NCBI RefSeq assembly: GCF_000265205.3
Contig: NT_187163.1
Span: 146,606 to 210,605, forward strand
Length of the DNA stretch: 64,000 nucleotides
Direction: 5' to 3'
Source of the DNA: Sinorhizobium fredii USDA 257
GTDB lineage: Bacteria; Pseudomonadota; Alphaproteobacteria; Rhizobiales; Rhizobiaceae
The notes below the pieces were generated by a model. The model saw only the letters and a program-made list of their open reading frames with translations. It was not told the origin of the DNA and did not search any database. The translations under genes were made by a program, and so were the position numbers. Below are positions 1-64,000 of this stretch, piece after piece. Each line of letters starts with the position of its first letter. Position 1 is the stretch's first letter.

Positions 1-460
1 CGGCATCATAAATCTGTTGGCCGAGGCTCATCTGACCGGCGTTCTTGTTCTGGATGCGCGAAAGCTCCTGCGCGTAGAAGTCGTCGGCGTTGGTTCGATA
101 GGTCGTATTACCTTCGAGGAATTTTGAGGCTGAGTCAGCGAAGACGCCCGTACCGTTGGCCTTGAACAGGCCCTCGATGGCGCTGAAGTCCGCCGGCAGC
201 GCTTTGCGAATGGCCGGATCGTTCAAGACGCTGGCAACATCTGCCATGTCGGTGAGCTTGTTGAGCGAACCGTAGAGCTGCTGTGCCTGCTCGATCTGCT
301 GATTGAGCGCATCGAGTTGCGACTTGAGCTCAGCGATCGTCTCAATGTGCTTGGCGATCGCCGTCTGGTCGATCACCGGGATCCCCTGCCCTGCCGCACC
401 GCTGGCGGAAAGGATGAGCACGGAGGCAATCGAAGCACAATGAAGTCGATAGGAAGCCAT
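1..460 (-). CDS. virB5: VirB5-type T4SS minor pilus protein (3' end cut by window edge)
   Basis: The reading frame starts at an ATG at 460-458 and stays open to the window edge, so the C-terminus is missing. It begins with a hydrophobic secretion signal (residues about 5-25, ending near SASGAAGQG). A long Gln/Leu-rich helical region follows (ELKSQLDALNQQIEQAQQL), typical of VirB5/TrwJ proteins, which sit at the tip of conjugative pili and contact the recipient. Its ATG overlaps the virB4 stop codon by one base (TGATG), so translation is probably coupled. Position directly after virB4 supports the call. Sequence identity among VirB5 proteins is low, so the family call rests on helical composition plus gene order. 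Confidence 0.82.
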   Translation of the reverse strand, partial: MASYRLHCASIASVLILSASGAAGQGIPVIDQTAIAKHIETIAELKSQLDALNQQIEQAQQLYGSLNKLTDMADVASVLNDPAIRKALPADFSAIEGLFKANGTGVFADSASKFLEGNTTYRTNADDFYAQELSRIQNKNAGQMSLGQQIYDA

Positions 461-2841
461 CAACTTGCACTCCTTCTCTGCTGGAAAATCGGAAGCCAAT
501 CCTTGGCATCGTTGCCGACCTCGGCACGGATCGCATCGGCAAGTTCGACGTTGGCGGTTCGGCCGGAGAGGATGGCGAGTTCGTCGTCGAAGCCCTTGAG
601 GTCTAGCTCGGCGACGACGCTGTTATGTCCCTGCTTCAACACGAACCGCCGGCTCTCGACCGAGAGCTCGCGCGCGACCAGCTCGTATTCGCGCTCCGTC
701 AGCTTGAAGCCATCGACATAGTCGGCATGATTGCCGCGGGAGTTCGGCAGGAATATCTGCGTCGGGCATTGCTCGATGATGGTGTGAGCGATCGGCGAAA
801 CAATCGCATCCCGTGGACTCTGCGTGGCAAAGAGCATGAGTCCGTTCTGCTTTCGAATGGTCTTAAGCTTGTTCTGGGCGAGGTCCCGGAACCCCTCGTC
901 CTGGAGCGCCTTCCAGAACTCATCGATCACGATGATGATCCGCCGGCCGTCGATCAATTGCTCGACGCGATGGAAGAGGTAGGCCATCAGCGGGGTCCGG
1001 ATTTCCTCGTTGTCGAGGAAGTCGGTCATGTCGTAGCCGACGAACTTGCCGCCGATGCCGAATTCGCCGAAGCCGATATCCTCGATGACGTTGTCAAAGA
1101 CCCAACCGAGTGGCCCTCCCCTCTCCCACCGCCGCAGCCTTGCCGCGATCCCTTCCGGATCGGTGTTGTTGAGAAAGGTCCTGAGCGCGCCGATCGTCCG
1201 ACGCTCGACCGGCAGATCGGCAAGGCCGTCGATTGCGGCGGCGATGTCGCGGAGTTCGGTCACGCTCAGTTCCCGCGTGGTTGAGCCGACGAGCTTGCCG
1301 ACCCAGCGCGTCAGGAACACCTTGTTCTCCGGCGTCAGTTCGAGCGCCTTTAAGGGGGCGCATCCGGTCGGAATGCCGTTCTTGAGGGGCAGATAGGTGC
1401 CGCCGGCGGCGCGCACGTAGAGGTCCGCCCCCCTGTCCTTGTCGAAGAACACTACATGCGGGTCGTGCTTCTCGAGTTGCGATAGCATGAAGTTGAGGAG
1501 CACGGTCTTGCCGGCGCCCGACGGTCCGCAGACGAAGGTGTTGCCGAGATCGCCGTAATGGAAATTGAAGTAGTACGGTGACCCGGACGCCGTCTTGAGC
1601 AGGGCGACGGCGGGCCCCCACTCGTTGGCGTCCTTCTGGCCGATCGGATAGGAGTGGAAGGGCGACAAGGCAGCGAAGTTCCGGGAGGTGATCGCGCCGG
1701 ACCGGGCGCGATAGCGGAAGTTCCCCGGCAGCTGCGCCCACCAGGCCGCCTCAAGGCCAAGATCCTCGCGCGCGACGACTGCGCCGCCACTGGTCAGGCT
1801 GGCGCGTGCCTTGGCGAGGTTGTCGGTCAGTTCCTTCACCGATGGGGCGAAGACGGAAAGCGTCAGGTGGTGCTCGCCGAGCACGAACCGGTTGGACTCC
1901 AGATCGTCCATCGCCCCATCAAGCTCCTCGATCTGCGAGGCCGCCTTGTCGCCGCTGCTGACCATCTGGTTCTGCTTGCGGCCCATGATGACACGGGCGT
2001 CCGCCTTCGAGACGAAGGAGAAGGATTGCGCCAGGATCAGTTCGAAAGGACTGGTGAGCACGCCGTCGAGCATGCCGGTCCTGGTGCGGGCCGGATATTC
2101 CTTGAAACTCAGCATGCCGGCATAGCGGCTTTCTGCTTCGGGGCGGATCTCGACCGTCTCGCGGCCGACGATGACACGATCCGAGTAGATCGCCGACGCA
2201 ATGCGGCCCTCGGTCAGGGGGATCGGCTCGCGTCGTCCGCCGACGAACTGATGCAGCACTTCGCTCGGCTCCGAGAACAACAGGCCGTCATGCTCGTAGA
2301 GGGACAGCACGCGGGGCTCGAAGCGTTTCAAAGCCGCCGTGACATCGACGACCTTGTCGCGAAGGTGCTTGAGGGCCTCCTCGTCGAGTTCCGCCCCTGC
2401 GCGACGGGCTCGGCGCAGGCGCGACAGCAGCTTTGCCGCCTTGTCTGCCGGATCGCGTGCCGGTGACCAGAGGATGGTCAGATAGAGGTCGTTGCGAAAC
2501 AGGTCCTCGCCCACCATTCGCGCGCGATACTTGTCGTTGAGCGCCGCCGAGAACGGCGTAGTGAACGTGCCTTCCGGATAGCTGTTGTCGCGACGGCGGA
2601 TGAGATGCGTCCATAAGGCAAGACGCTCGTCGGCGATGTTTCGGTAGAGCGTGTTGAGGTCGCGATGGAGGGCATTCAGGTCGAGAACATCCGCGGTCTC
2701 GAAGGAGACGCCTTCGAGCGCGATCATCACCATCAGCGCCCGGGAATCGAGCGCGATCGTCGACTCGTCGACGTGGCGGACATAGGGGATGAAGGTCTCC
2801 GGACCGAGTTCGCGAGATCTGAGTGTGGTCAGGCTAGGCAA
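460..2841 (-). CDS. virB4: VirB4 ATPase of a type IV secretion system
   Basis: A 793-residue protein, the usual length for VirB4/TrbE/CagE ATPases that power pilus assembly and substrate transfer at the inner membrane. The Walker A box GPSGAGKT lies at residues 439-446 and a Walker B-like IVIDEFWK follows in the C-terminal half, before the conserved LFATQSP segment. The start is a TTG at 2841 that overlaps the last 8 bases of virB3, which indicates translational coupling; no upstream ATG exists in this frame close by. The stop overlaps the virB5 start. It resembles the AvhB/VirB class of rhizobial conjugation systems more than the Trb class. Confidence 0.95.
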   Translation of the reverse strand: MPSLTTLRSRELGPETFIPYVRHVDESTIALDSRALMVMIALEGVSFETADVLDLNALHRDLNTLYRNIADERLALWTHLIRRRDNSYPEGTFTTPFSAALNDKYRARMVGEDLFRNDLYLTILWSPARDPADKAAKLLSRLRRARRAGAELDEEALKHLRDKVVDVTAALKRFEPRVLSLYEHDGLLFSEPSEVLHQFVGGRREPIPLTEGRIASAIYSDRVIVGRETVEIRPEAESRYAGMLSFKEYPARTRTGMLDGVLTSPFELILAQSFSFVSKADARVIMGRKQNQMVSSGDKAASQIEELDGAMDDLESNRFVLGEHHLTLSVFAPSVKELTDNLAKARASLTSGGAVVAREDLGLEAAWWAQLPGNFRYRARSGAITSRNFAALSPFHSYPIGQKDANEWGPAVALLKTASGSPYYFNFHYGDLGNTFVCGPSGAGKTVLLNFMLSQLEKHDPHVVFFDKDRGADLYVRAAGGTYLPLKNGIPTGCAPLKALELTPENKVFLTRWVGKLVGSTTRELSVTELRDIAAAIDGLADLPVERRTIGALRTFLNNTDPEGIAARLRRWERGGPLGWVFDNVIEDIGFGEFGIGGKFVGYDMTDFLDNEEIRTPLMAYLFHRVEQLIDGRRIIIVIDEFWKALQDEGFRDLAQNKLKTIRKQNGLMLFATQSPRDAIVSPIAHTIIEQCPTQIFLPNSRGNHADYVDGFKLTEREYELVARELSVESRRFVLKQGHNSVVAELDLKGFDDELAILSGRTANVELADAIRAEVGNDAKDWLPIFQQRRSAS

Positions 2842-3175
2842 GTCCGAGGTCCCTTTCGTCGTATTTGCGGGCGAGCTTCAGCGGTGCAAGCGTTGCCCCG
2901 CCCCAATAGGCGCTGTTGCGGGACCGGCCGCGTGTCTCCACCCAGGCCAGTAAGATGCGAAACATGTTGTGGTCGTGTTTGACGAGCGCGCGGAACACCA
3001 GGTGGAAGACGACGCCGACGAGCGCGTAAGCGATCGAGCCGGCGACGATGTAAAGGATGGTCGTCAGCATGACGTTCATGCCCATCGCTTCCATCGTCAC
3101 GCCGGCGATCATCGCCGGGCGGGTGCAAGCAATGAACAGCGTGTCTTCCTCGAGCGCCGGCCGTGCGTTCGCCAT
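2834..3175 (-). CDS. virB3: VirB3 inner-membrane T4SS protein
   Basis: A 113-residue protein with one long hydrophobic stretch (about residues 33-64) preceded by the LEEDTLFIACTRPAM segment that is characteristic of VirB3. VirB3 is a small inner-membrane subunit that works with VirB4. It lies 4 bases after virB2 and overlaps virB4 by 8 bases, the standard virB2-B3-B4 order. Confidence 0.92.
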   Translation of the reverse strand: MANARPALEEDTLFIACTRPAMIAGVTMEAMGMNVMLTTILYIVAGSIAYALVGVVFHLVFRALVKHDHNMFRILLAWVETRGRSRNSAYWGGATLAPLKLARKYDERDLGLA

Positions 3176-3179
3176 GGCG

Positions 3180-3479
3180 TCAGCTTCCGACGATGGTGTT
3201 GACGAGTTCGGTGGCGCCGAAGATGCCGCCGATGCCGATGATCCAGAACCCTGCCCGTCTCAGATCCATGTAGCCGAACATCCAGGCAATGCAGATCACG
3301 ATCACCGCGATCACAGCCAGCAGCTTGGCGATGTTGCCGGTCAACATGTCGACGATGTTCTGCAGCACGGTCTCGATGCCGGCGGCTTGCGCGAACGCCG
3401 GTTCGACCAGACTGACCACCATGGCGACGGCCATCAGGGTCGAGGCGGCGATCGGGCGGATACGGGAACTGAAGGTCAT
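3180..3479 (-). CDS. virB2: VirB2 major pilin precursor
   Basis: A 99-residue prepilin. A signal peptide of about 30 residues ends with EPAFA before QAAGIE, and two hydrophobic helices follow (around LLAVIAVIVICIAWMFGY and FWIIGIGGIFG), as in VirB2/TrbC pilins that polymerise into the conjugative pilus. Its ATG overlaps the end of virB1 by 4 bases. Confidence 0.93.
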   Translation of the reverse strand: MTFSSRIRPIAASTLMAVAMVVSLVEPAFAQAAGIETVLQNIVDMLTGNIAKLLAVIAVIVICIAWMFGYMDLRRAGFWIIGIGGIFGATELVNTIVGS

Positions 3480-4147
3480 TCACTCTGCTCCATTTGACTG
3501 TTCTGAAACACGAGGACGGAAGATTGCCGTCGCGAATTGAAAACATCCCAGGACGCCGCCGATGCCGCCTCGTCGGCAGACCGGTCGTCCCTCGCCTTCT
3601 CCACCGCCACATCGACAGGGCTCTCTTCGGTGATCCCCCTCCCCTGCCCGCCATCTCCGATCATGAGAGCCGCGAGGGTTGTGCCGAGCCGCTTCACTTC
3701 CTGGCGGACCTGCTCGTCGTACTGGACCATGGCGCCGACGGAGGGATCGTCCCGTCCGTAGTAGGATTGCAGCATCACCTGTTCGGCTTGGTTCGGATCC
3801 GCGCCGGCCTTCATTGCGAGCCGGTAATATCCGTCGAGCAGTGTCGCGGTAGCCTGAAGGTTGAGGCAGGGATCGAAGGAGTCGGAGATCGAGAGCTTCA
3901 GCTTCCCGAGTTCTTCTGTGCCGATGCCGCCGAGACCGAGCTGGATGTCCTGCCGCTCGGCCGCCAGCGACGTGGCAATCTCGATCGCCTCCGCCTTGGT
4001 AGTGGGCTGCTCCGAGAGCGGAACGCCGCTGTTGATCCTGATGGCGAAGGGCTCGAATTGGCTTTCAAGGCTGACGACGCCGGCGAGTGTCTCGGCCGCA
4101 ACTACGGGTGCGCAAGTTTGCGCCAGATCGAGGAAAGCAACAGGCAT
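3476..4147 (-). CDS. virB1: VirB1-type lytic transglycosylase
   Basis: A 223-residue protein with an SLT-type transglycosylase domain in the N-terminal two thirds. The catalytic Glu is probably Glu28 in VSLESQFEPFAIRIN. The C-terminal 70 residues are polar and low-complexity, as in VirB1 proteins whose tail is processed. It opens the peptidoglycan layer for the secretion channel. No obvious cleavable signal is visible: the frame starts directly with a moderately hydrophobic segment, so export may depend on that segment. It lies 3 bases after the trbM-like gene and overlaps virB2 by 4 bases. Confidence 0.87.
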   Translation of the reverse strand: MPVAFLDLAQTCAPVVAAETLAGVVSLESQFEPFAIRINSGVPLSEQPTTKAEAIEIATSLAAERQDIQLGLGGIGTEELGKLKLSISDSFDPCLNLQATATLLDGYYRLAMKAGADPNQAEQVMLQSYYGRDDPSVGAMVQYDEQVRQEVKRLGTTLAALMIGDGGQGRGITEESPVDVAVEKARDDRSADEAASAASWDVFNSRRQSSVLVFQNSQMEQSE

Positions 4148-4150
4148 GGC

Positions 4151-4669
4151 TCAGTACCACACTCTTTGTTTGCCGACGCCGTCGATGGTCACGTCGATGT
4201 AATGAGGCTGCGGGCGGACGTTCGGCCGCGTCGTCACATAGCGTTGGCACTCTCTGCGGCCTTCGCTCCGCCGCCACGTTGCCGAGGTGATCCGATCATT
4301 GTTGGAATAGCATTCATCAGTTGAGACAGTCTGTGGCCCGGTCGAGATGCAGCTCGCCTCAAGCCCGCGATCACCATAGCGCGTTGTCAGGCGGTAGCCG
4401 TCGTTGCAGTAATAGGGCTCGTATCCGGGGCGCGAGGCGCGGAACCCAACGCCGCTGCAGGTGGGGAAAGAGTGTCCTTTTGCAAGCGCGCGCCAGAGCT
4501 TATGAATCGGCGGCCGGCACTCCGCATACTGCGTCGGACCGCCGGGATTGGAAAGGCACAGGATAACCTGGCATCCCCACTCATCCGCGCGCGCTTTGCC
4601 GTCGAAAACAAGATAGAATGACGCTAAGCTGGCTGCAGCGACGGCTGCCTGCACGAGAGACTTGTTCAT
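4151..4669 (-). CDS. TrbM/KikA/MpfK-family conjugal transfer protein
   Basis: A 172-residue exported protein: an N-terminal signal helix (VQAAVAAASLASFYLVF) followed by the family signature DEWGCQVILCLSNPGGPTQ and a Cys-rich body. TrbM/KikA proteins are periplasmic accessory proteins of conjugation systems with no settled biochemical role. I take the ATG at 4669, because AGGGTGGT sits just upstream; an in-frame GTG at 4678 is the alternative. It is the first gene of the virB operon here. Confidence 0.85.
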   Translation of the reverse strand: MNKSLVQAAVAAASLASFYLVFDGKARADEWGCQVILCLSNPGGPTQYAECRPPIHKLWRALAKGHSFPTCSGVGFRASRPGYEPYYCNDGYRLTTRYGDRGLEASCISTGPQTVSTDECYSNNDRITSATWRRSEGRRECQRYVTTRPNVRPQPHYIDVTIDGVGKQRVWY

Positions 4670-4740
4670 GACCACCACCCTTCACCGACGCGATTGCGCG
4701 CAGAGGCCAGCAAGTTTTGCCACTTCGCGACTCGTTTTAC

Positions 4741-4765
4741 GATCATATAACTGACAGTATAAAAG
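4741..4765. promoter_or_regulatory. Candidate operator between the virB operon and its divergent regulator
   Basis: The 96-base gap between the divergent genes holds the AT-rich palindrome ATA-ACTG-A-CAGT-ATA centred near 4754, overlapping the presumed start region of the MarR-like gene at 4766. The ACTG/CAGT arms are perfect; the outer bases are not. A binding site for that regulator, controlling both directions, is an inference from position and symmetry. Confidence 0.4.
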
Positions 4766-5134
4766 ATGACAAGCGCACTCAACGCACATTGGCAAAGCCA
4801 GCTGTTTGCGGCTTACGCCTTGCAGGAAGTTCTCGACAAACCGATTGACGGAGAGACGCCACAATCGCGGCTGAAGCAGCTCGGGATGATGACGGTTCTC
4901 TACATGATGCATCAGAGCCACGAGAAGCTAACGCTTTCAAATATCGTCAAAATCACCGGATTGACGCGCAATGCCGTGGCGGAATCGATCGATCCACTCG
5001 TTGAGCGCGGCATACTTACAGAGACGATCGTAAAGAACTCCATGGGGCGCGGAACTGCCCGACAGTTTGAGTTCTGTCCGGAAGTTTTCGACCGTTTAAG
5101 GTTGGGAGCAGAGCAGGGAAAGTCAGGAGCGTAG
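4766..5134 (+). CDS. MarR-like winged-helix transcriptional regulator
   Basis: A 122-residue protein. Residues about 40-95 form a winged helix: KLTLSNIVKITGLTRNAVAE is the helix-turn-helix and IVKNSMGRGTARQFEF the wing. This matches MarR-like repressors. It is divergent from the virB operon and sits 96 bases away, so it is probably the local regulator of conjugation, possibly also of itself through the palindrome just upstream. There is no strong Shine-Dalgarno sequence, so the message may be almost leaderless. The ligand is unknown. Confidence 0.72.
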   Translation: MTSALNAHWQSQLFAAYALQEVLDKPIDGETPQSRLKQLGMMTVLYMMHQSHEKLTLSNIVKITGLTRNAVAESIDPLVERGILTETIVKNSMGRGTARQFEFCPEVFDRLRLGAEQGKSGA

Positions 5135-5352
5135 TGACGGTTTTCTGACACGAACATCCTGTGTCGCTAGGTCTGTCAGGCGTTAGGTTACGAATCGAGG
5201 CGCAACCGTCGTTCTCGATACGCACAGCGTTCTTCTTGAGGTCATAGCGTTAGGTTTCCCGCTGAAGAACGCCGCCTTTTCCAACTAAAGACATTTGCGG
5301 CCGGTTTGACGCGATCCTCCATCCGAGCTTCCGCGAATCAGCCGCTCGCTCA

Positions 5353-6031
5353 TCAGCGCGAGAGCCGTTCGGCAACTGCCGGGTTGACGCTATGCGCCAC
5401 CAAAGGGTTCACACGAGTTCGCAGCTGGCCAAAAGCGGTGAGTTCAAAGCGGTAACTGAAAGGGCAAAGCCTCACAATGTCTCCGAATTGGCGGGCAGCG
5501 TGCCCGCCACGGCCATCGTAACGCCGATCTTCTTGGGCTCACCCAATCGCAGCAGTGGCCATCCGACTCGAGCGAGGATTCGCTCGAATCGAAGATCGGT
5601 CACGGTGACAATATCGGTGTAGTCATGCGCCATGCACCATTCGATGATGCCTGCGAACATCGTCAACGTCGTCTCATGGACCATACCGCCTCCCCTTCCC
5701 TCATCGAGACCCGTGTCGACGCAGAAGCGAGAGCTCTCGATCAGAAAGGGATGGGCCTTCAGTCCCTCGTTCGGAAGAAGCGAGGGAAAGACGTCATGGC
5801 CGGGCCAAGTGCTGGGAGAAGTCTGGCGCATCCTGCCACATGGCCGCTGTCCGACACGGTGATGATGTAGGTCGGTTGGAGACCATCGAAAGCATCCGAT
5901 TCCCCACCGTCGAGAACGCTCACCTCCCAGCCTAGCCGATCGGAAAAGACTCGCGCTCGGCGCCTGTGGTGCTGTTCAAGAAGTTGCTTCCCGCGAAGAT
6001 CTGGGTGCGCGGAAATCGCAATAACCTGCAT
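5353..6031 (-). pseudogene. traI: Frameshifted traI-type acyl-homoserine-lactone synthase
   Basis: Reading three frames in turn gives a nearly complete LuxI/TraI-family autoinducer synthase of about 226 residues. The N-terminal piece starts MQVIAISAHPDLRGKQLLEQ (ATG at 6031) and contains RVFSDRLGWEV. The central piece (VFPSLLPNEG through HPFLIESSRFCVD, LRFERILARVGWP, AVAGTLPAN) is one frame off after about 5792-5797, apparently by a 4-base loss. The C-terminal piece (VRLCPFSYRFELTAFGQL) needs one extra T at 5476-5477 and ends at a stop at 5353-5355. As read, no functional AHL synthase is made. In Ti/Ri-type plasmids traI heads the trb operon and is divergent from repABC. The same divergence is seen here, but no trb genes follow. 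Confidence 0.83.
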
Positions 6032-6418
6032 GCTTGTCTTCGTCGTTGAAAATCGTCGCGGAGATGAGCACGGATCAGAATCGCTGGGCAGTTGTAGACT
6101 TCGACAAGGTTTTTGGTTGGGTGAGTCGCGAAGGTTGAACCCCAAACCAGCAGCACGGGCCGTCTCGTCAGGCGCGGTCGGGCTACTCCTGTAGGATTCA
6201 CAGGAGAACAAACTAAGGACCATTTTTAAGGCGCCGCAACCTAACCCTTTGTTTCGTTGAAGAGAATTCGGTTTCGAGCCCGTGGGCTGCGCCGCTCGCA
6301 AGTGCGGTTGTTAAGTATTTGTTAACTCTATTTTTCTTGTCAGCAGGAGGGAATCGGGGCACAGTGACGATAATTTCTAATTTTCCGCAAAATATCGTGA
6401 CTGAGGGCATCTGAAAAA
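6032..6418. other. Divergent traI-repA intergenic region, no gene
   Basis: No convincing coding frame is present in these 387 bases. In related plasmids this interval holds the repABC promoters and a tra box. I found no clear 18-bp tra-box palindrome. AT-rich stretches at about 6225-6240 and 6300-6350 are the likeliest promoter region for repA. Confidence 0.5.
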
Positions 6419-7606
6419 ATGAACGTGACAAAGCCAGTTTCAGAGCCATTACTGAGTTTTGCCGACACGATTCTGGATCAAGGCGGCGAAATTTCAAGCA
6501 AGCTCGACATGCTTCGAATCGAAAAATTCCCACCAAACGCGCAGAAGACCTTACGTCAATTCTCGCTAGCGGAGGTGGCGGATTTCGTCGGAGTCTCCCA
6601 GAGCTACTTGAAAAAGCTACACCTACAAGGAAAAGGTGTCGAGCCAACGGTCACTGCCACGGGCCGTCGATACTACAGTGCTGAACAGATGAACGAGCTG
6701 CGGTCGCTCCTGGATAGGGTCCCCCACCGCAACAAGGGCGAAAAGCTTCAAGTCATTGCGGTTGTGAATTTCAAGGGCGGTTCGGGAAAGACGACGACAT
6801 CGGCTCACCTTGCACAGCACTTGGCACTCAAAGGCTATCGTGTCCTTGCGGTCGACCTCGATCCACAAGCCTCAATGACGGCTTTATATGGAATCCAGCC
6901 TGAGCTTGATGAGAAGCCGTCGTTTTATGAGTCCCTTCGATATGATGACAATCGCAGGTCGATCATCGAGATTATACAGCCCACAAACTTCCCAAACCTC
7001 GACATCGTGCCAGCGAATTTGGAATTGCAGGAGTACGAGTATGAAACACCGCTCGCAATGCAGCGGAAGGACTCGTCTGAAGGCAAGCTGTTTTATACGA
7101 GAATAGGCACCGCGCTGGCCGAGGTCGACGATCGCTACGACGTGGTGGTTGTGGACTGCCCTCCCCAGCTCGGCTACCTGACACTTACCGCGCTGACGGC
7201 TGCCACGTCGGTCCTCATAACTGTACATCCCCAAATGCTGGACATCATGTCGATGTCCCAGTTCCTGCTTATGCTAGGCGACATATTGAAGAGCATCGAG
7301 GGAGCGGGTGTAACGGTTAGTCTGGATTGGTTCCGGTACCTGATTACCCGGTACGAGCCTATGGACATTCCGCAGCAGCAGATGGTCGGCTTCATGCAGT
7401 CGATGTTTGCTCGGCAGATGATGAAAAACCACATGGTGAAGTCGACGGCCGTTTCGGACGCCGGACTAACAAAACAGACGCTCTACGAAGTGGAGCGCTC
7501 TCAATTTACCCCAGCTACCTATGACCGAGCGCGCGAGGCGATGGACCTGGTTAATTCGGAGGTTATCGAGTTGATGCATCAGGCTTGGGGGCGGCGACAT
7601 GCGTAG
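6419..7606 (+). CDS. repA: RepA, ParA-type partition ATPase of repABC
   Basis: A 395-residue protein of the length and layout usual for RepA. An N-terminal helix-turn-helix region (FSLAEVADFVGVSQSYLKKL, about residues 48-67) precedes a MinD/ParA ATPase with the deviant Walker A KGGSGKTT at 119-126, DLDPQAS near 144-150 and the VVVDCPPQLGYL segment. RepA moves plasmids to the cell poles together with RepB and represses the repABC operon. The gene is intact and leads the cassette. Confidence 0.96.
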   Translation: MNVTKPVSEPLLSFADTILDQGGEISSKLDMLRIEKFPPNAQKTLRQFSLAEVADFVGVSQSYLKKLHLQGKGVEPTVTATGRRYYSAEQMNELRSLLDRVPHRNKGEKLQVIAVVNFKGGSGKTTTSAHLAQHLALKGYRVLAVDLDPQASMTALYGIQPELDEKPSFYESLRYDDNRRSIIEIIQPTNFPNLDIVPANLELQEYEYETPLAMQRKDSSEGKLFYTRIGTALAEVDDRYDVVVVDCPPQLGYLTLTALTAATSVLITVHPQMLDIMSMSQFLLMLGDILKSIEGAGVTVSLDWFRYLITRYEPMDIPQQQMVGFMQSMFARQMMKNHMVKSTAVSDAGLTKQTLYEVERSQFTPATYDRAREAMDLVNSEVIELMHQAWGRRHA

Positions 7607-7624
7607 AAAATTGTCAGCCGTACA

Positions 7625-7644
7625 CATTGGTTTTTTTGCCAATG
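7625..7644. repeat. Small inverted repeat between repA and repB
   Basis: CATTGG and CCAATG form a perfect 6-bp inverted repeat separated by eight bases, mostly T, in the 74-base repA-repB gap. It could be an attenuating hairpin or a partition-protein site. It does not match the GTT-N4-GC-N4-AAC layout I looked for as a parS site. Confidence 0.3.
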
Positions 7645-7680
7645 GTTTCACTGAGTTAGGCCAAGATCGGAGTGGACGTG

Positions 7681-8667
7681 ATGGCTCGTAAGGATGTCTT
7701 CGCCAACATAACCAGTGGAGACGGAGCAAGGTCCGAGAGAAAAGCCACCCCTGGTTACGCAAGTCGAGGAGCCTCCCGGTCAATGATCAGTTCCCTCGGG
7801 GAGCTTGCACAGAAGGCGGCCAAGGCGGAACAGATCTTGCAGGGCGAGGCGGTTGTAGAACTCGACCCGAAAGAGATCGACAGCTCGTTTGTGTCTGACC
7901 GCATGGACGATGACGAGTTAGCGTTCAACGAACTCGTTGAGGCTATCCGGGAGCGGGGGCAGGATACACCGGTCCTTGTGCGGCCCCATCCAGTAGACGA
8001 AGGCCGTTATCAAATTGTCTTTGGACATCGACGCGTGCGAGCCGCCAAGCTCCTCAATCGAACAGTTAGAGCGGTTGTTAAAGAGGTCGCGGATGTCGAC
8101 CACGTTGTTGCCCAAGGCCAGGAAAATTCGGCGCGCGAAAACTTGTCGTTCATCGAACGCGCTACTTTCGCCCAACAGCTCCTGGATCTCGGCTACGAGC
8201 GGCGAACCATAGAGCTGGCGCTGTCAATTGATCCCCCTATGCTGACGAGAATGCTGTCAGTCACCGGCAGGATCCCGGTGGAAGTCTCATCTGCCATTGG
8301 GGCTGCGAAAGGTGTGGGACGTGATCGATGGCTTGAGCTTGCCCAATTGATCGAGCGGCCTGAAAACTTGGCTACCGCACTTGCAGTGACGGCCGACGGG
8401 AGTTTCCCAGAAACGCCTTCCGATCGCCGCTTCGATCTGGTTCTCAATGAACTCAAGCGAGCAAGGAAGCCCGCAAAACGTGCTGTTGCGGCTACCACAT
8501 GGCAGCCGAAGGACAAGAGCCTGTCCGCGGAATTCAAGAACACTGGCAAGAGCTTTTCGCTTTCATTGAAGGCGAAGGATGCCGGGAAATTTGGAAGGTT
8601 TCTCACTGAAAACCTGGAGCGCCTCTACGAGGAATTCAGGAAGGAAGAGAAAGTGCAAGGAGACTAA
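7681..8667 (+). CDS. repB: RepB, ParB-type centromere-binding protein of repABC
   Basis: A 328-residue protein starting MARKDVFANI. The ParB/Srx-like N-domain includes IRERGQDTPVLVRPHP, FGHRRVRAAKLL and GQENSARENLSFIERATFAQ, followed by a helix-turn-helix (residues about 160-200) and a C-terminal dimerisation region. RepB binds parS sites and partners RepA in segregation and autoregulation. I choose the ATG at 7681, with GGAG about 10 bases upstream, over a GTG at 7672. It lies 74 bases after repA. The gene appears intact. Confidence 0.95.
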   Translation: MARKDVFANITSGDGARSERKATPGYASRGASRSMISSLGELAQKAAKAEQILQGEAVVELDPKEIDSSFVSDRMDDDELAFNELVEAIRERGQDTPVLVRPHPVDEGRYQIVFGHRRVRAAKLLNRTVRAVVKEVADVDHVVAQGQENSARENLSFIERATFAQQLLDLGYERRTIELALSIDPPMLTRMLSVTGRIPVEVSSAIGAAKGVGRDRWLELAQLIERPENLATALAVTADGSFPETPSDRRFDLVLNELKRARKPAKRAVAATTWQPKDKSLSAEFKNTGKSFSLSLKAKDAGKFGRFLTENLERLYEEFRKEEKVQGD

Positions 8668-8677
8668 ACCGTAAAAG

Positions 8678-8729
8678 AAAAAGGCCCCCAATCGACCCTC
8701 GTCGTGGAAGCCTCTCTCGTATTCTGAGC
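8678..8729 (-). ncRNA. ctRNA, antisense counter-transcript controlling repC
   Basis: The repB-repC gap encodes the small antisense RNA that limits RepC synthesis in repABC plasmids. On the minus strand a start near 8729 gives an RNA of about 50 nt. It ends in a hairpin whose arms GGCTTCC and GGGGGCC pair over 7 positions, allowing G-U pairs, followed by TTTTTC around 8677-8682, a typical intrinsic terminator. Its target is the repC leader on the opposite strand. It remains intact although repC is broken. Confidence 0.85.
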
Positions 8730-8735
8730 AAATCG

Positions 8736-8764
8736 AGAATCGCATTTCCACGAATCACTGTCAA
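8736..8764 (-). promoter_or_regulatory. Promoter of the antisense ctRNA
   Basis: On the minus strand a consensus -35 box TTGACA (8764-8759) and a -10 box GATTCT (8741-8736) are separated by exactly 17 bases. The predicted start is near 8729, just upstream of the hairpin-forming RNA. Confidence 0.8.
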
Positions 8765-8822
8765 GAGTCGTAGCCGTCGATAGGCGGGCGGATTTCTTTT
8801 GCCTCTTAGAAGGTGAAGAAAA

Positions 8823-9134
8823 ATGCAGAGTGGGAATGTGACGACGCCCTTCGGGCGGCGGCCGATGACGCTTGCCTTGGTACGGCGACAGATTGCGACG
8901 ACCGAGATCAAGCCCGGCAAATCGGCTGACAAGTGGAAAGTTTTTCGGGATGTATCAGAAGCACGGGAAGTGCTCGGATTACAGGACCGCAGCCTTGCAG
9001 TGCTTGACGCGTTGCTTACCTTCTATCCTGACAACGAGCTTCGCCAGGATGCGCAGTTGATTGTCTTTCCATCGAATGCCCAGCTGACACTCCGTGCGCA
9101 TGGCATAGCCGGCGCCACGCTTCGAAGGCACCTA
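8823..9134 (+). pseudogene. repC: repC, 5' part (codons 1-104), interrupted by an IS element
   Basis: The first 104 codons of the RepC initiator, starting MQSGNVTTPFGRRPMTLALV with AGAAGGTGAAG just upstream. The conserved FPSNAQLTLRAHGIAGATLR segment ends at RRHL, where the reading frame runs into the IS630-family element and would stop after three or four foreign residues. The rest of the gene resumes in register at 10282. RepC binds the origin inside its own gene and is the essential initiator of repABC plasmids, so this copy is inactivated. Joined, the two parts would give a normal 404-residue protein. Confidence 0.93.
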
Positions 9135-10232
9135 GTGGATGGAATCTAACACTTGGTGCCCCCGTTTGACGGCAGCGATGATTTTGTCGGGATCGGCGGT
9201 CCAGGTGAAGGGCTTGGGTTGTTGGTTGTGCTCTGTAAGGAAGCGGTTGATGGCGGCCTGGAGGTCAACGACCGAATGAAAGACGCCGCGCTTGAGGCGA
9301 CGCTTCGACAGTTTGGCGAAGAAGCCCTCGACGGCGTTGAGCCACGAGCAGGACGTCGGCGTGAAGTGGAAGGTAAAGCGCTGATGGCGGTCGAGCCAGG
9401 CGCGCACCTTGGGATGCTTGTGGGCGGCATAGTTGTCGAGGATGACGTGGATCGCCTTGTCGGCCGGCACTTGGGCGTTGATGGCGTTGAGAAAACGGAT
9501 GAACTCCTGATGCCTGTGACGCTGCATGTTCCTGCCGATGACGGTGCCGTCGAGCACGTTGAGGGCGGCAAACAACGTGGTCGTGCCATGCCGCTTGTAG
9601 TCGTGGGTCATGGTGCCGAGCCGGCCCTTCTTCAGGGGCAGGCCGGGCTGGGTGCGGTCGAGCGCCTGGATCTGGCTCTTCTCGTCGACCGACAGCACGA
9701 TGGCATGGGCCGGCGGGTCGACGTAGAGGCCGACAACGTCTTTGAGCTTGGCGACGAACTGCGGGTCGTTGGAGAGCTTGAAGGCCCGCCAGCGGTGGGG
9801 CTGGAGACCGTGCGCCTTCCAGATGCGGCGCACCGCGCTGGCGCTGACGCCCACCTCGGCCGCCATCATGTCGGCAGTCCAGTGCGTCGTCTCGCCCGGC
9901 GGGTCGGCAAGCGAAAGCGCCACCACCTGCTCGCCGATCTCCGGCCCGAGCGGCGCAATGCGCGAGGGGCGCGTCTTGTCGCGCAAGAGACCCTCGAAGC
10001 CTTCCGTGGCGAAGCGCTCCTGCCAGCGCCACACGCAGGTCTTCGACTTGCCGGTCTGTCGCATGATCTCGACGGTGCCGACGCCATCGGCACTCAGCAG
10101 GATGATCTCGGCGCGCCAGACGTGCTTCTGCGGCGCATTGCGATCACTGATGAGGGCTCTCAGGCGTTGGCGATCGGTCGGCGAAACGGTGAAGGCTATT
10201 CCTGTGCGCATGCGCCACACTCGCATACGCAC
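9132..10232 (-). CDS. IS630-family DDE transposase
   Basis: A 366-residue transposase. Residues about 15-120 hold two helix-turn-helix units (IMRQTGKSKTCVWRWQERF and a second around AAEVGVSASAVRRIWKAHGL). The DDE catalytic residues sit in LSVDEKSQIQ, HVILDNYAAHKH and SWLNAVEGFFAKL, all typical of IS630. The stop codon TAG is completed outside the element: T and A come from the duplicated target TA and G from host base 9132. The first ATG at 10232 is used here; an in-frame ATG at 10211 (MRTGIAFTVSPTD) is also possible. The gene appears intact. Confidence 0.94.
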   Translation of the reverse strand: MRMRVWRMRTGIAFTVSPTDRQRLRALISDRNAPQKHVWRAEIILLSADGVGTVEIMRQTGKSKTCVWRWQERFATEGFEGLLRDKTRPSRIAPLGPEIGEQVVALSLADPPGETTHWTADMMAAEVGVSASAVRRIWKAHGLQPHRWRAFKLSNDPQFVAKLKDVVGLYVDPPAHAIVLSVDEKSQIQALDRTQPGLPLKKGRLGTMTHDYKRHGTTTLFAALNVLDGTVIGRNMQRHRHQEFIRFLNAINAQVPADKAIHVILDNYAAHKHPKVRAWLDRHQRFTFHFTPTSCSWLNAVEGFFAKLSKRRLKRGVFHSVVDLQAAINRFLTEHNQQPKPFTWTADPDKIIAAVKRGHQVLDSIH

Positions 10233-10279
10233 TCGCCAAAGGGAATCCCATACGGACTCTTATGTTAGGCGGATACCAC
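9135..10279 (-). mobile_element. IS630-family insertion sequence inside repC
   Basis: A 1,145-bp element flanked by the dinucleotide TA at 9133-9134 and 10280-10281, the target duplication expected of IS630/Tc1-mariner elements. The ends are imperfect inverted repeats: reading inward from both sides they share GTGG at positions 1-4 and CTAACA at positions 12-17. It carries one transposase gene on the minus strand. Removing the element with one TA restores the repC frame exactly (His-Leu-Ala-Ile-Leu-Val), so the insertion is precise and probably recent. Confidence 0.92.
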
Positions 10280-10281
10280 TA

Positions 10282-11184
10282 GCCATTCTTGTCGAGGCAG
10301 GTCTGATCGTCCGGAAGGATAGTGCCAACGGCAAGCGCTACGCTAGAAAGGACAGGACAGGTGAGATCGAAAGTGCATTTGGCTTCGATATTTCACCACT
10401 CCTTTTGCGTGCCGAAGAGTTCGCACAGATGGCGCAGCAGGTCGCGGCCGATCGAGCGGCCTTGCGCCGAGCCAAGGAAAGTCTGACGATTTGCCGCCGT
10501 GACGTCCGAAAGCTCATTTCCGCTGCGATCGAGGAAGGCGCGTCGGGCGACTGGGAGACCATTGAGGAGATCTACATAGGCCTCGTGAGCAGGATTCCGC
10601 GCTCTCCGACGCTGGGCGACGTCACGTCAATCCTGGACGAGATGGAGCTCCTGCAGGGGGAGGTCGTCAACATCCTGGAAATGCAGAATAAAGACGAAAA
10701 TATCAGCACCAATGATGCTCATGGTGAGCGCCACATACAGAATTCAAAATCCGACTCCATCCATGAATTTGAACCTAGCTCTGGAAAAGAGCAGGGGGCG
10801 AAGCCGGCGGATGATGATCCGCCCAAGCGGGAGCCGATCCGGAATTTCCCACTTGGCATGATACTGCGGGCCTGCCCCGAAATTACGATGTACGGACCAG
10901 GCGGCACGATCAGCAACTGGCGCGACATGATGGCCGCCGCGGTCGTCGTCCGGTCGATGCTGGGGGTCAGCCCGTCGGCCTACCAGGAGGCCTGCGAGGT
11001 CATGGGGCCCGACAATGCCGCCGCAGCGATCGCCTGTATCCTCGAGCGGGAAGGGCACATCAAGTCGCCCGGCGGATATCTCCGAGATCTGACGCGTAAG
11101 GCGGCGCGGGGCGAGTTTTCGTTGGGGCCCGTGCTCATGGCGCTTCTAAGGGCGAACGGGGCGGGAATGCAGAGGGCCTCATGA
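10282..11184 (+). pseudogene. repC: repC, 3' part (codons 105-404) beyond the IS element
   Basis: This resumes RepC as AILVEAGLIVRKDSANGKRY and continues through LTICRRDVRKLISAAIEEGA to the conserved C-terminal region (FPLGMILRACPEITMYGPGG, YLRDLTRKAARGEFSLG). It has no start codon of its own and no further stops or frameshifts, which argues that the gene was intact until the IS landed. The repC coding region also contains the replication origin in this plasmid family, so the insertion may separate origin sequence as well. Confidence 0.92.
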
Positions 11185-11413
11185 TCATCGTTGTCGAGGC
11201 ATCAGCGCGGCGGGTAAACCGACGTGGTGCGCGGAGATGCTTCCGAGTTCTTGATCAGTCAGAGCTACCCAACTGCGCGACACGACTCAAACACGGATCC
11301 CATGCTGGGCGCACACCAATGGACGGATTGGAAGGGCGTTTTCGGGCAGAACCTGACGAAGTTGTTTGGCTAGTCTGAATGGTCTCCTGGCGATTGGGCT
11401 GCGAGGAAGCGAA

Positions 11414-12145
11414 ATGCCGTCTGAAACTCGGTCGCCCCGCCTCGCGGTCCTGATCGATGCCGACAACACTTCGGCCAAGATCGTCGACGGTCTGTTCGAA
11501 GAGGTCGCCAAGATCGGTGAGGCAAGCGTGCGGCGCATCTATGGCGATTTCTCCGGCACGCGCTCAAAGGGGTGGGCGGACGTGCTGGCAAAGCATGCCA
11601 TCATTCCACAGCAACAGTTCGCTTATACGACGGGAAGAATGCCTCCGATATAACGTTGGTGATTGACGCAATGTACTTGCTGCACAGCGGCCGATTCGAC
11701 GGCTTCTGCCTGGTTTCCTCTGACAGCGATTTCACACGACTGGCCGCTCGTATCCGCGAGCAAGGAGTCGATGTGTTCGGCTTCGGCGAGCAGAAGACGC
11801 CGGAGAGTTTTCGCCAGGCTTGCCGGTGGTTCGTCTACACCGAGAACCTGCTTCCCGGCGCGATCAAGGATGAGCAAAACACATCGTCTGTAGACAAGAC
11901 GCTACAGTCAGCGAACGCCGACGTTCGGCTGATCAAGAAGGTGCTGTCGCAGGAGGACACCGAGGACGGCTGGGTCAATTTAGGCACCGTCGGCAAACAG
12001 CTTCTGAACCTGGCACCCGATTTCGACCCCCGCGCCTTCGGTTTCCGAAAACTCAGCGATCTGATCCGCGAGACGAACCAGTTCGAAGTTCGCCAGGCCG
12101 AGGGCGGTCCATCAGTATCGGGTGAAACAACGAAACAAAAAGTAG
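11414..12145 (+). pseudogene. NYN-domain (LabA/DUF88-like) protein with OST-HTH tail, frameshifted
   Basis: The start is an ATG at 11414 with GAGGAAGCGAA before it. Residues 1-70 (AVLIDADNTSAKIVDGLFEE, RIYGDFSGTRSKGWADVL) begin an NYN nuclease domain of the PIN-like fold. At 11635-11636 one A is missing: restoring it turns YTTGRMPPI-stop into YTTGKNASDI and continues with LVIDAMYLLHSGRFDGFCLV and SSDSDFTRLAARIREQGVDV. An OST-HTH/LOTUS domain follows (VSQEDTEDGW to LIRETNQFEV), a pairing seen in bacterial RNA-processing NYN proteins. Near 12106 the frame seems to shift back, ending VHQYRVKQRNKK at 12145; this second shift is less certain. As read, the protein is truncated at about 80 residues. 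Confidence 0.75.
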
Positions 12146-12304
12146 TGCCACCGCCCGGCGATTTGGAAGGGCTGGGAGTGTCGGGATGCGGCGACAGATC
12201 GTTCGGCTTTCCCCTGAGGCCAGAAGCGTCTATCAGTGCTGGCGCAAACAAAAGCTTCAGGCGAGCTCCGACGCTCGGCAAGACAATGATGAAAGGAAGA
12301 CGTT

Positions 12305-12511
12305 ATGGCGACCGGTACGGTAGAGTGGTTCAACGCAGCGAAGGGCTTCGGTTTCATCCAGCCGGACGACGGCAGCGCCGATGTCTTCGTTCACATTTCC
12401 GCGGTGGAGCGAGCAGGAATGCGTGGTCTGAACGACGGCCAGAAGATCACCTATGAGCTAGTGAAGGATCGCAAGTCTGGCAAGATGTCGGCTGACAACC
12501 TCCAGGCCTGA
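12305..12511 (+). CDS. cspA: Cold-shock protein, CspA family
   Basis: A 68-residue OB-fold protein with both RNA-binding motifs intact: [10 protein letters not shown] (RNP1) and VFVHISAVE (RNP2). These proteins bind single-stranded RNA and DNA and act as RNA chaperones. GAAAGGAAGACGTT ahead of the ATG gives a good ribosome site. A perfect intrinsic terminator follows within 15 bases of the stop. Confidence 0.95.
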
Positions 12512-12525
12512 GCCGGATTGCGGAG

Positions 12526-12550
12526 GGCCGGGTTCGCCCGGCCTTTCCTG
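12526..12550 (+). terminator. Intrinsic terminator after the cold-shock gene
   Basis: GGCCGGG-TTCG-CCCGGCC forms a perfect 7-bp stem with a stable UUCG loop, followed by a T-rich stretch (TTTCCTGTTT). Confidence 0.9.
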
Positions 12551-13014
12551 TTTGCAGCTGGAGGTGTGCGACATCGGTGCAGCGTCGCGGCTTGAAGCTG
12601 CTGCATCGCAACATTATCTTTTGAGTACCGAGGCGATTTCACCTCCTCCCGAGTCGTTGCGGTCCGACGGACAGCACTCCTCCTCCCAAGCTGTCAGTCA
12701 CTTTTGAAGCCCGGCGCACCTCCTCCCGCGCCGGGCCTTTCGTTGCGCAAGCAGGTCATCATCGTAAGGATAGGCGGATCTCGATTTTCGACATTGTTGT
12801 CGATCACCGCCTCACATGAGAAATGCCGGGGAGGAATCATGGAAATCGGCGCCGGCGACCGCGAACTGATCGCGGTGACGAGACGGTTTTTGCGGCGAAG
12901 GCCGAGCTGGAAGTCCCGAGTGAGGCACAGGCGGCCCGTCCGAGAGCATAGCCGGTGCACCCTTCGGTGGCGACGCCTAGTCGCGGTCGGCCGCGGCAGC
13001 GCTGACGCACACGA
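12551..13014. other. Gene-poor stretch with a second hairpin
   Basis: I see no convincing gene. A 9-bp stem (GCCCGGCGC / GCGCCGGGC, 12709-12736) followed by CTTTCG looks like another plus-strand terminator. A short frame at 12840 (MEIGAGDRELIAVTRR, with GGGGAGGAATC upstream) has a good ribosome site but no recognisable family and could be a small or broken gene. Confidence 0.35.
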
Positions 13015-13395
13015 TAGCACTCTAGCGGCCCGCCCGCGTCGTCGCGTGGCGTTGTTATAGTAGCTGGATGCCTGTTGCACGGAGCGGTGACGGGATTGCT
13101 CCATCGCTTCGGGCAGGGGAACTCCGAGGTTCGCGGCTTCGGTGAGATATCAAGACCGCAATCCGTGTGCGGAAAACTCCTCCGCCTCCAGCCCGGCCAT
13201 CGTCACCCGCCGCTTGACGACATCGTTGACCGCCTTCGGGTCGATCGCCCGAAACACGCTACCACTGTCGATCTTCGCGGCCGCCAGCCAGGCGTTCAGC
13301 GCGTCCACCGGCCGGCCGGTGAGATAGACAACCTCATCCTGGCTTGCGCCAGAATTCTTGCTGCGGCCGAGGTGGATGGAGAGCGAGCGCCCGCA
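13015..13395 (-). pseudogene. Tyrosine recombinase (phage-type integrase) C-terminal remnant
   Basis: The minus strand encodes the catalytic C-terminus of a tyrosine recombinase: IHLGRSKNSGASQDEVVYLT, then GRPVDALNAWL, the box II motif AHGLRS, MEQSRHRSVQQ and the nucleophile region ASSYYNNATRR. Box II is followed directly by an in-frame TGA (13152-13150) where the family has Gly, so a GGA to TGA nonsense change interrupts it. The N-terminal half is absent; the frame is fused to a fragment of a different recombinase at about 13395. Confidence 0.8.
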
Positions 13396-13477
13396 GCTCG
13401 TCGACCTGCGCGTCATGGATCTGGTCTTCGGTGGAAACACGTGCGTCGCCAATCAGCCGGCGGGTGGGGGAGGGCAT
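13396..13477 (-). pseudogene. Serine recombinase (resolvase) N-terminal remnant
   Basis: From a start at 13477 the minus strand reads MPSPTRRLIGDARVSTEDQI followed by HDAQVDELRAL. This matches the first 30 or so residues of Tn3-type resolvases (RLIGYARVST, containing the nucleophilic Ser), with Tyr replaced by Asp. Similarity ends abruptly where the integrase remnant begins in another frame. This is a scar of two mobile elements joined. Confidence 0.7.
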
Positions 13478-13821
13478 TGCTCTTCGGCGATTTTGCCATG
13501 GATTTTTGGCCCGATTCCGTATCGTTGCTCAGAATAGCAGCTCGCCAGCTCCAATTCGCTACCGGAGACGAGCAACGGAGCGTCCGCATAGGCAAACGCG
13601 CGCCAGCGGGCTTCTGTGGCGGAAATGCTGGAAAACTAGGGCTCCTGGAGAAGGCCGAAGAACGAAAAGCTCGCGACAGGTGTCTGCAGGGGCGTCCCGG
13701 TGACGAGATCATGTAAGTTGCGGCCGCTAAACTCTGCTGCGGCCAGTCCGGTCAACCTTGCCGAAACGGCCCAAAAGCCCGGAAACCCTACCGACAACCT
13801 CCATTTCCGTCGTCGAAAACC
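13478..13821. other. Stretch without a recognisable gene
   Basis: Open frames exist on both strands but none resembles a known family or has a ribosome site. It is probably the flank of the recombinase debris plus the upstream region of the DUF1612 gene. Confidence 0.4.
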
Positions 13822-13854
13822 TCACTTCTGATAAGCATTACTTATCGGAAGTGA
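13822..13854. promoter_or_regulatory. Long inverted repeat upstream of the DUF1612 gene, candidate operator
   Basis: Two 14-base arms, TCACTTCTGATAAG and CTTATCGGAAGTGA, are complementary except at one position and are separated by CATTA. A third copy of GAAGTGAA lies about 25 bases downstream. The site is 75 bases before the start of a gene encoding a helix-turn-helix protein, which suggests autoregulation. It lacks the T-tract of a terminator. Confidence 0.55.
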
Positions 13855-13928
13855 AAGGCCCAACCGGCAACCATACGAAGTGAAGAACCCTAACTTTGAT
13901 ATAGAGTTCGTTTAGCAAATCATTTACC

Positions 13929-15083
13929 ATGATTTCAATGCGTTACGAAATCGCCGCCCTACCTATCCAGAGCCTGCTGAAACCGATTTCGGACGCCGGC
14001 ATCGCGCTGGCCCGTCTCGACGAGCGCATCGCCCGGTCGGCGGTCGGCGAAGGCTTTATCGAGCGGATGCATTTTGCCGACGCCTGCGCTTCCCTCTGGA
14101 TCGACGGCGAGCTCGTCCATCTCGAGGACCTCGTCCTCCATGACGCCACAAAAGATATTCGCACCCCGACCCACGAACTCACCATCGCCCGCGATGTTTT
14201 GAAAACCCGTCGGCGCATTGCCGCACAGCCGCCCGGCTGGGCACTGTCGACCGACGGCCTCCGCTCCGTAAGTGGGCGCGGCTTCGCCGCCGGCGCGTCG
14301 TTAGCTGCGGGTGAAATTGATGGCGCCAGCACGAAGGACGGTACAGAGCGGAATGTCGAAACGTTCGGAGGAGGGGAGGGGGAAGGTGCCGATGATGGCG
14401 CGAGCGCCGTCGACGCGGAGTTCGCCGCCATCGATGCTGTGCTCGCCCGCTCTGACGCTGCGATCGAGGAAGCGAAAAAGCCCGGCCGAGGAAGCACGCG
14501 CGAAAGGGATCCGCTGGTTTACGATCTCGACTGGGACGAGGACGAGCGGCTGGAAGAATGGCGCGGCGTGCTGCGGGAAGCCCAAAATCTGCCGGCGGTG
14601 CTGCAGGCGATCGTTGCCCTCGATGCCTGGAACGAGTTGTCAGTGTTGCAGTATGCGCCCTGGCTCGGTCGGCTGCTGGCGGCCTCGATCCTGCGCCAGG
14701 CCGGCGTCACATCAGCAGGGCATCTCGTTGCGTTCAATCTCGGTCTCAAAACCATCCCCGTCGACCGGCGCCGGCATCGCGATCGCGAGGTCCGGCTGCT
14801 CGCCATCGTCCACGGGTTGACCGCGGCCGCAGAGATCGGCCTCAAAGAGCATAACCGGCTGGCGCTGGCGCGACAGATGATGGAGCGGAAGCTGGAGGGG
14901 CGCCGCACCTCGTCGAGGTTGCCGGAACTGGTTGAGCTGGTCATGGCAAAACCGCTGGTGTCAGCTGGCGTGGTGGCCGAGACGCTCGATCTGACGCCGC
15001 AGGCGGCGCGGCGGATCGTTTTGGAGCTCGGGCTGCGGGAGATGACCAGGAGGGGGAGGTTTCGGGCATGGGGAATTCTATAA
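13929..15083 (+). CDS. DUF1612 and helix-turn-helix domain protein
   Basis: A 384-residue protein of a family common on rhizobial plasmids. The N-terminal part has the signature [20 protein letters not shown] and [20 protein letters not shown], then a variable acidic linker (about residues 130-195). The DUF1612 core contains [15 protein letters not shown] and [17 protein letters not shown]. The C-terminal helix-turn-helix is around [20 protein letters not shown]. The domain layout suggests a DNA-binding regulator, but no function is established. A strong inverted repeat lies upstream. It is complete and stands alone. Confidence 0.85.
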
Positions 15084-15232
15084 GACGCCGGTTACGCCTG
15101 GGTATCCTGCCCCTGCGCTCAAGATCTTCTTCAGCGTTGCTGATGCTCGCCATCACACCAATGAACATGGGCGGTGGGTATGACGCAAGCTCTTCAGAAC
15201 GTTCGCGAAGCGTTTCGGCTGCGCGTAACGCA

Positions 15233-15937
15233 TCAAGAAGATGCACTATCCTCCCAGCGGACGGCACGCAAAAACTCATCGCGGGTCAAGGCGCAGAGCG
15301 CGAACTCGCCGCGCTTCAAGGGGCCTCCCAGACGAGAGGCCACGGCGGGGCCTGCAAGGTAAAAGATATAAGGGCCTGCATTGAAGAAAACGTGGGCGGC
15401 CGCGCGCTTCCACTTCTCGATGAACTGCTTGTTCGGCCCCATCCAGCACATGATCGCGAAGTCCTTACCGTCAAGGTTTACGACCCGCGATCCGAAATCG
15501 AGCGACATGCTGAAATACGTGCCAAGGAACGAGCTTTCGCTGTGGATGTGGACCAGCCAAAACATTCTATGTTCGCGCCGATAGAATGCCTCTCGTGCAT
15601 TGCGCTCGTCCTCGCTGATCGACGAGTGCTGCAACTCGAGAACGGTCGCGCGGGGAGTGCCACTGCCCACGAGAACGTCAGCGCGGTGCAACTCTTTCGT
15701 TACCGGGTCGCGCAAAGCGATCTCGCGGCATGACATATCGAAAAGTTCTTTCCATCCGAGATGCCAAGGTCCCTCGGGCTCGCTCCAGGGATCGCAGTCG
15801 CCGACCTTGTGCCGCCAATGCGGCGTATTCTCAGCCGGCATAACTGCGGTCAGCAAGCCACCGCAGTCACGGCAAATCGTCCGCTCTCCCTTCGCGATGG
15901 GCGCGCGCTTCTTGTGGCCGATCCAGGCGTAGAGCAT
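15233..15937 (-). CDS. CoiA-like nuclease-fold protein, last gene of the defence operon
   Basis: A 234-residue protein resembling competence protein CoiA. It has an N-terminal Cys pair (CRDC, residues 22-25), the HWRHKVGDC segment, then GPWHLGWKE, HRADV with Asp87 and LELQHSSIS with Glu101/Gln103. The D...ExQ arrangement is the CoiA variant of the PD-(D/E)xK nuclease centre. It starts 14 bases after hamB on the same strand and is probably co-transcribed. CoiA acts in recombination during transformation. Here, at the end of an AbiE-Hachiman operon, a defence or DNA-processing role is an inference; it may also be a passenger. Confidence 0.72.
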   Translation of the reverse strand: MLYAWIGHKKRAPIAKGERTICRDCGGLLTAVMPAENTPHWRHKVGDCDPWSEPEGPWHLGWKELFDMSCREIALRDPVTKELHRADVLVGSGTPRATVLELQHSSISEDERNAREAFYRREHRMFWLVHIHSESSFLGTYFSMSLDFGSRVVNLDGKDFAIMCWMGPNKQFIEKWKRAAAHVFFNAGPYIFYLAGPAVASRLGGPLKRGEFALCALTRDEFLRAVRWEDSASS

Positions 15938-15951
15938 GGCTACGGGTCCCT

Positions 15952-18900
15952 TTACTCATTCGCCGGCGGCCAGCGCAGCTTACCACGGCCGACGCGTAAG
16001 GCTTCCACAAGCCTGGTGTTGCCCGGCAACCGACCCCAGAAGAGGCTGGGCTTGGGATCGACAGCCGACTTTTTGAACGGGGCAAGCCGTTGGTAGTCTG
16101 GCGTCGCCAGCCAGGTGCGCCCATCACCTTCGTCGGTGACGATCCGATAGAGGCCGGCAGGAGGAGCGGCCGCGATGTCGAGCAGGCGTTTATAGTTTTC
16201 AACTGACCACTTCTGGATGCCGCCGCTGAGTGCTTCCGTTCGGAAGCGCGCCCATAATGCGGCGGTATCAGGTGTCGGCCAGTCGCCAGCGTCGGTGTAG
16301 GCCGTGATCTCGTCGGATTCCAGCCAGACCCGCATCTCAGCGGGTGTGACGAAGACAGGTTGGGCATCTTTGATCGCCGCCATAGCCGCACGCCGTGATG
16401 GAAGGCCCGCACGGATCAGCATCGCCATCATGAATTGCGGGACGCCGGTTTCAACCGCCGCGGCGCCGCCGCCGGCAACCGTCTCTGGCGACCAGCCGAG
16501 GGACATGCGGCGGGTGCGCACGGCTTCCAGCGCCCAGACCAGGCGATAGGTGAAGGCCTCTTCGACTGCGCGCATGTTCTGAGGTCCGATTTTGGCAACG
16601 TCCTCGCCTGACACCCAACTATGCAGGATGGCCTTCCAATTCGCCGGTAGCGCATTGGCCTTGTCGGGGATGAAGGGCCGCATGAACAGCAGCCGTTCGC
16701 CGAGACCGCAGAGGGCGTCGACGAGTTCGTCGATGTCGCCTCTCAGCGCCGCCTCGTCTGCCCGATCGAGCAGTGTAGCCAGTTCATCAGCCATCGCGTC
16801 GATTGAGAGACCGGCTTCAAGCCCAACGCCCATGGCGAAATGTCCGCGTCGCGTCTGTGCCGTGGTGCTTTTCCAGATGAGGTCGGCGCGTGCCTCAAAC
16901 ACCTTCTTGTGCAAAGGGGCGATGTCCTCGTCCTCGCGGGCGATCTGGCGGGCCCAGAGGGACCCCTTAAGCGCCTCGTCCAAGAGCTTCGGCAGATCCG
17001 CGCGATCGGCGTCCAGCGCTTCGATCAGGCCGAACACGGTCGCGTCGAGGCGTTCGACGATCTGCGAGAGCGGCTCCTCGTCGATGGTTTCTTCCTCGTC
17101 ATCGCCGCCCTCTTCATCGTCGTCGCCATTGGCCTCATACTCCACGGCGGCGGCCAAGCGCTCTGCGACCGCAGCTTCTTCCTCGGGCGATCTCCAGGCT
17201 TCGCGGGCGTTGGCGAGATATTCCCAGGCGTCGTCACGATCCAGGACACCCTCGCGGGACAGGCGTTCGAGGATCTCGGCGACGATCTGGATGAGACCGC
17301 TTTTCAGTGTGCGGGCCTTGGCGGAGGCGACCAGCTTTCGCCATTCCCTTTTTCGCCAGTCGATTTTGTCGAACATGACATGAACGATCAGCCCCTCGAC
17401 GTCGACGAAGGCACGCCCGGCGCGGCCCGCGACATTCGCGAACTCCTCGCCTTTGATCTTCTCGGAGGCGCGATACAGTGCGGGCACCAACAGTACGGCG
17501 GCGTTGAGATTGAGGCCCTGCGAGAGCGTCGGCGAAGCGACGATGACCTTCAGTACCCCCTCGGACAGCAGGACTTCCAACTCGCGCAAGAATGGACTTG
17601 GCAGCCGGCCGTGGTGGATGGCGACGCCCTGCTTGAGGCAGGCGACGGCGGGATGGTCTTCGCCCAGCCATTCTTTGCCGACCTCCAAGGCCCGGGCGAT
17701 CGACGCTTCGTCCTCCAACAGGGAATGCAGATAGCCGCGCTTGCAGAGATCCATGGCCTGTTTGCCGTAGCTCTCGACCCAATTCGCCTGGGTGGAGAAG
17801 ATCAGGGTCCGCTTGCCCTGGCTTGCAAATTCCCATGCCGCGAACAGGGCGAGGTGCGAATTCTTGCGCGGATAGGGCTTTTTCTCCTTTCCTCGTGCTG
17901 GTTTCTCCACGACAAATTTGTCGAGAAAGGGACCATCATCGTCGAGGTCGAGCCGGAGCAGTGCGTCCTTGCCTCGCCATGTGAGCGCGCCGAACCGCTG
18001 TCGTGTGGGACGCCAGTCGGAACGCACCGGCTTACCCGGTTCGTCGGAGCGTATCCAGGCGGTGAGATCGTCCAATTCGTCACCGCTCGGCAGGATGGCG
18101 GAGAGACAAACAATCCGGCGGTCTGCTGCATCCGCCCGCCGAAGCAGGCGCTGCACCAGCGTCTCGTAGCGGATTTCACGCTCGCTCGGGCCGATCATGT
18201 GACCTTCGTCGAGGACGATCAGACCGACGTCGTCGATCAGCGACGGGTCGCTTCTCAGCGCGAAGTCGAGCTTCTCGGGCGTTGCAATGATGATCTCGCG
18301 GGTGCGCAGGGCGTCTTCATCACCGACCGAAAGTCCGCTGGCGCCGTAAAGGGAGGAGACGCTGAAGCCGAGGGGCGCGAAGGTCTTTCTGAAGGAGCGC
18401 TCGGTCTGGGCCGACAAAGCGCGCAATGGCGTGACGATCAGCACCCGGCGCGCCGACGACAGGGTCATAAGCGCGGCAATCTCGGCCACCCGGGTCTTGC
18501 CCGCGCTGGTCGGCAAGGCGACGACCAAATCGTCGGTGACATCCGTGGAACGTCGGGCCGCTTCGCGCTGCGATGGCCATAGCTCCACCTCGGATGTCTT
18601 GCGCGCGTAGAGCGACGAGATGAACAGCCGGCGCAGGTCCGGATATTTTTCCTCTGTACCCTCTGGCGGTTCGGTTGGCAGGTTCTGGTGCAGTGAATGC
18701 TGCCAGAGGTCGTCGATCAGGTGGCGACAGAGGTTCGAGATCCACCACAGCGGAACGTTCTCGGCGTTGTCCGCAAGGCTGACCGCGGTGCGGAGCAAGG
18801 TCCGGGCGCTTTCGATCGGCTCAGGCTCGCCCGTCTCGAGTGCGAAGTCAAAATGCGCCAAAGCTCGGCAGATCGTTGTGTTGAGGATCGTCGACAGCAC

Positions 18901-19455
18901 CTCGTCGACGTCCGGTTCTTCATCCCGCAGCGCCTCGGCGATCTGCTCATCGCCGTGAGCCTCGTCATCCAACCATCCGCGAACGAAGCCGCGCAGCTGA
19001 CCCAGATCGCGCAAGATCAGGTGTCGAATCGCCGTTTCACCCGGCGAGGTGTTGAGGTCGTCCGTGGTCTCGTTGAAGAGGGAGTAAGCGACCGCAGAGA
19101 ACCCGGCCAGGTGATAGGCCGCCGCGGCGATGGTGCGACGGAAACCGCGATCGGGTGACTCCGGATCGCCGTTGCGCACCAGGGCTTCGAAGGCATTGGC
19201 GGCGCGCTCGAAGGCCTTGCTGGTCAATTCCGACGAATCGGCCTGAGAACGCAGAGCCATCGCGCCCCGAAGCAGGGCGAAGCCGTGTTCAGCGAGATCG
19301 GTTTCGATTGTGGCGCCAAGGGGCGGTGCGTTCGGTGGGAGCACGCCCTTCTCGCGCATCAGCGACCACGCCGCACCGCGATAGAGCAGGCGCCCAAGGA
19401 CGCCGTCGACGGTCGCGGTCGCCAGGAACGCGGTCAGTTCGTCAATCGTCTCCAA
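15952..19455 (-). CDS. hamB: HamB, helicase of a Hachiman antiphage system
   Basis: A 1,167-residue SF2 helicase. A helical N-terminal region of about 300 residues precedes motif I (LPTSAGKT, residues 314-321), motif II (LDEGH, 415-419), SAILPSGDE as motif III, and GVAIHHGRLPSPF with NVAGRAGRAFVD as motif VI. A long acidic C-terminal part includes a low-complexity Glu/Asp run. Hachiman is a two-gene system: HamB is thought to scan DNA and HamA to cleave it when phage damage is sensed. The frame overlaps hamA by 14 bases, which couples their translation. Length and partner fit HamB well. Confidence 0.9.
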   Translation of the reverse strand: METIDELTAFLATATVDGVLGRLLYRGAAWSLMREKGVLPPNAPPLGATIETDLAEHGFALLRGAMALRSQADSSELTSKAFERAANAFEALVRNGDPESPDRGFRRTIAAAAYHLAGFSAVAYSLFNETTDDLNTSPGETAIRHLILRDLGQLRGFVRGWLDDEAHGDEQIAEALRDEEPDVDEVLSTILNTTICRALAHFDFALETGEPEPIESARTLLRTAVSLADNAENVPLWWISNLCRHLIDDLWQHSLHQNLPTEPPEGTEEKYPDLRRLFISSLYARKTSEVELWPSQREAARRSTDVTDDLVVALPTSAGKTRVAEIAALMTLSSARRVLIVTPLRALSAQTERSFRKTFAPLGFSVSSLYGASGLSVGDEDALRTREIIIATPEKLDFALRSDPSLIDDVGLIVLDEGHMIGPSEREIRYETLVQRLLRRADAADRRIVCLSAILPSGDELDDLTAWIRSDEPGKPVRSDWRPTRQRFGALTWRGKDALLRLDLDDDGPFLDKFVVEKPARGKEKKPYPRKNSHLALFAAWEFASQGKRTLIFSTQANWVESYGKQAMDLCKRGYLHSLLEDEASIARALEVGKEWLGEDHPAVACLKQGVAIHHGRLPSPFLRELEVLLSEGVLKVIVASPTLSQGLNLNAAVLLVPALYRASEKIKGEEFANVAGRAGRAFVDVEGLIVHVMFDKIDWRKREWRKLVASAKARTLKSGLIQIVAEILERLSREGVLDRDDAWEYLANAREAWRSPEEEAAVAERLAAAVEYEANGDDDEEGGDDEEETIDEEPLSQIVERLDATVFGLIEALDADRADLPKLLDEALKGSLWARQIAREDEDIAPLHKKVFEARADLIWKSTTAQTRRGHFAMGVGLEAGLSIDAMADELATLLDRADEAALRGDIDELVDALCGLGERLLFMRPFIPDKANALPANWKAILHSWVSGEDVAKIGPQNMRAVEEAFTYRLVWALEAVRTRRMSLGWSPETVAGGGAAAVETGVPQFMMAMLIRAGLPSRRAAMAAIKDAQPVFVTPAEMRVWLESDEITAYTDAGDWPTPDTAALWARFRTEALSGGIQKWSVENYKRLLDIAAAPPAGLYRIVTDEGDGRTWLATPDYQRLAPFKKSAVDPKPSLFWGRLPGNTRLVEALRVGRGKLRWPPANE

Positions 19456-20236
19456 GGTCTTCAGCCTCCTTATACATGGCCGCGATGAAGTCTTGATGGT
19501 CTTCGACGTGTATGTTCACGACGTAGTGGTCCCGGTTGGTTCCCGTGGCGTCGAAGTCCTCCTTCAACGACGCGTGGGGGCCGTTACCCGACACGGTGAA
19601 GAGCATGTGGTCGATGCGATCGGAGCGAAGGGACTTCAGGCCCACCTCGTCACGGAGGCTGCGGCCTAGCGCGTTGTCATCTGGATCGTTGCTCTCCAGC
19701 AGGCGGTTGGCGACAAACAGCAGGGAATCGGGCGTGCAGCGGCCGTTGTCGCGGTTAAGCACCTTGCGGGCGCTCGTGACCGTGGCCTTGCCGAGCACCT
19801 TGTTGCTCTTAGCTTCGCCTTTCAGGAGCCAGAGCTTCTCGCCGGCCCCATCGTATCCGGCGCCGATGAAGTCGTCGCCGCGCATGGCCATGTTGCGGCC
19901 GTCCTTGTAGCGGAGGCGGCGCACCGGGACCCGCAGGCCGATCTCTTCCTCGACCAGCTCGGTCGCGAGAATCTCACCGAGATCGCCGGAGCGACCTTTG
20001 GGCGTCTGGGGCATCGCCTCCCTGAGGATATTGGCGGCCACCTTGTACCCGAGCCGCTTCACGTCTTCGGCGATCCGTTCAAGTCGGTCGTAATGCGAAC
20101 GAATGGTCTCGGCGAGGTCATCACGAATCTCGTCGCGGCCGCCATCCTTCTCGACATAGATCCAGAAATGCCTGCGCTTGTCCTTTTCCTTGGCGGCGTG
20201 ACACCACCGCTCGTATAGCCCCACGTTTTCCCCCAA
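19442..20236 (-). CDS. hamA: HamA (DUF1837) nuclease effector of Hachiman
   Basis: About 260 residues with the DUF1837 features of HamA: GDLGEILATELVEEE (from residue 84), RGDDFIGAGYDG with Asp121/122, and LLKGEAKSNKV with Glu141-x-Lys143, the D-ExK centre of a PD-(D/E)xK nuclease. In known Hachiman systems HamA is held by HamB and released to degrade DNA. The longest frame begins at a TTG (20236); a GTG at 20224, preceded by GGGGGA, is a plausible start. It follows abiEii by only 3 bases and overlaps hamB, so it is translated from the same message as the AbiE pair. Confidence 0.9.
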   Translation of the reverse strand: MGENVGLYERWCHAAKEKDKRRHFWIYVEKDGGRDEIRDDLAETIRSHYDRLERIAEDVKRLGYKVAANILREAMPQTPKGRSGDLGEILATELVEEEIGLRVPVRRLRYKDGRNMAMRGDDFIGAGYDGAGEKLWLLKGEAKSNKVLGKATVTSARKVLNRDNGRCTPDSLLFVANRLLESNDPDDNALGRSLRDEVGLKSLRSDRIDHMLFTVSGNGPHASLKEDFDATGTNRDHYVVNIHVEDHQDFIAAMYKEAEDLGDD

Positions 20237-20239
20237 CTT

Positions 20240-21259
20240 TCATTTTACGGCCGCGCTGTTGGCACGCCCCGCGATGTCCCCGCACCGCTCTAGCAGCACC
20301 TCGAACGCCTCGGCGTCCTCAAGCAGCAACCCGTCCTCGACCATCCGGCTGTAGTCAGTGGCGAGCGCTGTGCGTGCTTCGCCAATTGGCACGAGTTGCA
20401 GTTTTCCGTTGACGGCGGCGTCATAGTCGATCGTCGCACCGTCGGCTGCCTTCTCCGCGAAGAACATGCTCTTGTGGCGGGCAACTGCATCGGCAAGGTC
20501 ACGGTCGGACATTGCGTTAGCGGCTATGCCTGCTTCATCCAGGCGTACGACGTCATGCCAATGGCGGGCGAAGCGCTCGCCACGAAGCCGCTCCTGCAAG
20601 CAGAAAACATGCATCGCCGTTGCCTTCTCCCAGAAGGTCCGCTCGGCATGCATCACTCGTGGGCGCGCCATCGGAAAATCGACCCCTTCGATCATTCCCG
20701 CCGCATCGCAGATGACATCACGTGGGCTTGCCGGCTCGCCCGTCGACCGAGCCCCGAACTCCAGCATCACGCTCGGCGCCACATAGCCCGACCCGGCCGA
20801 GGTCGCCTCATAGTCGATGAACAGCTTATCTCCTTCGACCCTGATCGTTGCGGGAAGCGCTTGCGCATCGATCGCACCGGCGACAAGCGGCCGGACCGTC
20901 CCGTCGACCCATTCGGGCAGTCGATGCCGGACAGCCTTCGACCAACGCTTCTCCTCGCTGCGGTTTCTTGGCAGGGCCTCGCCGTTCTCGCCCACCAGAT
21001 CGGGGGCGATGGCGCGAATGTCGTAGGTCAGATCCACGTCCTCGGAAAATCTCCGAATGACGCCATAGGCCTTGGACAGGGATGTGCCGCCCTTGAACAC
21101 GAGATGCTCGCCGAGATCGGACCCGAACAGTGTCGCGAGGGTCCAGACGACCCACACGTCCTTTTCCAGGAGATGGGCGGGGCGCCCGGATCGATCGGCG
21201 GCGACGGCCAACGCCTCGCGCCGATCGTCGACCGACAATCTCAGGAACGCCTCAGCCAT
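20240..21259 (-). CDS. abiEii: AbiEii nucleotidyltransferase toxin
   Basis: A 339-residue member of the AbiEii/AbiGii family. The nucleotidyltransferase core has the conserved KGGTSLSKAY (GGTS at residues 57-60) and RFSEDVDLT with the metal-binding Asp/Glu at 72-76, plus LLEKDVWVVW upstream and HARTFWEK-like HAERTFWEKATAMH later. AbiE toxins are GTP-binding nucleotidyltransferases that stop growth during phage infection and are neutralised by AbiEi as a type IV system. Its start overlaps abiEi by 8 bases. All motifs are present. Confidence 0.92.
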   Translation of the reverse strand: MAEAFLRLSVDDRREALAVAADRSGRPAHLLEKDVWVVWTLATLFGSDLGEHLVFKGGTSLSKAYGVIRRFSEDVDLTYDIRAIAPDLVGENGEALPRNRSEEKRWSKAVRHRLPEWVDGTVRPLVAGAIDAQALPATIRVEGDKLFIDYEATSAGSGYVAPSVMLEFGARSTGEPASPRDVICDAAGMIEGVDFPMARPRVMHAERTFWEKATAMHVFCLQERLRGERFARHWHDVVRLDEAGIAANAMSDRDLADAVARHKSMFFAEKAADGATIDYDAAVNGKLQLVPIGEARTALATDYSRMVEDGLLLEDAEAFEVLLERCGDIAGRANSAAVK

Positions 21260-21845
21260 GCGCGACCTTGCCGACCGTTCTGGCGAGCCAACTCGGGAGT
21301 TGGGGCGCGGCCGCGACGAGTTCGCCGAAAGTGGAAGATGGCAGCTTGCGCTTCAATGTCTTCAAGGCCGCTTCCGCCTTCTCAGGTCCCAGCCAGGCGA
21401 GCGCGCGCACAGCCTGGCCGGCAGGTCGATCGGCCAAAGCCAATTGCCAGCGCGGTGCGTGCCGCAACTCGACGACCTGCTGGCCCAAATTCATTGTCCG
21501 GCTGCGACCGGATGTCAGATAGACCGACCGAACCGGCACCTGAGTTGTGAGACCCAGCGCGTTGGCCGCCGACGCTCCATTTGACACGATGACCTCGCCA
21601 CGCTGGAGCGCGAGTGCTTCGACGGTTTTCTCAACCGAAGGCGCGCGGACGCCGAACCGGCTCGAAACCGGGCGCAAATATACGCCGCGCCCGGCACGCA
21701 TCAGTCGGCCACGCTCAGCCAGGCGCGATAGAGCCTGGTCCACCGCAGCTCGATTGCCGAGATGAAGCAGGCCTTTTGCTGCGATCGGTGCGCCCTCGGG
21801 CAAGCTTTCGGTATATGTCAGTATCTGTTCAGCGAGTCGTTTCAC
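21252..21845 (-). CDS. abiEi: AbiEi-like antitoxin/repressor (DUF6088)
   Basis: A 197-residue protein with an N-terminal winged helix (LLHLGNRAAVDQALSRLAER) and the VYLTSGRSRTMNLG segment of AbiEi/DUF6088 proteins, followed by the KLPSSTFGELVAAAP C-terminal part. AbiEi antitoxins bind inverted repeats in their own promoter and oppose the toxin indirectly. The start is a GTG at 21845 with AGGAGA upstream. It heads a five-gene operon (abiEi, abiEii, hamA, hamB, coiA-like), so its repression would control Hachiman too. Confidence 0.88.
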   Translation of the reverse strand: MKRLAEQILTYTESLPEGAPIAAKGLLHLGNRAAVDQALSRLAERGRLMRAGRGVYLRPVSSRFGVRAPSVEKTVEALALQRGEVIVSNGASAANALGLTTQVPVRSVYLTSGRSRTMNLGQQVVELRHAPRWQLALADRPAGQAVRALAWLGPEKAEAALKTLKRKLPSSTFGELVAAAPQLPSWLARTVGKVAHG

Positions 21846-21855
21846 GATGAATCTC

Positions 21856-21892
21856 CTGTCAGAAATATATGCAGTTTTCTGACAGTTTTCAA
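21856..21892 (-). promoter_or_regulatory. Promoter and AbiEi operator of the AbiE-Hachiman operon
   Basis: On the minus strand a -35 box TTGAAA (21892-21887) and a -10 box TATATT (21869-21864) are 17 bases apart. A perfect 10-bp inverted repeat, CTGTCAGAAA / TTTCTGACAG with a 10-base spacer (21856-21885), covers the spacer and the bases just beyond the -10 box. This matches the known behaviour of AbiEi, which represses by binding paired repeats at its promoter. Confidence 0.82.
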
Positions 21893-22161
21893 TCTCTGCT
21901 GGAGCTGCCGTTAACGACGTCGCATCTTGTCGCTTAGATCCAACGTGTTGTAGCTTCTTTTAAGCTCGCACGGTGATGCTGCCGTCCTCTCATTGGCGAT
22001 GAGCATCGAATCACCTACATTGGACGTATGGATCATCCGGCCATGCCGTCCACAGTGGCGAAGCCTCAGGGCAGGAACGACTGAATCAACCCGCAAGAAC
22101 CTCTTTCCAAGGTGCACGGGCCGAGTGGACACGCCATAGATTGCACCGCTGGAGTGGTTCC

Positions 22162-23082
22162 ATGCGAATCCAGCTTCCCAATCTCGATCGGCCAAAACAG
22201 GCCGCCAAATATCTTGTTCGTGCTGCGACCAATCTGAAGCTCTCGTATGCGCATGAAGCGCTTGCCAGTGTGCTGGGCTACCGCGATTGGCACGATCTTT
22301 CCGGCAGCTGCCATCATGATCGACAAACATCACCCGGCGATTTGTGTCTCGAAGATGCGCTGCGTGTCATTCTCGAGCTAGCCGATGCTCTCCGTCTCCC
22401 TTACGCCGAGGTTCAGTACGCCGTGTCCAAGGCACGCCTTTTGCGTGAAACACCTTGGTCGCTTGACGAGCAGATGACGTTGCGCGCCTGGATCTGGCGG
22501 CGACGTCTTTTTGGTCCCCCGGGGCGGGGGAGGCCGGGGACAGTCGTGAAAGACAAGGCATATGGCGCCAACACGCCGGCTTATCTTCGCCGCGCTGGCC
22601 GTCCCACATATCTGTTCTTTGACACGGGGTTTGGTGAACGCGCAGACTTTGAGGTCGTGACTCCGCGCAGGACCCTCTCTGATTTCGTCCCGTCCCGCCT
22701 TTGGCTCCCCTACGGTGTCTGGAAACTGAAGGACGGCTCTGAAGTCATTTTCTCCCGGGACTATTTTCCGACGTGGGGAATTTGGGATGATCGTGTTCAG
22801 CGGCTCGCCCCTTGGCTTTGGATCAATGGCATCGTCGACCAAAGTCATTTTTGGAAGGCGGGAATCGGCGGCTGGACGAGCAGTTCGGCACGAGAGATGG
22901 CGATCGCCCACTTGGCTGTTCACCGCATCTTCGAACTTCCCAGGCTAACCGATGCAATGCCGCATCTTTTTGAAGCCGCTGTCGATTCCATGGAAGATGG
23001 TGTCAGGAGGCTTTATGCCGCGGGACGTCGCGACACCACGCTCCCATCCTATGCCGAATTGAACAAGCGCATTCTTAGATAA
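22162..23082 (+). CDS. Hypothetical protein upstream of the Mokosh operon
   Basis: A 306-residue protein I cannot assign to a characterised family. Residues about 8-45 (KYLVRAATNLKLSYAHEALA, then SVLGYRDWHDLS) resemble a short helical module found at the N-terminus of several plasmid proteins annotated only by association. The remainder has Trp- and Arg-rich patches (LRAWIWRRRLF, PTWGIWDDRVQRLAPWLW). I prefer the ATG at 22162 (GGAGTGG upstream) over the in-frame codon at 22141. It is co-directional with the next gene, with a 107-base gap, so a role in the adjacent defence operon is possible but unproven. Confidence 0.6.
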   Translation: MRIQLPNLDRPKQAAKYLVRAATNLKLSYAHEALASVLGYRDWHDLSGSCHHDRQTSPGDLCLEDALRVILELADALRLPYAEVQYAVSKARLLRETPWSLDEQMTLRAWIWRRRLFGPPGRGRPGTVVKDKAYGANTPAYLRRAGRPTYLFFDTGFGERADFEVVTPRRTLSDFVPSRLWLPYGVWKLKDGSEVIFSRDYFPTWGIWDDRVQRLAPWLWINGIVDQSHFWKAGIGGWTSSSAREMAIAHLAVHRIFELPRLTDAMPHLFEAAVDSMEDGVRRLYAAGRRDTTLPSYAELNKRILR

Positions 23083-23189
23083 GGCTACGCGGCATGATGT
23101 TTGGGAAGATACTAGTTTCAGATCGGATTCTGGACGCAACCACTAGACGAATCTGCTATGTCAAAAGCAAATCGGCAGGCTGGAACTGA

Positions 23190-26100
23190 ATGACGACAGT
23201 CAATACGGTCAAACAACATAAAAAACTCTCACTGGAATCCCGGTTCACATTTGCCGAGGACTCTCTCGCCCGTGTGAGCGGCGGTTGGGATTCCGACCTG
23301 CGGCCAGCAGTCGGGCTCGAGGATGGTGAGCGATACTTGCTGCGGCTCTTCCGGAAGACTGGCACTGCGCTGGACGACGACTTGAAGGCAATTGTTAATC
23401 GAGGGCTGCGGCGAATTCGACGTGTTCTATCTTCACGACGGGCTCGTGAAGTTCTGGTCGAAGTGCTCGAGGTCGTCGAGGATGCGCAGGAAATCGCGAT
23501 CGTTATGGCTGATCCCGGTAGCCCGATTTCCGGAACGTCGCATAGAAGGAGAGCAAGACAGGGCCGCTTTCTCACGAGCACGAGCCGAGCTATTTTCTGG
23601 CGCAATATCGTCCGGATCGCGGAGGCGCTTACTCTGTGCCATGATGCGGGCATCGTGCATGGCGGTGTGAGCACCCACACCATCTTCTCGCACTCAGACG
23701 ATAGCGATGACTGTCGTCTCGGGGGATTCGAAGCATGCGTCCACATTGCTGACGGCGACCTTGGAGCCTCCGGACATCTCCTTCGCTCTTCTGGAGCGAT
23801 TTCATTTCGACAGGATTGGATCGATCTTGCCGAAGTGGCCGCAGCTATACTCGGCCTGGATGGAGATACCCCTCCTTCGTTGCTATCGATCGAACGCCGA
23901 ATGCTGGATCGTTTGGCGAACCCGCCGCAGTTTCAGCTTTTTGACGGCAGCATCGTGCTTGGCGAATTAAGGGAAGTCATCGCCGAGCTCGACAGGGTCG
24001 GGTCGAGCTCTGACGGAGAACTCATCCTATATCCTTCACGGAACGTCCTTCAGAGCGATTTACCGGCTCTGTCGTCCGGGACGATACCGGCGCATGATGT
24101 CGCTGCCCTTATGCAGTTCGTCGCGGAAGATCTGCTTACAGCCGGGGTTCGTCTCATTCCGGCAGGTCAAGATAGCATACGCATCCTCACCGATCTGGCG
24201 ATCTACAACGTGAAGATCGTCAACGACGCAGTTGGAATGATCGAGGCGGCGCACAAAAGACGCCCGAACGACTGGATACAAGGCGCGGAGGATGTTGTTC
24301 ACCGTTTACATTTGGCCAGGAATCGCGCGAGTGCCGAAGAGCGCGTGCGGAACCTTGGTCCAGGTGCACGACGATGGCGAGACTTCTCAGAGCGTGTGCG
24401 AGCAATTGGGGTGACGAATGATGTTCCTATGTGGTTCGCTCTTCTCCTCCTTGAGGCTTTTACCCTACTAAGGGAGCAGTTTCGCCTGTATCCCGTCGAA
24501 GTCCTTGCGTCGCCCGATAGCGAGCAAAATGTGGTGATGCTCGCACCTCGCGATGACTCGATGCGGGACGATCAGCGTGAAATAATGGGATTGCGGCCTG
24601 CGGCGGAGGCAATGTGGCGCGAACTCAAATACGACGACGGAAAGGTGAATTGGACCGTATCGAAGTCTGCCAAACTGGCAACCGGCCGTGAACGATTGCC
24701 GGAACTCAGTTATGAGGGAAGCAACCTTGTTAACGGGAAACTTGCGTTCGCCTTTGCAACGAACCTGACTGTACCGCCAGGACAGTTGCTCTTTCTCCGG
24801 CCTCGCAAGGATAACGGAACCGAGCGAGCCATCAGGCGGCGGCTGCAGAACATTGTCGCGGCCAGGGCCAACGTGGAGCTCCTCAGAGCTTTGGACGACC
24901 CGGCGCAGGTGGCAATGGATGACATGCTGCGTGATATCGCTGTTCCGGGTTCGCCGCCGGCAGATGCAGATATGGAGCCATCGAAGATTGAGGCATGGCA
25001 GTCGATCGTCGCGGGGAGGTCGATTAACGTCGTCGTCGGCCCACCTGGGGTGGGAAAGACGTTTTTGATTTCACACCTCGTGAAAAGCATCCTCGACCAA
25101 ACGCCCGATGCTCGCATTCTGGTGTCTGCCCAGAACCATGAGACGCTCATTCATATGGAGGACGAGCTTCGGAAGTTCCTGCCCGAGCAGTCGACAATTG
25201 TCGTTCGCGTCGAACGGTCTCGGGTCAGCGAAGAAGAGAGCACCCTGCGGCAAAGCTCGGTCGCGTTGTTACGCTCCATCTCCAAGCCTGACACTGAACG
25301 CGCGGCCGTCATGGCAAACCAGCTCCATCAGATCACTCAGGCGCTAAATCCTGTCGACAGGTCGGAAAAGTCAACCGCCGAACGTGCTTTGCGCGACACC
25401 GACAATCTGACGCTTCGCTCGTCTGACGTCACCTTAGCCACGACCTCATCCCATGTCCTTGAGGAAATGATTGCCGATGGCGAACAGTTCGACTGGGTTT
25501 TCATCGAAGAAGCCGCGCGCGCAAATGGTGCTGAGCTAATTGGCGCCCTCCTTCTCGGTAACCGCCGGGTTATGATCGGCGACCATAATCAATTGTCGCC
25601 CTTCGATGTGGTCGAGCGCCAAAAGTTCTACGATGGCAAGCGCGCAAACGAATTGCTGAGGGATGCCAAAGAAAAGCTTTCTGCGATCCCCGATCTGCCA
25701 GGTGAAGTGGAAATCGCCCTCGACGCGCTCAAGGCGGATCAGTTCTTGCTCAGCGATGTTCTCGCCACCGCTTCTCGCCTCGAGGAGCCATTCAGATCAA
25801 TCGCCGAGCGAGAGGCCCTCAGAGCCGGAGACGCTAAACGTCCGAGCTCGATCGCGAACACCTTGCGCGAACAGAGCCGGATGCATCCAGCAATTGGCGA
25901 GCTTGTCTCAAACACCTTCTATAAAGGTGAGCTCGTTCCATCGGAGCGCGTGAAGCAGCGTAAGCCAGCAGTCGAAACAATTGCGGGCTTCCCTGCATCT
26001 CCCGTCGTGATCCTCGACATGCCCTCGTTGAGCGTCGTCAAACGCAAAGCGTTCGAGCACACTGTCAGGCGGTCTTACCGAAATGAGTCGGAAGTAAAGG

Positions 26101-26630
26101 CGATAGTATCCGCCATGAAGAGGTTGCGCCCAGTCGTGTCCGCGGACGGGCGTCGGCCGACGATGGCGGTATTGTCGCCCTATTCCGCTCAAGTGAGTCA
26201 TTTCGAGCGCTTGCTCAAGCCCGAGATCGATACGACCGAGAAGACCCTTTTTGGCTTCGCCAGCCCGCGCGGAGATGGAAAGTTTATCTATACAAGTGAC
26301 AGCTTCCAGGGTGGTGAGGCAGACGTGATCGTCGCCAGCCTCGTTCGAAACAACGTGCTCGTTGGCACGCGAGCCCTCGGTTTCATCAAGAACCCGCAGC
26401 GACTGAATGTGCTCCTCAGTCGAGCCAAGCATAAGCTGATACTTGCCACCAGCCGTAGGTTTATCAGCAACACCGTAAATGGGATCGATCCGGACGGCCT
26501 GAATGATGAGCTAGGCTTCCTGCGAAGGATGCTCGATGAAATCGCGCGGCTTGCAGAGACGGAATTTCCGGGGGTTGGTATGGGCGCTTCCATCATCACG
26601 GTCGATGAGAATGGGAAGCTCTCCCGATGA
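23190..26630 (+). CDS. mkoA: MkoA-like: pseudokinase fused to an SF1 (UPF1-type) helicase
   Basis: A 1,146-residue protein. Residues about 15-240 have a protein-kinase fold, but the HRD Asp is Gly (VHGGVSTHTIF, 156-166) and the DFG Asp is Gly (RLGGF, 176-180), so it should be catalytically dead. The C-terminal half is a COG1112-type SF1 helicase: GPPGVGKT at 617-624, FIEEAAR at 771-777, GDHNQL at 797-802, SFQGGEADV at 1038-1046 and RLNVLLSRAK at 1071-1080. A kinase-like domain joined to this helicase, followed by a PLD-nuclease gene, is the layout of type I Mokosh antiphage systems. The next gene overlaps by 4 bases. Confidence 0.83.
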   Translation: MTTVNTVKQHKKLSLESRFTFAEDSLARVSGGWDSDLRPAVGLEDGERYLLRLFRKTGTALDDDLKAIVNRGLRRIRRVLSSRRAREVLVEVLEVVEDAQEIAIVMADPGSPISGTSHRRRARQGRFLTSTSRAIFWRNIVRIAEALTLCHDAGIVHGGVSTHTIFSHSDDSDDCRLGGFEACVHIADGDLGASGHLLRSSGAISFRQDWIDLAEVAAAILGLDGDTPPSLLSIERRMLDRLANPPQFQLFDGSIVLGELREVIAELDRVGSSSDGELILYPSRNVLQSDLPALSSGTIPAHDVAALMQFVAEDLLTAGVRLIPAGQDSIRILTDLAIYNVKIVNDAVGMIEAAHKRRPNDWIQGAEDVVHRLHLARNRASAEERVRNLGPGARRWRDFSERVRAIGVTNDVPMWFALLLLEAFTLLREQFRLYPVEVLASPDSEQNVVMLAPRDDSMRDDQREIMGLRPAAEAMWRELKYDDGKVNWTVSKSAKLATGRERLPELSYEGSNLVNGKLAFAFATNLTVPPGQLLFLRPRKDNGTERAIRRRLQNIVAARANVELLRALDDPAQVAMDDMLRDIAVPGSPPADADMEPSKIEAWQSIVAGRSINVVVGPPGVGKTFLISHLVKSILDQTPDARILVSAQNHETLIHMEDELRKFLPEQSTIVVRVERSRVSEEESTLRQSSVALLRSISKPDTERAAVMANQLHQITQALNPVDRSEKSTAERALRDTDNLTLRSSDVTLATTSSHVLEEMIADGEQFDWVFIEEAARANGAELIGALLLGNRRVMIGDHNQLSPFDVVERQKFYDGKRANELLRDAKEKLSAIPDLPGEVEIALDALKADQFLLSDVLATASRLEEPFRSIAEREALRAGDAKRPSSIANTLREQSRMHPAIGELVSNTFYKGELVPSERVKQRKPAVETIAGFPASPVVILDMPSLSVVKRKAFEHTVRRSYRNESEVKAIVSAMKRLRPVVSADGRRPTMAVLSPYSAQVSHFERLLKPEIDTTEKTLFGFASPRGDGKFIYTSDSFQGGEADVIVASLVRNNVLVGTRALGFIKNPQRLNVLLSRAKHKLILATSRRFISNTVNGIDPDGLNDELGFLRRMLDEIARLAETEFPGVGMGASIITVDENGKLSR

Positions 26631-28366
26631 ACAACATCTACATTCCGGCATGGCATTATCGGGCGCCAGGCATCGTTCAGCGCACGTGGGGCTGGAGCCC
26701 TATCGAGGAAATGGTGCTGCTGTCGCTTGATCGCAACCCAGGAACGATCGATGCCGTCGCGGCACACTTGGGAATCCTGCGACAGATTGTGAGCTCGACC
26801 GTAGCCCGCCTTATGCAGTTCGGCCTCGTTGAAGTCCGGCTTTCGCCACAGCCAGTGCTCGCCACAAGCAGCGTCGGGCATAGCTTCATTCGCGCGGGAC
26901 GTGCGCTTCCTGAACGAACCACGGACCGCGAAATCGGTATCAGTGTCGTATATGAAAAGGTCGGGCAGTCTGTCTTCAGGACGCGAGATGTGGACACGAT
27001 CCCGGTTTCGAAACTCCCGGCCAGCGGCGCGATTGTCGCTTTTCCATCGGGCGAAGCGCCGGAGACGGACTATTCGATGATGCAGCGCGTCAGTCAGTTC
27101 ACGGCCGGTACACTTCGTCCGGGCGAATGGCTTCGGGGTGTCGAGGCCAACAGTTCGTTCCTGGAACGAAAATTCCTGGTTCTCAATCTTGACGATGTGA
27201 AAGACGGGATACTGCCACTAGGGGCGAGCGACCAGCTCGTGGAAGCCCTGAAGGCGACAATAAAAACCGGCATCTTGCCGACGACCGCTGCTCCGCCAGT
27301 CAGCCAGCCTGTGGTGATCGACACGTCGTTTGCCACCGAACAGCTTATCGTTGGGTCCGAACAGCACTTGCAGCGCTTCGAGCAAATCGTTGGCGCTGCA
27401 AAGTCGCACATCTTTGTCCTTTCAACGTTTGTCGCTTCGCAGTCCGATGAGAAAGGCAAAGAGAGGCGCGAGAGGATATGGCAGGCCCTCGAGGATGCAT
27501 GCAGACGAGGCGTCAAATGTCACCTGTTCTTTGGAACGTCGCTTGATCGCGCCAAGCATGCATCAGCCATGCAGGAACTCTACACTCGGCTATCTGCGGT
27601 TCGGCAGACGAGAGGCTATCTGCTCGTCCAGAGAGATCCTGTGGGCAGCCATGCAAAGTTTCTCCTAGCAGACGATGGCGATGGTGGTGCAATTGCGGTG
27701 ATGGGGTCCTGCAATTGGCTTTCGTCCCCGTTTTCGGCTGTCGAGGTTTCCGTAGAACTCAGGGAAACCAACGCTGTTGCGACCGGAATGGATCTACTCC
27801 GCGAGATCATTGCCAAACTCTCCGGCGCCAGCCGATCCGTGGAAACGCTTTTGTTTATGGCGTCGGAACTGCGGCGTCAGCGTGCCCGTCTTTCATGGTC
27901 TTCAGAAACCCCGCCTCCTACCGCCAGACTAACCATTCTTCGGGCCGACGACCACGAGCGCCTTCTCCGCGTTGCGGCGCACGATGCGCAGGAGCGTTTC
28001 GTTTGCTGCACGAATAAGGTCGGAGCCAATATGGTCCCCGCCCTGTTCGACCCCGCAGAGGTCGCAGGCAAGCGATTGAGTGACGTGCGTGTCTACTACT
28101 CGCGACGGTCGGGGCCGATCAAACGGGGGCATGTCGCACAACACCGCGAACGTCTGAATGGCATCGTCGAGTTAACTGGCGTACCGGAGCCGCAATTGCA
28201 CGCCAAGTTCCTGGCGTGGGACAACGACCATATCGTCGTCAGTAGCTTGAACTGGGGCTCGCAATCGGGATTGGAGGAGAACCCATTGGACGAAATCGGC
28301 CTTTACCTGCAGGGCACAAAGCTTGCGACATCGTTGCTAGATAAATTCGAGGCAGCGAGTAGATGA
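26627..28366 (+). CDS. mkoB: MkoB-like phospholipase-D-fold nuclease with winged-helix N-terminus
   Basis: A 579-residue protein with two HxKxxxxD motifs, SHAKFLLAD (His342, Lys344, Asp349) and LHAKFLAWD (His525, Lys527, Asp532). Both active-site halves of a PLD-family nuclease are therefore present, each followed by a conserved Asn (GSCNW, SLNWGS). Residues about 20-75 form a winged helix (GTIDAVAAHLGILRQIVSST). In Mokosh the PLD protein is the presumed effector nuclease that acts with the helicase. It overlaps the helicase gene by 4 bases and the third gene by 4 bases. Confidence 0.83.
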   Translation: MNNIYIPAWHYRAPGIVQRTWGWSPIEEMVLLSLDRNPGTIDAVAAHLGILRQIVSSTVARLMQFGLVEVRLSPQPVLATSSVGHSFIRAGRALPERTTDREIGISVVYEKVGQSVFRTRDVDTIPVSKLPASGAIVAFPSGEAPETDYSMMQRVSQFTAGTLRPGEWLRGVEANSSFLERKFLVLNLDDVKDGILPLGASDQLVEALKATIKTGILPTTAAPPVSQPVVIDTSFATEQLIVGSEQHLQRFEQIVGAAKSHIFVLSTFVASQSDEKGKERRERIWQALEDACRRGVKCHLFFGTSLDRAKHASAMQELYTRLSAVRQTRGYLLVQRDPVGSHAKFLLADDGDGGAIAVMGSCNWLSSPFSAVEVSVELRETNAVATGMDLLREIIAKLSGASRSVETLLFMASELRRQRARLSWSSETPPPTARLTILRADDHERLLRVAAHDAQERFVCCTNKVGANMVPALFDPAEVAGKRLSDVRVYYSRRSGPIKRGHVAQHRERLNGIVELTGVPEPQLHAKFLAWDNDHIVVSSLNWGSQSGLEENPLDEIGLYLQGTKLATSLLDKFEAASR

Positions 28367-29508
28367 CCGGGGTAGTGACTGAAAAGTCCGCGCCCAACGC
28401 CGCAAACGCCGGCCTCGTCATGAAATTTTTGGAGCTTGATGGGCAAAACGGTCAGCCGCCTCGTTCCGTGAGTATCGGTGGCCTCGAGCTGGAACCACTA
28501 AACTACGACCAGCTGGCAGGTGCACAACTGCATAGACCTCTATCCGTCCCGCTCAATTGGCGTCACGCCAGAATTCTTGAGACGAACATCGAGGGCATTG
28601 AGATCGATAGTCTGGCACGCGGAAACGCGACGCTCGAGAGCACTCATAATTCGATGGCCGTCAGCCTGCAGCGTGGCGGTTGGCTTCCGTCTGGTCTCGC
28701 GATCGCCGATGGTGGCGTTACGATCCTGCCCGATAGAAATGTCATCAGCCAGATAAAGGGACGTTTCGAGGGCGGCTCTGTTGTCGGCGCGGGTCAGGAC
28801 TTTCTGGACTTGCTTGCTGAGCAGGAGGTGCGACTTAACCCCCTTCTGTTCGCGATCGAAGGCAATGACCGGAGAATTCCAGATCATCAGATCGTAGAAG
28901 CGCAGCTGACGGAAGTGACGGCCTTTCTCCGCAAAGCGCTTCCGAAGGCAGAGCTTGTTGTCGGCAACGACAGTCTGAGGGGAGCTCTTGGCCTGATCGA
29001 AGACACCCGTGCTGGGCTTGAGCGAAAGAGCAAGTTCCTCCTTCATCTCTCGCCTGTCCTCACTGCTCCAACGAGCCGCAGGCTTTTCGACAAACGATGG
29101 ACCGATGTGCTTGATGCGGCCGATCGCTACGGTGTGGCTCGCGGTTCTTTGGTTGTTCTGGCGGCGTTGAGCTCAGTGGCGGTTCCAAACTCTGGCAGCC
29201 CCGCAAAGAAGATGTTGAAGTTTCGGGCGACATACTCTGACGAGGACGCCTACAACGCGCTCGCAGATATACGTTCGCTTGAAATATTAATTCACCTCCT
29301 CGCGCTGTTTCCCGGAGAGCGTCCTGCCATTTTTACAGCCGACAGAGCATTGGCGCTTTTCTGGACCGGAATCCGGGCGCATAACTTCCGACGCGAAATG
29401 CGCTCGGTATCGTGCGATCTAGCGCCGGTAGAGCAGTTGTTTCCGGGCGACACGATGAACCTCTGGAAGAGCGATTGCAGACCTCGCGCAGCCGCGCAGG
29501 CAACGTAA
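28363..29508 (+). CDS. PIN-like domain protein, third gene of the Mokosh operon
   Basis: A 381-residue protein that I do not recognise as part of canonical Mokosh. The sequence suggests a PIN-like RNase fold: a first acidic site in VTILPDRNVIS (Asp124), a possible Asp299 in NALADIRSLEILIHLLALF, and Asp327 in IFTADRALALFW. The last two resemble the paired acidic strands at the end of PIN domains. The 120 residues before Asp124 have no visible motif. The ATGA overlap with mkoB means coupled translation. It could be a second effector, a regulator, or a toxin-like add-on. The domain call is mine from motif spacing. Confidence 0.6.
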   Translation: MTGVVTEKSAPNAANAGLVMKFLELDGQNGQPPRSVSIGGLELEPLNYDQLAGAQLHRPLSVPLNWRHARILETNIEGIEIDSLARGNATLESTHNSMAVSLQRGGWLPSGLAIADGGVTILPDRNVISQIKGRFEGGSVVGAGQDFLDLLAEQEVRLNPLLFAIEGNDRRIPDHQIVEAQLTEVTAFLRKALPKAELVVGNDSLRGALGLIEDTRAGLERKSKFLLHLSPVLTAPTSRRLFDKRWTDVLDAADRYGVARGSLVVLAALSSVAVPNSGSPAKKMLKFRATYSDEDAYNALADIRSLEILIHLLALFPGERPAIFTADRALALFWTGIRAHNFRREMRSVSCDLAPVEQLFPGDTMNLWKSDCRPRAAAQAT

Positions 29509-29514
29509 ACCCGT

Positions 29515-32265
29515 TCATTCGGCGCTTCGTCGATCAATTAGCTGCGTGTGGTCACAGCCGGGATATTGGTTGCACCCGAGAAAGCGGCCGTTGTCGCGAC
29601 CTTTCCGTTCTACCAGTTGGCCCACGCCGCACGCCGGACACGGATTTAGCGTGTCACCATCAATCGTCTCGAAACGCAAGTTTTCGCCGGCGATTTCTGA
29701 GAGCTCCCGAATATATCTGGATGGCTCACGGCTGTTCGTCAGCAGGAACACACCGCGGCTCGCGCGGGTCAATGCGACATAGAAAAGGCGGCGCTCCTCG
29801 GCAAACTCAAACGTCTCCGGTCGCGGCATGACTAGATTGAGCAGCTCATCGTCCTCTATCCGGCTTGGCACCCCATAATCGCCTTCGCTGACATCGAGCA
29901 GAATCGTATAGTCGGCCTCAAGTCCCTTGGCTCGATGGAACGACAGTCCCGAAACTTCGATATGCTCGAATTTTGGCATCGCCCCCCTGAACGGATCCAG
30001 CTGGTTGTAGCGCCACAGCACCATGACCTTGAGCTTCTGGTGCTCGTCGCTCCGCCACTGTACGGAAATCCCGCCAAGGAAGGTATCGAGGCGCTTCAGC
30101 AATCGGAGGCATGAATCGGCAAAATCTGACTTGCCGCGATCACCGTCGATTGGAATGACCCGGATCGATCGTGGGATCGCCGGCCGTGTCGACCGCACCG
30201 ATTTCTTAAGCTGGATCGGATTGCGCTGGACGAAGCTGGCCGCTGTTTCGGCGATGAGCTGATTGCAGCGATAGGTTTGCTCCAGACGACCTTGCCAACT
30301 TGCCCCAAAATTCGCCTCGAACTGCGTGAATATCGTAATGTCCGAACCGGCAAAGCGATAGATCGACTGCCAGTCGTCACCCACCGCAAAGATCTTGGTG
30401 AACGGCTTCTGGTGTTTCAGCGCCTTGATCAGCTTCGCGCGCGGCTCGGAAATATCTTGGAACTCTTCGACGAGGATCAGGGAGTATGGGCTCTCATATT
30501 GTCCGGTTTCCACTAGCCGCGTGGCATTGGCGATCATCGAGTCGAAATCGATGCGGTTGGCCTCTACCAGCTTCTGGGAATAGGTTTCGGTGATCTTCCA
30601 GACGACCTGCGCAAATTCCCTGGCGCGGGTGCGATCGTGAAGCGATTTGGCGCGCTCAAGCAGCATGTCCAGGGTCAGGTGGCCGGCGCGAATGTGTTTG
30701 ATGCAGATCGCAATCAGCTTGTGATAGTGCTTGATGACAACCGGCTCGAGGGCTTTCACGATCGCCGCATAGCTTTTACGTTCGAACCGAATGCCCCGTT
30801 TCGCAAGCTCTGCTTCGAGTTCCGCAATCAGCGATCCATCACTCGCTTGCGCCGACGTGGTCCGGAATACATCCATCCCGGCCTTGCGGTATGCGGCCAG
30901 CTTGTTTTCGGCATGGGTGACGTAGTCCGCGAAGGGGGACGTGCCGTCAGCGTTGATGGCCAGATGCTCATGGATCGTTTTGCTGGCGGGGTAATAGAAG
31001 TCCGGATGGACGTACCGGATTTCCCCGTTTCCCTCGTTGATCGGGATCTGACGTTCGTACTCGAACTCGACGGAGTGCAGCCAGAGCCAGTTGGTGACTG
31101 TCTGCTCCTGGAGCGACTTCACATAGATGCCGGCCATCGTGCCGACGGTCGCATTTCCTTTCCGCCGGCGCACCGACAGGTAGCGCTCGTAGTCTGCCTC
31201 GGAATCGAACACCTCTGCCGGGATATCCGCCTTAGGATGAAGGACGAGGAGGTTGACCCAAAGCCCGGCGAATTCCGCGTCCGAACGCAGCAGCTCGTCT
31301 ATGATCTCTTCGATCACTCTGGCCTCGCCGGCGGGATGTTCGACCCAGTCGGCAAGCTGAGGGGGACGGCCTTCGACCTCTTCGATAATTCCGCGACCGA
31401 GGGCGTGAAACGTGATCACTTTACATCCCGGATTTCCTGGATCGACCGCGAGCTGTCTGTATATCCGCTCTTTCAGTTCATCGGCGGCGCTCTTGTTGAA
31501 AGCGAGCACAAGGATTTCCTCAGGCCGATAGAGCTGCTTGTCGAGGACGTAGGCGACCTTGCCGACCATGGTGGCGGATTTGCCTGAGCCGGCAGAGGCG
31601 ACGAGGAGATTGTTGTCTTCCAATCGAATGCACGCCTCGCGTTGCTGATCGGACAATGACCGGCCATCCAGATTGTCGTAGAACGACCGGTATCTCGACA
31701 GCTCAGCCGAGACAAACGCATCATTATATCTGTGGCGAACATCCGGATCGGTGAGGAAGGTGAGCGATCGGGGCAGCGCCGCTTTAAGGGTGGCCGGCAT
31801 CAGTTCCGGGTCGAACAGAGGGTGCGAAAGCGCGGCCGCGGCTTCACCTGTTACATTCGCAATCGCACGGGCCAGGTCGGCATGGGCCAGATATTGCCGG
31901 TTACCCTCGGTGATAGACTGTAGTTTCGTATCCACTTCGCTCAGGCGCTCGGTGTCGGAGCCGATCAAGTCGAAGAGGTGGTTATTGATAAAGCTGTAAA
32001 GGTCTGCCGCAATCCGGGTTGCTGCCTCTTCTCCGAGGCAGGGCAGGCTGTAGATTCGATTGCGAGACCGGACTTCGACCGAATGCCACAGCAAAGCCTT
32101 GCCGACGGAAATGGCTATGACGTCCAGACAAGGAAGATTGTCGGCGCCGTTCACGTTGATCTGCAGGGCCGCCGGCAACGACGAGCTCAGCGTCACTTTC
32201 CATTTTCCTTGGGGAAGGAGTCGGGCAAAAAATCCAGGCCGGTGTGTTCGAACACGATCAGACAT
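29515..32265 (-). CDS. UvrD/Rep-family helicase, helicase-IV-like, with zinc-finger tail
   Basis: A 916-residue SF1A helicase. Motif I is ASAGSGKS (residues 223-230) after the Q motif LSDQQREA. Motif II reads LVEEFQD, with Glu in place of the first Asp of DEFQD. AVGDDWQSIYRFAGSD, QTYRCNQLIAE, SFHRAKGLEADY and YVALTRAS follow. The last 40 residues are a topoisomerase-type C4 zinc finger (CPACGVGQL ... GCNQYPGC). This layout fits DNA helicase IV (HelD-like). It starts 25 bases after an HTH-containing gene on the same strand and ends 6 bases from the end of the convergent Mokosh operon. Helicases of this type occur in several multi-gene defence loci, so a defence role is possible. Confidence 0.82.
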   Translation of the reverse strand: MSDRVRTHRPGFFARLLPQGKWKVTLSSSLPAALQINVNGADNLPCLDVIAISVGKALLWHSVEVRSRNRIYSLPCLGEEAATRIAADLYSFINNHLFDLIGSDTERLSEVDTKLQSITEGNRQYLAHADLARAIANVTGEAAAALSHPLFDPELMPATLKAALPRSLTFLTDPDVRHRYNDAFVSAELSRYRSFYDNLDGRSLSDQQREACIRLEDNNLLVASAGSGKSATMVGKVAYVLDKQLYRPEEILVLAFNKSAADELKERIYRQLAVDPGNPGCKVITFHALGRGIIEEVEGRPPQLADWVEHPAGEARVIEEIIDELLRSDAEFAGLWVNLLVLHPKADIPAEVFDSEADYERYLSVRRRKGNATVGTMAGIYVKSLQEQTVTNWLWLHSVEFEYERQIPINEGNGEIRYVHPDFYYPASKTIHEHLAINADGTSPFADYVTHAENKLAAYRKAGMDVFRTTSAQASDGSLIAELEAELAKRGIRFERKSYAAIVKALEPVVIKHYHKLIAICIKHIRAGHLTLDMLLERAKSLHDRTRAREFAQVVWKITETYSQKLVEANRIDFDSMIANATRLVETGQYESPYSLILVEEFQDISEPRAKLIKALKHQKPFTKIFAVGDDWQSIYRFAGSDITIFTQFEANFGASWQGRLEQTYRCNQLIAETAASFVQRNPIQLKKSVRSTRPAIPRSIRVIPIDGDRGKSDFADSCLRLLKRLDTFLGGISVQWRSDEHQKLKVMVLWRYNQLDPFRGAMPKFEHIEVSGLSFHRAKGLEADYTILLDVSEGDYGVPSRIEDDELLNLVMPRPETFEFAEERRLFYVALTRASRGVFLLTNSREPSRYIRELSEIAGENLRFETIDGDTLNPCPACGVGQLVERKGRDNGRFLGCNQYPGCDHTQLIDRRSAE

Positions 32266-32290
32266 CAGAGCTCACGTGCTACCAGAAAGT

Positions 32291-33672
32291 TCAGTCCGAA
32301 AGCCACTTGCAATCGGTCCAATGCCGTTCATACCGTCTTGCGAATTCTGTCATCTCCCGAACATTGGCCTGCGGTGTCTGACAGGCGCGGGCGCAGGTCG
32401 AGACGACATCCCGGTAAAGGGACGCGGAGACGGGCCGGATGCCCTCGTAGTTCATGATCAGGTCGGGAAGGCGCTCCGTGATTGCCTCTCCCCGAGGCGC
32501 CATGACAAAAGTCGGCGGTGTCCCGTATGCATTGATCAAGATGTATCTCCAGCTCGGGTCGGCCTGACCTTGGGTGGGAACGATCTCGCAAGGGCAAGCA
32601 TCACCGCCGCCGGAAATCTCCTGATAGACCGCTTCGAGCGCGTGAGCCTTCCTGGCAATCAGGACATAGGGTCCTGCGGGCGTGTAGCCGCCCATCCCTT
32701 CGTCATATTCGATGCCTAACAGGCGTAAGAGGTCGAAGCGCGCCGCTCGGTCCAGGAGGGAGCGCTCCGAGATGAACCACTGGAGTTGCCGCAGGGTAAT
32801 CCCGGCTGCGGTGGCGATCTCTCTGGGCGAATTGGGCCAGCAGGCGACCAGGTTTTTGGCGATTTCGGCCGCATTGTCGTACTCTTCGTAGGCCGTGATG
32901 TCGTCGTCGTCATCGACGTCCTCTGATGGGTCTTCTCCCGAAAGCAGCCATATCCTGCCGGTAAATCCGTCGTGTTTGAAATAACGCGGCCGATCGGGTG
33001 GGAGTGAGGTCTCCCAGGATGACAGCCATGCACCGGCTTCCCAGTCCACTTTTTCGAGGAGAATGTCTGCCGGCTTTCGCATCGGCAATTCCAGCCAAGA
33101 CTCGATCTTCTCCTCGAGTTTTCTGTTGCTGAGTCTGAGAGGACCGCGACCCGCCCTCCAATCGTGATCCTCGTGTGCATCGCGACAAAGGGTCTCGACG
33201 GACGCGACCAGCGACAGACCGACCGGGTCGTGTCTTTTTGACAGCCACAGGGAGGCATCCTGGGCTGAGCGCAACGATGCGGGCACTGTTTTATCCTTGG
33301 CGTCCGCAACCTCAGGCCGGATGCCGATCTTGGATCCGCCGCCAGTGTCGGATCGGCCTGTGCCACATGGCGGTTCACACGCAGAATATCCGGCAGACCG
33401 CGCAAACCCTCTGCGTTTCCCCATGCCGTCAGCAGCACGTCGCGCAACGATTTGTGCTTCTCCATGGTGGAAAATGTCAGCCAGCGGATCGGCAGGCCGG
33501 CAACGGTGAGCCCATAAAGTATGATGGGGCTCAGCCCATGCCGTTTGGCGTCCGCTAGTCGTATCGGATCGCGGATAGCGACAACGCCGTGCTGAGGGTG
33601 GTGGAATAGAAACTTGGCGGTTGAGACGTAGAAGTGATGTTCTCGGTCTGGCTGTTGCGCCTTATTGTCCAT
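32291..33672 (-). pseudogene. Unknown protein with HTH segment, frameshifted, upstream of the helicase
   Basis: Two frames join into one protein of about 460 residues. The N-terminal piece starts MDNKAQQPDREHHFYVSTAK (ATG at 33672) and runs to ADPTLAADP. The rest (KIGIRPEVADAKDKTVPASL onward) is one frame away, and one extra base at the TT at 33330-33331 (AAG to AAAG in coding sense) would join them. The C-terminal half has a helix-turn-helix (PREIATAAGITLRQLQWFIS) and a conserved-looking YILINAYGTPPTFVM. I know no function. It ends 25 bases before the helicase gene and is probably co-transcribed with it. Alternatively the downstream part alone could be expressed. Confidence 0.6.
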
Positions 33673-33878
33673 GGCTGCTCTCAAAATCATCAAATCGTTG
33701 GTCAGCATCCTACGTTTTCGACGTCAGCGCCTAAAGTACTTCCTTGCTTTAAATAGCGCTTGTTCGCAGTTCCCTAGCCGCAAACTCCGCGCGAAATGCG
33801 CCTGATCAGGGTCGTCGTTGCTTGCCCCGACGCCGATGCGTATTGTGCGCGGCCATGCCGCAATCGGATCGGAATAAA

Positions 33879-34855
33879 ATGACCTCGCAACTCGACTTCT
33901 TTGCAACACCTGTTCTGCCTACCGCGCAGGTTGCCAGGCCGCAGGTTATTGCAAAAAGTGGGCAGGAGGGCATTGGTTCGGATGACGAGGCCATGGCCCG
34001 TCATCTGCAAGCGACCGGCAATTATCGCATCTTGCGAAAGCTCCGACCGCGGCCGATCGTCGAGCCCCCGAGGCCGGAATTTCCGCGTCGTGGCGTCATT
34101 CTCGATATCGAAACCACCGGCCTCAATCATCGCTCCGACGAAATCATCGAAATCGGCGTGATAGCCTTCACCTTCAATGACGCGGCGCGATTGGCGACGT
34201 CACGGGCGTCTATGGCGGACTTCAGCAGCCAACTGGCCCGATCCCCGCCGAAATCACCCGCCTCACCGGGATCACCGACAATATGGTCGCCGGTCAGGTG
34301 ATCGACGTTGCCTGCCTCAAATCCCTCACTGAGCCTGCCGACTTGATCATTGCTCACAATGCCGGCTTCGATCGACCTTTTTGCGAAGCTTTCTCGCAGA
34401 TGTTTTGCAACAAGGCTTGGGCTTGCTCGGTTTCTGAGATCGACTGGTCGGCACGCGGCTTCGAGGGAAGCAAGCTCGGTTACCTGATCGGCCAGTCGGG
34501 CTATTTCCACGATGGCCACCGCGCGGTCGATGACTGCTTCGCACTGCTGGAGGTGCTCGGGCAGACACGGCCCGGCCCCACTGCGGCGCCATTTGCGGAA
34601 CTCTATCAGGCCAGCCAGCGATCGCGGGTTCGCATTTATGCAGAGAACAGCCCGTTCGACATGAAGGATCAGCTCAAGGCGCGCGGTTACCGCTGGTCTG
34701 ACGGCTCCGACGGCCGTCCGAAGTCCTGGTGGGCGGAATTGCCAGAAGAGAGGCTGGAAGAGGAGCTGCATTTCCTGCGGACGGAGATCTATCGCTGGGA
34801 TGCCGATCCAGCGGTCAAATATCTGACAGCGTTCGACCGCTTCCGGGCTGTTTGA
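33879..34855 (+). pseudogene. DEDD-family 3'-5' exonuclease (DnaQ/RNase T-like), frameshifted
   Basis: The start is an ATG at 33879 (MTSQLDFFATPV), with an in-frame ATG at 33855 as alternative. Exo I is VILDIETTGLNHRSDEIIEI. After FTFNDA the frame breaks at 34184-34185: one extra G gives AIGDVTGVYGGLQQPTGPIP and then AEITRLTGITDNMVAGQV in register with the downstream frame. Exo II (LIIAHNAGFDRPFCEAF) and Exo III (HRAVDDCFALLEVL) are present there. All catalytic Asp/Glu/His residues exist but in two frames. The C-terminal QLKARGYRWSDG segment is typical of rhizobial members. As read, no full exonuclease is made. Confidence 0.82.
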
Positions 34856-34871
34856 ATGGTCGGGAGGGGCG

Positions 34872-35677
34872 ATGACGACCGTTCTGGGTATTGATGCAGC
34901 CTGGACCGCGGCACAGCCGAGCGGTGTCGCATTGGTCTCCGCCGCGGTCGGCAATTGGCGCCTGATCTTCGCGGGATCGTCCTATCGCCACCTTCTGGAT
35001 CGCGCCGAAGATGATCGGATCTCCACGTCCCGTCCATCCGGCTCGGTCGCAGAGGCCGCCGCTCTCCTTGCCGCGGCCGGGAAAATTGCGGGCTCAGCCG
35101 TGGATCTCGTCTGTCGCAGGAGCCGATTACGGCGCGCCGGGTTTCGGACAATCTGGTCTCGGCAGCCTATGGCGCCCGTCATTGTAGCACGCATACGCCG
35201 AGCGCGATCAGGCCCGGTAAAATCAGCGATGACCTGCGGAGCGGATTTGCGCTTTGCGGCTATGGGCTGCTGACGAAAGAGGTTTGCTCGCCGGGCCTGC
35301 TGGAGGTCTACCCGCATCCAGCCCTGGTCGAACTGATGCGTGCCGAAAAGCGGCTGCCTTACAAGCAGGGTAAGACCCGCAATTACTGGCCAACGGAAAC
35401 CCCTGCCAGTCGGCGCAACAGACTCTTCGAAACCTGGCGGTCGATCGTCACCTCCCTCGACGGGGAGGTACAGGGCGTTTCGGAAAGACTGGTGCTGCCG
35501 CCGTTTGACGCGGCGCCGTGGCAGCTGAAAGCCTTTGAGGATATGCTCGACGCCGTCATCTGCGCGTGGGTCGGGATATGCGTCTTCGAGGGAATCGCCG
35601 TGCCATTCGGTGACGACACTTCGGCGATCTGGATACCCCGGTCAGAGCTTCTCGCGTCGCGGCGGTGTCAGTCATGA
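34872..35677 (+). pseudogene. DUF429 protein with an internal deletion
   Basis: The start MTTVLGIDAAWTAAQPSGVA is typical of DUF429 (predicted RNase H-like nucleases). At about 35110 the frame breaks: ...AGSAVDLV is followed in another frame by QEPITARRVSDNLVSAAYGA and RHCSTHTPSAI, continuing to LLTKEVCSPGLLEVYPHPAL and the normal end. Comparison with the family layout indicates that about a dozen bases encoding the Asp-Met-Pro-Leu motif were lost. A predicted active-site residue is therefore gone, not only the frame, so this is a genuine pseudogene. Confidence 0.78.
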
Positions 35678-35946
35678 TCGGATTCTTGCGGCGATGGATC
35701 GAACACCGGCGTGCAATCCTTCGCCGATGGCAAGAGGATGCGAAGCAGCTAGCTGCATCGGATCCGTTTGGCGCTCGTTACGAGGCGCAACGAATGGCGC
35801 TCCGCAGACGTGCTCAAGGCAAACTTGGCGAATACTGACATTGGGCCAAAGGTGCGAGCGAAGTCGCCCGTATCGAACGGCGTGCCGCGATGGACTTTGA
35901 GGTCGTCAAGGCGATTGCTGATCGGGAAGGCGGGTCTCGCCGGTAG
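35674..35946 (+). pseudogene. Small basic protein gene with an in-frame nonsense codon
   Basis: An ATG at 35674 overlaps the DUF429 stop (ATGA). The frame reads MIGFLRRWIEHRRAILRRWQ through RRRAQGKLGEY to a TGA at 35836-35838, then continues in the same frame with HWAKGASEVARIERRAAMDF and EVVKAIADREGGSRR to a TAG at 35944-35946. Composition (Arg/Ala-rich, amphipathic) is the same on both sides of the stop. I read it as one gene of 90 codons with a nonsense change, possibly CGA to TGA. The 54-residue form may still be made. Function unknown. Confidence 0.55.
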
Positions 35947-36136
35947 CCACCTGTACGGCGCGTCGCGGTGAGTACCCAGGCTGGTACTGTCTCGACCTTC
36001 CGATGTTTCCATGCATCTAGGTCCAGGAGGTTGGTTGCTGGTTCGATTCCTTTCAACTGCAATCACCCGGATGCGCGGCAGATAATGCCGATCTAAGAGG
36101 TGAGCGCCGATCGTCACACCGAACATGGCAAGTACC

Positions 36137-39067
36137 TTAGGCGCTGGTCAGCCGTTGAGCCTTGGCGGCTCCGCCGCGCTGAGCGTAGTCCAATCCATAA
36201 ACCATCAAGTCGGCGAGGTGTGCATCCACGGCTGCCCTCGATATCCCTGGCTGCACGCCGAAGATTTCAAACGTCAGTCCCGTCGGCGGGGTGGTCTCAA
36301 GCGCCCGCTTCATGGCGTTGAAATCACCTTTCACAAAACGTGAAGGGTTGCGGTGATGACCCGGATTGATGCGATGTTCAACGTGCTGAGTAAGCACCGC
36401 GGCATCGCAGAAGGCGATTGATTTCAGCATCTGGCCGGACACTTCATACACATCGCCGACGCGCCGGCCAGAGGGTGCGCCGCCCGCGCCTTTGCAGTGA
36501 TAGAGCCTGACAATAAGGGAGCCGTCCGGGTTTTGCACGAACGCGATATAGTCAGCTGCTTCCCCGCTGCGGTGGTCATAAACGAGCGCAATGAGATCGT
36601 CCGATGCGCACAGGTGCCGCTCCAGCCCCTGATGGACAGTCAGCCGTCCATCAGGCTGGTCTGGCCCGAACTCCATGTCAATCTTGCAGTTGTCCCACGC
36701 GAGAGCGTCGGCATCGCCGTCGCGAAGCTGTGTGACGACATCGGCTGCTGCAGCAATAAGATTGACACCAATGAATGACGACTTATCGGCCGCGTAAAAG
36801 ACTGGAGGATGATGGGATAGCCACGACGCCAGGTCCGTCCACTCGTCATAACCTGTGACAATTTCGACATCGCTTGCCCCGGCCTTTGTGAACAAGGCTC
36901 CCCCACCAAGGTTGAAGGAAATGCTTCCGCTGAAGGTATCCGAGACGACATCGAAGGTCATGGTGGAACGCCCTCCGTTCACCTGGAAATTGGCGAGTTC
37001 GAGATCGGTGACGATCCTATAGGTCCAAGGTGCGGCGGCTCCCGCTCTCCACCGGACACGCGGCGCTAGGCGATAAGCTTGCTTGTGCCAGCCGGCGGCA
37101 ATGATGTGCTCCGGCAGCTGCCGCAAGGTGCGCGCGTGCTGAATGATGTCGAGTTGCGACGCTGCTATCCCGCCGCCGCCGCCAAGCCTTCCGTTCAGTT
37201 CGGTGATCCACTCGATGTATTCAGCGACGGAGAGGCGTTGGTTAGACCAGATACGCGAGCTGCTACTGGCGCCTATCGTCTCACGCACGTCGTCGTCGCC
37301 CACCCCGCTTCCGAAGAAGTGACCCTGCGAATAGGCGCGTGAATCGCCAGTTGTAATTGCGCGCTCGGCCGCCGGTCCAGTCATCACGCGATAAGACTCG
37401 GCTTGGGAGTTCACGGCCGTGTTCTTTAGGCCGACATTGTAGAACCTGAGGCTGTTCAGCCCACTCAAGGCACGCCGCGTGCGCTCGTAACTGATCGGTC
37501 GATGCTGGTCGGGCAGCGCCGTCTGAATCAGGTCGAGGTAGATACGTGCCGTTCGGCGAGTCGAGCCTATGTAACACAGGCGCGATGCCTGATTGTAGGC
37601 CAGCAGGAATGCGTCATGGCGCACGTTCACCAGAACATCTGAGGTTGCCCAATTCGGCGGCGAGGTGTCTACGGTCAGAAGCAGCGTCACTAGCCCGTCA
37701 TCCGATGTCCACTGCTTGGCCACCCTCAGGTTGCGACCAATGACATCTCCAAAAAGCGAGAAATCCGGTTGGGCTTGGCACTCGAAGATCTGCGCGTGCG
37801 CATAGAGTTCCAGCAGGAGAGGCGTGACGGAATCGTAGTCGGAGTCGGCCTGCTTGTTGATCTTGAGGAAATCCAACATCTCCCGGTCGGCTTCCACCTC
37901 CGCGATCTGAGCGCGCGCGACATCATCGATCAGCTCCGCGATGTCGACGCCTTCCTTGAACAGCTTGACCGACGCTTCTTTCAGTCGCGAGAGCGGCGCT
38001 ACGAGCGTTGCATCGCCAGTCGAGGCATCGTTCGTGCGCGCGAAGCGACCGATGAATTGCAGAGTGGGAACAAGCGACCGGTGCGGGGCGTGCAGCGCTG
38101 CGATCTTCAATTTCGGGAAGTCATAGCCTTCGCCAAACATGTCGACGCAGACCACGCCGTCGATCTCGCCCGCGAGCAGCTCGGCCTCTGCTTTGTCCTG
38201 GGTGCGCTTCGATGCGTGACTGTCGATCGCTCTAACCCGGGCGCCAGTCTCTTCGTAGAGGCCTACCAACCTCCGCGCCGACGCTATCGTCGCCGCGCGG
38301 GCGAAAATACGATGATCGAAGCCAGCCGCCTGATCAGCGCGCAGCCGGGCGACTGCCGTTCGTGCAACCGCCCGGTCGATCTCGTCATCGTCATTGGCAT
38401 TGCGCACCGGCGCCGGAGTGAAGGTGACGCGCCCGAAAGCGGATTCTTTAGCGGCTTTCGACACCGGATACCAATAGGCCATCCTCCCCGGGATCACCTT
38501 TCGATCTCGGCGGAAGGGGGTAGCGGTCAGGAAGACAAATCGCGCTTCCGGATAATGCGCAAGGAAGGCTGCCCACGTTTCCGCGGGCGCGTGATGCGCC
38601 TCATCGAAGATGATCAGGTCAAAGAGGTCAGATGGGGCTTCCGGCGCGACAGCTGGCGAGAGGCTCTGAGGTGTCGAGATGACGACGTCCTGTCCCGCGG
38701 CCTTCGTCCACGCGTCAGCGTCGCGGGGTGCGCCTTTTTGACCGAGCACCGCCGGGTTGGGTGTCGCCGCCGCGACGACGCCAAGCCGACGAAGGACGGA
38801 CAGCTCCTTGAAGTGGCTGGTCGTCTGCTGGCGCAAGGCGTCAGACGGCTCCACAACCAACACCCGCCGCGCTCGCAACAAAAAGGGCAGAGCCATCAGA
38901 AGCGCTGTCTTACCGTAGCCCGTTGGTAAGGAAAGGATCGCTGGCTCATCGTAAACGGAAAAATGCGCCAGCGCTGAGTGCAGTGCGCCCAGTTGACCGG
39001 GACGGAAGCCAGTATTAGGCCCGCCAATTAGATTCAGAATGAGATTGTTATCTGTAAAGTAGGGCAT
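36137..39067 (-). CDS. SF2 helicase with putative C-terminal PD-(D/E)xK-like centre
   Basis: A 976-residue protein. The N-terminal 450 residues are a type III-restriction/UvrB-like SF2 motor: LPTGYGKT (47-54), FDEAHH (DEAH 155-158), FLTATPFRRDRK, DMFGEGYDFPKL and QFIGRFARTND. The C-terminal half is unassigned but contains YDHRSGEAADYIAF and then LYHCKGAG near residues 830-862. Asp831, Glu836/Asp839 and Lys859 could form a nuclease centre. A single-protein helicase-nuclease beside Hachiman and Mokosh loci suggests a one-gene antiphage system. The helicase call is firm, the nuclease call is inference. No partner gene lies within 250 bases. Confidence 0.78.
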   Translation of the reverse strand: MPYFTDNNLILNLIGGPNTGFRPGQLGALHSALAHFSVYDEPAILSLPTGYGKTALLMALPFLLRARRVLVVEPSDALRQQTTSHFKELSVLRRLGVVAAATPNPAVLGQKGAPRDADAWTKAAGQDVVISTPQSLSPAVAPEAPSDLFDLIIFDEAHHAPAETWAAFLAHYPEARFVFLTATPFRRDRKVIPGRMAYWYPVSKAAKESAFGRVTFTPAPVRNANDDDEIDRAVARTAVARLRADQAAGFDHRIFARAATIASARRLVGLYEETGARVRAIDSHASKRTQDKAEAELLAGEIDGVVCVDMFGEGYDFPKLKIAALHAPHRSLVPTLQFIGRFARTNDASTGDATLVAPLSRLKEASVKLFKEGVDIAELIDDVARAQIAEVEADREMLDFLKINKQADSDYDSVTPLLLELYAHAQIFECQAQPDFSLFGDVIGRNLRVAKQWTSDDGLVTLLLTVDTSPPNWATSDVLVNVRHDAFLLAYNQASRLCYIGSTRRTARIYLDLIQTALPDQHRPISYERTRRALSGLNSLRFYNVGLKNTAVNSQAESYRVMTGPAAERAITTGDSRAYSQGHFFGSGVGDDDVRETIGASSSSRIWSNQRLSVAEYIEWITELNGRLGGGGGIAASQLDIIQHARTLRQLPEHIIAAGWHKQAYRLAPRVRWRAGAAAPWTYRIVTDLELANFQVNGGRSTMTFDVVSDTFSGSISFNLGGGALFTKAGASDVEIVTGYDEWTDLASWLSHHPPVFYAADKSSFIGVNLIAAAADVVTQLRDGDADALAWDNCKIDMEFGPDQPDGRLTVHQGLERHLCASDDLIALVYDHRSGEAADYIAFVQNPDGSLIVRLYHCKGAGGAPSGRRVGDVYEVSGQMLKSIAFCDAAVLTQHVEHRINPGHHRNPSRFVKGDFNAMKRALETTPPTGLTFEIFGVQPGISRAAVDAHLADLMVYGLDYAQRGGAAKAQRLTSA

Positions 39068-39350
39068 CCCTTCCTCCCCCTGAGCTGCAATGCAATTGAT
39101 TCCAGCTTGTTTTGCAAGAATGACTGCGTGCTTAGGTTGAGGAATTTGCTTCTGGCCTCCAGGCAGATCATCGGCCGGCCAATTTTTTACGAACCGGCCG
39201 GCAGGTGCTTTACCAAGGCGGTCTAACCCTCCGCAGGCAGCGGAAGCTGTTCAGCTGATGCAGGGGACGCGGAGATGCATCGTCCTACCCAAGGTTTACC
39301 CGCGGGTGATGGAGACCTCCTTCGCGCGGCGACTGCTAGTTTGTGCGAGG

Positions 39351-39941
39351 TCAGCCGACCTGTTCCACTGCCAGTGTGCCTGCGGCAAGCGGCTTGATCA
39401 GCGATTGGGCTGAGATGGTCGGATCGAGCCAGTTGGCCCAAGCATCACGCTCCAGAATGACAATCTGCCGGTCGTGGTACGGCGCGATGTCCGGTCCCGG
39501 TTCCATCGTCAGCATTGTGAAAGCTTGCCCGACCTCGGGCGTGTCGCGCCAGATGCCGGCAATGCAGAAGATCGGCTCGCCCTTCTTGGTGAACAGCCAT
39601 TTGTCCTTGCGCTTCTTCTTCGGATCCGTGGGTTCTGTGAACTCGTAAAATCCGTCAGCAATGATCAGGCAGCGATTGGAATTGAATTCCCGGCCCTCCG
39701 ACCGGAAATTATATACCGGACGCTTGTTCGGCCCCGGCCAACTCCAGCGCCGCTGCACGAGCTCGGCCTGATCGCGGGCGCCGTCGATCGTTCTGACGAT
39801 TGGGCCGAGATCGGTGATCTTGATGTCCTCGCGGGCTTCGAGGTTTGGCGCGCCTTCACCGAAGCGGATCTTGATCTTGAGCTCGGCGAAGTCCTCGACG
39901 ATCGAGGCGACATCCACCATCAGCCGATAATCATTGCACAT
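39351..39941 (-). CDS. SRAP-family protein (YedK/HMCES-like abasic-site crosslinker)
   Basis: A 196-residue SOS-response-associated peptidase-fold protein. It begins MCNDYRL, so processing of Met exposes the catalytic Cys2 that forms a thiazolidine crosslink with abasic sites in single-stranded DNA. The conserved ADGFYEFTE (Glu) and PDIAPYHDRQIVILE (His) are present. These proteins shield abasic sites during replication. A LexA box with GAAC-N7-GAAC in the coding sense lies 38 bases upstream, so it is probably SOS-induced. Confidence 0.92.
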   Translation of the reverse strand: MCNDYRLMVDVASIVEDFAELKIKIRFGEGAPNLEAREDIKITDLGPIVRTIDGARDQAELVQRRWSWPGPNKRPVYNFRSEGREFNSNRCLIIADGFYEFTEPTDPKKKRKDKWLFTKKGEPIFCIAGIWRDTPEVGQAFTMLTMEPGPDIAPYHDRQIVILERDAWANWLDPTISAQSLIKPLAAGTLAVEQVG

Positions 39942-39978
39942 GCTTCCTCCGTCTCAGGTCTAATTGCCTCTCAAGTGT

Positions 39979-39993
39979 GTTCCTGATATGTTC
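39979..39993. promoter_or_regulatory. LexA (SOS) box between the divergent SRAP genes
   Basis: GTTC-CTGATAT-GTTC matches the alphaproteobacterial LexA site (GTTC-N7-GTTC, or GAAC-N7-GAAC on the other strand) exactly. It sits 38 bases from the minus-strand SRAP start and 5 bases from the plus-strand ATG at 39999. Confidence 0.85.
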
Positions 39994-39998
39994 CATCT

Positions 39999-40496
39999 AT
40001 GACGAGTGCGACCATTTTCCATTCTGACGCCCCGCTCGATGAGCGCCGTGTGATCATAAGGCGCCATGACGGCGATGTGGAGATGGTGGAGCTGCCGTGG
40101 GGGCTGCGCCCCCGCGACGGCGATGCGCGCGCCGTCAACGTCGTTCGATCGGAAGGGAGGACGTTTCCGAGCCACCGCTGCCTGGTGCCGGCCTCGGAGT
40201 TTCGCCATAGGAGCTTCAGCTTCTCGCTCGCCAATGGCGACTGGTTCTACTTCGCGGGGATCTGGCGGCCGGCGATAGAAGACTGGCCGGAGGCCTATGC
40301 CATTCTGACGATCGAGGCGAATGCTGATCTCGCGCCGTTCCACGACCGGCAGATGGCGGTGCTGACACGCGATCAACGCATGGCCTGGCTCGACGGGCCT
40401 GTGCCCGAGGAGGAAATCCTTCGGCCGTTGCGGGCAGGGACATTCCGGGTCAAGCGCCATTCGACCGATCCTGTCCAGGCGACACTGGCGGTCTAA
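39999..40496 (+). CDS. SRAP-family paralogue lacking the catalytic N-terminal Cys
   Basis: A 165-residue SRAP-fold protein, shorter than its divergent neighbour. It retains LPWGLRPRDGD, RCLVPASEF with the Glu and LAPFHDRQMAVL with the His, but it starts MTSATIF, so the Met-Cys N-terminus is absent. It should therefore not form the usual abasic-site crosslink. No upstream in-frame start supplies a Cys. It shares the intergenic LexA box with the neighbouring SRAP gene and ends overlapping the dinB stop by 4 bases. Its role could be DNA binding without crosslinking. Confidence 0.85.
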   Translation: MTSATIFHSDAPLDERRVIIRRHDGDVEMVELPWGLRPRDGDARAVNVVRSEGRTFPSHRCLVPASEFRHRSFSFSLANGDWFYFAGIWRPAIEDWPEAYAILTIEANADLAPFHDRQMAVLTRDQRMAWLDGPVPEEEILRPLRAGTFRVKRHSTDPVQATLAV

Positions 40497-41584
40497 AGCG
40501 CCAGCCGCAACTGCGGCGCCACTCCAGAGGTCTGCCGTTCCAGCGAGGATAGCGAGACGCCGAGCAGGCGAATTCCCTTGCGCGGCGGGAAGATCGGGGC
40601 GAGAAGCAGCCCGACCACCTCCTCGAGATTGCTGATTGTTTGCAGAGGTGCCGCAACCGTCTTGCTGCGAGTGATCTGGGTGAAGTCGGCATATTTGACC
40701 TTGAGCGTCACGGTCTTGGCGCCGATCTCATTGGCCTCGCAGTAACCCCACACCTTCTCCATCAGCGGCTGAAGGCCTTCGCGTGCCGGCTCAAAGGCGT
40801 GAATGTCCTCAGAGAACGTGTCTTCCGCGCCGACGGATTTCCGCACGCGGTTCGGCTTGATCTCGCGATTGTCGATGCCGCGGGCGATGCCATAGAAATA
40901 TGGTCCCGACTTCCCGAAGTGTTCGACCAAAAACTCGAACGACTTCTCTTTGAGATCGGCACCCGTCTCGATCCCGAGCCGATGCATCTTTTCGGCGGTT
41001 GCAGGACCGACGCCATGGAACTTCTTGATGGGGAGTTGCTCGACGAAGGCCGGCCCGTTCTTCGGCGTAATGACAGCCTGACCATTGGGCTTGTTGAGGT
41101 CGGATGCCATCTTGGCGAGGAATTTGTTGTAGGAAATCCCGGCCGACGCATTGAGGCCGGTGACCTGCTTGATCTTCGCCCGGATCTCCGCGGCAATCTC
41201 GGTGGCGATCTCCATGCCCTTCAGGTTTTCGGTGACGTCGAGGTAGGCCTCATCGAGCGAGAGTGGCTCGATCATCGGCGTGTATTCGGCGAAGATCGCG
41301 CGAATCTGCAACGAGACGGCCTTGTAGACGTCGAACCGCGGCCTGACGAAGACGAGGTCGGGGCATTTGCGCTTCGCGGTCACCGAAGGCATCGCCGAAT
41401 GAACACCGAACCTCCGTGCCTCGTAGCTGGCGGCCGCCACCACCCCACGGGCGGCAGGATAGCCGACAGCAACCGGCAGACCGCGTAGCTCGGGATTGTC
41501 GCGCTGTTCGACCGACGCGTAGAAGGCATCCATATCCACATGCACGATCTTGCGCGGCCGCTCGCTCCCTTCGTCGTTTGTCAT
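40493..41584 (-). CDS. dinB: DNA polymerase IV (Y-family)
   Basis: A 363-residue Y-family translesion polymerase. The palm acidic residues are in VHVDMDAFYASVEQR and PLSLDEAYLDVT; AASYEARRFGVHSAMPS and the helix-hairpin-helix VGPATAEKMHRLGIETG are conserved. It copies past damaged bases at the cost of accuracy. Rhizobial plasmids often carry an extra dinB. It is convergent with the short SRAP gene. The short C-terminus lacks a visible QLxLF-type beta-clamp motif beyond GVAPQLRLAL, which may serve that role. Confidence 0.95.
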   Translation of the reverse strand: MTNDEGSERPRKIVHVDMDAFYASVEQRDNPELRGLPVAVGYPAARGVVAAASYEARRFGVHSAMPSVTAKRKCPDLVFVRPRFDVYKAVSLQIRAIFAEYTPMIEPLSLDEAYLDVTENLKGMEIATEIAAEIRAKIKQVTGLNASAGISYNKFLAKMASDLNKPNGQAVITPKNGPAFVEQLPIKKFHGVGPATAEKMHRLGIETGADLKEKSFEFLVEHFGKSGPYFYGIARGIDNREIKPNRVRKSVGAEDTFSEDIHAFEPAREGLQPLMEKVWGYCEANEIGAKTVTLKVKYADFTQITRSKTVAAPLQTISNLEEVVGLLLAPIFPPRKGIRLLGVSLSSLERQTSGVAPQLRLAL

Positions 41585-41965
41585 GGCCTAGCTTTCGTCA
41601 CGACCATCTGTATCGCCTAGACATGGGAAGTGCGCGCCGCATTTGTCACCCTCCGGCGTTTGCATGTGCTCGCAGCCCCTCGCCATGCGGCGGCGGATCG
41701 CCGCGAAGCTTACACCGGCACCAAATGCTTTCCCAACAGCTTGCGCTCAAGCGCGCAGTGGCGATGACATGGGCGACAGGTGAATCAATTGCCGGCGCCC
41801 GGTGATCCCTCAGTCTCGGACCCAGATCGTTCACAGCCTGCCGTCGGCGCATGCGAAAAAATTCCCATTCCTGCCATCGAATTGAATCCGTTCACCGATT
41901 TCTTCGATGGGCACTCTCGCTCAACTTCCGCGCGCCACATGCGCATTGACTCATTTTTGCTTTGA
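41585..41965. other. dinB-imuA divergent region, no gene
   Basis: No convincing coding frame. The only clear signals are TTGACT at 41946-41951, a possible -35 box, and the LexA site at its right end, both placed for imuA. No LexA site of the same type was found next to dinB. Confidence 0.5.
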
Positions 41966-41980
41966 GAACAAATACAGAAC
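41966..41980 (+). promoter_or_regulatory. LexA (SOS) box upstream of imuA-imuB-dnaE2
   Basis: GAAC-AAATACA-GAAC is an exact GAAC-N7-GAAC site, 46 bases before the imuA start and 14 bases after TTGACT, so it would block the promoter of the mutagenesis cassette. Confidence 0.9.
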
Positions 41981-42026
41981 ATAATTCACCATCTCAAGCC
42001 GAAAACGGGTTGCCGTAAAGGAGATC

Positions 42027-42788
42027 ATGACCGCAGTCGTCGCCACTTCAAATGCCGTTCTCGACGAGTTGCGCGAGAAAATCGCCAGCCTGGAAGGGGC
42101 AGGCTCACGCAAACGTAGTGTTCTGCCGTTTGGGGTGCCGGAGCTTGATGCGCAGCTGCCGGGAGGTGGGCTCGCCTTTGGCGCGCTGCACGAAGTGGCA
42201 GGCGGCGGAAACGGCGCGGTCGACGGCGCGGCCGCGGCACTCTTCATCGGCGGCATCGCTGCCCGCACCACCGGCAAGGTGGTCTGGTGCCTGACGCGCT
42301 TCGATCTTTTCTTTCCGGCGCTCGCCCAGGTCGGGCTTCATCCCGACCGCGTCATTTTCGTCGAGTGCGACAAGGAAGAGACGGTGCTCGCAAGTTTCGA
42401 GGAGGCTTTGCGCTATGGCGGCCTCGGCGCCGTCGTCGCCGAGCTGGTGCGCCTGCCGATGACGGCATCGCGCCGGCTGCAGCTGGCGGCGGAAAAGTCG
42501 GGAACCTTGGGCCTGGTGATCCGCCGGTGGCGGCGCCAGACCGAAGCTTCCGACTTCGGCATGCCGACGGCCGCGGCAAGCCGCTGGCGGATTTCGGTGC
42601 TGCCGTCCGAGCCTCTGCCTGTGCAGGGCGTCGGTCGGGCGCGCTGGCTGGCGGAGCTGATGCGGGTCAGAGCAGGAGAGGGAGGAGAATTCATCATCGG
42701 AGCGTGTGATGGCCAGGGTCGTATCCGTCTTTCTTCCGACACTGCCGACCGACCGGATCAGACGGACCGATCCTTCGCTGTCTCCTGA
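42027..42788 (+). CDS. imuA: ImuA, SOS mutagenesis accessory protein
   Basis: A 253-residue RecA-fold protein of the ImuA/SulA-like class: LPFGVPELDAQLPGGGLAFG and LHEVAGGGNGAVDGAAAALF match the family, followed by VVWCLTRFDLFFPALAQVGL. It works with ImuB and DnaE2 in damage-induced mutagenesis and is thought to modulate RecA. Its 3' end overlaps imuB by 80 bases in another frame, an unusually long overlap but common for this cassette in rhizobia. Confidence 0.93.
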   Translation: MTAVVATSNAVLDELREKIASLEGAGSRKRSVLPFGVPELDAQLPGGGLAFGALHEVAGGGNGAVDGAAAALFIGGIAARTTGKVVWCLTRFDLFFPALAQVGLHPDRVIFVECDKEETVLASFEEALRYGGLGAVVAELVRLPMTASRRLQLAAEKSGTLGLVIRRWRRQTEASDFGMPTAAASRWRISVLPSEPLPVQGVGRARWLAELMRVRAGEGGEFIIGACDGQGRIRLSSDTADRPDQTDRSFAVS

Positions 42789-44223
42789 CACGCCGCTGGT
42801 GGTGATCGCCAGGAGCGGATCGAAGCGATGGATCGCCGCGGCCGATCGGGCAGCTCTTGAACTCGGTCTTCGCATCGGCATGCCGGCCGCCAAGGCGCAG
42901 GCACTGGTCCAGGGCCTGGTGATGATCGATGCCGATCCGGCGGCCGACCTCGCAGTCCTGGAACGGCTGACGCTCTGGGCCTTGTCGCAATATTCGCCCG
43001 TCGTTGCCATGGATCCTCCTGACGGTATCATCATGGATACCGAAGGCGCCGATCATCTCCAGGGTGGCGAGGAACTGATGCTGTCGGGTCTCGTCAATCG
43101 CTTGCGCGGCCGGGGTCTCGCAGCGCGAGCGGCGATCGCCGAGACCTGGGGTGCGGCGCATGCGATCGCCCGCACCACCAGTCGTGAGACGGTGATCGTC
43201 CCCCGCGGCGAGACAGCCAGGGCCGTGAATCGGCTGCCGCTCTCCTCGCTGCGGCTGCCGGCGGAAACCGTCGCAAGTCTCCGAACCCTCGGCTTCGCGA
43301 CCGTCGGCGATCTCGCCGCCATCCCACGAGCGCCGCTGACGCTGCGCTTCGGTCCGGAGGTCGGACGCCGTCTCGACCAGATGTTCGGCCGCGTCGCCGA
43401 GCCGATCGATCCGATCCGGCCAGTCGACCTCGTCGAGGTTCAAAAATCCTTTGCCGAGCCGATCGGCGCACCCGAGACAATCGAGAAATATGTGAGCCGC
43501 CTGGTGCGGCAGCTCTGTCTGGAACTCGTGAAGCGCGGGCTTGGCGTGCGGCGTGCCGATCTCATTGTCCATCGGGTCGACAACACCATCCAGGCGCTTC
43601 GGGCCGGGACGGCGAAGCCGGTCCGCGACATCGCCTGGCTGACAAAGCTCTTCCGCGATCGCATCGAAAGGATCGAGCCCGGCTTCGGCATCGAGAAGCT
43701 CAGCCTGGCCGCAATCATTGCCGAGCCGCTGATCGAGGCACAGTCGGCGTCGTCGCTCATTGAAGAACAGGTAACCGACGTGACGCCGCTGATCGATGTA
43801 CTCGGCAATCGCGGCGGACAGCGGAGTTTCCGCGTGGCGCCGGTCGCAAGCGACGTCCCCGAGCGCAGCGTTCAGCGGATCGCGCCGACGGCGGCGGAAG
43901 ACGGCGCCACCTGGCCGCTCAACTGGCCGAGGCCGCCGCGCCTTCTGGCGCGTCCCGAACCGATCGAAGTGATCGCGCTTCTGCCGGACCATCCGCCCGT
44001 CTCGTTCACCTGGCGTGGCAAGCGGCGGCGAGTGAAGCGCGCCGACGGACCGGAACGGATCTTTGGCGAGTGGTGGAAACGCAGCTCCGAATGGGTTGCG
44101 GTCCGCGACTACTTCGTCGTTGAGGATGATGTCGGTGAACGCTTCTGGATTTTCCGAGCCGGCGACGGCGTCGACGCGGAAACAGGATCGCATAAGTGGT
44201 TCCTGCACGGGATGTTTGCCTGA
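42709..44223 (+). CDS. imuB: ImuB, non-catalytic Y-family polymerase homologue
   Basis: A 504-residue Y-family-like protein ([18 protein letters not shown] at the start) whose palm lacks the usual DMDAFFAS and SLDE acidic motifs, as in ImuB proteins that act as scaffold and clamp adaptor for DnaE2. [18 protein letters not shown] is conserved, and the C-terminal half continues with [19 protein letters not shown]. The ATG at 42709 is used; a GTG precedes it. Its stop overlaps the dnaE2 start (TGATG). Confidence 0.93.
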
Positions 44224-47200
44224 TGCGCTATGCCGAACTGCAAGTCACCACGCATTTCTCGTTCCTCCGCGGCGCGAGCTCGGCGGAGGAGCTGTTTGCG
44301 ACCGCAAAACTGATGGGCATTGAAGCGCTCGGCATTGTCGACCGCAACAGCCTGGCAGGCATCGTGCGGGCGCTGGAAGCCTCGCGCGCGACGGGACTCA
44401 GGCTGATTGTCGGCTGTCGGCTTGATTTGGCCGACGGCATGTCGATTCTCGTCTATCCGACCGATCGTGCCGCTTATTCGCGGCTGACAAGGCTGTTGAC
44501 CTTGGGCAAGGGCCGGGGCGGGAAGGCAAAGTGCGTGCTGCATCTGGACGACGTGGCGCTCTATGCCGAAGGTCTGATCGGCATCCTGGTGCCGGACATG
44601 CCGGACGACGTCTGCGCCGTGCAGCTCAGGAAGATGGCCGAGGTCTTTGGCGATCGCGCCTATGTCTCGCTCTGCCTGCGCCGCCGCCCCAACGATCAGC
44701 TGCGACTGCACCAGCTGTCGAACCTTGCCGTTAAGCACCGGGTAAAGACGGTCGTGACCAATGATGTGCTGTTTCATGAACCCGGCCGCCGGCAGCTGCA
44801 GGATGTCGTCACCTGCATCCGCACCAGAACCACCGTCGACGACGTCGGCTTTGAGCGCGAGCGGCATGCCGACCGTTATCTGAAGCCGCCGGAGGAAATG
44901 GCTCGACTTTTTCCTGGTTACCCGGAAGCGCTGGCGCGGACGATGGAGATCGTCGAGCGCTGCAGGTTTTCGCTCGAAGAGCTGGTCTATCAGTACCCCG
45001 AGGAGGCGCTGATCCCGGGGATGACGGCGCAGCAGTCGCTTGAGCACTACACCTGGGAGGGCGTCAAGACACGTTATCCCGAAGGGCTTCCTGCGAATGT
45101 CGAGAAGACGATACGCCACGAGCTCGCTCTGATCGAGACGATGAAATATGCGCCCTACTTCCTGACCGTCTTCTCGATCATCCGCTATGCCCGATCGCAG
45201 GGCATTTTATGCCAGGGCAGGGGATCGGCCGCCAATTCCGCCGTCTGCTATGTGCTCGGCGTCACCTCGATCGACCCCGACACCAACGATCTCCTGTTCG
45301 AGCGCTTTGTCTCCCAGGAACGCGACGAGCCGCCCGATATCGATGTCGATTTCGAGCACGAGAGGCGCGAGGAGGTGATCCAGTGGATCTACAAGACCTA
45401 CGGCCACGACAAGGCGGCGCTCTGCTCGACCGTCACGCGCTATCGTGCCAAGGGCGCCATCCGCGATGTCGGCAAGGCGCTGGGTTTGCCGGAGGATCTG
45501 ATCAAGGCGCTGTCGTCCGGCATCTGGTCCTGGTCGGAAACGGTCGGCGAGCGCCAGGTCCGCGACCTCGGCCTCAATCCGGAGGACCGGCGGCTCGCCT
45601 TGACTCTACGACTTGCCCAGCAGCTGATGGGCGCGCCACGCCATCTTGGCCAGCATCCCGGCGGTTTCGTCCTGACCCACGACCGGTTGGATCATCTCGT
45701 GCCGATCGAGCCGGCGACCATGGTCGACCGGCAGGTGATCGAATGGGACAAGGATGACGTCGAAGCGCTCAAAATGATGAAGGTCGACGTGCTGGCGCTC
45801 GGTATGCTGACCTGCATGGCCAAGGCTTTCGCCCTGATCTACGAGCACAAGCATGAGGATCTCGACCTTGCGACCATCCCCCAGGAGGACCCGGCGACCT
45901 ACGCGATGATCCGCAAGGCTGACACGCTCGGCACCTTCCAGATCGAATCCCGCGCCCAGATGTCCATGCTGCCCCGCATGAAACCCAGAACCTTCTACGA
46001 TCTCGTCATCCAGGTGGCGATCGTCCGCCCCGGCCCGATCCAGGGCGACATGGTCCATCCGTATCTGCGCCGGCGCGAGGGCAAGGAGAAGGTCGAGTAC
46101 CCGACACCCGAATTGGAGGCGGTCCTCCATAAGACGCTGGGCGTGCCACTGTTTCAGGAGTCGGCAATGAAGGTGGCGATGGTCTGTGCGGGGTTCACGG
46201 GCGGCGAAGCCGACCAACTCCGGAAATCCATGGCGACCTTCAAGTTCACGGGCGGCGTTTCACGCTTCAAGGACAAGCTCGTCTCGGGAATGATCAAGAA
46301 CGGCTACTCGCCGGAGTTCGCCGAGAAGACATTTTCGCAGCTAGAAGGCTTCGGCTCCTACGGCTTCCCCGAGAGCCATGCCGCGTCCTTCGCGATGATC
46401 GCTTACGCCTCCAACTACGTGAAATGCCATTTTCCGGATGTCTTCTGTGCGGCGCTTCTGAACTCGCAGCCGATGGGCTTTTACGCTCCCGCGCAGATCG
46501 TCGCCGACGCGAGGAAGCACGGCGTTGAGGTCCGTCCCGTCTGCATCAATCGGTCGCGATGGGATTGCACGCTCGAGCCGATTGCAGGCAGTGATGGGCA
46601 TGCAGTCCGGCTCGGCATGCGTCTGGTGCGCGGTCTGGCGATTGCCGACGCGGCGCGCATCGTCGTCGCGCGTGCTGACGAGCCCTTCGCATCGGTCGAC
46701 GACATGTGGCGGCGATGCGGCGTGCCGGTCGCCTCGCTCGTCGAGCTCGCCGAAGCCGATGGCTTCCGGCCGTCATTGCGACTCGAGCGACGTGATGCGC
46801 TCTGGGCAATCAAGGCGCTGCGCGACGAACCGCTTCCGCTGTTCACGGCGGCGGCCGAACGGGAGGCTCGGGCAATTGCCGAGCAGCAGGAGCCGGAAGT
46901 CAAGCTCAGGCAGATGACCGAAGGCCACAACGTCGTCGAGGACTACAGCCATATCGGGCTGACGCTCCGGCATCATCCCTTGAGTTTCCTGCGGAGCGAC
47001 CTTGCCAAGCGTCGGATCGTCACCTGCGCCGAAGCGATGACGGCGCGCGACGGGCAATGGCTGATGGCGGCCGGGCTGGTGCTGGTGCGACAGCGACCAG
47101 GGTCGGCAAAGGGCGTGATGTTCATCACCATCGAGGACGAGACCGGTGTGGCAAACGTCGTCGTCTGGCCGAAGCTCTTCGAGCGGTCGCGCCGGACAGT

Positions 47201-47486
47201 CCTCGGCGCCAGCATGATGGCAATCAACGGCAGGATCCAGCGGGAAGGGGACGTGGTGCACCTGGTCGCCCAGCAGCTCTTCGATCTCTCGACTGATCTG
47301 TCGAGCCTTGCCGAGCGCGACGGCACATTCCGGCCGCCGACCGGCCGCGGCGACGAATTCGCCCATGGTTCTCCCGGGAGCCCCGATTCCCGCGAGCGAC
47401 CGGTCCCGGGAGTTCGGGCGAGGGATATGTTCACACCGGATCTTCATATCGATACACTGAAGATCAAGAGCCGGAATTTCCAGTAG
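44223..47486 (+). CDS. dnaE2: DnaE2 error-prone DNA polymerase III alpha subunit
   Basis: A 1,087-residue C-family polymerase: the PHP domain begins [20 protein letters not shown], the palm has [20 protein letters not shown] and [19 protein letters not shown], and the C-terminal OB fold contains [20 protein letters not shown]. It performs damage-induced translesion synthesis with ImuA/ImuB and is distinct from the replicative DnaE1. It is translationally coupled to imuB by one overlapping base and is complete. Confidence 0.96.
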
Positions 47487-47525
47487 AGCGCCGGCGCGCC
47501 GGCTCCTGGTCGTCACAAACTAAGA

Positions 47526-47783
47526 TCAGCGGTCATCAAGAGCTTCGAGCGCCTGCTCGGCGAAACCAGGTGACGTGAGCGCAAGTCTTTCGATCAGTTC
47601 CCGTATGGTCAGCGCTGGTCGCCGGTACGCAGCCGCTTGAACTGTGATCGCCTCGAGTACCTCCGTTGGATTTTTCGCGAAGATTTGCGAAAGGAATTCA
47701 TCAGGAGTCAGGGCAACAATGCCATCGGGAAGGTTGCCGAAATCGCGGATGTTCGACGTCACGATGACCGTAGCTTCGACCGC
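47526..47783 (-). pseudogene. PIN-domain toxin remnant (N-terminus lost)
   Basis: The frame encodes the last third of a PIN-domain protein: AVEATVIVTSNIRDFGNL, then IVALTPDEFLSQIF and the C-terminal PALTIRELIERLALTSPGFA. The first acidic residues of the PIN site are absent, and a stop (TAA at 47786-47784) lies immediately upstream, so this is a 5'-truncated VapC-like toxin. In related loci such a gene follows an excisionase-type antitoxin on the same strand. Here the antitoxin-like gene faces the other way. Confidence 0.7.
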
Positions 47784-47792
47784 TTAGCGTTT

Positions 47793-48317
47793 ATGCGTCA
47801 TATTGTCGGCATGGCCGTATCACATCGCACATCGCCGGATAAAAATTCCACCAAAACCTCGAATGCCATTCCGGCACCCGAGAGGTCGGCTGCTGCGCGC
47901 GTCGCATCGCTATTGCTGGCCAACTCGAAGAAGCGCCAAGGCATCGTTCAGGTTATTGATGTGGATGGCGAGCGCCAGGAACTTCCTAATGCCTTAGCCG
48001 AGGTCATGTATCGGGCCGCCGAACTCCTCGCCGAGGGACGAGCGGTGACGGTGCTACCTGACGAAGAGATGCTGTCGACGCAGGCCGCAGCGGACATTCT
48101 CAACGTTTCCAGGCAATATCTCGTCCGATTGGTCGATACCGGCGAGCTTGCTGCGGAAAAGGTGGGCAGTCACCGGCGCTTGCGGGCTACGGATGTTGCG
48201 GCATTCAAGGCCGCTCGAGATGCTAAGCGGGCGTCGGCACTCGATCGGTTGGCGTCGCTGAGCGAGGACGTCGGCGGATACGAGCTCGAAACCAAGCGTC
48301 GCTCACCTCGAGCGTGA
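47793..48317 (+). CDS. Excisionase-type helix-turn-helix protein, probable antitoxin
   Basis: About 174 residues. The centre holds a MerR/excisionase DNA-binding module (MLSTQAAADILNVSRQYLVR, LVDTGELAAEKVGSHRRLRA) that occurs in antitoxins paired with PIN toxins. The start is uncertain: ATGs at 47793 and 47811 are in frame, neither with a strong ribosome site, and the first 30 residues are polar. The toxin partner appears to be the truncated, inverted PIN fragment next door, so this may be an orphan antitoxin. Confidence 0.7.
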   Translation: MRHIVGMAVSHRTSPDKNSTKTSNAIPAPERSAAARVASLLLANSKKRQGIVQVIDVDGERQELPNALAEVMYRAAELLAEGRAVTVLPDEEMLSTQAAADILNVSRQYLVRLVDTGELAAEKVGSHRRLRATDVAAFKAARDAKRASALDRLASLSEDVGGYELETKRRSPRA

Positions 48318-48405
48318 ATACTGTACTCTGTCAGCCGTTACTCACCAAAGCTTGTATCGAAACTTCGGCAGTGCGACGGACGCATCGCTTTCCCCCTCAC
48401 GCCCT

Positions 48406-48612
48406 TCACTCACCTATCAAGCCATCGAAAACTTCGAGCATGGCGTCACTGATGGCCTTGCCAAGCGCGGCCGCGGTTTCCACTAGGGCCTCTTCGTTCA
48501 TGTCACGCGCCGCCATTGCAAAGGCAGCACCTTGGGCCGTCACGATTTCCTGCGCGCGCTGGATCGCCCACAGAGCAAAGTCGCTGCGGCCAGTGATTTC
48601 CACGGTTTCCAT
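48406..48612 (-). CDS. Small hypothetical protein
   Basis: A 68-residue helical protein (METVEITGRSDFALWAIQRA through LIGE), rich in Ala and Met, starting at an ATG at 48612 with GGGAGAA just upstream. A longer in-frame extension to 48759 lacks a ribosome site. The predicted helix around RAQEIVTAQGAAFAMAARD could dimerise. I recognise no family. Confidence 0.5.
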   Translation of the reverse strand: METVEITGRSDFALWAIQRAQEIVTAQGAAFAMAARDMNEEALVETAAALGKAISDAMLEVFDGLIGE

Positions 48613-48908
48613 GAATTCTCCCCTGATTTGGTCGAGTGCATGCCTTATAGCGAATTCGGCGGATAATGGAGGCCGTCGGGTCGTTTTGACAATGAGCTCG
48701 GGTAAACGAATGACGCAGCAGTGCGGTCTGTTTTTTGTGAAAGAGGCGGTCCGCTCCATCGCTCGAAGACGGCAGAGTCAATTTATCCTGTCACCTCGTT
48801 CTCCCATAAATAGGCCGCCGCCTTTCCTCCGGTTCTTTCCTGGGACGCTCAACGATTGGGATTGAACTGACCTCTGACGGTTCAGGACACGCTTTGAGCC
48901 AAAGTGCA

Positions 48909-48943
48909 TAAAAAAATCGGGCCGCCGGAAAAACCGAGGCCCG
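48909..48943 (-). terminator. Minus-strand intrinsic terminator
   Basis: Read on the minus strand, CGGGCC and GGCCCG form a 6-bp stem with an inner GG/CC pair and a T-rich loop, followed by ATTTTTTTAT. No gene is evident directly upstream, so it may end a small RNA. Confidence 0.65.
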
Positions 48944-49534
48944 TTGAAGTGTGAAGGTACCTAAACCTTCAGAGGGGAACAGCCGACGCGATGGCACTGG
49001 GAGGAGAAGCCATCAATCTGCATCAGCTATAGGCACTATGCCCATAGATTGTGCGATCGGCTATCACTTATTGTGCAGTGCAGCTATGCGTTTTCGCGGG
49101 TGCGAACTCAAGGTCTCCATCGCAAAGCTTGATTGGATGGCCGGACGGGCGTCGACGTGTTGAAACGCGGTCGGGACGGCGAAGTGGTTGCAGCGGCCGA
49201 GGGTGTCGCCCGCGGTGATTTTTCGCTGAACGGCCGTAATCACGCCGCCCCCGGGTGTCGAGAATTCCGCCTTTCGGGTGGCACCAACCGCTAGCAGGGT
49301 TTCGACGCCCCAAAGCAGCGCGTACTGCTCCGACCCGAATCTATGACATCCCGTTGAACCTGTCCTGGAATCTCTTCGTCCGCCCGCGCGAATACCCCTG
49401 ACTTCTTCTACGGACTCCCTGGGACCGATGGCCGCGAGTAGGATAGGGAATGGCGGTGGCGGGGCGGAAGATAGTCATCTGCGGTTTGCAATGAGGCGGG
49501 TGCCATTCGGGAACGGTGAAGGTTGCGGACCGGC

Positions 49535-49556
49535 AAGGAGGGAGAGGGGGAAGGGG
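49535..49556 (+). repeat. Purine-rich leader tract before the ParB-like gene
   Basis: A run of G-tracts separated by A/GA (GGAGGG-AGA-GGGGG-AA-GGGG) about 65 bases before the ATG. Similar tracts precede three other genes in the 49-59 kb block. Confidence 0.5.
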
Positions 49557-49618
49557 CGTTCGCGGTGGGTTGCGGTTGTCGGAGAGAGGCTCCGGCCAGC
49601 CCGCTACGGAGAAACGAT

Positions 49619-51775
49619 ATGGCACAGGCCAACCAGAAAATCACCCTCAACGCCGGGCGCGACATACCCTTCAACAAGCTCGTTCTCAGCCAGCAGAACG
49701 TGCGCAAGACCAAGGCGGGCGTATCGATCGAGGAGCTCGCCGAAGACATTGCCCATCGCGGACTTCTGACCAGCCTCAATGTTCGCGCCGAAGTCGATGC
49801 AGACGGCAAAGAGACCGGCATCTATCGTATTCCGGCGGGCGGCCGTCGCTACCGCGCGCTGGAATTGCTGGTCAACCAGAAGAAGCTGTCCAAAACCGCC
49901 GGAATTCCCTGCATCGTCAGCAAAGGCGAAACTCTCGAAGTCGAGGATTCACTTGCCGAGAACGTCAAGCGCCTCGATCTACATCCGCTGGACGAGTTTC
50001 GCGGTATGATGGCGCTGCGCGAGCAGGGGCTCGACGAGGAAGAGATTGCCGCCCGCTTCCACATTTCGGTAGCGACGGTGAAGCAGCGCCTGCGGCTGGC
50101 CGCCGTCTCGCCCCGCCTGCTCGAGCTCTATGCCAATGACGAGATGAAGCTCGGCCAGGTCATGGCATTTTCGATCACCAATGACCACCTCCGGCAGGAG
50201 CAGGTTTGGGACACGATCTCGCGGTCCCATAATCAGGACGCCTACTATATCCGCCGGATGCTGACCGAAACCGCGGTTCGGGCATCCGATCGACGCGCCG
50301 TCTATGTCGGCATCGACGCCTATGAGGCTGCCGGCGGTGTCGTTATGCGCGACCTGTTCGAGCAGGATAATGGCGGGTGGCTGCAGGACCCAGCGCTGCT
50401 CGAACAGCTCGTGCTCGAGAAACTGGCCGCCGACGCCGAAGCGCTGAAGACCGAAGAGGGCTGGAAATGGGTCAATGCCGCCTTTGACTTTCATTATGGC
50501 CACACCTCCGGCCTCCGCCGCTTCTACGGTGAACGGGTGGAGTACACCGAGGAGGAGCTTGCACGCCATGACGCTCTAAAGGCGGAATATGACAGGCGCG
50601 ATGCCGAATATGCCGCGGCGGAAGACTATTCCGAGGAAACCGAAGCCCGGCTTGAGGAACTCGGCAACGCGTTGGATGCCCTGAACGATCGGCCTTATGT
50701 CTTCGATCCCGAAGAAGTCGCCCGCGGTGGCGCCTTCATCTCGCTTGCCGTCAATGGTGAGTTGAAGATCGAACGGGGGTTCGTCCGGCCCGAAGATGAA
50801 CCTGTCGTCGAGACGGCCGGCAGTGATGTCGATGATCGCGACGACAACGGCAAAAGCGGTGACGATGTCGTTGCTGCTCCTGCAACAGGCGGGGTCTCGA
50901 TTAACGGCAAGCCTGTGGGTATCGAGGAACCGGAGGAAGATGACGGGAAGATTCGTCCGCTCTCCGACCGCATCATCGAGGATCTGACGGCCGCCCGTAC
51001 TGTCGCGCTTCGCAACGCGCTTGCCAATGATCCGGTGATGGCCTTTGTCGCGGCCCTGCATGTGTTCGTCCTGAAAACCTTCTACAGATACGGGTCGGAC
51101 TCGTGCCTGGAGATCACCGCGCAGCAGACCGCGTTCAGCCAGACGCAGGGGCTCGGCGATACGGTCTGGGCGAAGGAGATCGAACAGCGGCAGGAGTCCT
51201 GGGGCCATGATCTTCCCGGCAATGCCGACGAAGTCTGGGACTATCTGATCGCTCTCGACGAGGCCAGCCGCATGGCGCTCTTTGCCCATTGCGTCTCCCT
51301 GTCGCTGAACGCCACGATCCAAGCCTGGAACCGGCGCTCGAGGGAAGTCGCCCATGCGAAGCAGCTTGCCCACTCGATCGGCTTCAGCATGGTCGAGGCA
51401 GGCTGGACGCCGACGGTAGACAACTATCTCGGGCTCGTCACGAAGGCACATATCCTGCAAGCCGTTCGCGAGGCGAAGGGCGAACAGTCGGCGCAACTCA
51501 TCGATCACCTCAAGAAGCCCGACATGGCGCGTGAGGCCGCCCGGCTGCTGGAAGGAAGCGGATGGCTCCCTGAAGTGCTGCGGCTCCCGGTCGACGAGAT
51601 CCCGGCCGAGGCCGCTGCTGCCCCCGTGGCGGATGCGGACGGGATTATCGATGACAATGCCGTGGAAAGTGCTCACGTCGAACTGCCGGCCTTCCTGACG
51701 GAAGGCGCCGATGCCGAAGAGGCATCCGTCGATCGTGCGGAGCATGACGGCGAGCGCCTCGAAGCAGCGGAATAA
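49619..51775 (+). CDS. Large ParB-like nuclease-fold/partition protein
   Basis: A 718-residue protein of the ParB/Spo0J superfamily, about twice the length of a standard ParB. Residues about 10-115 form the ParB N-domain (LVLSQQNVRKTKAGVSIEEL, IPAGGRRYRALELLV, SLAENVKRLDLHPLDEFRGM), then an HTH (LDEEEIAARFHISVATVKQR). A long acidic region (residues about 340-500) and a C-terminal helical domain follow. The ATG at 49619 has GGAG 8 bases upstream. Such large ParB-like proteins are standard on rhizobial plasmids next to ardB and strawberry-notch genes. They are probably not the centromere protein, since RepB fills that role. Confidence 0.88.
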   Translation: MAQANQKITLNAGRDIPFNKLVLSQQNVRKTKAGVSIEELAEDIAHRGLLTSLNVRAEVDADGKETGIYRIPAGGRRYRALELLVNQKKLSKTAGIPCIVSKGETLEVEDSLAENVKRLDLHPLDEFRGMMALREQGLDEEEIAARFHISVATVKQRLRLAAVSPRLLELYANDEMKLGQVMAFSITNDHLRQEQVWDTISRSHNQDAYYIRRMLTETAVRASDRRAVYVGIDAYEAAGGVVMRDLFEQDNGGWLQDPALLEQLVLEKLAADAEALKTEEGWKWVNAAFDFHYGHTSGLRRFYGERVEYTEEELARHDALKAEYDRRDAEYAAAEDYSEETEARLEELGNALDALNDRPYVFDPEEVARGGAFISLAVNGELKIERGFVRPEDEPVVETAGSDVDDRDDNGKSGDDVVAAPATGGVSINGKPVGIEEPEEDDGKIRPLSDRIIEDLTAARTVALRNALANDPVMAFVAALHVFVLKTFYRYGSDSCLEITAQQTAFSQTQGLGDTVWAKEIEQRQESWGHDLPGNADEVWDYLIALDEASRMALFAHCVSLSLNATIQAWNRRSREVAHAKQLAHSIGFSMVEAGWTPTVDNYLGLVTKAHILQAVREAKGEQSAQLIDHLKKPDMAREAARLLEGSGWLPEVLRLPVDEIPAEAAAAPVADADGIIDDNAVESAHVELPAFLTEGADAEEASVDRAEHDGERLEAAE

Positions 51776-51802
51776 TCGTTCCCAAACCCATTGCTCAATT
51801 GG

Positions 51803-51826
51803 AGGCCCGGCCACTGTGTCGGGCCT
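51803..51826 (+). terminator. Hairpin terminator after the ParB-like gene
   Basis: AGGCCCG and CGGGCCT form a perfect 7-bp stem around a 10-base loop, followed by TTCTGATTTCTG, 27 bases after the stop codon. Confidence 0.75.
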
Positions 51827-51863
51827 TTCTGATTTCTGAACGTTGGAGACAGAGCAGTCTCGC

Positions 51864-51950
51864 CGGGAAGGGGCGGCTGGGATCGGCAGGAGAGGGAAGA
51901 GAGGGGCCAGGGAGGGTTGAGGCCGGGCGATGGAGAGGGGGTTGTCCGGC
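51864..51950 (+). repeat. Purine-rich, G-quadruplex-like leader before the antirestriction gene
   Basis: Multiple G-runs separated by short A/G loops; the densest part has GGG, GGGG, GGG and GGG runs with loops of six, three and one bases (about 51894-51916). It lies between the hairpin and the ATG at 51984. Confidence 0.5.
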
Positions 51951-51983
51951 CTGAACCCTGTCGCCTCTCTGGAGAGTAAATCG

Positions 51984-52406
51984 ATGTCGACACCCGTGAT
52001 TGCGCCCCAAAGCGCCACCATCGTCCCCGAAGCGCGTCGTCAGGAATTCCTGCCGACCCTGTTCGGTCGTTCACTCATGATCGTCGCCGAGAACGCAGTC
52101 TATAGCTTGATGGAGCGGCTGAGCCCGCTCGATTATGGCGGCGGCTTCTGGGATTTCTACGAATACGAGGGCAAGCCGCTGTTTCTCGCTCCGACATCCA
52201 GATCGCGGTTTCGGATCATCGGCGACATTACCGGATTTCAGGGGGAGGTGTCCGCCGAGGCCGCCGGCATCATCGCCACGCTGTTCGCCTTCTCCCATCT
52301 CTCCTTCAAGTATCAGTCCGAACATCTCTCTGAAGGCTACGGCCGTCTCTACGCCTATTCGGCCGACCATCCGGAAGCTGCCGAGATATTCCAGGCGATC
52401 GATTGA
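51984..52406 (+). CDS. ardB: ArdB/KlcA-family antirestriction protein
   Basis: A 140-residue protein with the family pattern LFGRSLMIVAENAVYSLMER, LDYGGGFWDFYE and EVSAEAAGIIATLFAFSHLS. ArdB/KlcA proteins protect incoming plasmid DNA from type I restriction without mimicking DNA charge directly. The start at ATG 51984 follows CTGGAGAGTAAATCG. A hairpin and a purine-rich leader precede it. Confidence 0.9.
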   Translation: MSTPVIAPQSATIVPEARRQEFLPTLFGRSLMIVAENAVYSLMERLSPLDYGGGFWDFYEYEGKPLFLAPTSRSRFRIIGDITGFQGEVSAEAAGIIATLFAFSHLSFKYQSEHLSEGYGRLYAYSADHPEAAEIFQAID

Positions 52407-52507
52407 GATCCAATACGCGCCGCTCTCGGGTGGCGCACCCGAGCGTCCCGCCTGCTTGCCGCGTCGGACAGGCGCTTCGGCGGCGAGCCATCTTCATCCA
52501 CCCCACC

Positions 52508-52540
52508 AGCCCGGTTGTCGCGAAAGCGATCAGCCGGGCT
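52508..52540 (+). terminator. Hairpin immediately upstream of the DUF932 gene
   Basis: AGCCCGG and CCGGGCT form a perfect 7-bp stem with a 19-base loop, followed by TCTTCGTTTC, only 14 bases before the AGGAGA ribosome site of the next gene. It may end the ardB message or act as an attenuator. Confidence 0.6.
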
Positions 52541-52563
52541 TCTTCGTTTCAGGAGATTTGAGC

Positions 52564-53754
52564 ATGAACACCATGATTTCCAGCCCGCGGCCGGTCTCGT
52601 CCGGCTTCAAGGTCGATATTTCCCGCGGCGAACGCATCGGCCGCGTCTCATCCGAATGGTTCTCGCGTCCCGACGATGAGCGCTATCTGTCGCTCTCCGA
52701 TCTTCATCGCGCGGTCAGCGCCAGAACCGATCGCGCCCGTGTTCGAACGGTTGAAAGCGTGGAGGTCCGCGTGGAAGCCACCCGTGACAATGCCGAGCGT
52801 CTTGCCTTGATTGTTCCCGGCGGGCGTGAGCCGATTGCACCGACGCATTGGAGCTACGGTCAGCTTTGCAGCCTGGTCGGAGCGCCTGCGAGCTATATGC
52901 GGCAACTGCCTGCGCCGCTGGCCGCGATCAATCTTCAGCACGGGCTCCTCAACCACAACTCCGAACTGGTCAAAACACTGGAGATGGATGACGGCCGCGT
53001 CGAGCTGCGGGCGATGACTGGCCCCGAATACGGCCGCATCTGGGATAAAGATCTGGTCGCCGCCGTGATGAGCATCGCCGGCAACGGAACCGGCGACACG
53101 ATCTGGAAGGTACCGGGCGTGCTCGATTGGTCAACCATGACCCACAATCCGTTCGTCGATATCACCAAAGATACGACCACGCTCTATGCCAGCGACCGCG
53201 ATGTGTTTCTGTTCCTCGTCGACGACATGCATCCGATCGAGGCTGGTCGCCTGCCGAACGGTGAGCCGGATCTCTACTTCCGCGGGTTCTATGCCTGGAA
53301 CTCCGAAGTCGGGTCCAAGACACTCGGCATAGCATCGTTCTATCTGCGGGCGGTTTGTGCCAATCGCAATTTGTGGGGCACCGAAAATTTCGAGGAAATT
53401 ACCATCCGGCACTCGAAGTTCGCGGCGCAACGTTTTGCCCATGAAGCCGCCCCGGCGTTGACGAACTTCGCCAATTCCTCGCCCGCGCCCTTCATCGCCG
53501 GCATTCGCGCCGCACGTGAACGGGTCGTTGCGCGAAATGACGAGGATCGCTCGGATTTCCTCCGCAAGCGCGGCTTCTCCAAGGCCGAAACCGGCAAGAT
53601 CATCGAGACGGTGCTTTCCGAAGAAGGGAGGCCACCGGAGAGCATCTTCGATTTTGTCCAGGGCATCACGGCACTTGCCCGCGGAAAAGCCCATCAGGAC
53701 ACGCGGCTCGAACTGGAGGGCAAGGCGAGGAAGCTACTGGAAAGCGCAGCCTGA
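52564..53754 (+). CDS. DUF932 domain protein
   Basis: A 396-residue protein of the DUF932 (phage/plasmid-like TIGR03299) family: APTHWSYGQLCSLVGAPASY, ELRAMTGPEYGRIWDKDLV, LYASDRDVFLFLVDD, YFRGFYAWNSEVGSKTLGIA and FYLRAVCANRNLWGTENF are the conserved segments. The family is widespread on plasmids and phages without a settled biochemical role. AGGAGATTTGAGC gives a clear start at 52564. It is complete. Confidence 0.9.
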   Translation: MNTMISSPRPVSSGFKVDISRGERIGRVSSEWFSRPDDERYLSLSDLHRAVSARTDRARVRTVESVEVRVEATRDNAERLALIVPGGREPIAPTHWSYGQLCSLVGAPASYMRQLPAPLAAINLQHGLLNHNSELVKTLEMDDGRVELRAMTGPEYGRIWDKDLVAAVMSIAGNGTGDTIWKVPGVLDWSTMTHNPFVDITKDTTTLYASDRDVFLFLVDDMHPIEAGRLPNGEPDLYFRGFYAWNSEVGSKTLGIASFYLRAVCANRNLWGTENFEEITIRHSKFAAQRFAHEAAPALTNFANSSPAPFIAGIRAARERVVARNDEDRSDFLRKRGFSKAETGKIIETVLSEEGRPPESIFDFVQGITALARGKAHQDTRLELEGKARKLLESAA

Positions 53755-53796
53755 CTGCGGATTCTTCGCTCGCGCCTCTCATCCATCCCTTTCATC

Positions 53797-53820
53797 GCCC
53801 GGCCATTGCGCCGGGCTTTT
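53797..53820 (+). terminator. Hairpin terminator after the DUF932 gene
   Basis: GCCCGGC and GCCGGGC form a perfect 7-bp stem around CATTGC, then TTTTCGCATTTC. The next ribosome site (GAAAGG) follows within 20 bases. Confidence 0.75.
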
Positions 53821-53843
53821 CGCATTTCACCGAAAGGCAATGC

Positions 53844-54821
53844 CATGACCAATATCGAAGCCAGGATCATCTGCCACCCGCCCATCCCATTGGCCGACAT
53901 CACACCGCTCGAAATGCTGGTTCTGACCAATATGCTCGAATGCAGCGAAACAGAAGCGGGCCTTGTCCTGTTCACCGATTTCGGAGCGACAAATCCGATC
54001 CGCGTGACGCGACACGAACTAATCGAAGCCTTTCGCGCATCGGCGCCACACGTCGACAGTGCGCTCAACATCTTCATTGCCAGCCGCATCATAGCCCTTC
54101 TGCCAGCCCTGTCCGGCAACGTCGATACGGAAGCGTCAGTCGACATCGACTTGAGCGAATTCCCGTGGCAGTTCGTGGTGCAGGCCATCGTGGCGCGGTC
54201 AGTGAGGCTGCGCGAAGTGGTGGTGATCCAGTGGACGAACCACCCCTCGCAACGCCCGGAAACCTTCGGCGCCAGCGTTTCGCTGATCACCGCCAAGGCT
54301 ATCCATCATACCAGCAGCGAGGATTTGTTGGCCCGTTTCCGGCAGCAGGATCGGGCCCTCGAGCTTTCCCTATCGTCGCTCGCGCCGAGTGACGGTCTGC
54401 GTGCTCCTGCCGGCGACGATGCAGATCGTCTGTTCACCGCAAGAGAGGTCGGGCTGCTCTCTGTATATGGGAAGCCATGCTGTATTTCCGGGGGCTGCAC
54501 GAGGGTCGCCGGCCCGTCTCGGACAGGATCGTCCAGATGTCCAAGGTCTGGGACGCGGTCGGATGGCAGGCCATGAGATCCCGCGCCGCAGAGATCGTGC
54601 CCCTTGCGCTCGACGCGTATGCCGACCTTTCCGGCGTCCTGGAGCGAGATGGCCTCACGTTCGACTTCCACTTCATCCCGGCAATGGTGGACACGCTGGT
54701 CTGGTCGGAGAGCGGGCCTTACCGCAACGGGGAGCCGGACGATTTCCTTCAAGACGTGATCGCGACGGTGAAGCGCCGACGGCAGGATGTCATTACGCGC
54801 AACACTTTCCGGCGCCTGTGA
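53844..54821 (+). pseudogene. Hypothetical plasmid protein, probably one gene split by a frameshift
   Basis: The first frame (ATG 53844, MTNIEARIICHPPIPLADIT) runs to about LFTAREVGLLSVYG. Beyond that its product (KPCCISGGCTRVAG) is low-quality. A second frame overlapping by 100 bases continues EAMLYFRGLHEGRRPVSDRI through FHFIPAMVDTLVWSESGPYR to a stop at 54821. One additional G in GGG at 54469-54471 joins them into a protein of about 325 residues. The N-terminal half resembles a rhizobial plasmid family of unknown function. Alternatively the ATG at 54477 starts a separate overlapping gene. Confidence 0.6.
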
Positions 54822-54944
54822 TTTTCCGGCCAGGCGAAGCTGCCGGCCCGAGCTAATCGCTTGCAACCACCCAGATGCGCCGAGACGTTGGCCGAGGTCA
54901 GTTCCCCGGAATCGTTCGCGCGCCGAGAATCGAGGAGATACCTG

Positions 54945-55247
54945 ATGTTCACCACCGATGGACTCTCTCCGATGCAGTCGGGCCGGCTGAAGGCCGCCCT
55001 GGCTAAGAAGTACCGCTACGACGGCGTTGTCAGAACGCTCCAATCCCACATCCAAGCCTTGGCCGCGGAAGGTCCGTTGGAACTGACTGAAGGGAATGGA
55101 ATGATCGATTATTCCCGGACACACTTCAACCGTCTTGCCTCCCACAAGGAGCAAGACGCCTATATCGCGCGTCTCCGGGCGAAGCGATATTTCTACGTGA
55201 ACGGATGGGTGGTACCGAAGCTGGTCTACGATGCGATCAGGCGCTGA
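54945..55247 (+). CDS. Hypothetical protein, 100 residues
   Basis: It begins MFTTDGLSPMQSGRLKAALA and contains YRYDGVVRTLQSHIQALAAE and the C-terminal YIARLRAKRYFYVNGWVVPK. GAGGAG lies 8 bases upstream of the ATG at 54945. No family recognised. The composition is soluble and mildly basic, and the position in the conserved backbone block argues that it is real. Confidence 0.6.
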   Translation: MFTTDGLSPMQSGRLKAALAKKYRYDGVVRTLQSHIQALAAEGPLELTEGNGMIDYSRTHFNRLASHKEQDAYIARLRAKRYFYVNGWVVPKLVYDAIRR

Positions 55248-55446
55248 TGTCGGTGGCGTTCTGATCCGTCGCAGCCTCGGACGGCCGCATGGACATTGCC
55301 AAATCACTCTCACCGGCTGTCTGCTCGGCGTCGACCTGATCGCCAGCGGCTTTCAGGTCGATTTTTCCCCAGATCGAATGTTCTTTTCGGGACAGGCGAC
55401 GCCGATTTTTGATCTCGACGACGAACGGTTTCTTTTCAGGCTTCAC
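55237..55446 (-). CDS. Small hypothetical protein
   Basis: A 69-residue frame starting at a GTG (55446): MKPEKKPFVVEIKNRRRLSR then HSIWGKIDLKAAGDQ. The N-terminal pattern (KPFVVEIKNRR, SIWG) resembles short conserved hypothetical proteins of rhizobial plasmids. It overlaps the end of the convergent gene at 55247 by 11 bases. The opposite strand also has a short frame here, so strand choice rests on composition only. Confidence 0.45.
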   Translation of the reverse strand: MKPEKKPFVVEIKNRRRLSRKEHSIWGKIDLKAAGDQVDAEQTAGESDLAMSMRPSEAATDQNATDISA

Positions 55447-55540
55447 GATGGTCCGATTGAAAAAGACGGATAGGTGTCAATGCCGCAGGTGTTCTTATTC
55501 GTCTCGCCCTGTCAACGCCCCGCAGCTCCGTGTTCCCGTA

Positions 55541-56731
55541 TCAAGGAAGTCGCGGCATCTCGCCCTCGGCCACCCTCCAGACCCAAGGCACAATCTCCGG
55601 TCTCGCGTCGATCATATTGGTGAGTGCCTGCTCGTATTCATCTCCGGCGCTTGCCGGGATGATGAACATCGCGACAGGGGCGGGCTTCTGTTCCGGCAAT
55701 GTCGCCGATACGATCGGCGCGTCGCGAGGTAGGTTGAAACGCAGGCCCTTGACGCTCTTTCGCTTGAGGTGGCTGAGCTTTTCCAAGAGCCGTAGCTCGT
55801 GGATGTCCTCGAACGGCAGCCAATGCTCGTTGACCACCATCAGGGCGACCTCCTCGACCGACGCGATGCCGGCGGTCGAGACGCCGAAGGTGGCGATGAC
55901 GATCAGATGCAATGCCTCGCTCGAGTGCCACAGTTCCAGTTCGGTCTCATAGCGCGCTGCGAGTCGCCTCCATGCGCCATTCTCGATCATCAGCGGGAAG
56001 GGCAGGTGCCGTACGACTATCTTGTGCCCCTCGCGGGCTGCGGAAAACTCCTTCACCTCGGCCACGATCATCATGAGTTTTCGCAGTCCCGAACCTGTCG
56101 CCTGTATGCTCTTGAGTGCGGCGGCGCGCCGGGCAGCGATCCCGTCCTTGTCGTCCGGATGAAACACCTCAGGAACGAAGAGCATGTCGCTCAACGGACC
56201 GCCCCTTGCGGTCATCTGCGAGGCGGCATTGATGAGGCTCGTGCGCACCCGGCCCCAGCCGCGCCGGCCCGTCCACGTCGAGCGCCATTCCGTCAGTTCG
56301 CCGGCCTCCCAGAGATAATGCAGCATCGCCCTGAGCGACAGTTTCTTGGGCTCGCTGCGTATGCCCGGCTCCGCTGCTTCAGCCGGTGCGCCGGGCGCCG
56401 ATCGTGGCCCGCGTTTTGTCAGGGAAAAATCGAGCTTCAGGTCTGCCTTGCCGCCGGCATCGATCCGGATCGCATTGCCGATCAGGGGGCCGAGGCCGGA
56501 TAGCTCGTAGGGAGGCTCATAGGAGGGGCACGCAGGATCGTGGTCGCGCCCCGAAAGCGGCATGCGTTTGATGAGATACTGATCCTCCAGGCGCGCGATA
56601 TACATCGCAACCGGGGGCTCCTTGCACATGCACATCGGGCGAAGCCTTTGCTCGTAGGCGTGCGGAAGCAGCGCCCGAAACTCCGGCGAGGATTCTCCCA
56701 CTGTCTGATCGCCGATCGTGAAGTTACGCAC
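55541..56731 (-). CDS. DUF1173 family protein
   Basis: A 396-residue protein of a family almost confined to Rhizobiales and relatives. The N-terminus has RPMCMCKEPPVAMYIARLED followed by DHDPACPSYEPP, a Cys/His-rich patch that may bind metal. LRAMLHYLWEAGELTEWRST is the other conserved block. Function is unknown; members usually lie on plasmids near conjugation or partition genes. It is complete, and no ribosome site stands out. Confidence 0.87.
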   Translation of the reverse strand: MRNFTIGDQTVGESSPEFRALLPHAYEQRLRPMCMCKEPPVAMYIARLEDQYLIKRMPLSGRDHDPACPSYEPPYELSGLGPLIGNAIRIDAGGKADLKLDFSLTKRGPRSAPGAPAEAAEPGIRSEPKKLSLRAMLHYLWEAGELTEWRSTWTGRRGWGRVRTSLINAASQMTARGGPLSDMLFVPEVFHPDDKDGIAARRAAALKSIQATGSGLRKLMMIVAEVKEFSAAREGHKIVVRHLPFPLMIENGAWRRLAARYETELELWHSSEALHLIVIATFGVSTAGIASVEEVALMVVNEHWLPFEDIHELRLLEKLSHLKRKSVKGLRFNLPRDAPIVSATLPEQKPAPVAMFIIPASAGDEYEQALTNMIDARPEIVPWVWRVAEGEMPRLP

Positions 56732-57036
56732 CTTGGTTCTCCTCTTGCTCCGGCCGAACGTACACGGGTAGCGTCCATCTTACTATCAAAAAACAGACAG
56801 TAAAAACCCGTGCGCCCTTCGGGCTCTGGTCGCGACGGTCGCGGAGACTGCCGTCGGCGCGCGCCGGGGGAACGCAGCTTGGTTGGAACCAATGGGCGGG
56901 GTGAACGGCGTCGTCGATGACGACTTCCCCGGTCCGCGTTCGGCGTGGCGAGGCCGATCAGGATCGGTTCCTCGCCCGCGCCGGGGAACTCAGGCATCTG
57001 GGCACTCCAGCCCGTCAGCCGACGTTTCGGGTAGGT
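56732..57036. other. Gap between DUF1173 and zinT, no gene
   Basis: About 300 bases. GC-rich sequence with a small self-complementary stretch (TGCGCCCTTCGGGC near 56810) and no credible frame. It should contain the promoter of the DUF1173 gene and the end of the zinT message. Confidence 0.45.
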
Positions 57037-57717
57037 TCAATGAGCTAGCATTTCGTCGACGATCTGTTTGCCGTTCAGGTGTGACGGATAGTAGGTCGGC
57101 CAGTTGGTGACTTCCTTCAGCAGGGCGGCACGGTCATTGCCCCAATAGAGGTGGTAATGGCCCGCCTTCTCGGGCGTGATGATGTGGTCACTGAACTGGA
57201 TGAACTGCGGAGCGGTACCATCACCACCGGTCTTCTTGAAGACGTAGCGGACACCCCGATTGCCCTTCTTGTAGGTGAGGATTTCATGGCCGTCCGTTTC
57301 ATAGTTTCCGCTGATAGACTCTTTTCCGCGGAAGAACGTGACGTTGCTGCCCTCGATGGCGATCCGATCGATGCCGGTTTTATATCCAGCGTCGTAATAG
57401 GCGCGATATTCGCCGGCGCTCTTGTCGCCGTGCTTTGCCTTGTCCGCCAAGACCGGGTCCAGCGTGCCATCGACCAGATAGGGATAGACGGACTGCCAAT
57501 CGCCTTCCCAGTCCGAAAGCGCGCGCGGCTTTACCTGATCGTCCTCGAAATACCCTTCGTACACGGATCCTTTCGCATCATGGGAATGGCTCTGGGCGTG
57601 ATCGTGCCCGGATGATGTTTGGGCGCCCGACGTCCCCTCGGAAAGAGCCTGTCCCGCGAAAAGAAGCGCTGAGGAAACACTGAGTGCGTAGCCGAGTTTT
57701 TTGATGGTCTTCTGCAT
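57037..57717 (-). CDS. zinT: ZinT-family periplasmic zinc-binding protein
   Basis: A 226-residue protein with a signal peptide (MQKTIKKLGYALSVSSALLF, cleavage after about residue 26), a His-rich linker (HDHAQSHSHD) and the ZinT domain: YEGYFEDDQVKPRALSDWEG, YKTGIDRIAIEGSNVTFF, and the metal-binding HYHLYWGNDR region. ZinT helps deliver zinc to the ZnuABC importer under scarcity. A Zur-type palindrome lies 52 bases upstream. The His-rich segment is an expected feature of alphaproteobacterial members. Confidence 0.94.
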   Translation of the reverse strand: MQKTIKKLGYALSVSSALLFAGQALSEGTSGAQTSSGHDHAQSHSHDAKGSVYEGYFEDDQVKPRALSDWEGDWQSVYPYLVDGTLDPVLADKAKHGDKSAGEYRAYYDAGYKTGIDRIAIEGSNVTFFRGKESISGNYETDGHEILTYKKGNRGVRYVFKKTGGDGTAPQFIQFSDHIITPEKAGHYHLYWGNDRAALLKEVTNWPTYYPSHLNGKQIVDEMLAH

Positions 57718-57769
57718 TCTTTGGAGCCTTTCGGTTATCCGGTTCGGATCGTGTCCGGCGATTTGGTAT

Positions 57770-57782
57770 GTAATAACATTAC
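57770..57782. promoter_or_regulatory. Candidate Zur box upstream of zinT
   Basis: GTAAT-AAC-ATTAC is a perfect 5-bp inverted repeat with the AT-rich core typical of alphaproteobacterial Zur operators (consensus around GTTATAACATTAC). It lies in the zinT promoter region. Repression by zinc-bound Zur is inferred. Confidence 0.75.
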
Positions 57783-58218
57783 AACACGTCGATTAACCTG
57801 CTTCCGGGGGCTACGCAAGAGCCATTCGGCCTGGCGGTGCCGCGATCCATTGCGGTCGGACGCGCCGCCCGGAGGGGTGAGAGGAGGGCCGCATTGGGGG
57901 AGGGCCCACCAAAGCGAGCGAGGGAGAGAGCCTCGTCCCGTCCCGGGTCCCTGGGATCGTCATCGGAGTTGAAGGCCCGAACGACCATGTGGCGCCGGAC
58001 GGCAAGGGGTTCCCTCACCTCACGATCGAGTACGTCGCTGTCGACGGCCGCCCTGAAGCTCCTCGAAGCCACACCGGCGAGGTTCTTACCGACGGCGTCG
58101 CCTCCGGCCCGCCCTGACCCGTCGGGGCCGAACGCTGTCGATTCCACGTTTCTGTTTCCAACCAGGTCCGGTGCTCCGAACGGAGCGCCGGGCCTTGCCG
58201 CGTTTTCAGGAGAGCATC
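57783..58218. other. Non-coding leader with purine-rich tract
   Basis: About 435 bases with no credible gene on either strand. It contains the purine-rich tract at 57871-57904 and, just before the next gene, a GC-rich hairpin (GCTCCG-AA-CGGAGC, about 58172-58185). Confidence 0.5.
57871..57904 (+). repeat. Purine-rich tract upstream of the 58.2-kb gene
   Basis: Four G-runs (GGGG, GGG, GGGGG, GGG) with loops of eight, seven and one bases on the coding strand, similar to tracts before three other genes in this block. Confidence 0.45.
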
Positions 58219-58533
58219 ATGACCATGCCTGCAATCGACCGCCCCCGCTCGGCCGCCGCGCCGGTCTTTCTGAACTTCCGCTCAGAGGTCGTACGGCCTG
58301 TCCGCTTTGCCCTCGTCTATTGGGACGGCCCGGGAGACACGCTCTACGCCTTCGAGGATCAGGAAGCCTTCGAGCGACAGCGCGCGACTGCCGAGCGCCA
58401 TTCTGTTCACGTGCATCAGCTTAGCGCAGAGGAGGCCGCAGACTGGATTGCCGCTGGTGGCAAGGCCGTTCTGCATGAGATGTCGGTCGCCGGCATTGCG
58501 GCCTTCGGCAACCTGAAGCTCGCACCCGGCTGA
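58219..58533 (+). CDS. Hypothetical protein, 104 residues
   Basis: MTMPAIDRPRSAAAPVFLNF, then VRPVRFALVYWDGPGDTLYA and EEAADWIAAGGKAVLHEMSV. AGGAGAGCATC gives a strong start at 58219. It precedes the strawberry-notch gene by 119 bases in the same direction and is probably part of the same conserved plasmid block. No biochemical function is apparent. Confidence 0.7.
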   Translation: MTMPAIDRPRSAAAPVFLNFRSEVVRPVRFALVYWDGPGDTLYAFEDQEAFERQRATAERHSVHVHQLSAEEAADWIAAGGKAVLHEMSVAGIAAFGNLKLAPG

Positions 58534-58560
58534 AAGCCGGGCGCTGGCCGCCGTCCGCCC

Positions 58561-58587
58561 GGGAGGGAGAGAGGGGCGGGAAAGGGG
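58561..58587 (+). repeat. G-quadruplex-like tract before the strawberry-notch gene
   Basis: Five G-runs of three or four bases separated by loops of one to five bases, on the coding strand, about 65 bases before the ATG at 58653. This is the clearest of the four purine-rich leaders. Confidence 0.6.
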
Positions 58588-58652
58588 CGGCCTGCCGGGG
58601 TTTGGAGAGCGTCCGGGCGGGCCGGTCTTTCCGGCTCTCGACAGGATTTCCC

Positions 58653-61600
58653 ATGAACGTGACCTCTTCCCGCGCCGCGAACGCGGCCGCTACGTCGCTC
58701 GCTCCCGCCGACCGTGCCGGCCGTGCAGGAAAAATTCTCCTCGCCGGCCATCAGCTTTTGCCGTTTCTCGAACGCGGGCAGTCCATCGGCGCAGCCGATT
58801 TGCGCGCCATCCTCACGGACACTTTCGGCGGTTCCGACGCCGAAGGTTTCTGGGCATGGAAAGACGCCTATGAAGCGACCGAGGTCGCGCAGGTCCTGTT
58901 TCTGCGCAAGTTCGGCGCGGCGATTTCCGCTCGCACGAACGTGCCCAAGGCGGCGCTGGCGATGCTGACCAAGGTCGCGTCGCTCATTCCGACCCATACG
59001 CGCCGCTCCGAGGAAAGCCAGCAGCTCCAGCAGTTTTCCACCCCACTGCCGCTTGGCCTTATCGCGGCCCACGCCGCAGGCCTCAAGGCGGACGATACCG
59101 TGCTCGAACCGTCTGCCGGAACCGGCCTCATGGCGATCTTCGGCGAACTCGCGCATGCGCGCCTTTCTCTCAACGAATATGCGCCGGTTCGCCACGGTCT
59201 GCTGGAGCAACTCTTCTTAGGCTCGGTGGTGTCGCAACACGACGCCGCCCACATCGATGACTATCTCGACCGTTCGGTTCGTCCGACGGTCGTCTTGATG
59301 AACCCGCCGTTTTCTGCCGGCGTTCATGTCGAAGGGCGCATGGCCGACGCCGCATGGCGTCATCTTGCCTCCGCCTTCGCGCGGCTTGCCCCTGGCGGCC
59401 GGCTAGTGGCGATCACCGGTTCCAGCCTTTCACCCGACAATCCCAAATGGCACGACGCCTTCGTCCGCCTGCAAGAGCGCGGCACGGTTCTGTTCAGCGC
59501 CGCGATCGATGGCTCTGTCTATGCCCGGCACGGCACGACGATGGAGACGCGGCTGACGGTGATCGACAAGATCGCCGCCGCCGATCCCAAGAGCCTCATC
59601 GCCTCGCACGGTGTCGCTCCCGATCTGGAAACATTACTTTCATGGATATCGGGCCTTCCGCCCCGCTCGCCCTCGACCGCGCCCAACTCGATCGGCGCGC
59701 TTTCCAATGGAATCGTACGCGCCTGCGCAGCGAAAATGGCCGCCCGCAAGGCCGCCGACACCTTCCGTCCCGCAGCGGTGATCGCTCCGGCAAGTCGGAC
59801 AACTCCGGCTGTTCGTGCACAGCAACCGACATCCCCGCCGCCCCTCCGTATCGACGACGAGGTTGTCGAGCTCGACTACGAACTGCGCGATGCAGCGCCG
59901 AACACCCGCGTCGACGTCGCCGACGGCATCTACGAACCCTATCGCTTGCAGGCGATCCATATCCCGGACGCAAAGCCCCACCCGGACAAACTGGTCGAAT
60001 CCGTCGCCATGGCATCGGTCGCGCCGCCCAAGCCGAGCTATCGGCCGCACCTGCCGAAGCGCATCATCACCGATGGCGATCTGTCCGACGCCCAGCTTGA
60101 AAGCGTGATCTATGCCGGCGAGGCTCATTCCGGCTATCTCGCCGGCCACTGGTCCGTTGATGCCAGCTTCGACAATCTCAAGGCTGTCACGCCCGAGACC
60201 GAAGGTGCTGTTCGCTTTCGCCGTGGCTGGTTTCTGGGCGATGGCACGGGTGCCGGCAAAGGCCGCCAGGCTGCTGGCATCATATTGGATAACTGGCTTC
60301 AGGGCCGTCGTCGCCATTTGTGGATTTCGAAGTCCGAAACCCTGATCGAGGATGCACAGCGCGACTGGAGCGCGCTCGGTCAGGAGAAGCTGCTGGTCAC
60401 ACCGCTGTCGCGCTTCCGGCAGGGGGAGGCGATCAAGCTCGAGGAGGGCATCCTCTTCGTGACGTTTGCCACGCTGCGCACCGACGAGCGCGAAGGCAAG
60501 CAATCGCGCGTCCAGCAGATCGTCGATTGGCTGGGAAACGATTTCGACGGCGTCATCATCTTCGATGAAGGCCACGCTATGGCGAATGCCGCCGGCGGCA
60601 AGTCCGAGCGTGGCGAAAAGGCCGCCTCGCAACAGGGCCGCGCCGGTCTGCGCCTGCAGCGCGCTCTGCCCGATGCCCGCGTCGTCTATGTCTCCGCAAC
60701 CGGTGCGTCCGAGGTTGAGTCACTCGCCTATGCCGAACGCCTCGGCCTCTGGGGCAGCGCCGACTTTCCTTTCTCGACCCGATCCGAATTCATCGCTGCG
60801 ATCGAAGACGGCGGAGTTGCGACGATGGAAGTGCTTGCCCGCGACCTCAAGGCGATGGGGCTCTACGCATCAAGGTCCTTGTCGTTCGAAGGTGTGGAAT
60901 ATGACATCCTCGAACATGAACTGACCAAGGAACAGGTCCGCATCTACGATTCCTATGCCGAGGCCTTCCAGATCATCCACAACAATCTCAACGAAGCGCT
61001 CGAAGCCTCCGGTATTATCAGCAGCAAGGGAACGCTCAATAAAAACGCCAAAGCCGCCGCCCGGTCCGCCTTCGAGAGCTCGAAGCAGCGCTTCTTCAAT
61101 CACCTCTTGACCTCGATGAAGACACCGGCCTTGATCAACGCGATCGACAAAGATGTGGAGGAGGGCCACGCGGCGATCGTCCAGATCATCTCCACCGGCC
61201 AATCGCTCACCGAGCGCCGGCTCGCCGAGATCCCGACCGAAGAGTGGGGCGACGTTCAGGTCGACGTCACGCCGCGCGAGATCGTCGCGGAATATCTCAA
61301 CCATTCCTTCCCGACCCAGCTCTTCGAGGAATATTCCGACGCCGAAGGCAACCTCCTGTCGCGGCCGGTCTATGACGCCGCGGGCAACCCGGTCCTGTGC
61401 CGCGAAGCAGTCGTGCGCCGTGACGCGTTGCTCGAACGGCTCGGCAGCCTGCCGGCGATCCCGACCGCGCTGGACCAGATCGTCCAGCATTTTGGGACGG
61501 ATCGCGTTGCCGAGATCACCGGGCGCACGCGCCGGATTGTCCGCCGCGACGACGGCGGCTCGATCGCCCGCTTCGCCGTCGAAAGTCGGCCGGGCAGCGC

Positions 61601-63089
61601 CAATCTCGACGAGACCCGCGCCTTCATGGATGACGAAAAGCCGATCCTGATCTTCAGCGAAGCCGGCGGCACGGGACGCTCCTATCATGCTGATCTCGGC
61701 GCGAAGAACCAACGCCTGCGTCTGCACAATCTTCTTGAAGCCGGCTGGCGGGCCGATGTGGCGATCCAGGGTCTCGGGCGCAGTCATCGCACCAACCAGG
61801 CACAGCCGCCGCGCTTCCGCATGATCGCCACCAACGTCAAGGCGGAACGCCGCTTCCTGTCAACGATTGCGCGGCGCCTCGACACACTCGGCGCGATTAC
61901 CCGGGGTCAGCGCCAGACCGGCGGGCAGGGGATGTTCAGGAGCGAGGACAATCTTGAATCCCAGTACGCCCGCGACGCGCTCAGGCAGTTCTACAAGCTC
62001 ATCCACCGTAGCGGGATCGATGGCTGCTCGCTGGAAAAATTCGAGACGATTACGGGCCTTTCATTGACCGCCGAGGAAGGTGGTCTCAAGGACGAACTGC
62101 CGCCGATCCACACCTTCCTCAACCGCATGCTGGCGCTGACGGTTGCTATGCAGAACCTGTTGTTCGACGCCTTCGAACAGTTGCTGGCTGCCCGGATCGA
62201 GGGCGCAATCGCCGCCGGTGTCTATGACAAGGGGCTGGAGACGCTGACAGCGGACCGTATGACGGTGAAGGCTAGGCAACTCGTCTATACCCACCCGGTC
62301 ACAGGCGCGCAGTCGCATCTGCTGACGATCGAGCGCATGGATCGCAATACGCCGCTGCTGCTGGCCGACGCCCTGAAACTTGTGGGCCGTGACCCACGTG
62401 TCAAGCTGATGGTCAACGGCAAGTCCGGCCGCCCGGCCGTGCAGGTTCCGACCCGCTCGGTCATGCTTGATGACGGTTCAGTCCAGCCGCGCGTCGCGCT
62501 CATCCGGCCGATGGACGAAATCCGGTTTGAGGTGCGCCAGCTCGAAGAAACGAACTGGGAGGAAGCGGACGAGCAGATCTTCTCAGCCGCATGGGATGCC
62601 GAAGTGGCCAATCTCCCGGAGTTTTCCATCACGACCATGCATGTCGTCTCCGGTCTACTATTGCCGATCTGGAAATTGCTGCCGCAGGATTTCTGCCGCG
62701 TCTATCGTCTGGAGACCGACGAGGGCGAGCGGATCGTCGGCCGCTTGATCTCTTCGGAGGGCCTTTCCCGACTTTGCCGGAATTTCGGGCTCGATCAGAC
62801 GGAGGTCATCAACGCCGACCAGGTCTGGCAATCGCTTCTCGGCGGCTCCTCGGTCGTTGCCCTCGCAGGGGATATGACGTTGCGCCGGGTTCGGGTGATG
62901 AACGACTATCGTGTCGAACTCAATGGCTTCACCGACGGGATGCGGGACAGGCTCAAATCCGTGGGTCTGTTCTCAGAGATGATCGCCTGGAAGCTCAGGT
63001 TCTTCATTCCGACGTCCGAGGAAGGATCGGCGATCGTCGCTCGCCTCATCGAACGGCATCCGATCGTCGATGTCACTGGACCGGTATGA
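58653..63089 (+). CDS. Strawberry-notch-like helicase with N-terminal methyltransferase domain
   Basis: A 1,478-residue plasmid protein. Residues about 120-330 form an N6-adenine methyltransferase-like domain (EPSAGTG at 152-158, NPPF at 217-220). A strawberry-notch-type SF2 NTPase follows: LGDGTGAGKG (Walker A, 528-537), IIFDEGHAM (DEGH 638-641), VYVSATGASE, IFSEAGGTG and QGLGRSHRTNQAQPPRF as motif VI. Proteins of this layout are conserved on rhizobial plasmids; roles in DNA modification or in evading host defence are proposed only from architecture. The ATG at 58653 follows the GCCGG-TCTTT-CCGGC hairpin and ACAGGATTTCCC. Its stop overlaps the next start (ATGA). Confidence 0.9.
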   Translation: MNVTSSRAANAAATSLAPADRAGRAGKILLAGHQLLPFLERGQSIGAADLRAILTDTFGGSDAEGFWAWKDAYEATEVAQVLFLRKFGAAISARTNVPKAALAMLTKVASLIPTHTRRSEESQQLQQFSTPLPLGLIAAHAAGLKADDTVLEPSAGTGLMAIFGELAHARLSLNEYAPVRHGLLEQLFLGSVVSQHDAAHIDDYLDRSVRPTVVLMNPPFSAGVHVEGRMADAAWRHLASAFARLAPGGRLVAITGSSLSPDNPKWHDAFVRLQERGTVLFSAAIDGSVYARHGTTMETRLTVIDKIAAADPKSLIASHGVAPDLETLLSWISGLPPRSPSTAPNSIGALSNGIVRACAAKMAARKAADTFRPAAVIAPASRTTPAVRAQQPTSPPPLRIDDEVVELDYELRDAAPNTRVDVADGIYEPYRLQAIHIPDAKPHPDKLVESVAMASVAPPKPSYRPHLPKRIITDGDLSDAQLESVIYAGEAHSGYLAGHWSVDASFDNLKAVTPETEGAVRFRRGWFLGDGTGAGKGRQAAGIILDNWLQGRRRHLWISKSETLIEDAQRDWSALGQEKLLVTPLSRFRQGEAIKLEEGILFVTFATLRTDEREGKQSRVQQIVDWLGNDFDGVIIFDEGHAMANAAGGKSERGEKAASQQGRAGLRLQRALPDARVVYVSATGASEVESLAYAERLGLWGSADFPFSTRSEFIAAIEDGGVATMEVLARDLKAMGLYASRSLSFEGVEYDILEHELTKEQVRIYDSYAEAFQIIHNNLNEALEASGIISSKGTLNKNAKAAARSAFESSKQRFFNHLLTSMKTPALINAIDKDVEEGHAAIVQIISTGQSLTERRLAEIPTEEWGDVQVDVTPREIVAEYLNHSFPTQLFEEYSDAEGNLLSRPVYDAAGNPVLCREAVVRRDALLERLGSLPAIPTALDQIVQHFGTDRVAEITGRTRRIVRRDDGGSIARFAVESRPGSANLDETRAFMDDEKPILIFSEAGGTGRSYHADLGAKNQRLRLHNLLEAGWRADVAIQGLGRSHRTNQAQPPRFRMIATNVKAERRFLSTIARRLDTLGAITRGQRQTGGQGMFRSEDNLESQYARDALRQFYKLIHRSGIDGCSLEKFETITGLSLTAEEGGLKDELPPIHTFLNRMLALTVAMQNLLFDAFEQLLAARIEGAIAAGVYDKGLETLTADRMTVKARQLVYTHPVTGAQSHLLTIERMDRNTPLLLADALKLVGRDPRVKLMVNGKSGRPAVQVPTRSVMLDDGSVQPRVALIRPMDEIRFEVRQLEETNWEEADEQIFSAAWDAEVANLPEFSITTMHVVSGLLLPIWKLLPQDFCRVYRLETDEGERIVGRLISSEGLSRLCRNFGLDQTEVINADQVWQSLLGGSSVVALAGDMTLRRVRVMNDYRVELNGFTDGMRDRLKSVGLFSEMIAWKLRFFIPTSEEGSAIVARLIERHPIVDVTGPV

Positions 63090-64000
63090 TCGCCATGCTG
63101 TCCGCTTCTCAATTGGCCGATCGTCTCGCGCGCGACGCCGAGGCGGTCTGCCGTCATTACCTCTCCGCCGGCCATCGGGCCGGCAACTACTGGATTGTCG
63201 GCGACGTCGCCAACAGCAAGGGCAAGTCGCTCTATGTCCATCTCTCCGGCCCGCGTGCTGGGCGGTGGACAGATGCAGCAACCTCTCAATATGGCGATCT
63301 GCTCGACCTCGTTCGAGAAACCTGCGGGTTGGTGGACTTCCGTGATGTCGCAGACGAGGTGCGGCGTTTCCTAAGCCTTCCCCATCCGGCGTCGTCCCGC
63401 AGGGGCGACGCCCACACCGATCCGCCGGTCGATAGACCGGCAGGCGAACGCGCAAGACGCTTGTTCCGGATGACGAAGCCGCTTGGCCGTTCACTGGCCG
63501 ACAGCTATTTGCGCCAGCGGGGCATCCTGCGGGCAGCTCAGCACCAGGCGCTCCGTTTCCATCCCTCGTGCTTTTACCGGGACCTCGTGACCGGCAGGAC
63601 GTTGAGCTATCCGGCGCTGATCGCAGCCGTGACCGATCCCTCAGGCGCGATCACCGGTGTGCATCGCACCTGGCTCGATCCGGGGGGCGACGGAAAGGCG
63701 AAGGTGAACGATCCCCGCCGCGCGCTCGGCGGGCTGCTCGGAAATGCCGTGCGCTTCCGTTTTCCCGGTAATGCGCCCGTGCCGGTGATAGTCGCGGGCG
63801 AAGGGCTCGAAAGCATCTTGTCGCTCGCGCACGTGATGCCGGGCATGCCGATGGCCGCGACGCTGACCGCCAATCACCTTTCCGCCTTTCGGCTGCCCCA
63901 TGGTTGTCAGCGGCTCTACATCGCTGCCGATGCCGATGCGGCCGGCCGGCATGGCATCGAGGGAGTTGAGCCGCCGCGCGCAGGCGCTCGGGATCCTGCC
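63086..64000 (+). CDS. Toprim (DUF7146-like) primase-related protein, cut by window edge
   Basis: It starts at ATG 63086, overlapping the previous stop. The N-terminus (DAEAVCRHYLSAGHRAGNYW, GRWTDAATSQYGDLLDLVRE) resembles a zinc-free primase-type module, and the toprim domain follows: IVAGEGLESILSL (Glu) and RLYIAADADAAGRHG (DxD). Such proteins probably prime or process plasmid DNA in transfer or replication. Near the window end the frame seems to slip: the products after GIEG (VEPPRAGARDP) are unlike the family. Removing one G from GGG at 63961-63963 gives IEELSRRAQALGILP, so a frameshift is likely there. Confidence 0.85.
   Translation, partial: MIAMLSASQLADRLARDAEAVCRHYLSAGHRAGNYWIVGDVANSKGKSLYVHLSGPRAGRWTDAATSQYGDLLDLVRETCGLVDFRDVADEVRRFLSLPHPASSRRGDAHTDPPVDRPAGERARRLFRMTKPLGRSLADSYLRQRGILRAAQHQALRFHPSCFYRDLVTGRTLSYPALIAAVTDPSGAITGVHRTWLDPGGDGKAKVNDPRRALGGLLGNAVRFRFPGNAPVPVIVAGEGLESILSLAHVMPGMPMAATLTANHLSAFRLPHGCQRLYIAADADAAGRHGIEGVEPPRAGARDPA

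What the first reader, a model, noticed from the sequence alone, without database searches (positions are those of the whole stretch)
23190..29508. Type I Mokosh-like operon carrying a third, PIN-like gene
Pseudokinase-SF1 helicase (mkoA) and two-HKD PLD protein (mkoB) match type I Mokosh. A third gene of 381 residues overlaps mkoB by 4 bases and shows the spacing of PIN-domain acidic residues (Asp124, Asp299, Asp327). A coupled second nuclease would be an extension of the known two-gene system.
Basis: partly seen in the sequence, partly recalled or inferred. Interest (0 to 1): 0.85.

Follow-up and report, generated by a model that had tools for sequence, protein, structure and literature searches.

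The report
Mokosh defence operon with captured PIN-like gene
A rhizobial plasmid carries a known two-gene anti-phage system (Mokosh) with a third, overlapping gene added behind it; relatives of that gene mostly travel alone on plasmids and prophages and look like nucleases, so it is more likely an independent module hitched to the operon than a core part of Mokosh.

The parts
23190..26630 (+). mkoA: N-terminal pseudokinase-like region plus SF1 (AAA_11/AAA_12) helicase, 1146 aa
   Evidence: PADLOC PDLC03920 4.9e-224; Pfam AAA_12 4.6e-36; CASK match about 1e-4 over 132-196; Walker A at 617
26627..28366 (+). mkoB: winged-helix-like N-terminus plus PLD nuclease with two HKD motifs, 579 aa; 4-base overlap with mkoA
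   Evidence: PADLOC PDLC03922 3.8e-91; Pfam PLDc_2 7.8e-14 and sub-threshold MarR_2; HKD at 342 and 525
28363..29508 (+). third gene: predicted beta-rich N-terminal region (about 1-110) plus PIN-like alpha/beta core with a long helical insertion, 381 aa; 4-base overlap with mkoB
   Evidence: ORF; no Pfam, PADLOC, NCBIfam or PHROGs model; invariant D124, E166, N298, D302, T325, D327; models pTM 0.82 and 0.83; dN/dS 0.26 against Aminobacter
26627..26630 (+). mkoA/mkoB ATGA overlap
28363..28366 (+). mkoB/third-gene ATGA overlap
29515..32265 (-). UvrD-like helicase gene, convergent: the plasmid-backbone anchor next to which defence modules are exchanged
   Evidence: Pfam UvrD-helicase 4.7e-42; near copies on rhizobial plasmids; different neighbours
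20240..21845 (-). AbiEii and DUF6088/AbiEi pair (20240-21259 and 21252-21845), same island
   Evidence: PADLOC AbiEii 8e-100, AbiEi 8.6e-67
15952..20236 (-). Hachiman pair HamB (15952-19455) and HamA (19442-20236), same island
   Evidence: PADLOC HamB E=0, HamA 3.2e-112

Best explanation
The locus is an ordinary type I Mokosh pair (MkoA pseudokinase-helicase, MkoB PLD nuclease) behind which one lineage of rhizobial plasmids captured a standalone cargo gene. The third protein most likely acts as a metal-dependent PIN-like nuclease: D124, E166, D302 and D327 would form the metal site, and the helical insertion and N-terminal beta region would give target or partner recognition. By analogy with PIN toxins it probably cuts RNA. 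The ATGA junction couples its translation to mkoB, so it is made whenever Mokosh is made and serves as a second, independent effector against phage. Shown: the ORFs, the overlaps, the conserved acids, purifying selection, a single origin of the link, and standalone relatives on plasmids and prophages. Inferred: nuclease activity, RNA as target, anti-phage role, independence from MkoAB.
For: Overlapping operon. Acids invariant in 16 of 16 relatives, lying after strand 120-123, in helix 161-166, in helix 293-315 and after strand 321-325 of the model. Profile comparison with 12 PIN proteins of the same genome puts motif-1 Asp on D124, and its score beats 150 of 150 column shuffles. Relatives without mkoA or mkoB in 8 of 8 plasmid loci and 7 of 7 viral contigs; four viral copies among phage tail, lysis or integrase genes. 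The mkoAB-linked copies form one clade, 100/100. 17 of 17 other mkoB loci lack it. dN/dS 0.26.
Confidence: 0.55

Rival explanations
1. The third protein is a true extra component of a three-gene Mokosh: MkoA senses or unwinds the phage nucleic acid, MkoB cuts it, and the PIN-like protein is recruited as a second nuclease or regulator.
For: 4-base overlap and co-translation; intact linkage in three Sinorhizobium genomes and in Aminobacter at 85% identity, and a Roseibium remnant with mkoB and third-gene pieces side by side; purifying selection.
Against: Relatives are mostly away from mkoAB; 17 of 17 other mkoB loci lack it; of 9 relatives with mkoB among 200 genomes only the three Sinorhizobium have it; the third gene evolves under looser constraint (dN/dS 0.26 against 0.08 for mkoA and mkoB).
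Confidence: 0.2
2. The third protein is not a nuclease but another Rossmann-like enzyme that binds RNA or nucleotides, for example of the cyclodipeptide-synthase / class I tRNA-synthetase type.
Confidence: 0.15
3. The linkage is a by-product of the hotspot: the gene is a passenger with no current role in the operon and is drifting.
For: The site beside UvrD exchanges modules often; dN/dS is three times that of mkoAB; the gene is decayed in Roseibium and only about 110 bases of its end survive beside UvrD in L017 and L018.
Against: The ORF is intact with all conserved residues in window and Aminobacter, and dN/dS 0.26 is still well below 1.
Confidence: 0.1

Closest known systems
Type I Mokosh (MkoA + MkoB; PADLOC PDLC03920, PDLC03922)
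   Same: Both proteins match nearly full length, same gene order, 4-base overlap as in related plasmid loci
   Different: A third overlapping gene follows mkoB; absent in 17 of 17 other mkoB loci examined
PIN-domain nucleases (VapC toxins and relatives, Pfam PF01850)
   Same: Order of acidic motifs and their secondary-structure positions; motif-1 alignment in profile comparison
   Different: No Pfam hit; about three times longer, with a long helical insertion between the E166 and D302 motifs and a beta-rich N-terminal region; no antitoxin-like partner recurs among the neighbours
Distant plasmid/chromosomal family represented by L022, L064, L065 (unnamed hypothetical proteins)
   Same: Homologous over the core, hhalign probability 98%, E 2.9e-13 over 216 columns
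   Different: Lacks the N-terminal beta-rich region; 2 of 4 loci viewed have a SIR2 gene nearby

Membership tests
Type I Mokosh | MkoA: helicase of the Mokosh family | tested here: met
   PDLC03920 4.9e-224, residues 14-1123; Walker A intact
Type I Mokosh | MkoB: separate PLD nuclease with two HKD motifs | tested here: met
   PDLC03922 3.8e-91; HKD at 342 and 525
Type I Mokosh | mkoA and mkoB adjacent on the same strand | tested here: met
   4-base overlap
Type I Mokosh | Third gene as a regular part of the system | tested here: not met
   Absent from 17 of 17 other mkoB loci; so the third gene is not filed as a Mokosh component
Type I Mokosh | Anti-phage activity | not testable with these tools
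   needs phage challenge
PIN-domain superfamily | Four conserved acidic residues in PIN order | tested here: met
   D124, E166, D302, D327 invariant in 16 of 16; positions in model
PIN-domain superfamily | PIN (Rossmann-like alpha/beta/alpha) fold | tested here: inconclusive
PIN-domain superfamily | Sequence-profile relation to known PIN proteins | tested here: inconclusive
   No Pfam PIN hit in 16 members; hhalign E 0.065, probability 0.85%; 0 of 150 shuffles reach the observed score
PIN-domain superfamily | Metal-dependent nuclease activity | not testable with these tools
   needs biochemistry

The most novel reading that the evidence does not exclude
An undescribed family of standalone PIN-like nucleases is carried as cargo by prophages and plasmids as a one-gene defence, and can be docked behind mkoAB to make a Mokosh variant with two co-translated nucleases of unrelated folds acting together on phage nucleic acid.
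Probability: 0.25. Interest if true: 0.75.

Novelty: new variant of a known kind. Interest (0 to 1): 0.48.

Why it matters
None of the four protein-family libraries searched here has a model that matches the third protein, yet it recurs on plasmids of several proteobacterial lineages and on prophage-like contigs. If it is a one-gene defence, it is a new entry for the anti-phage catalogue, and the Sinorhizobium/Aminobacter operon is a rare case in which a standalone effector was docked, in frame with translation, onto a known two-gene system. That makes a simple question testable: do docked effectors work independently or with their host system?

Tried and rejected
Fold searches: Foldseek against PDB with the full model (0 of 61 matches at E<=0.001) and the core model (0 of 66), and against BFVD (0 of 76), gave nothing significant. 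VIA-align 2 ranked cyclodipeptide synthases and tRNA synthetases above PIN structures; none stands above the stated background, so I use this neither for nor against PIN. A profile search of PDB sequences with the family alignment gave one irrelevant match at E 0.075.

Family models: Pfam, PHROGs and NCBIfam on all 16 members of A2 gave only scattered weak single- or two-member hits; PADLOC gave none for the window protein (E<=0.01) or for seven relatives (E<=1).

Considered and rejected: toxin-antitoxin pairing of the third gene (no recurrent neighbour across divergent standalone loci); third gene as general Mokosh subunit. tblastn against 50,697 phage records found no match for the window protein or the Providencia type, so the prophage setting rests on IMG/VR contigs only. 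Viral scans with the Xanthomonas-type and L022-type proteins found no relative. The genome-contig scan used one sequence and reaches close relatives only.

Literature: searches for Mokosh and phage, MkoA/MkoB terms, Mokosh with type I, helicase and nuclease, the Millman paper, PIN domain with defence terms, 'PIN-like domain' with Mokosh (0 papers) and defence hotspot with Agrobacterium, plasmid and UvrD. In the listings and passages I saw, no three-gene Mokosh was described; this is a limited open-access library. I read passages only of PMC11291487 and PMC10952713. The original Mokosh paper (Millman et al. 2022) was not read; what I say of it is recalled.

Full report
What is there. C14 carries repC pieces 14-20 kb upstream of the operon, so it is probably a repABC plasmid. 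Three + strand genes are chained by two ATGA overlaps: mkoA 23190-26630, mkoB 26627-28366, third gene 28363-29508. MkoA and MkoB match the type I Mokosh models over nearly their whole length. MkoA begins with a kinase-like region whose best solved relatives are the kinase domain of CASK (E about 1e-4, residues 132-196); both catalytic Asp motifs appear lost (HGG and GGF in the sequence printed), so 'pseudokinase' is fair. MkoB has two intact HKD motifs. In the same island are a Hachiman pair and an AbiE pair, and the stretch from 22 to 33 kb has a lower G+C (0.56-0.59) than most of its flanks.

Is it part of Mokosh? Of 15 plasmid records with a match I fetched 13 (not H8 and H13). One, Aminobacter pSR5, has the whole operon (mkoA 91%, mkoB 94%, third 85% identity). 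One, Roseibium, has residues 50-121 of mkoB directly followed by residues 179-381 of the third protein, a decayed operon. Eight (Sphingopyxis twice, Aurantiacibacter, Agrobacterium vitis, Xanthomonas, Pseudomonas aeruginosa, Allochromatium, Providencia) have the gene without mkoA or mkoB at E<=1e-4 within the fetched flanks of up to 9 kb. Three hold only end fragments beside UvrD. Seven IMG/VR contigs (six distinct proteins) carry it without mkoA or mkoB. In four of them (L023, L025, L026, L032) Pfam or PHROGs identify tape measure, tail fibre, endolysin or integrase genes around it; in L025 it abuts the integrase. Conversely, 21 mkoB loci were examined: 2 had no mkoB by tblastn, 2 (Sinorhizobium USDA 205 and Aminobacter) have the third gene, 17 do not, although eight of those have under 1.5 kb of right flank. 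Among 200 related genomes 9 have mkoB and 3 have the third gene, the three Sinorhizobium ones, all with mkoB. In wider samples the family profile hits 2 of 385 and 4 of 398 genomes (one of them, G368, only a weak 61-residue match with a stop) and MkoB 2 of 385 and 5 of 398; only the window's own genome has both. In the tree the mkoAB-linked copies form one clade with 100/100 support; deeper branching is mostly unresolved and some branches are long.

Selection and place. Between the window and Aminobacter dN/dS is 0.08 for mkoA, 0.08 for mkoB, 0.26 for the third gene and 0.11 for UvrD (simple Nei-Gojobori counts, one pair). So the third gene is under purifying selection, but looser. The UvrD gene downstream is shared by many rhizobial plasmids. 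Of ten places viewed beside it (window, L004, L013, L016-L018, L066-L069), three have Mokosh (window, Aminobacter, and a distant pair in Rhizobium N324), five have AbiE-type pairs within two genes, one has the decayed operon, and one has RepB-like and recombinase genes. This is a module-exchange site, which explains how a cargo gene could land behind mkoB.

Mechanism. Most likely MkoAB acts as a known type I Mokosh. One paper states, citing others, that Mokosh degrades viral transcripts (passage of PMC11291487). The third protein is a co-translated, probably independent PIN-like nuclease. Direct coupling to MkoAB is possible but not favoured, because the family does without mkoAB in most places and Mokosh does without the gene. 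Verdict: a new variant of a known kind; the more interesting object is the undescribed standalone family.

Noticed in passing
window 22025-23971 against L002 5610-5612: The Sinorhizobium glycinis copy lacks 1,947 bases present in the window, which removes the upstream gene 22141-23082 and the first 261 codons of mkoA (the pseudokinase region), while helicase, mkoB and third gene are 100% identical: a natural variant without the pseudokinase.
   Followed up: partly
window 8859-10527: repC-like sequence is in two pieces (8859-9134 and 10252-10527) with a DDE transposase ORF between them (9132-10232 minus); described only.
   Followed up: partly
window 29515-32265 and L013, L016-L018, L066-L069: The site next to this UvrD gene on rhizobial plasmids is a defence-module exchange hotspot.
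   Followed up: partly
L017 7001-7112, L018 4766-4877, L016 7158-7241: The last 29-39 codons of the third gene are conserved beside UvrD, antisense inside the start of a DUF6088 gene: a recombination scar or shared junction.
   Followed up: partly
L064 1896-3647, L065 6077-7447: Distant relatives of the third protein (L022 type) lie near SIR2 genes in 2 of 4 loci viewed.
   Followed up: no
L003 around 1093-1874: HamA of Sinorhizobium fredii USDA 205 is split between two frames; the stretch differs from the window by one mismatch and one 10-base gap overall.
   Followed up: no
window 22141-23082: Gene upstream of mkoA with only a weak Glyoxalase_8 N-terminal match (E 0.014), in pieces in Aminobacter.
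   Followed up: no
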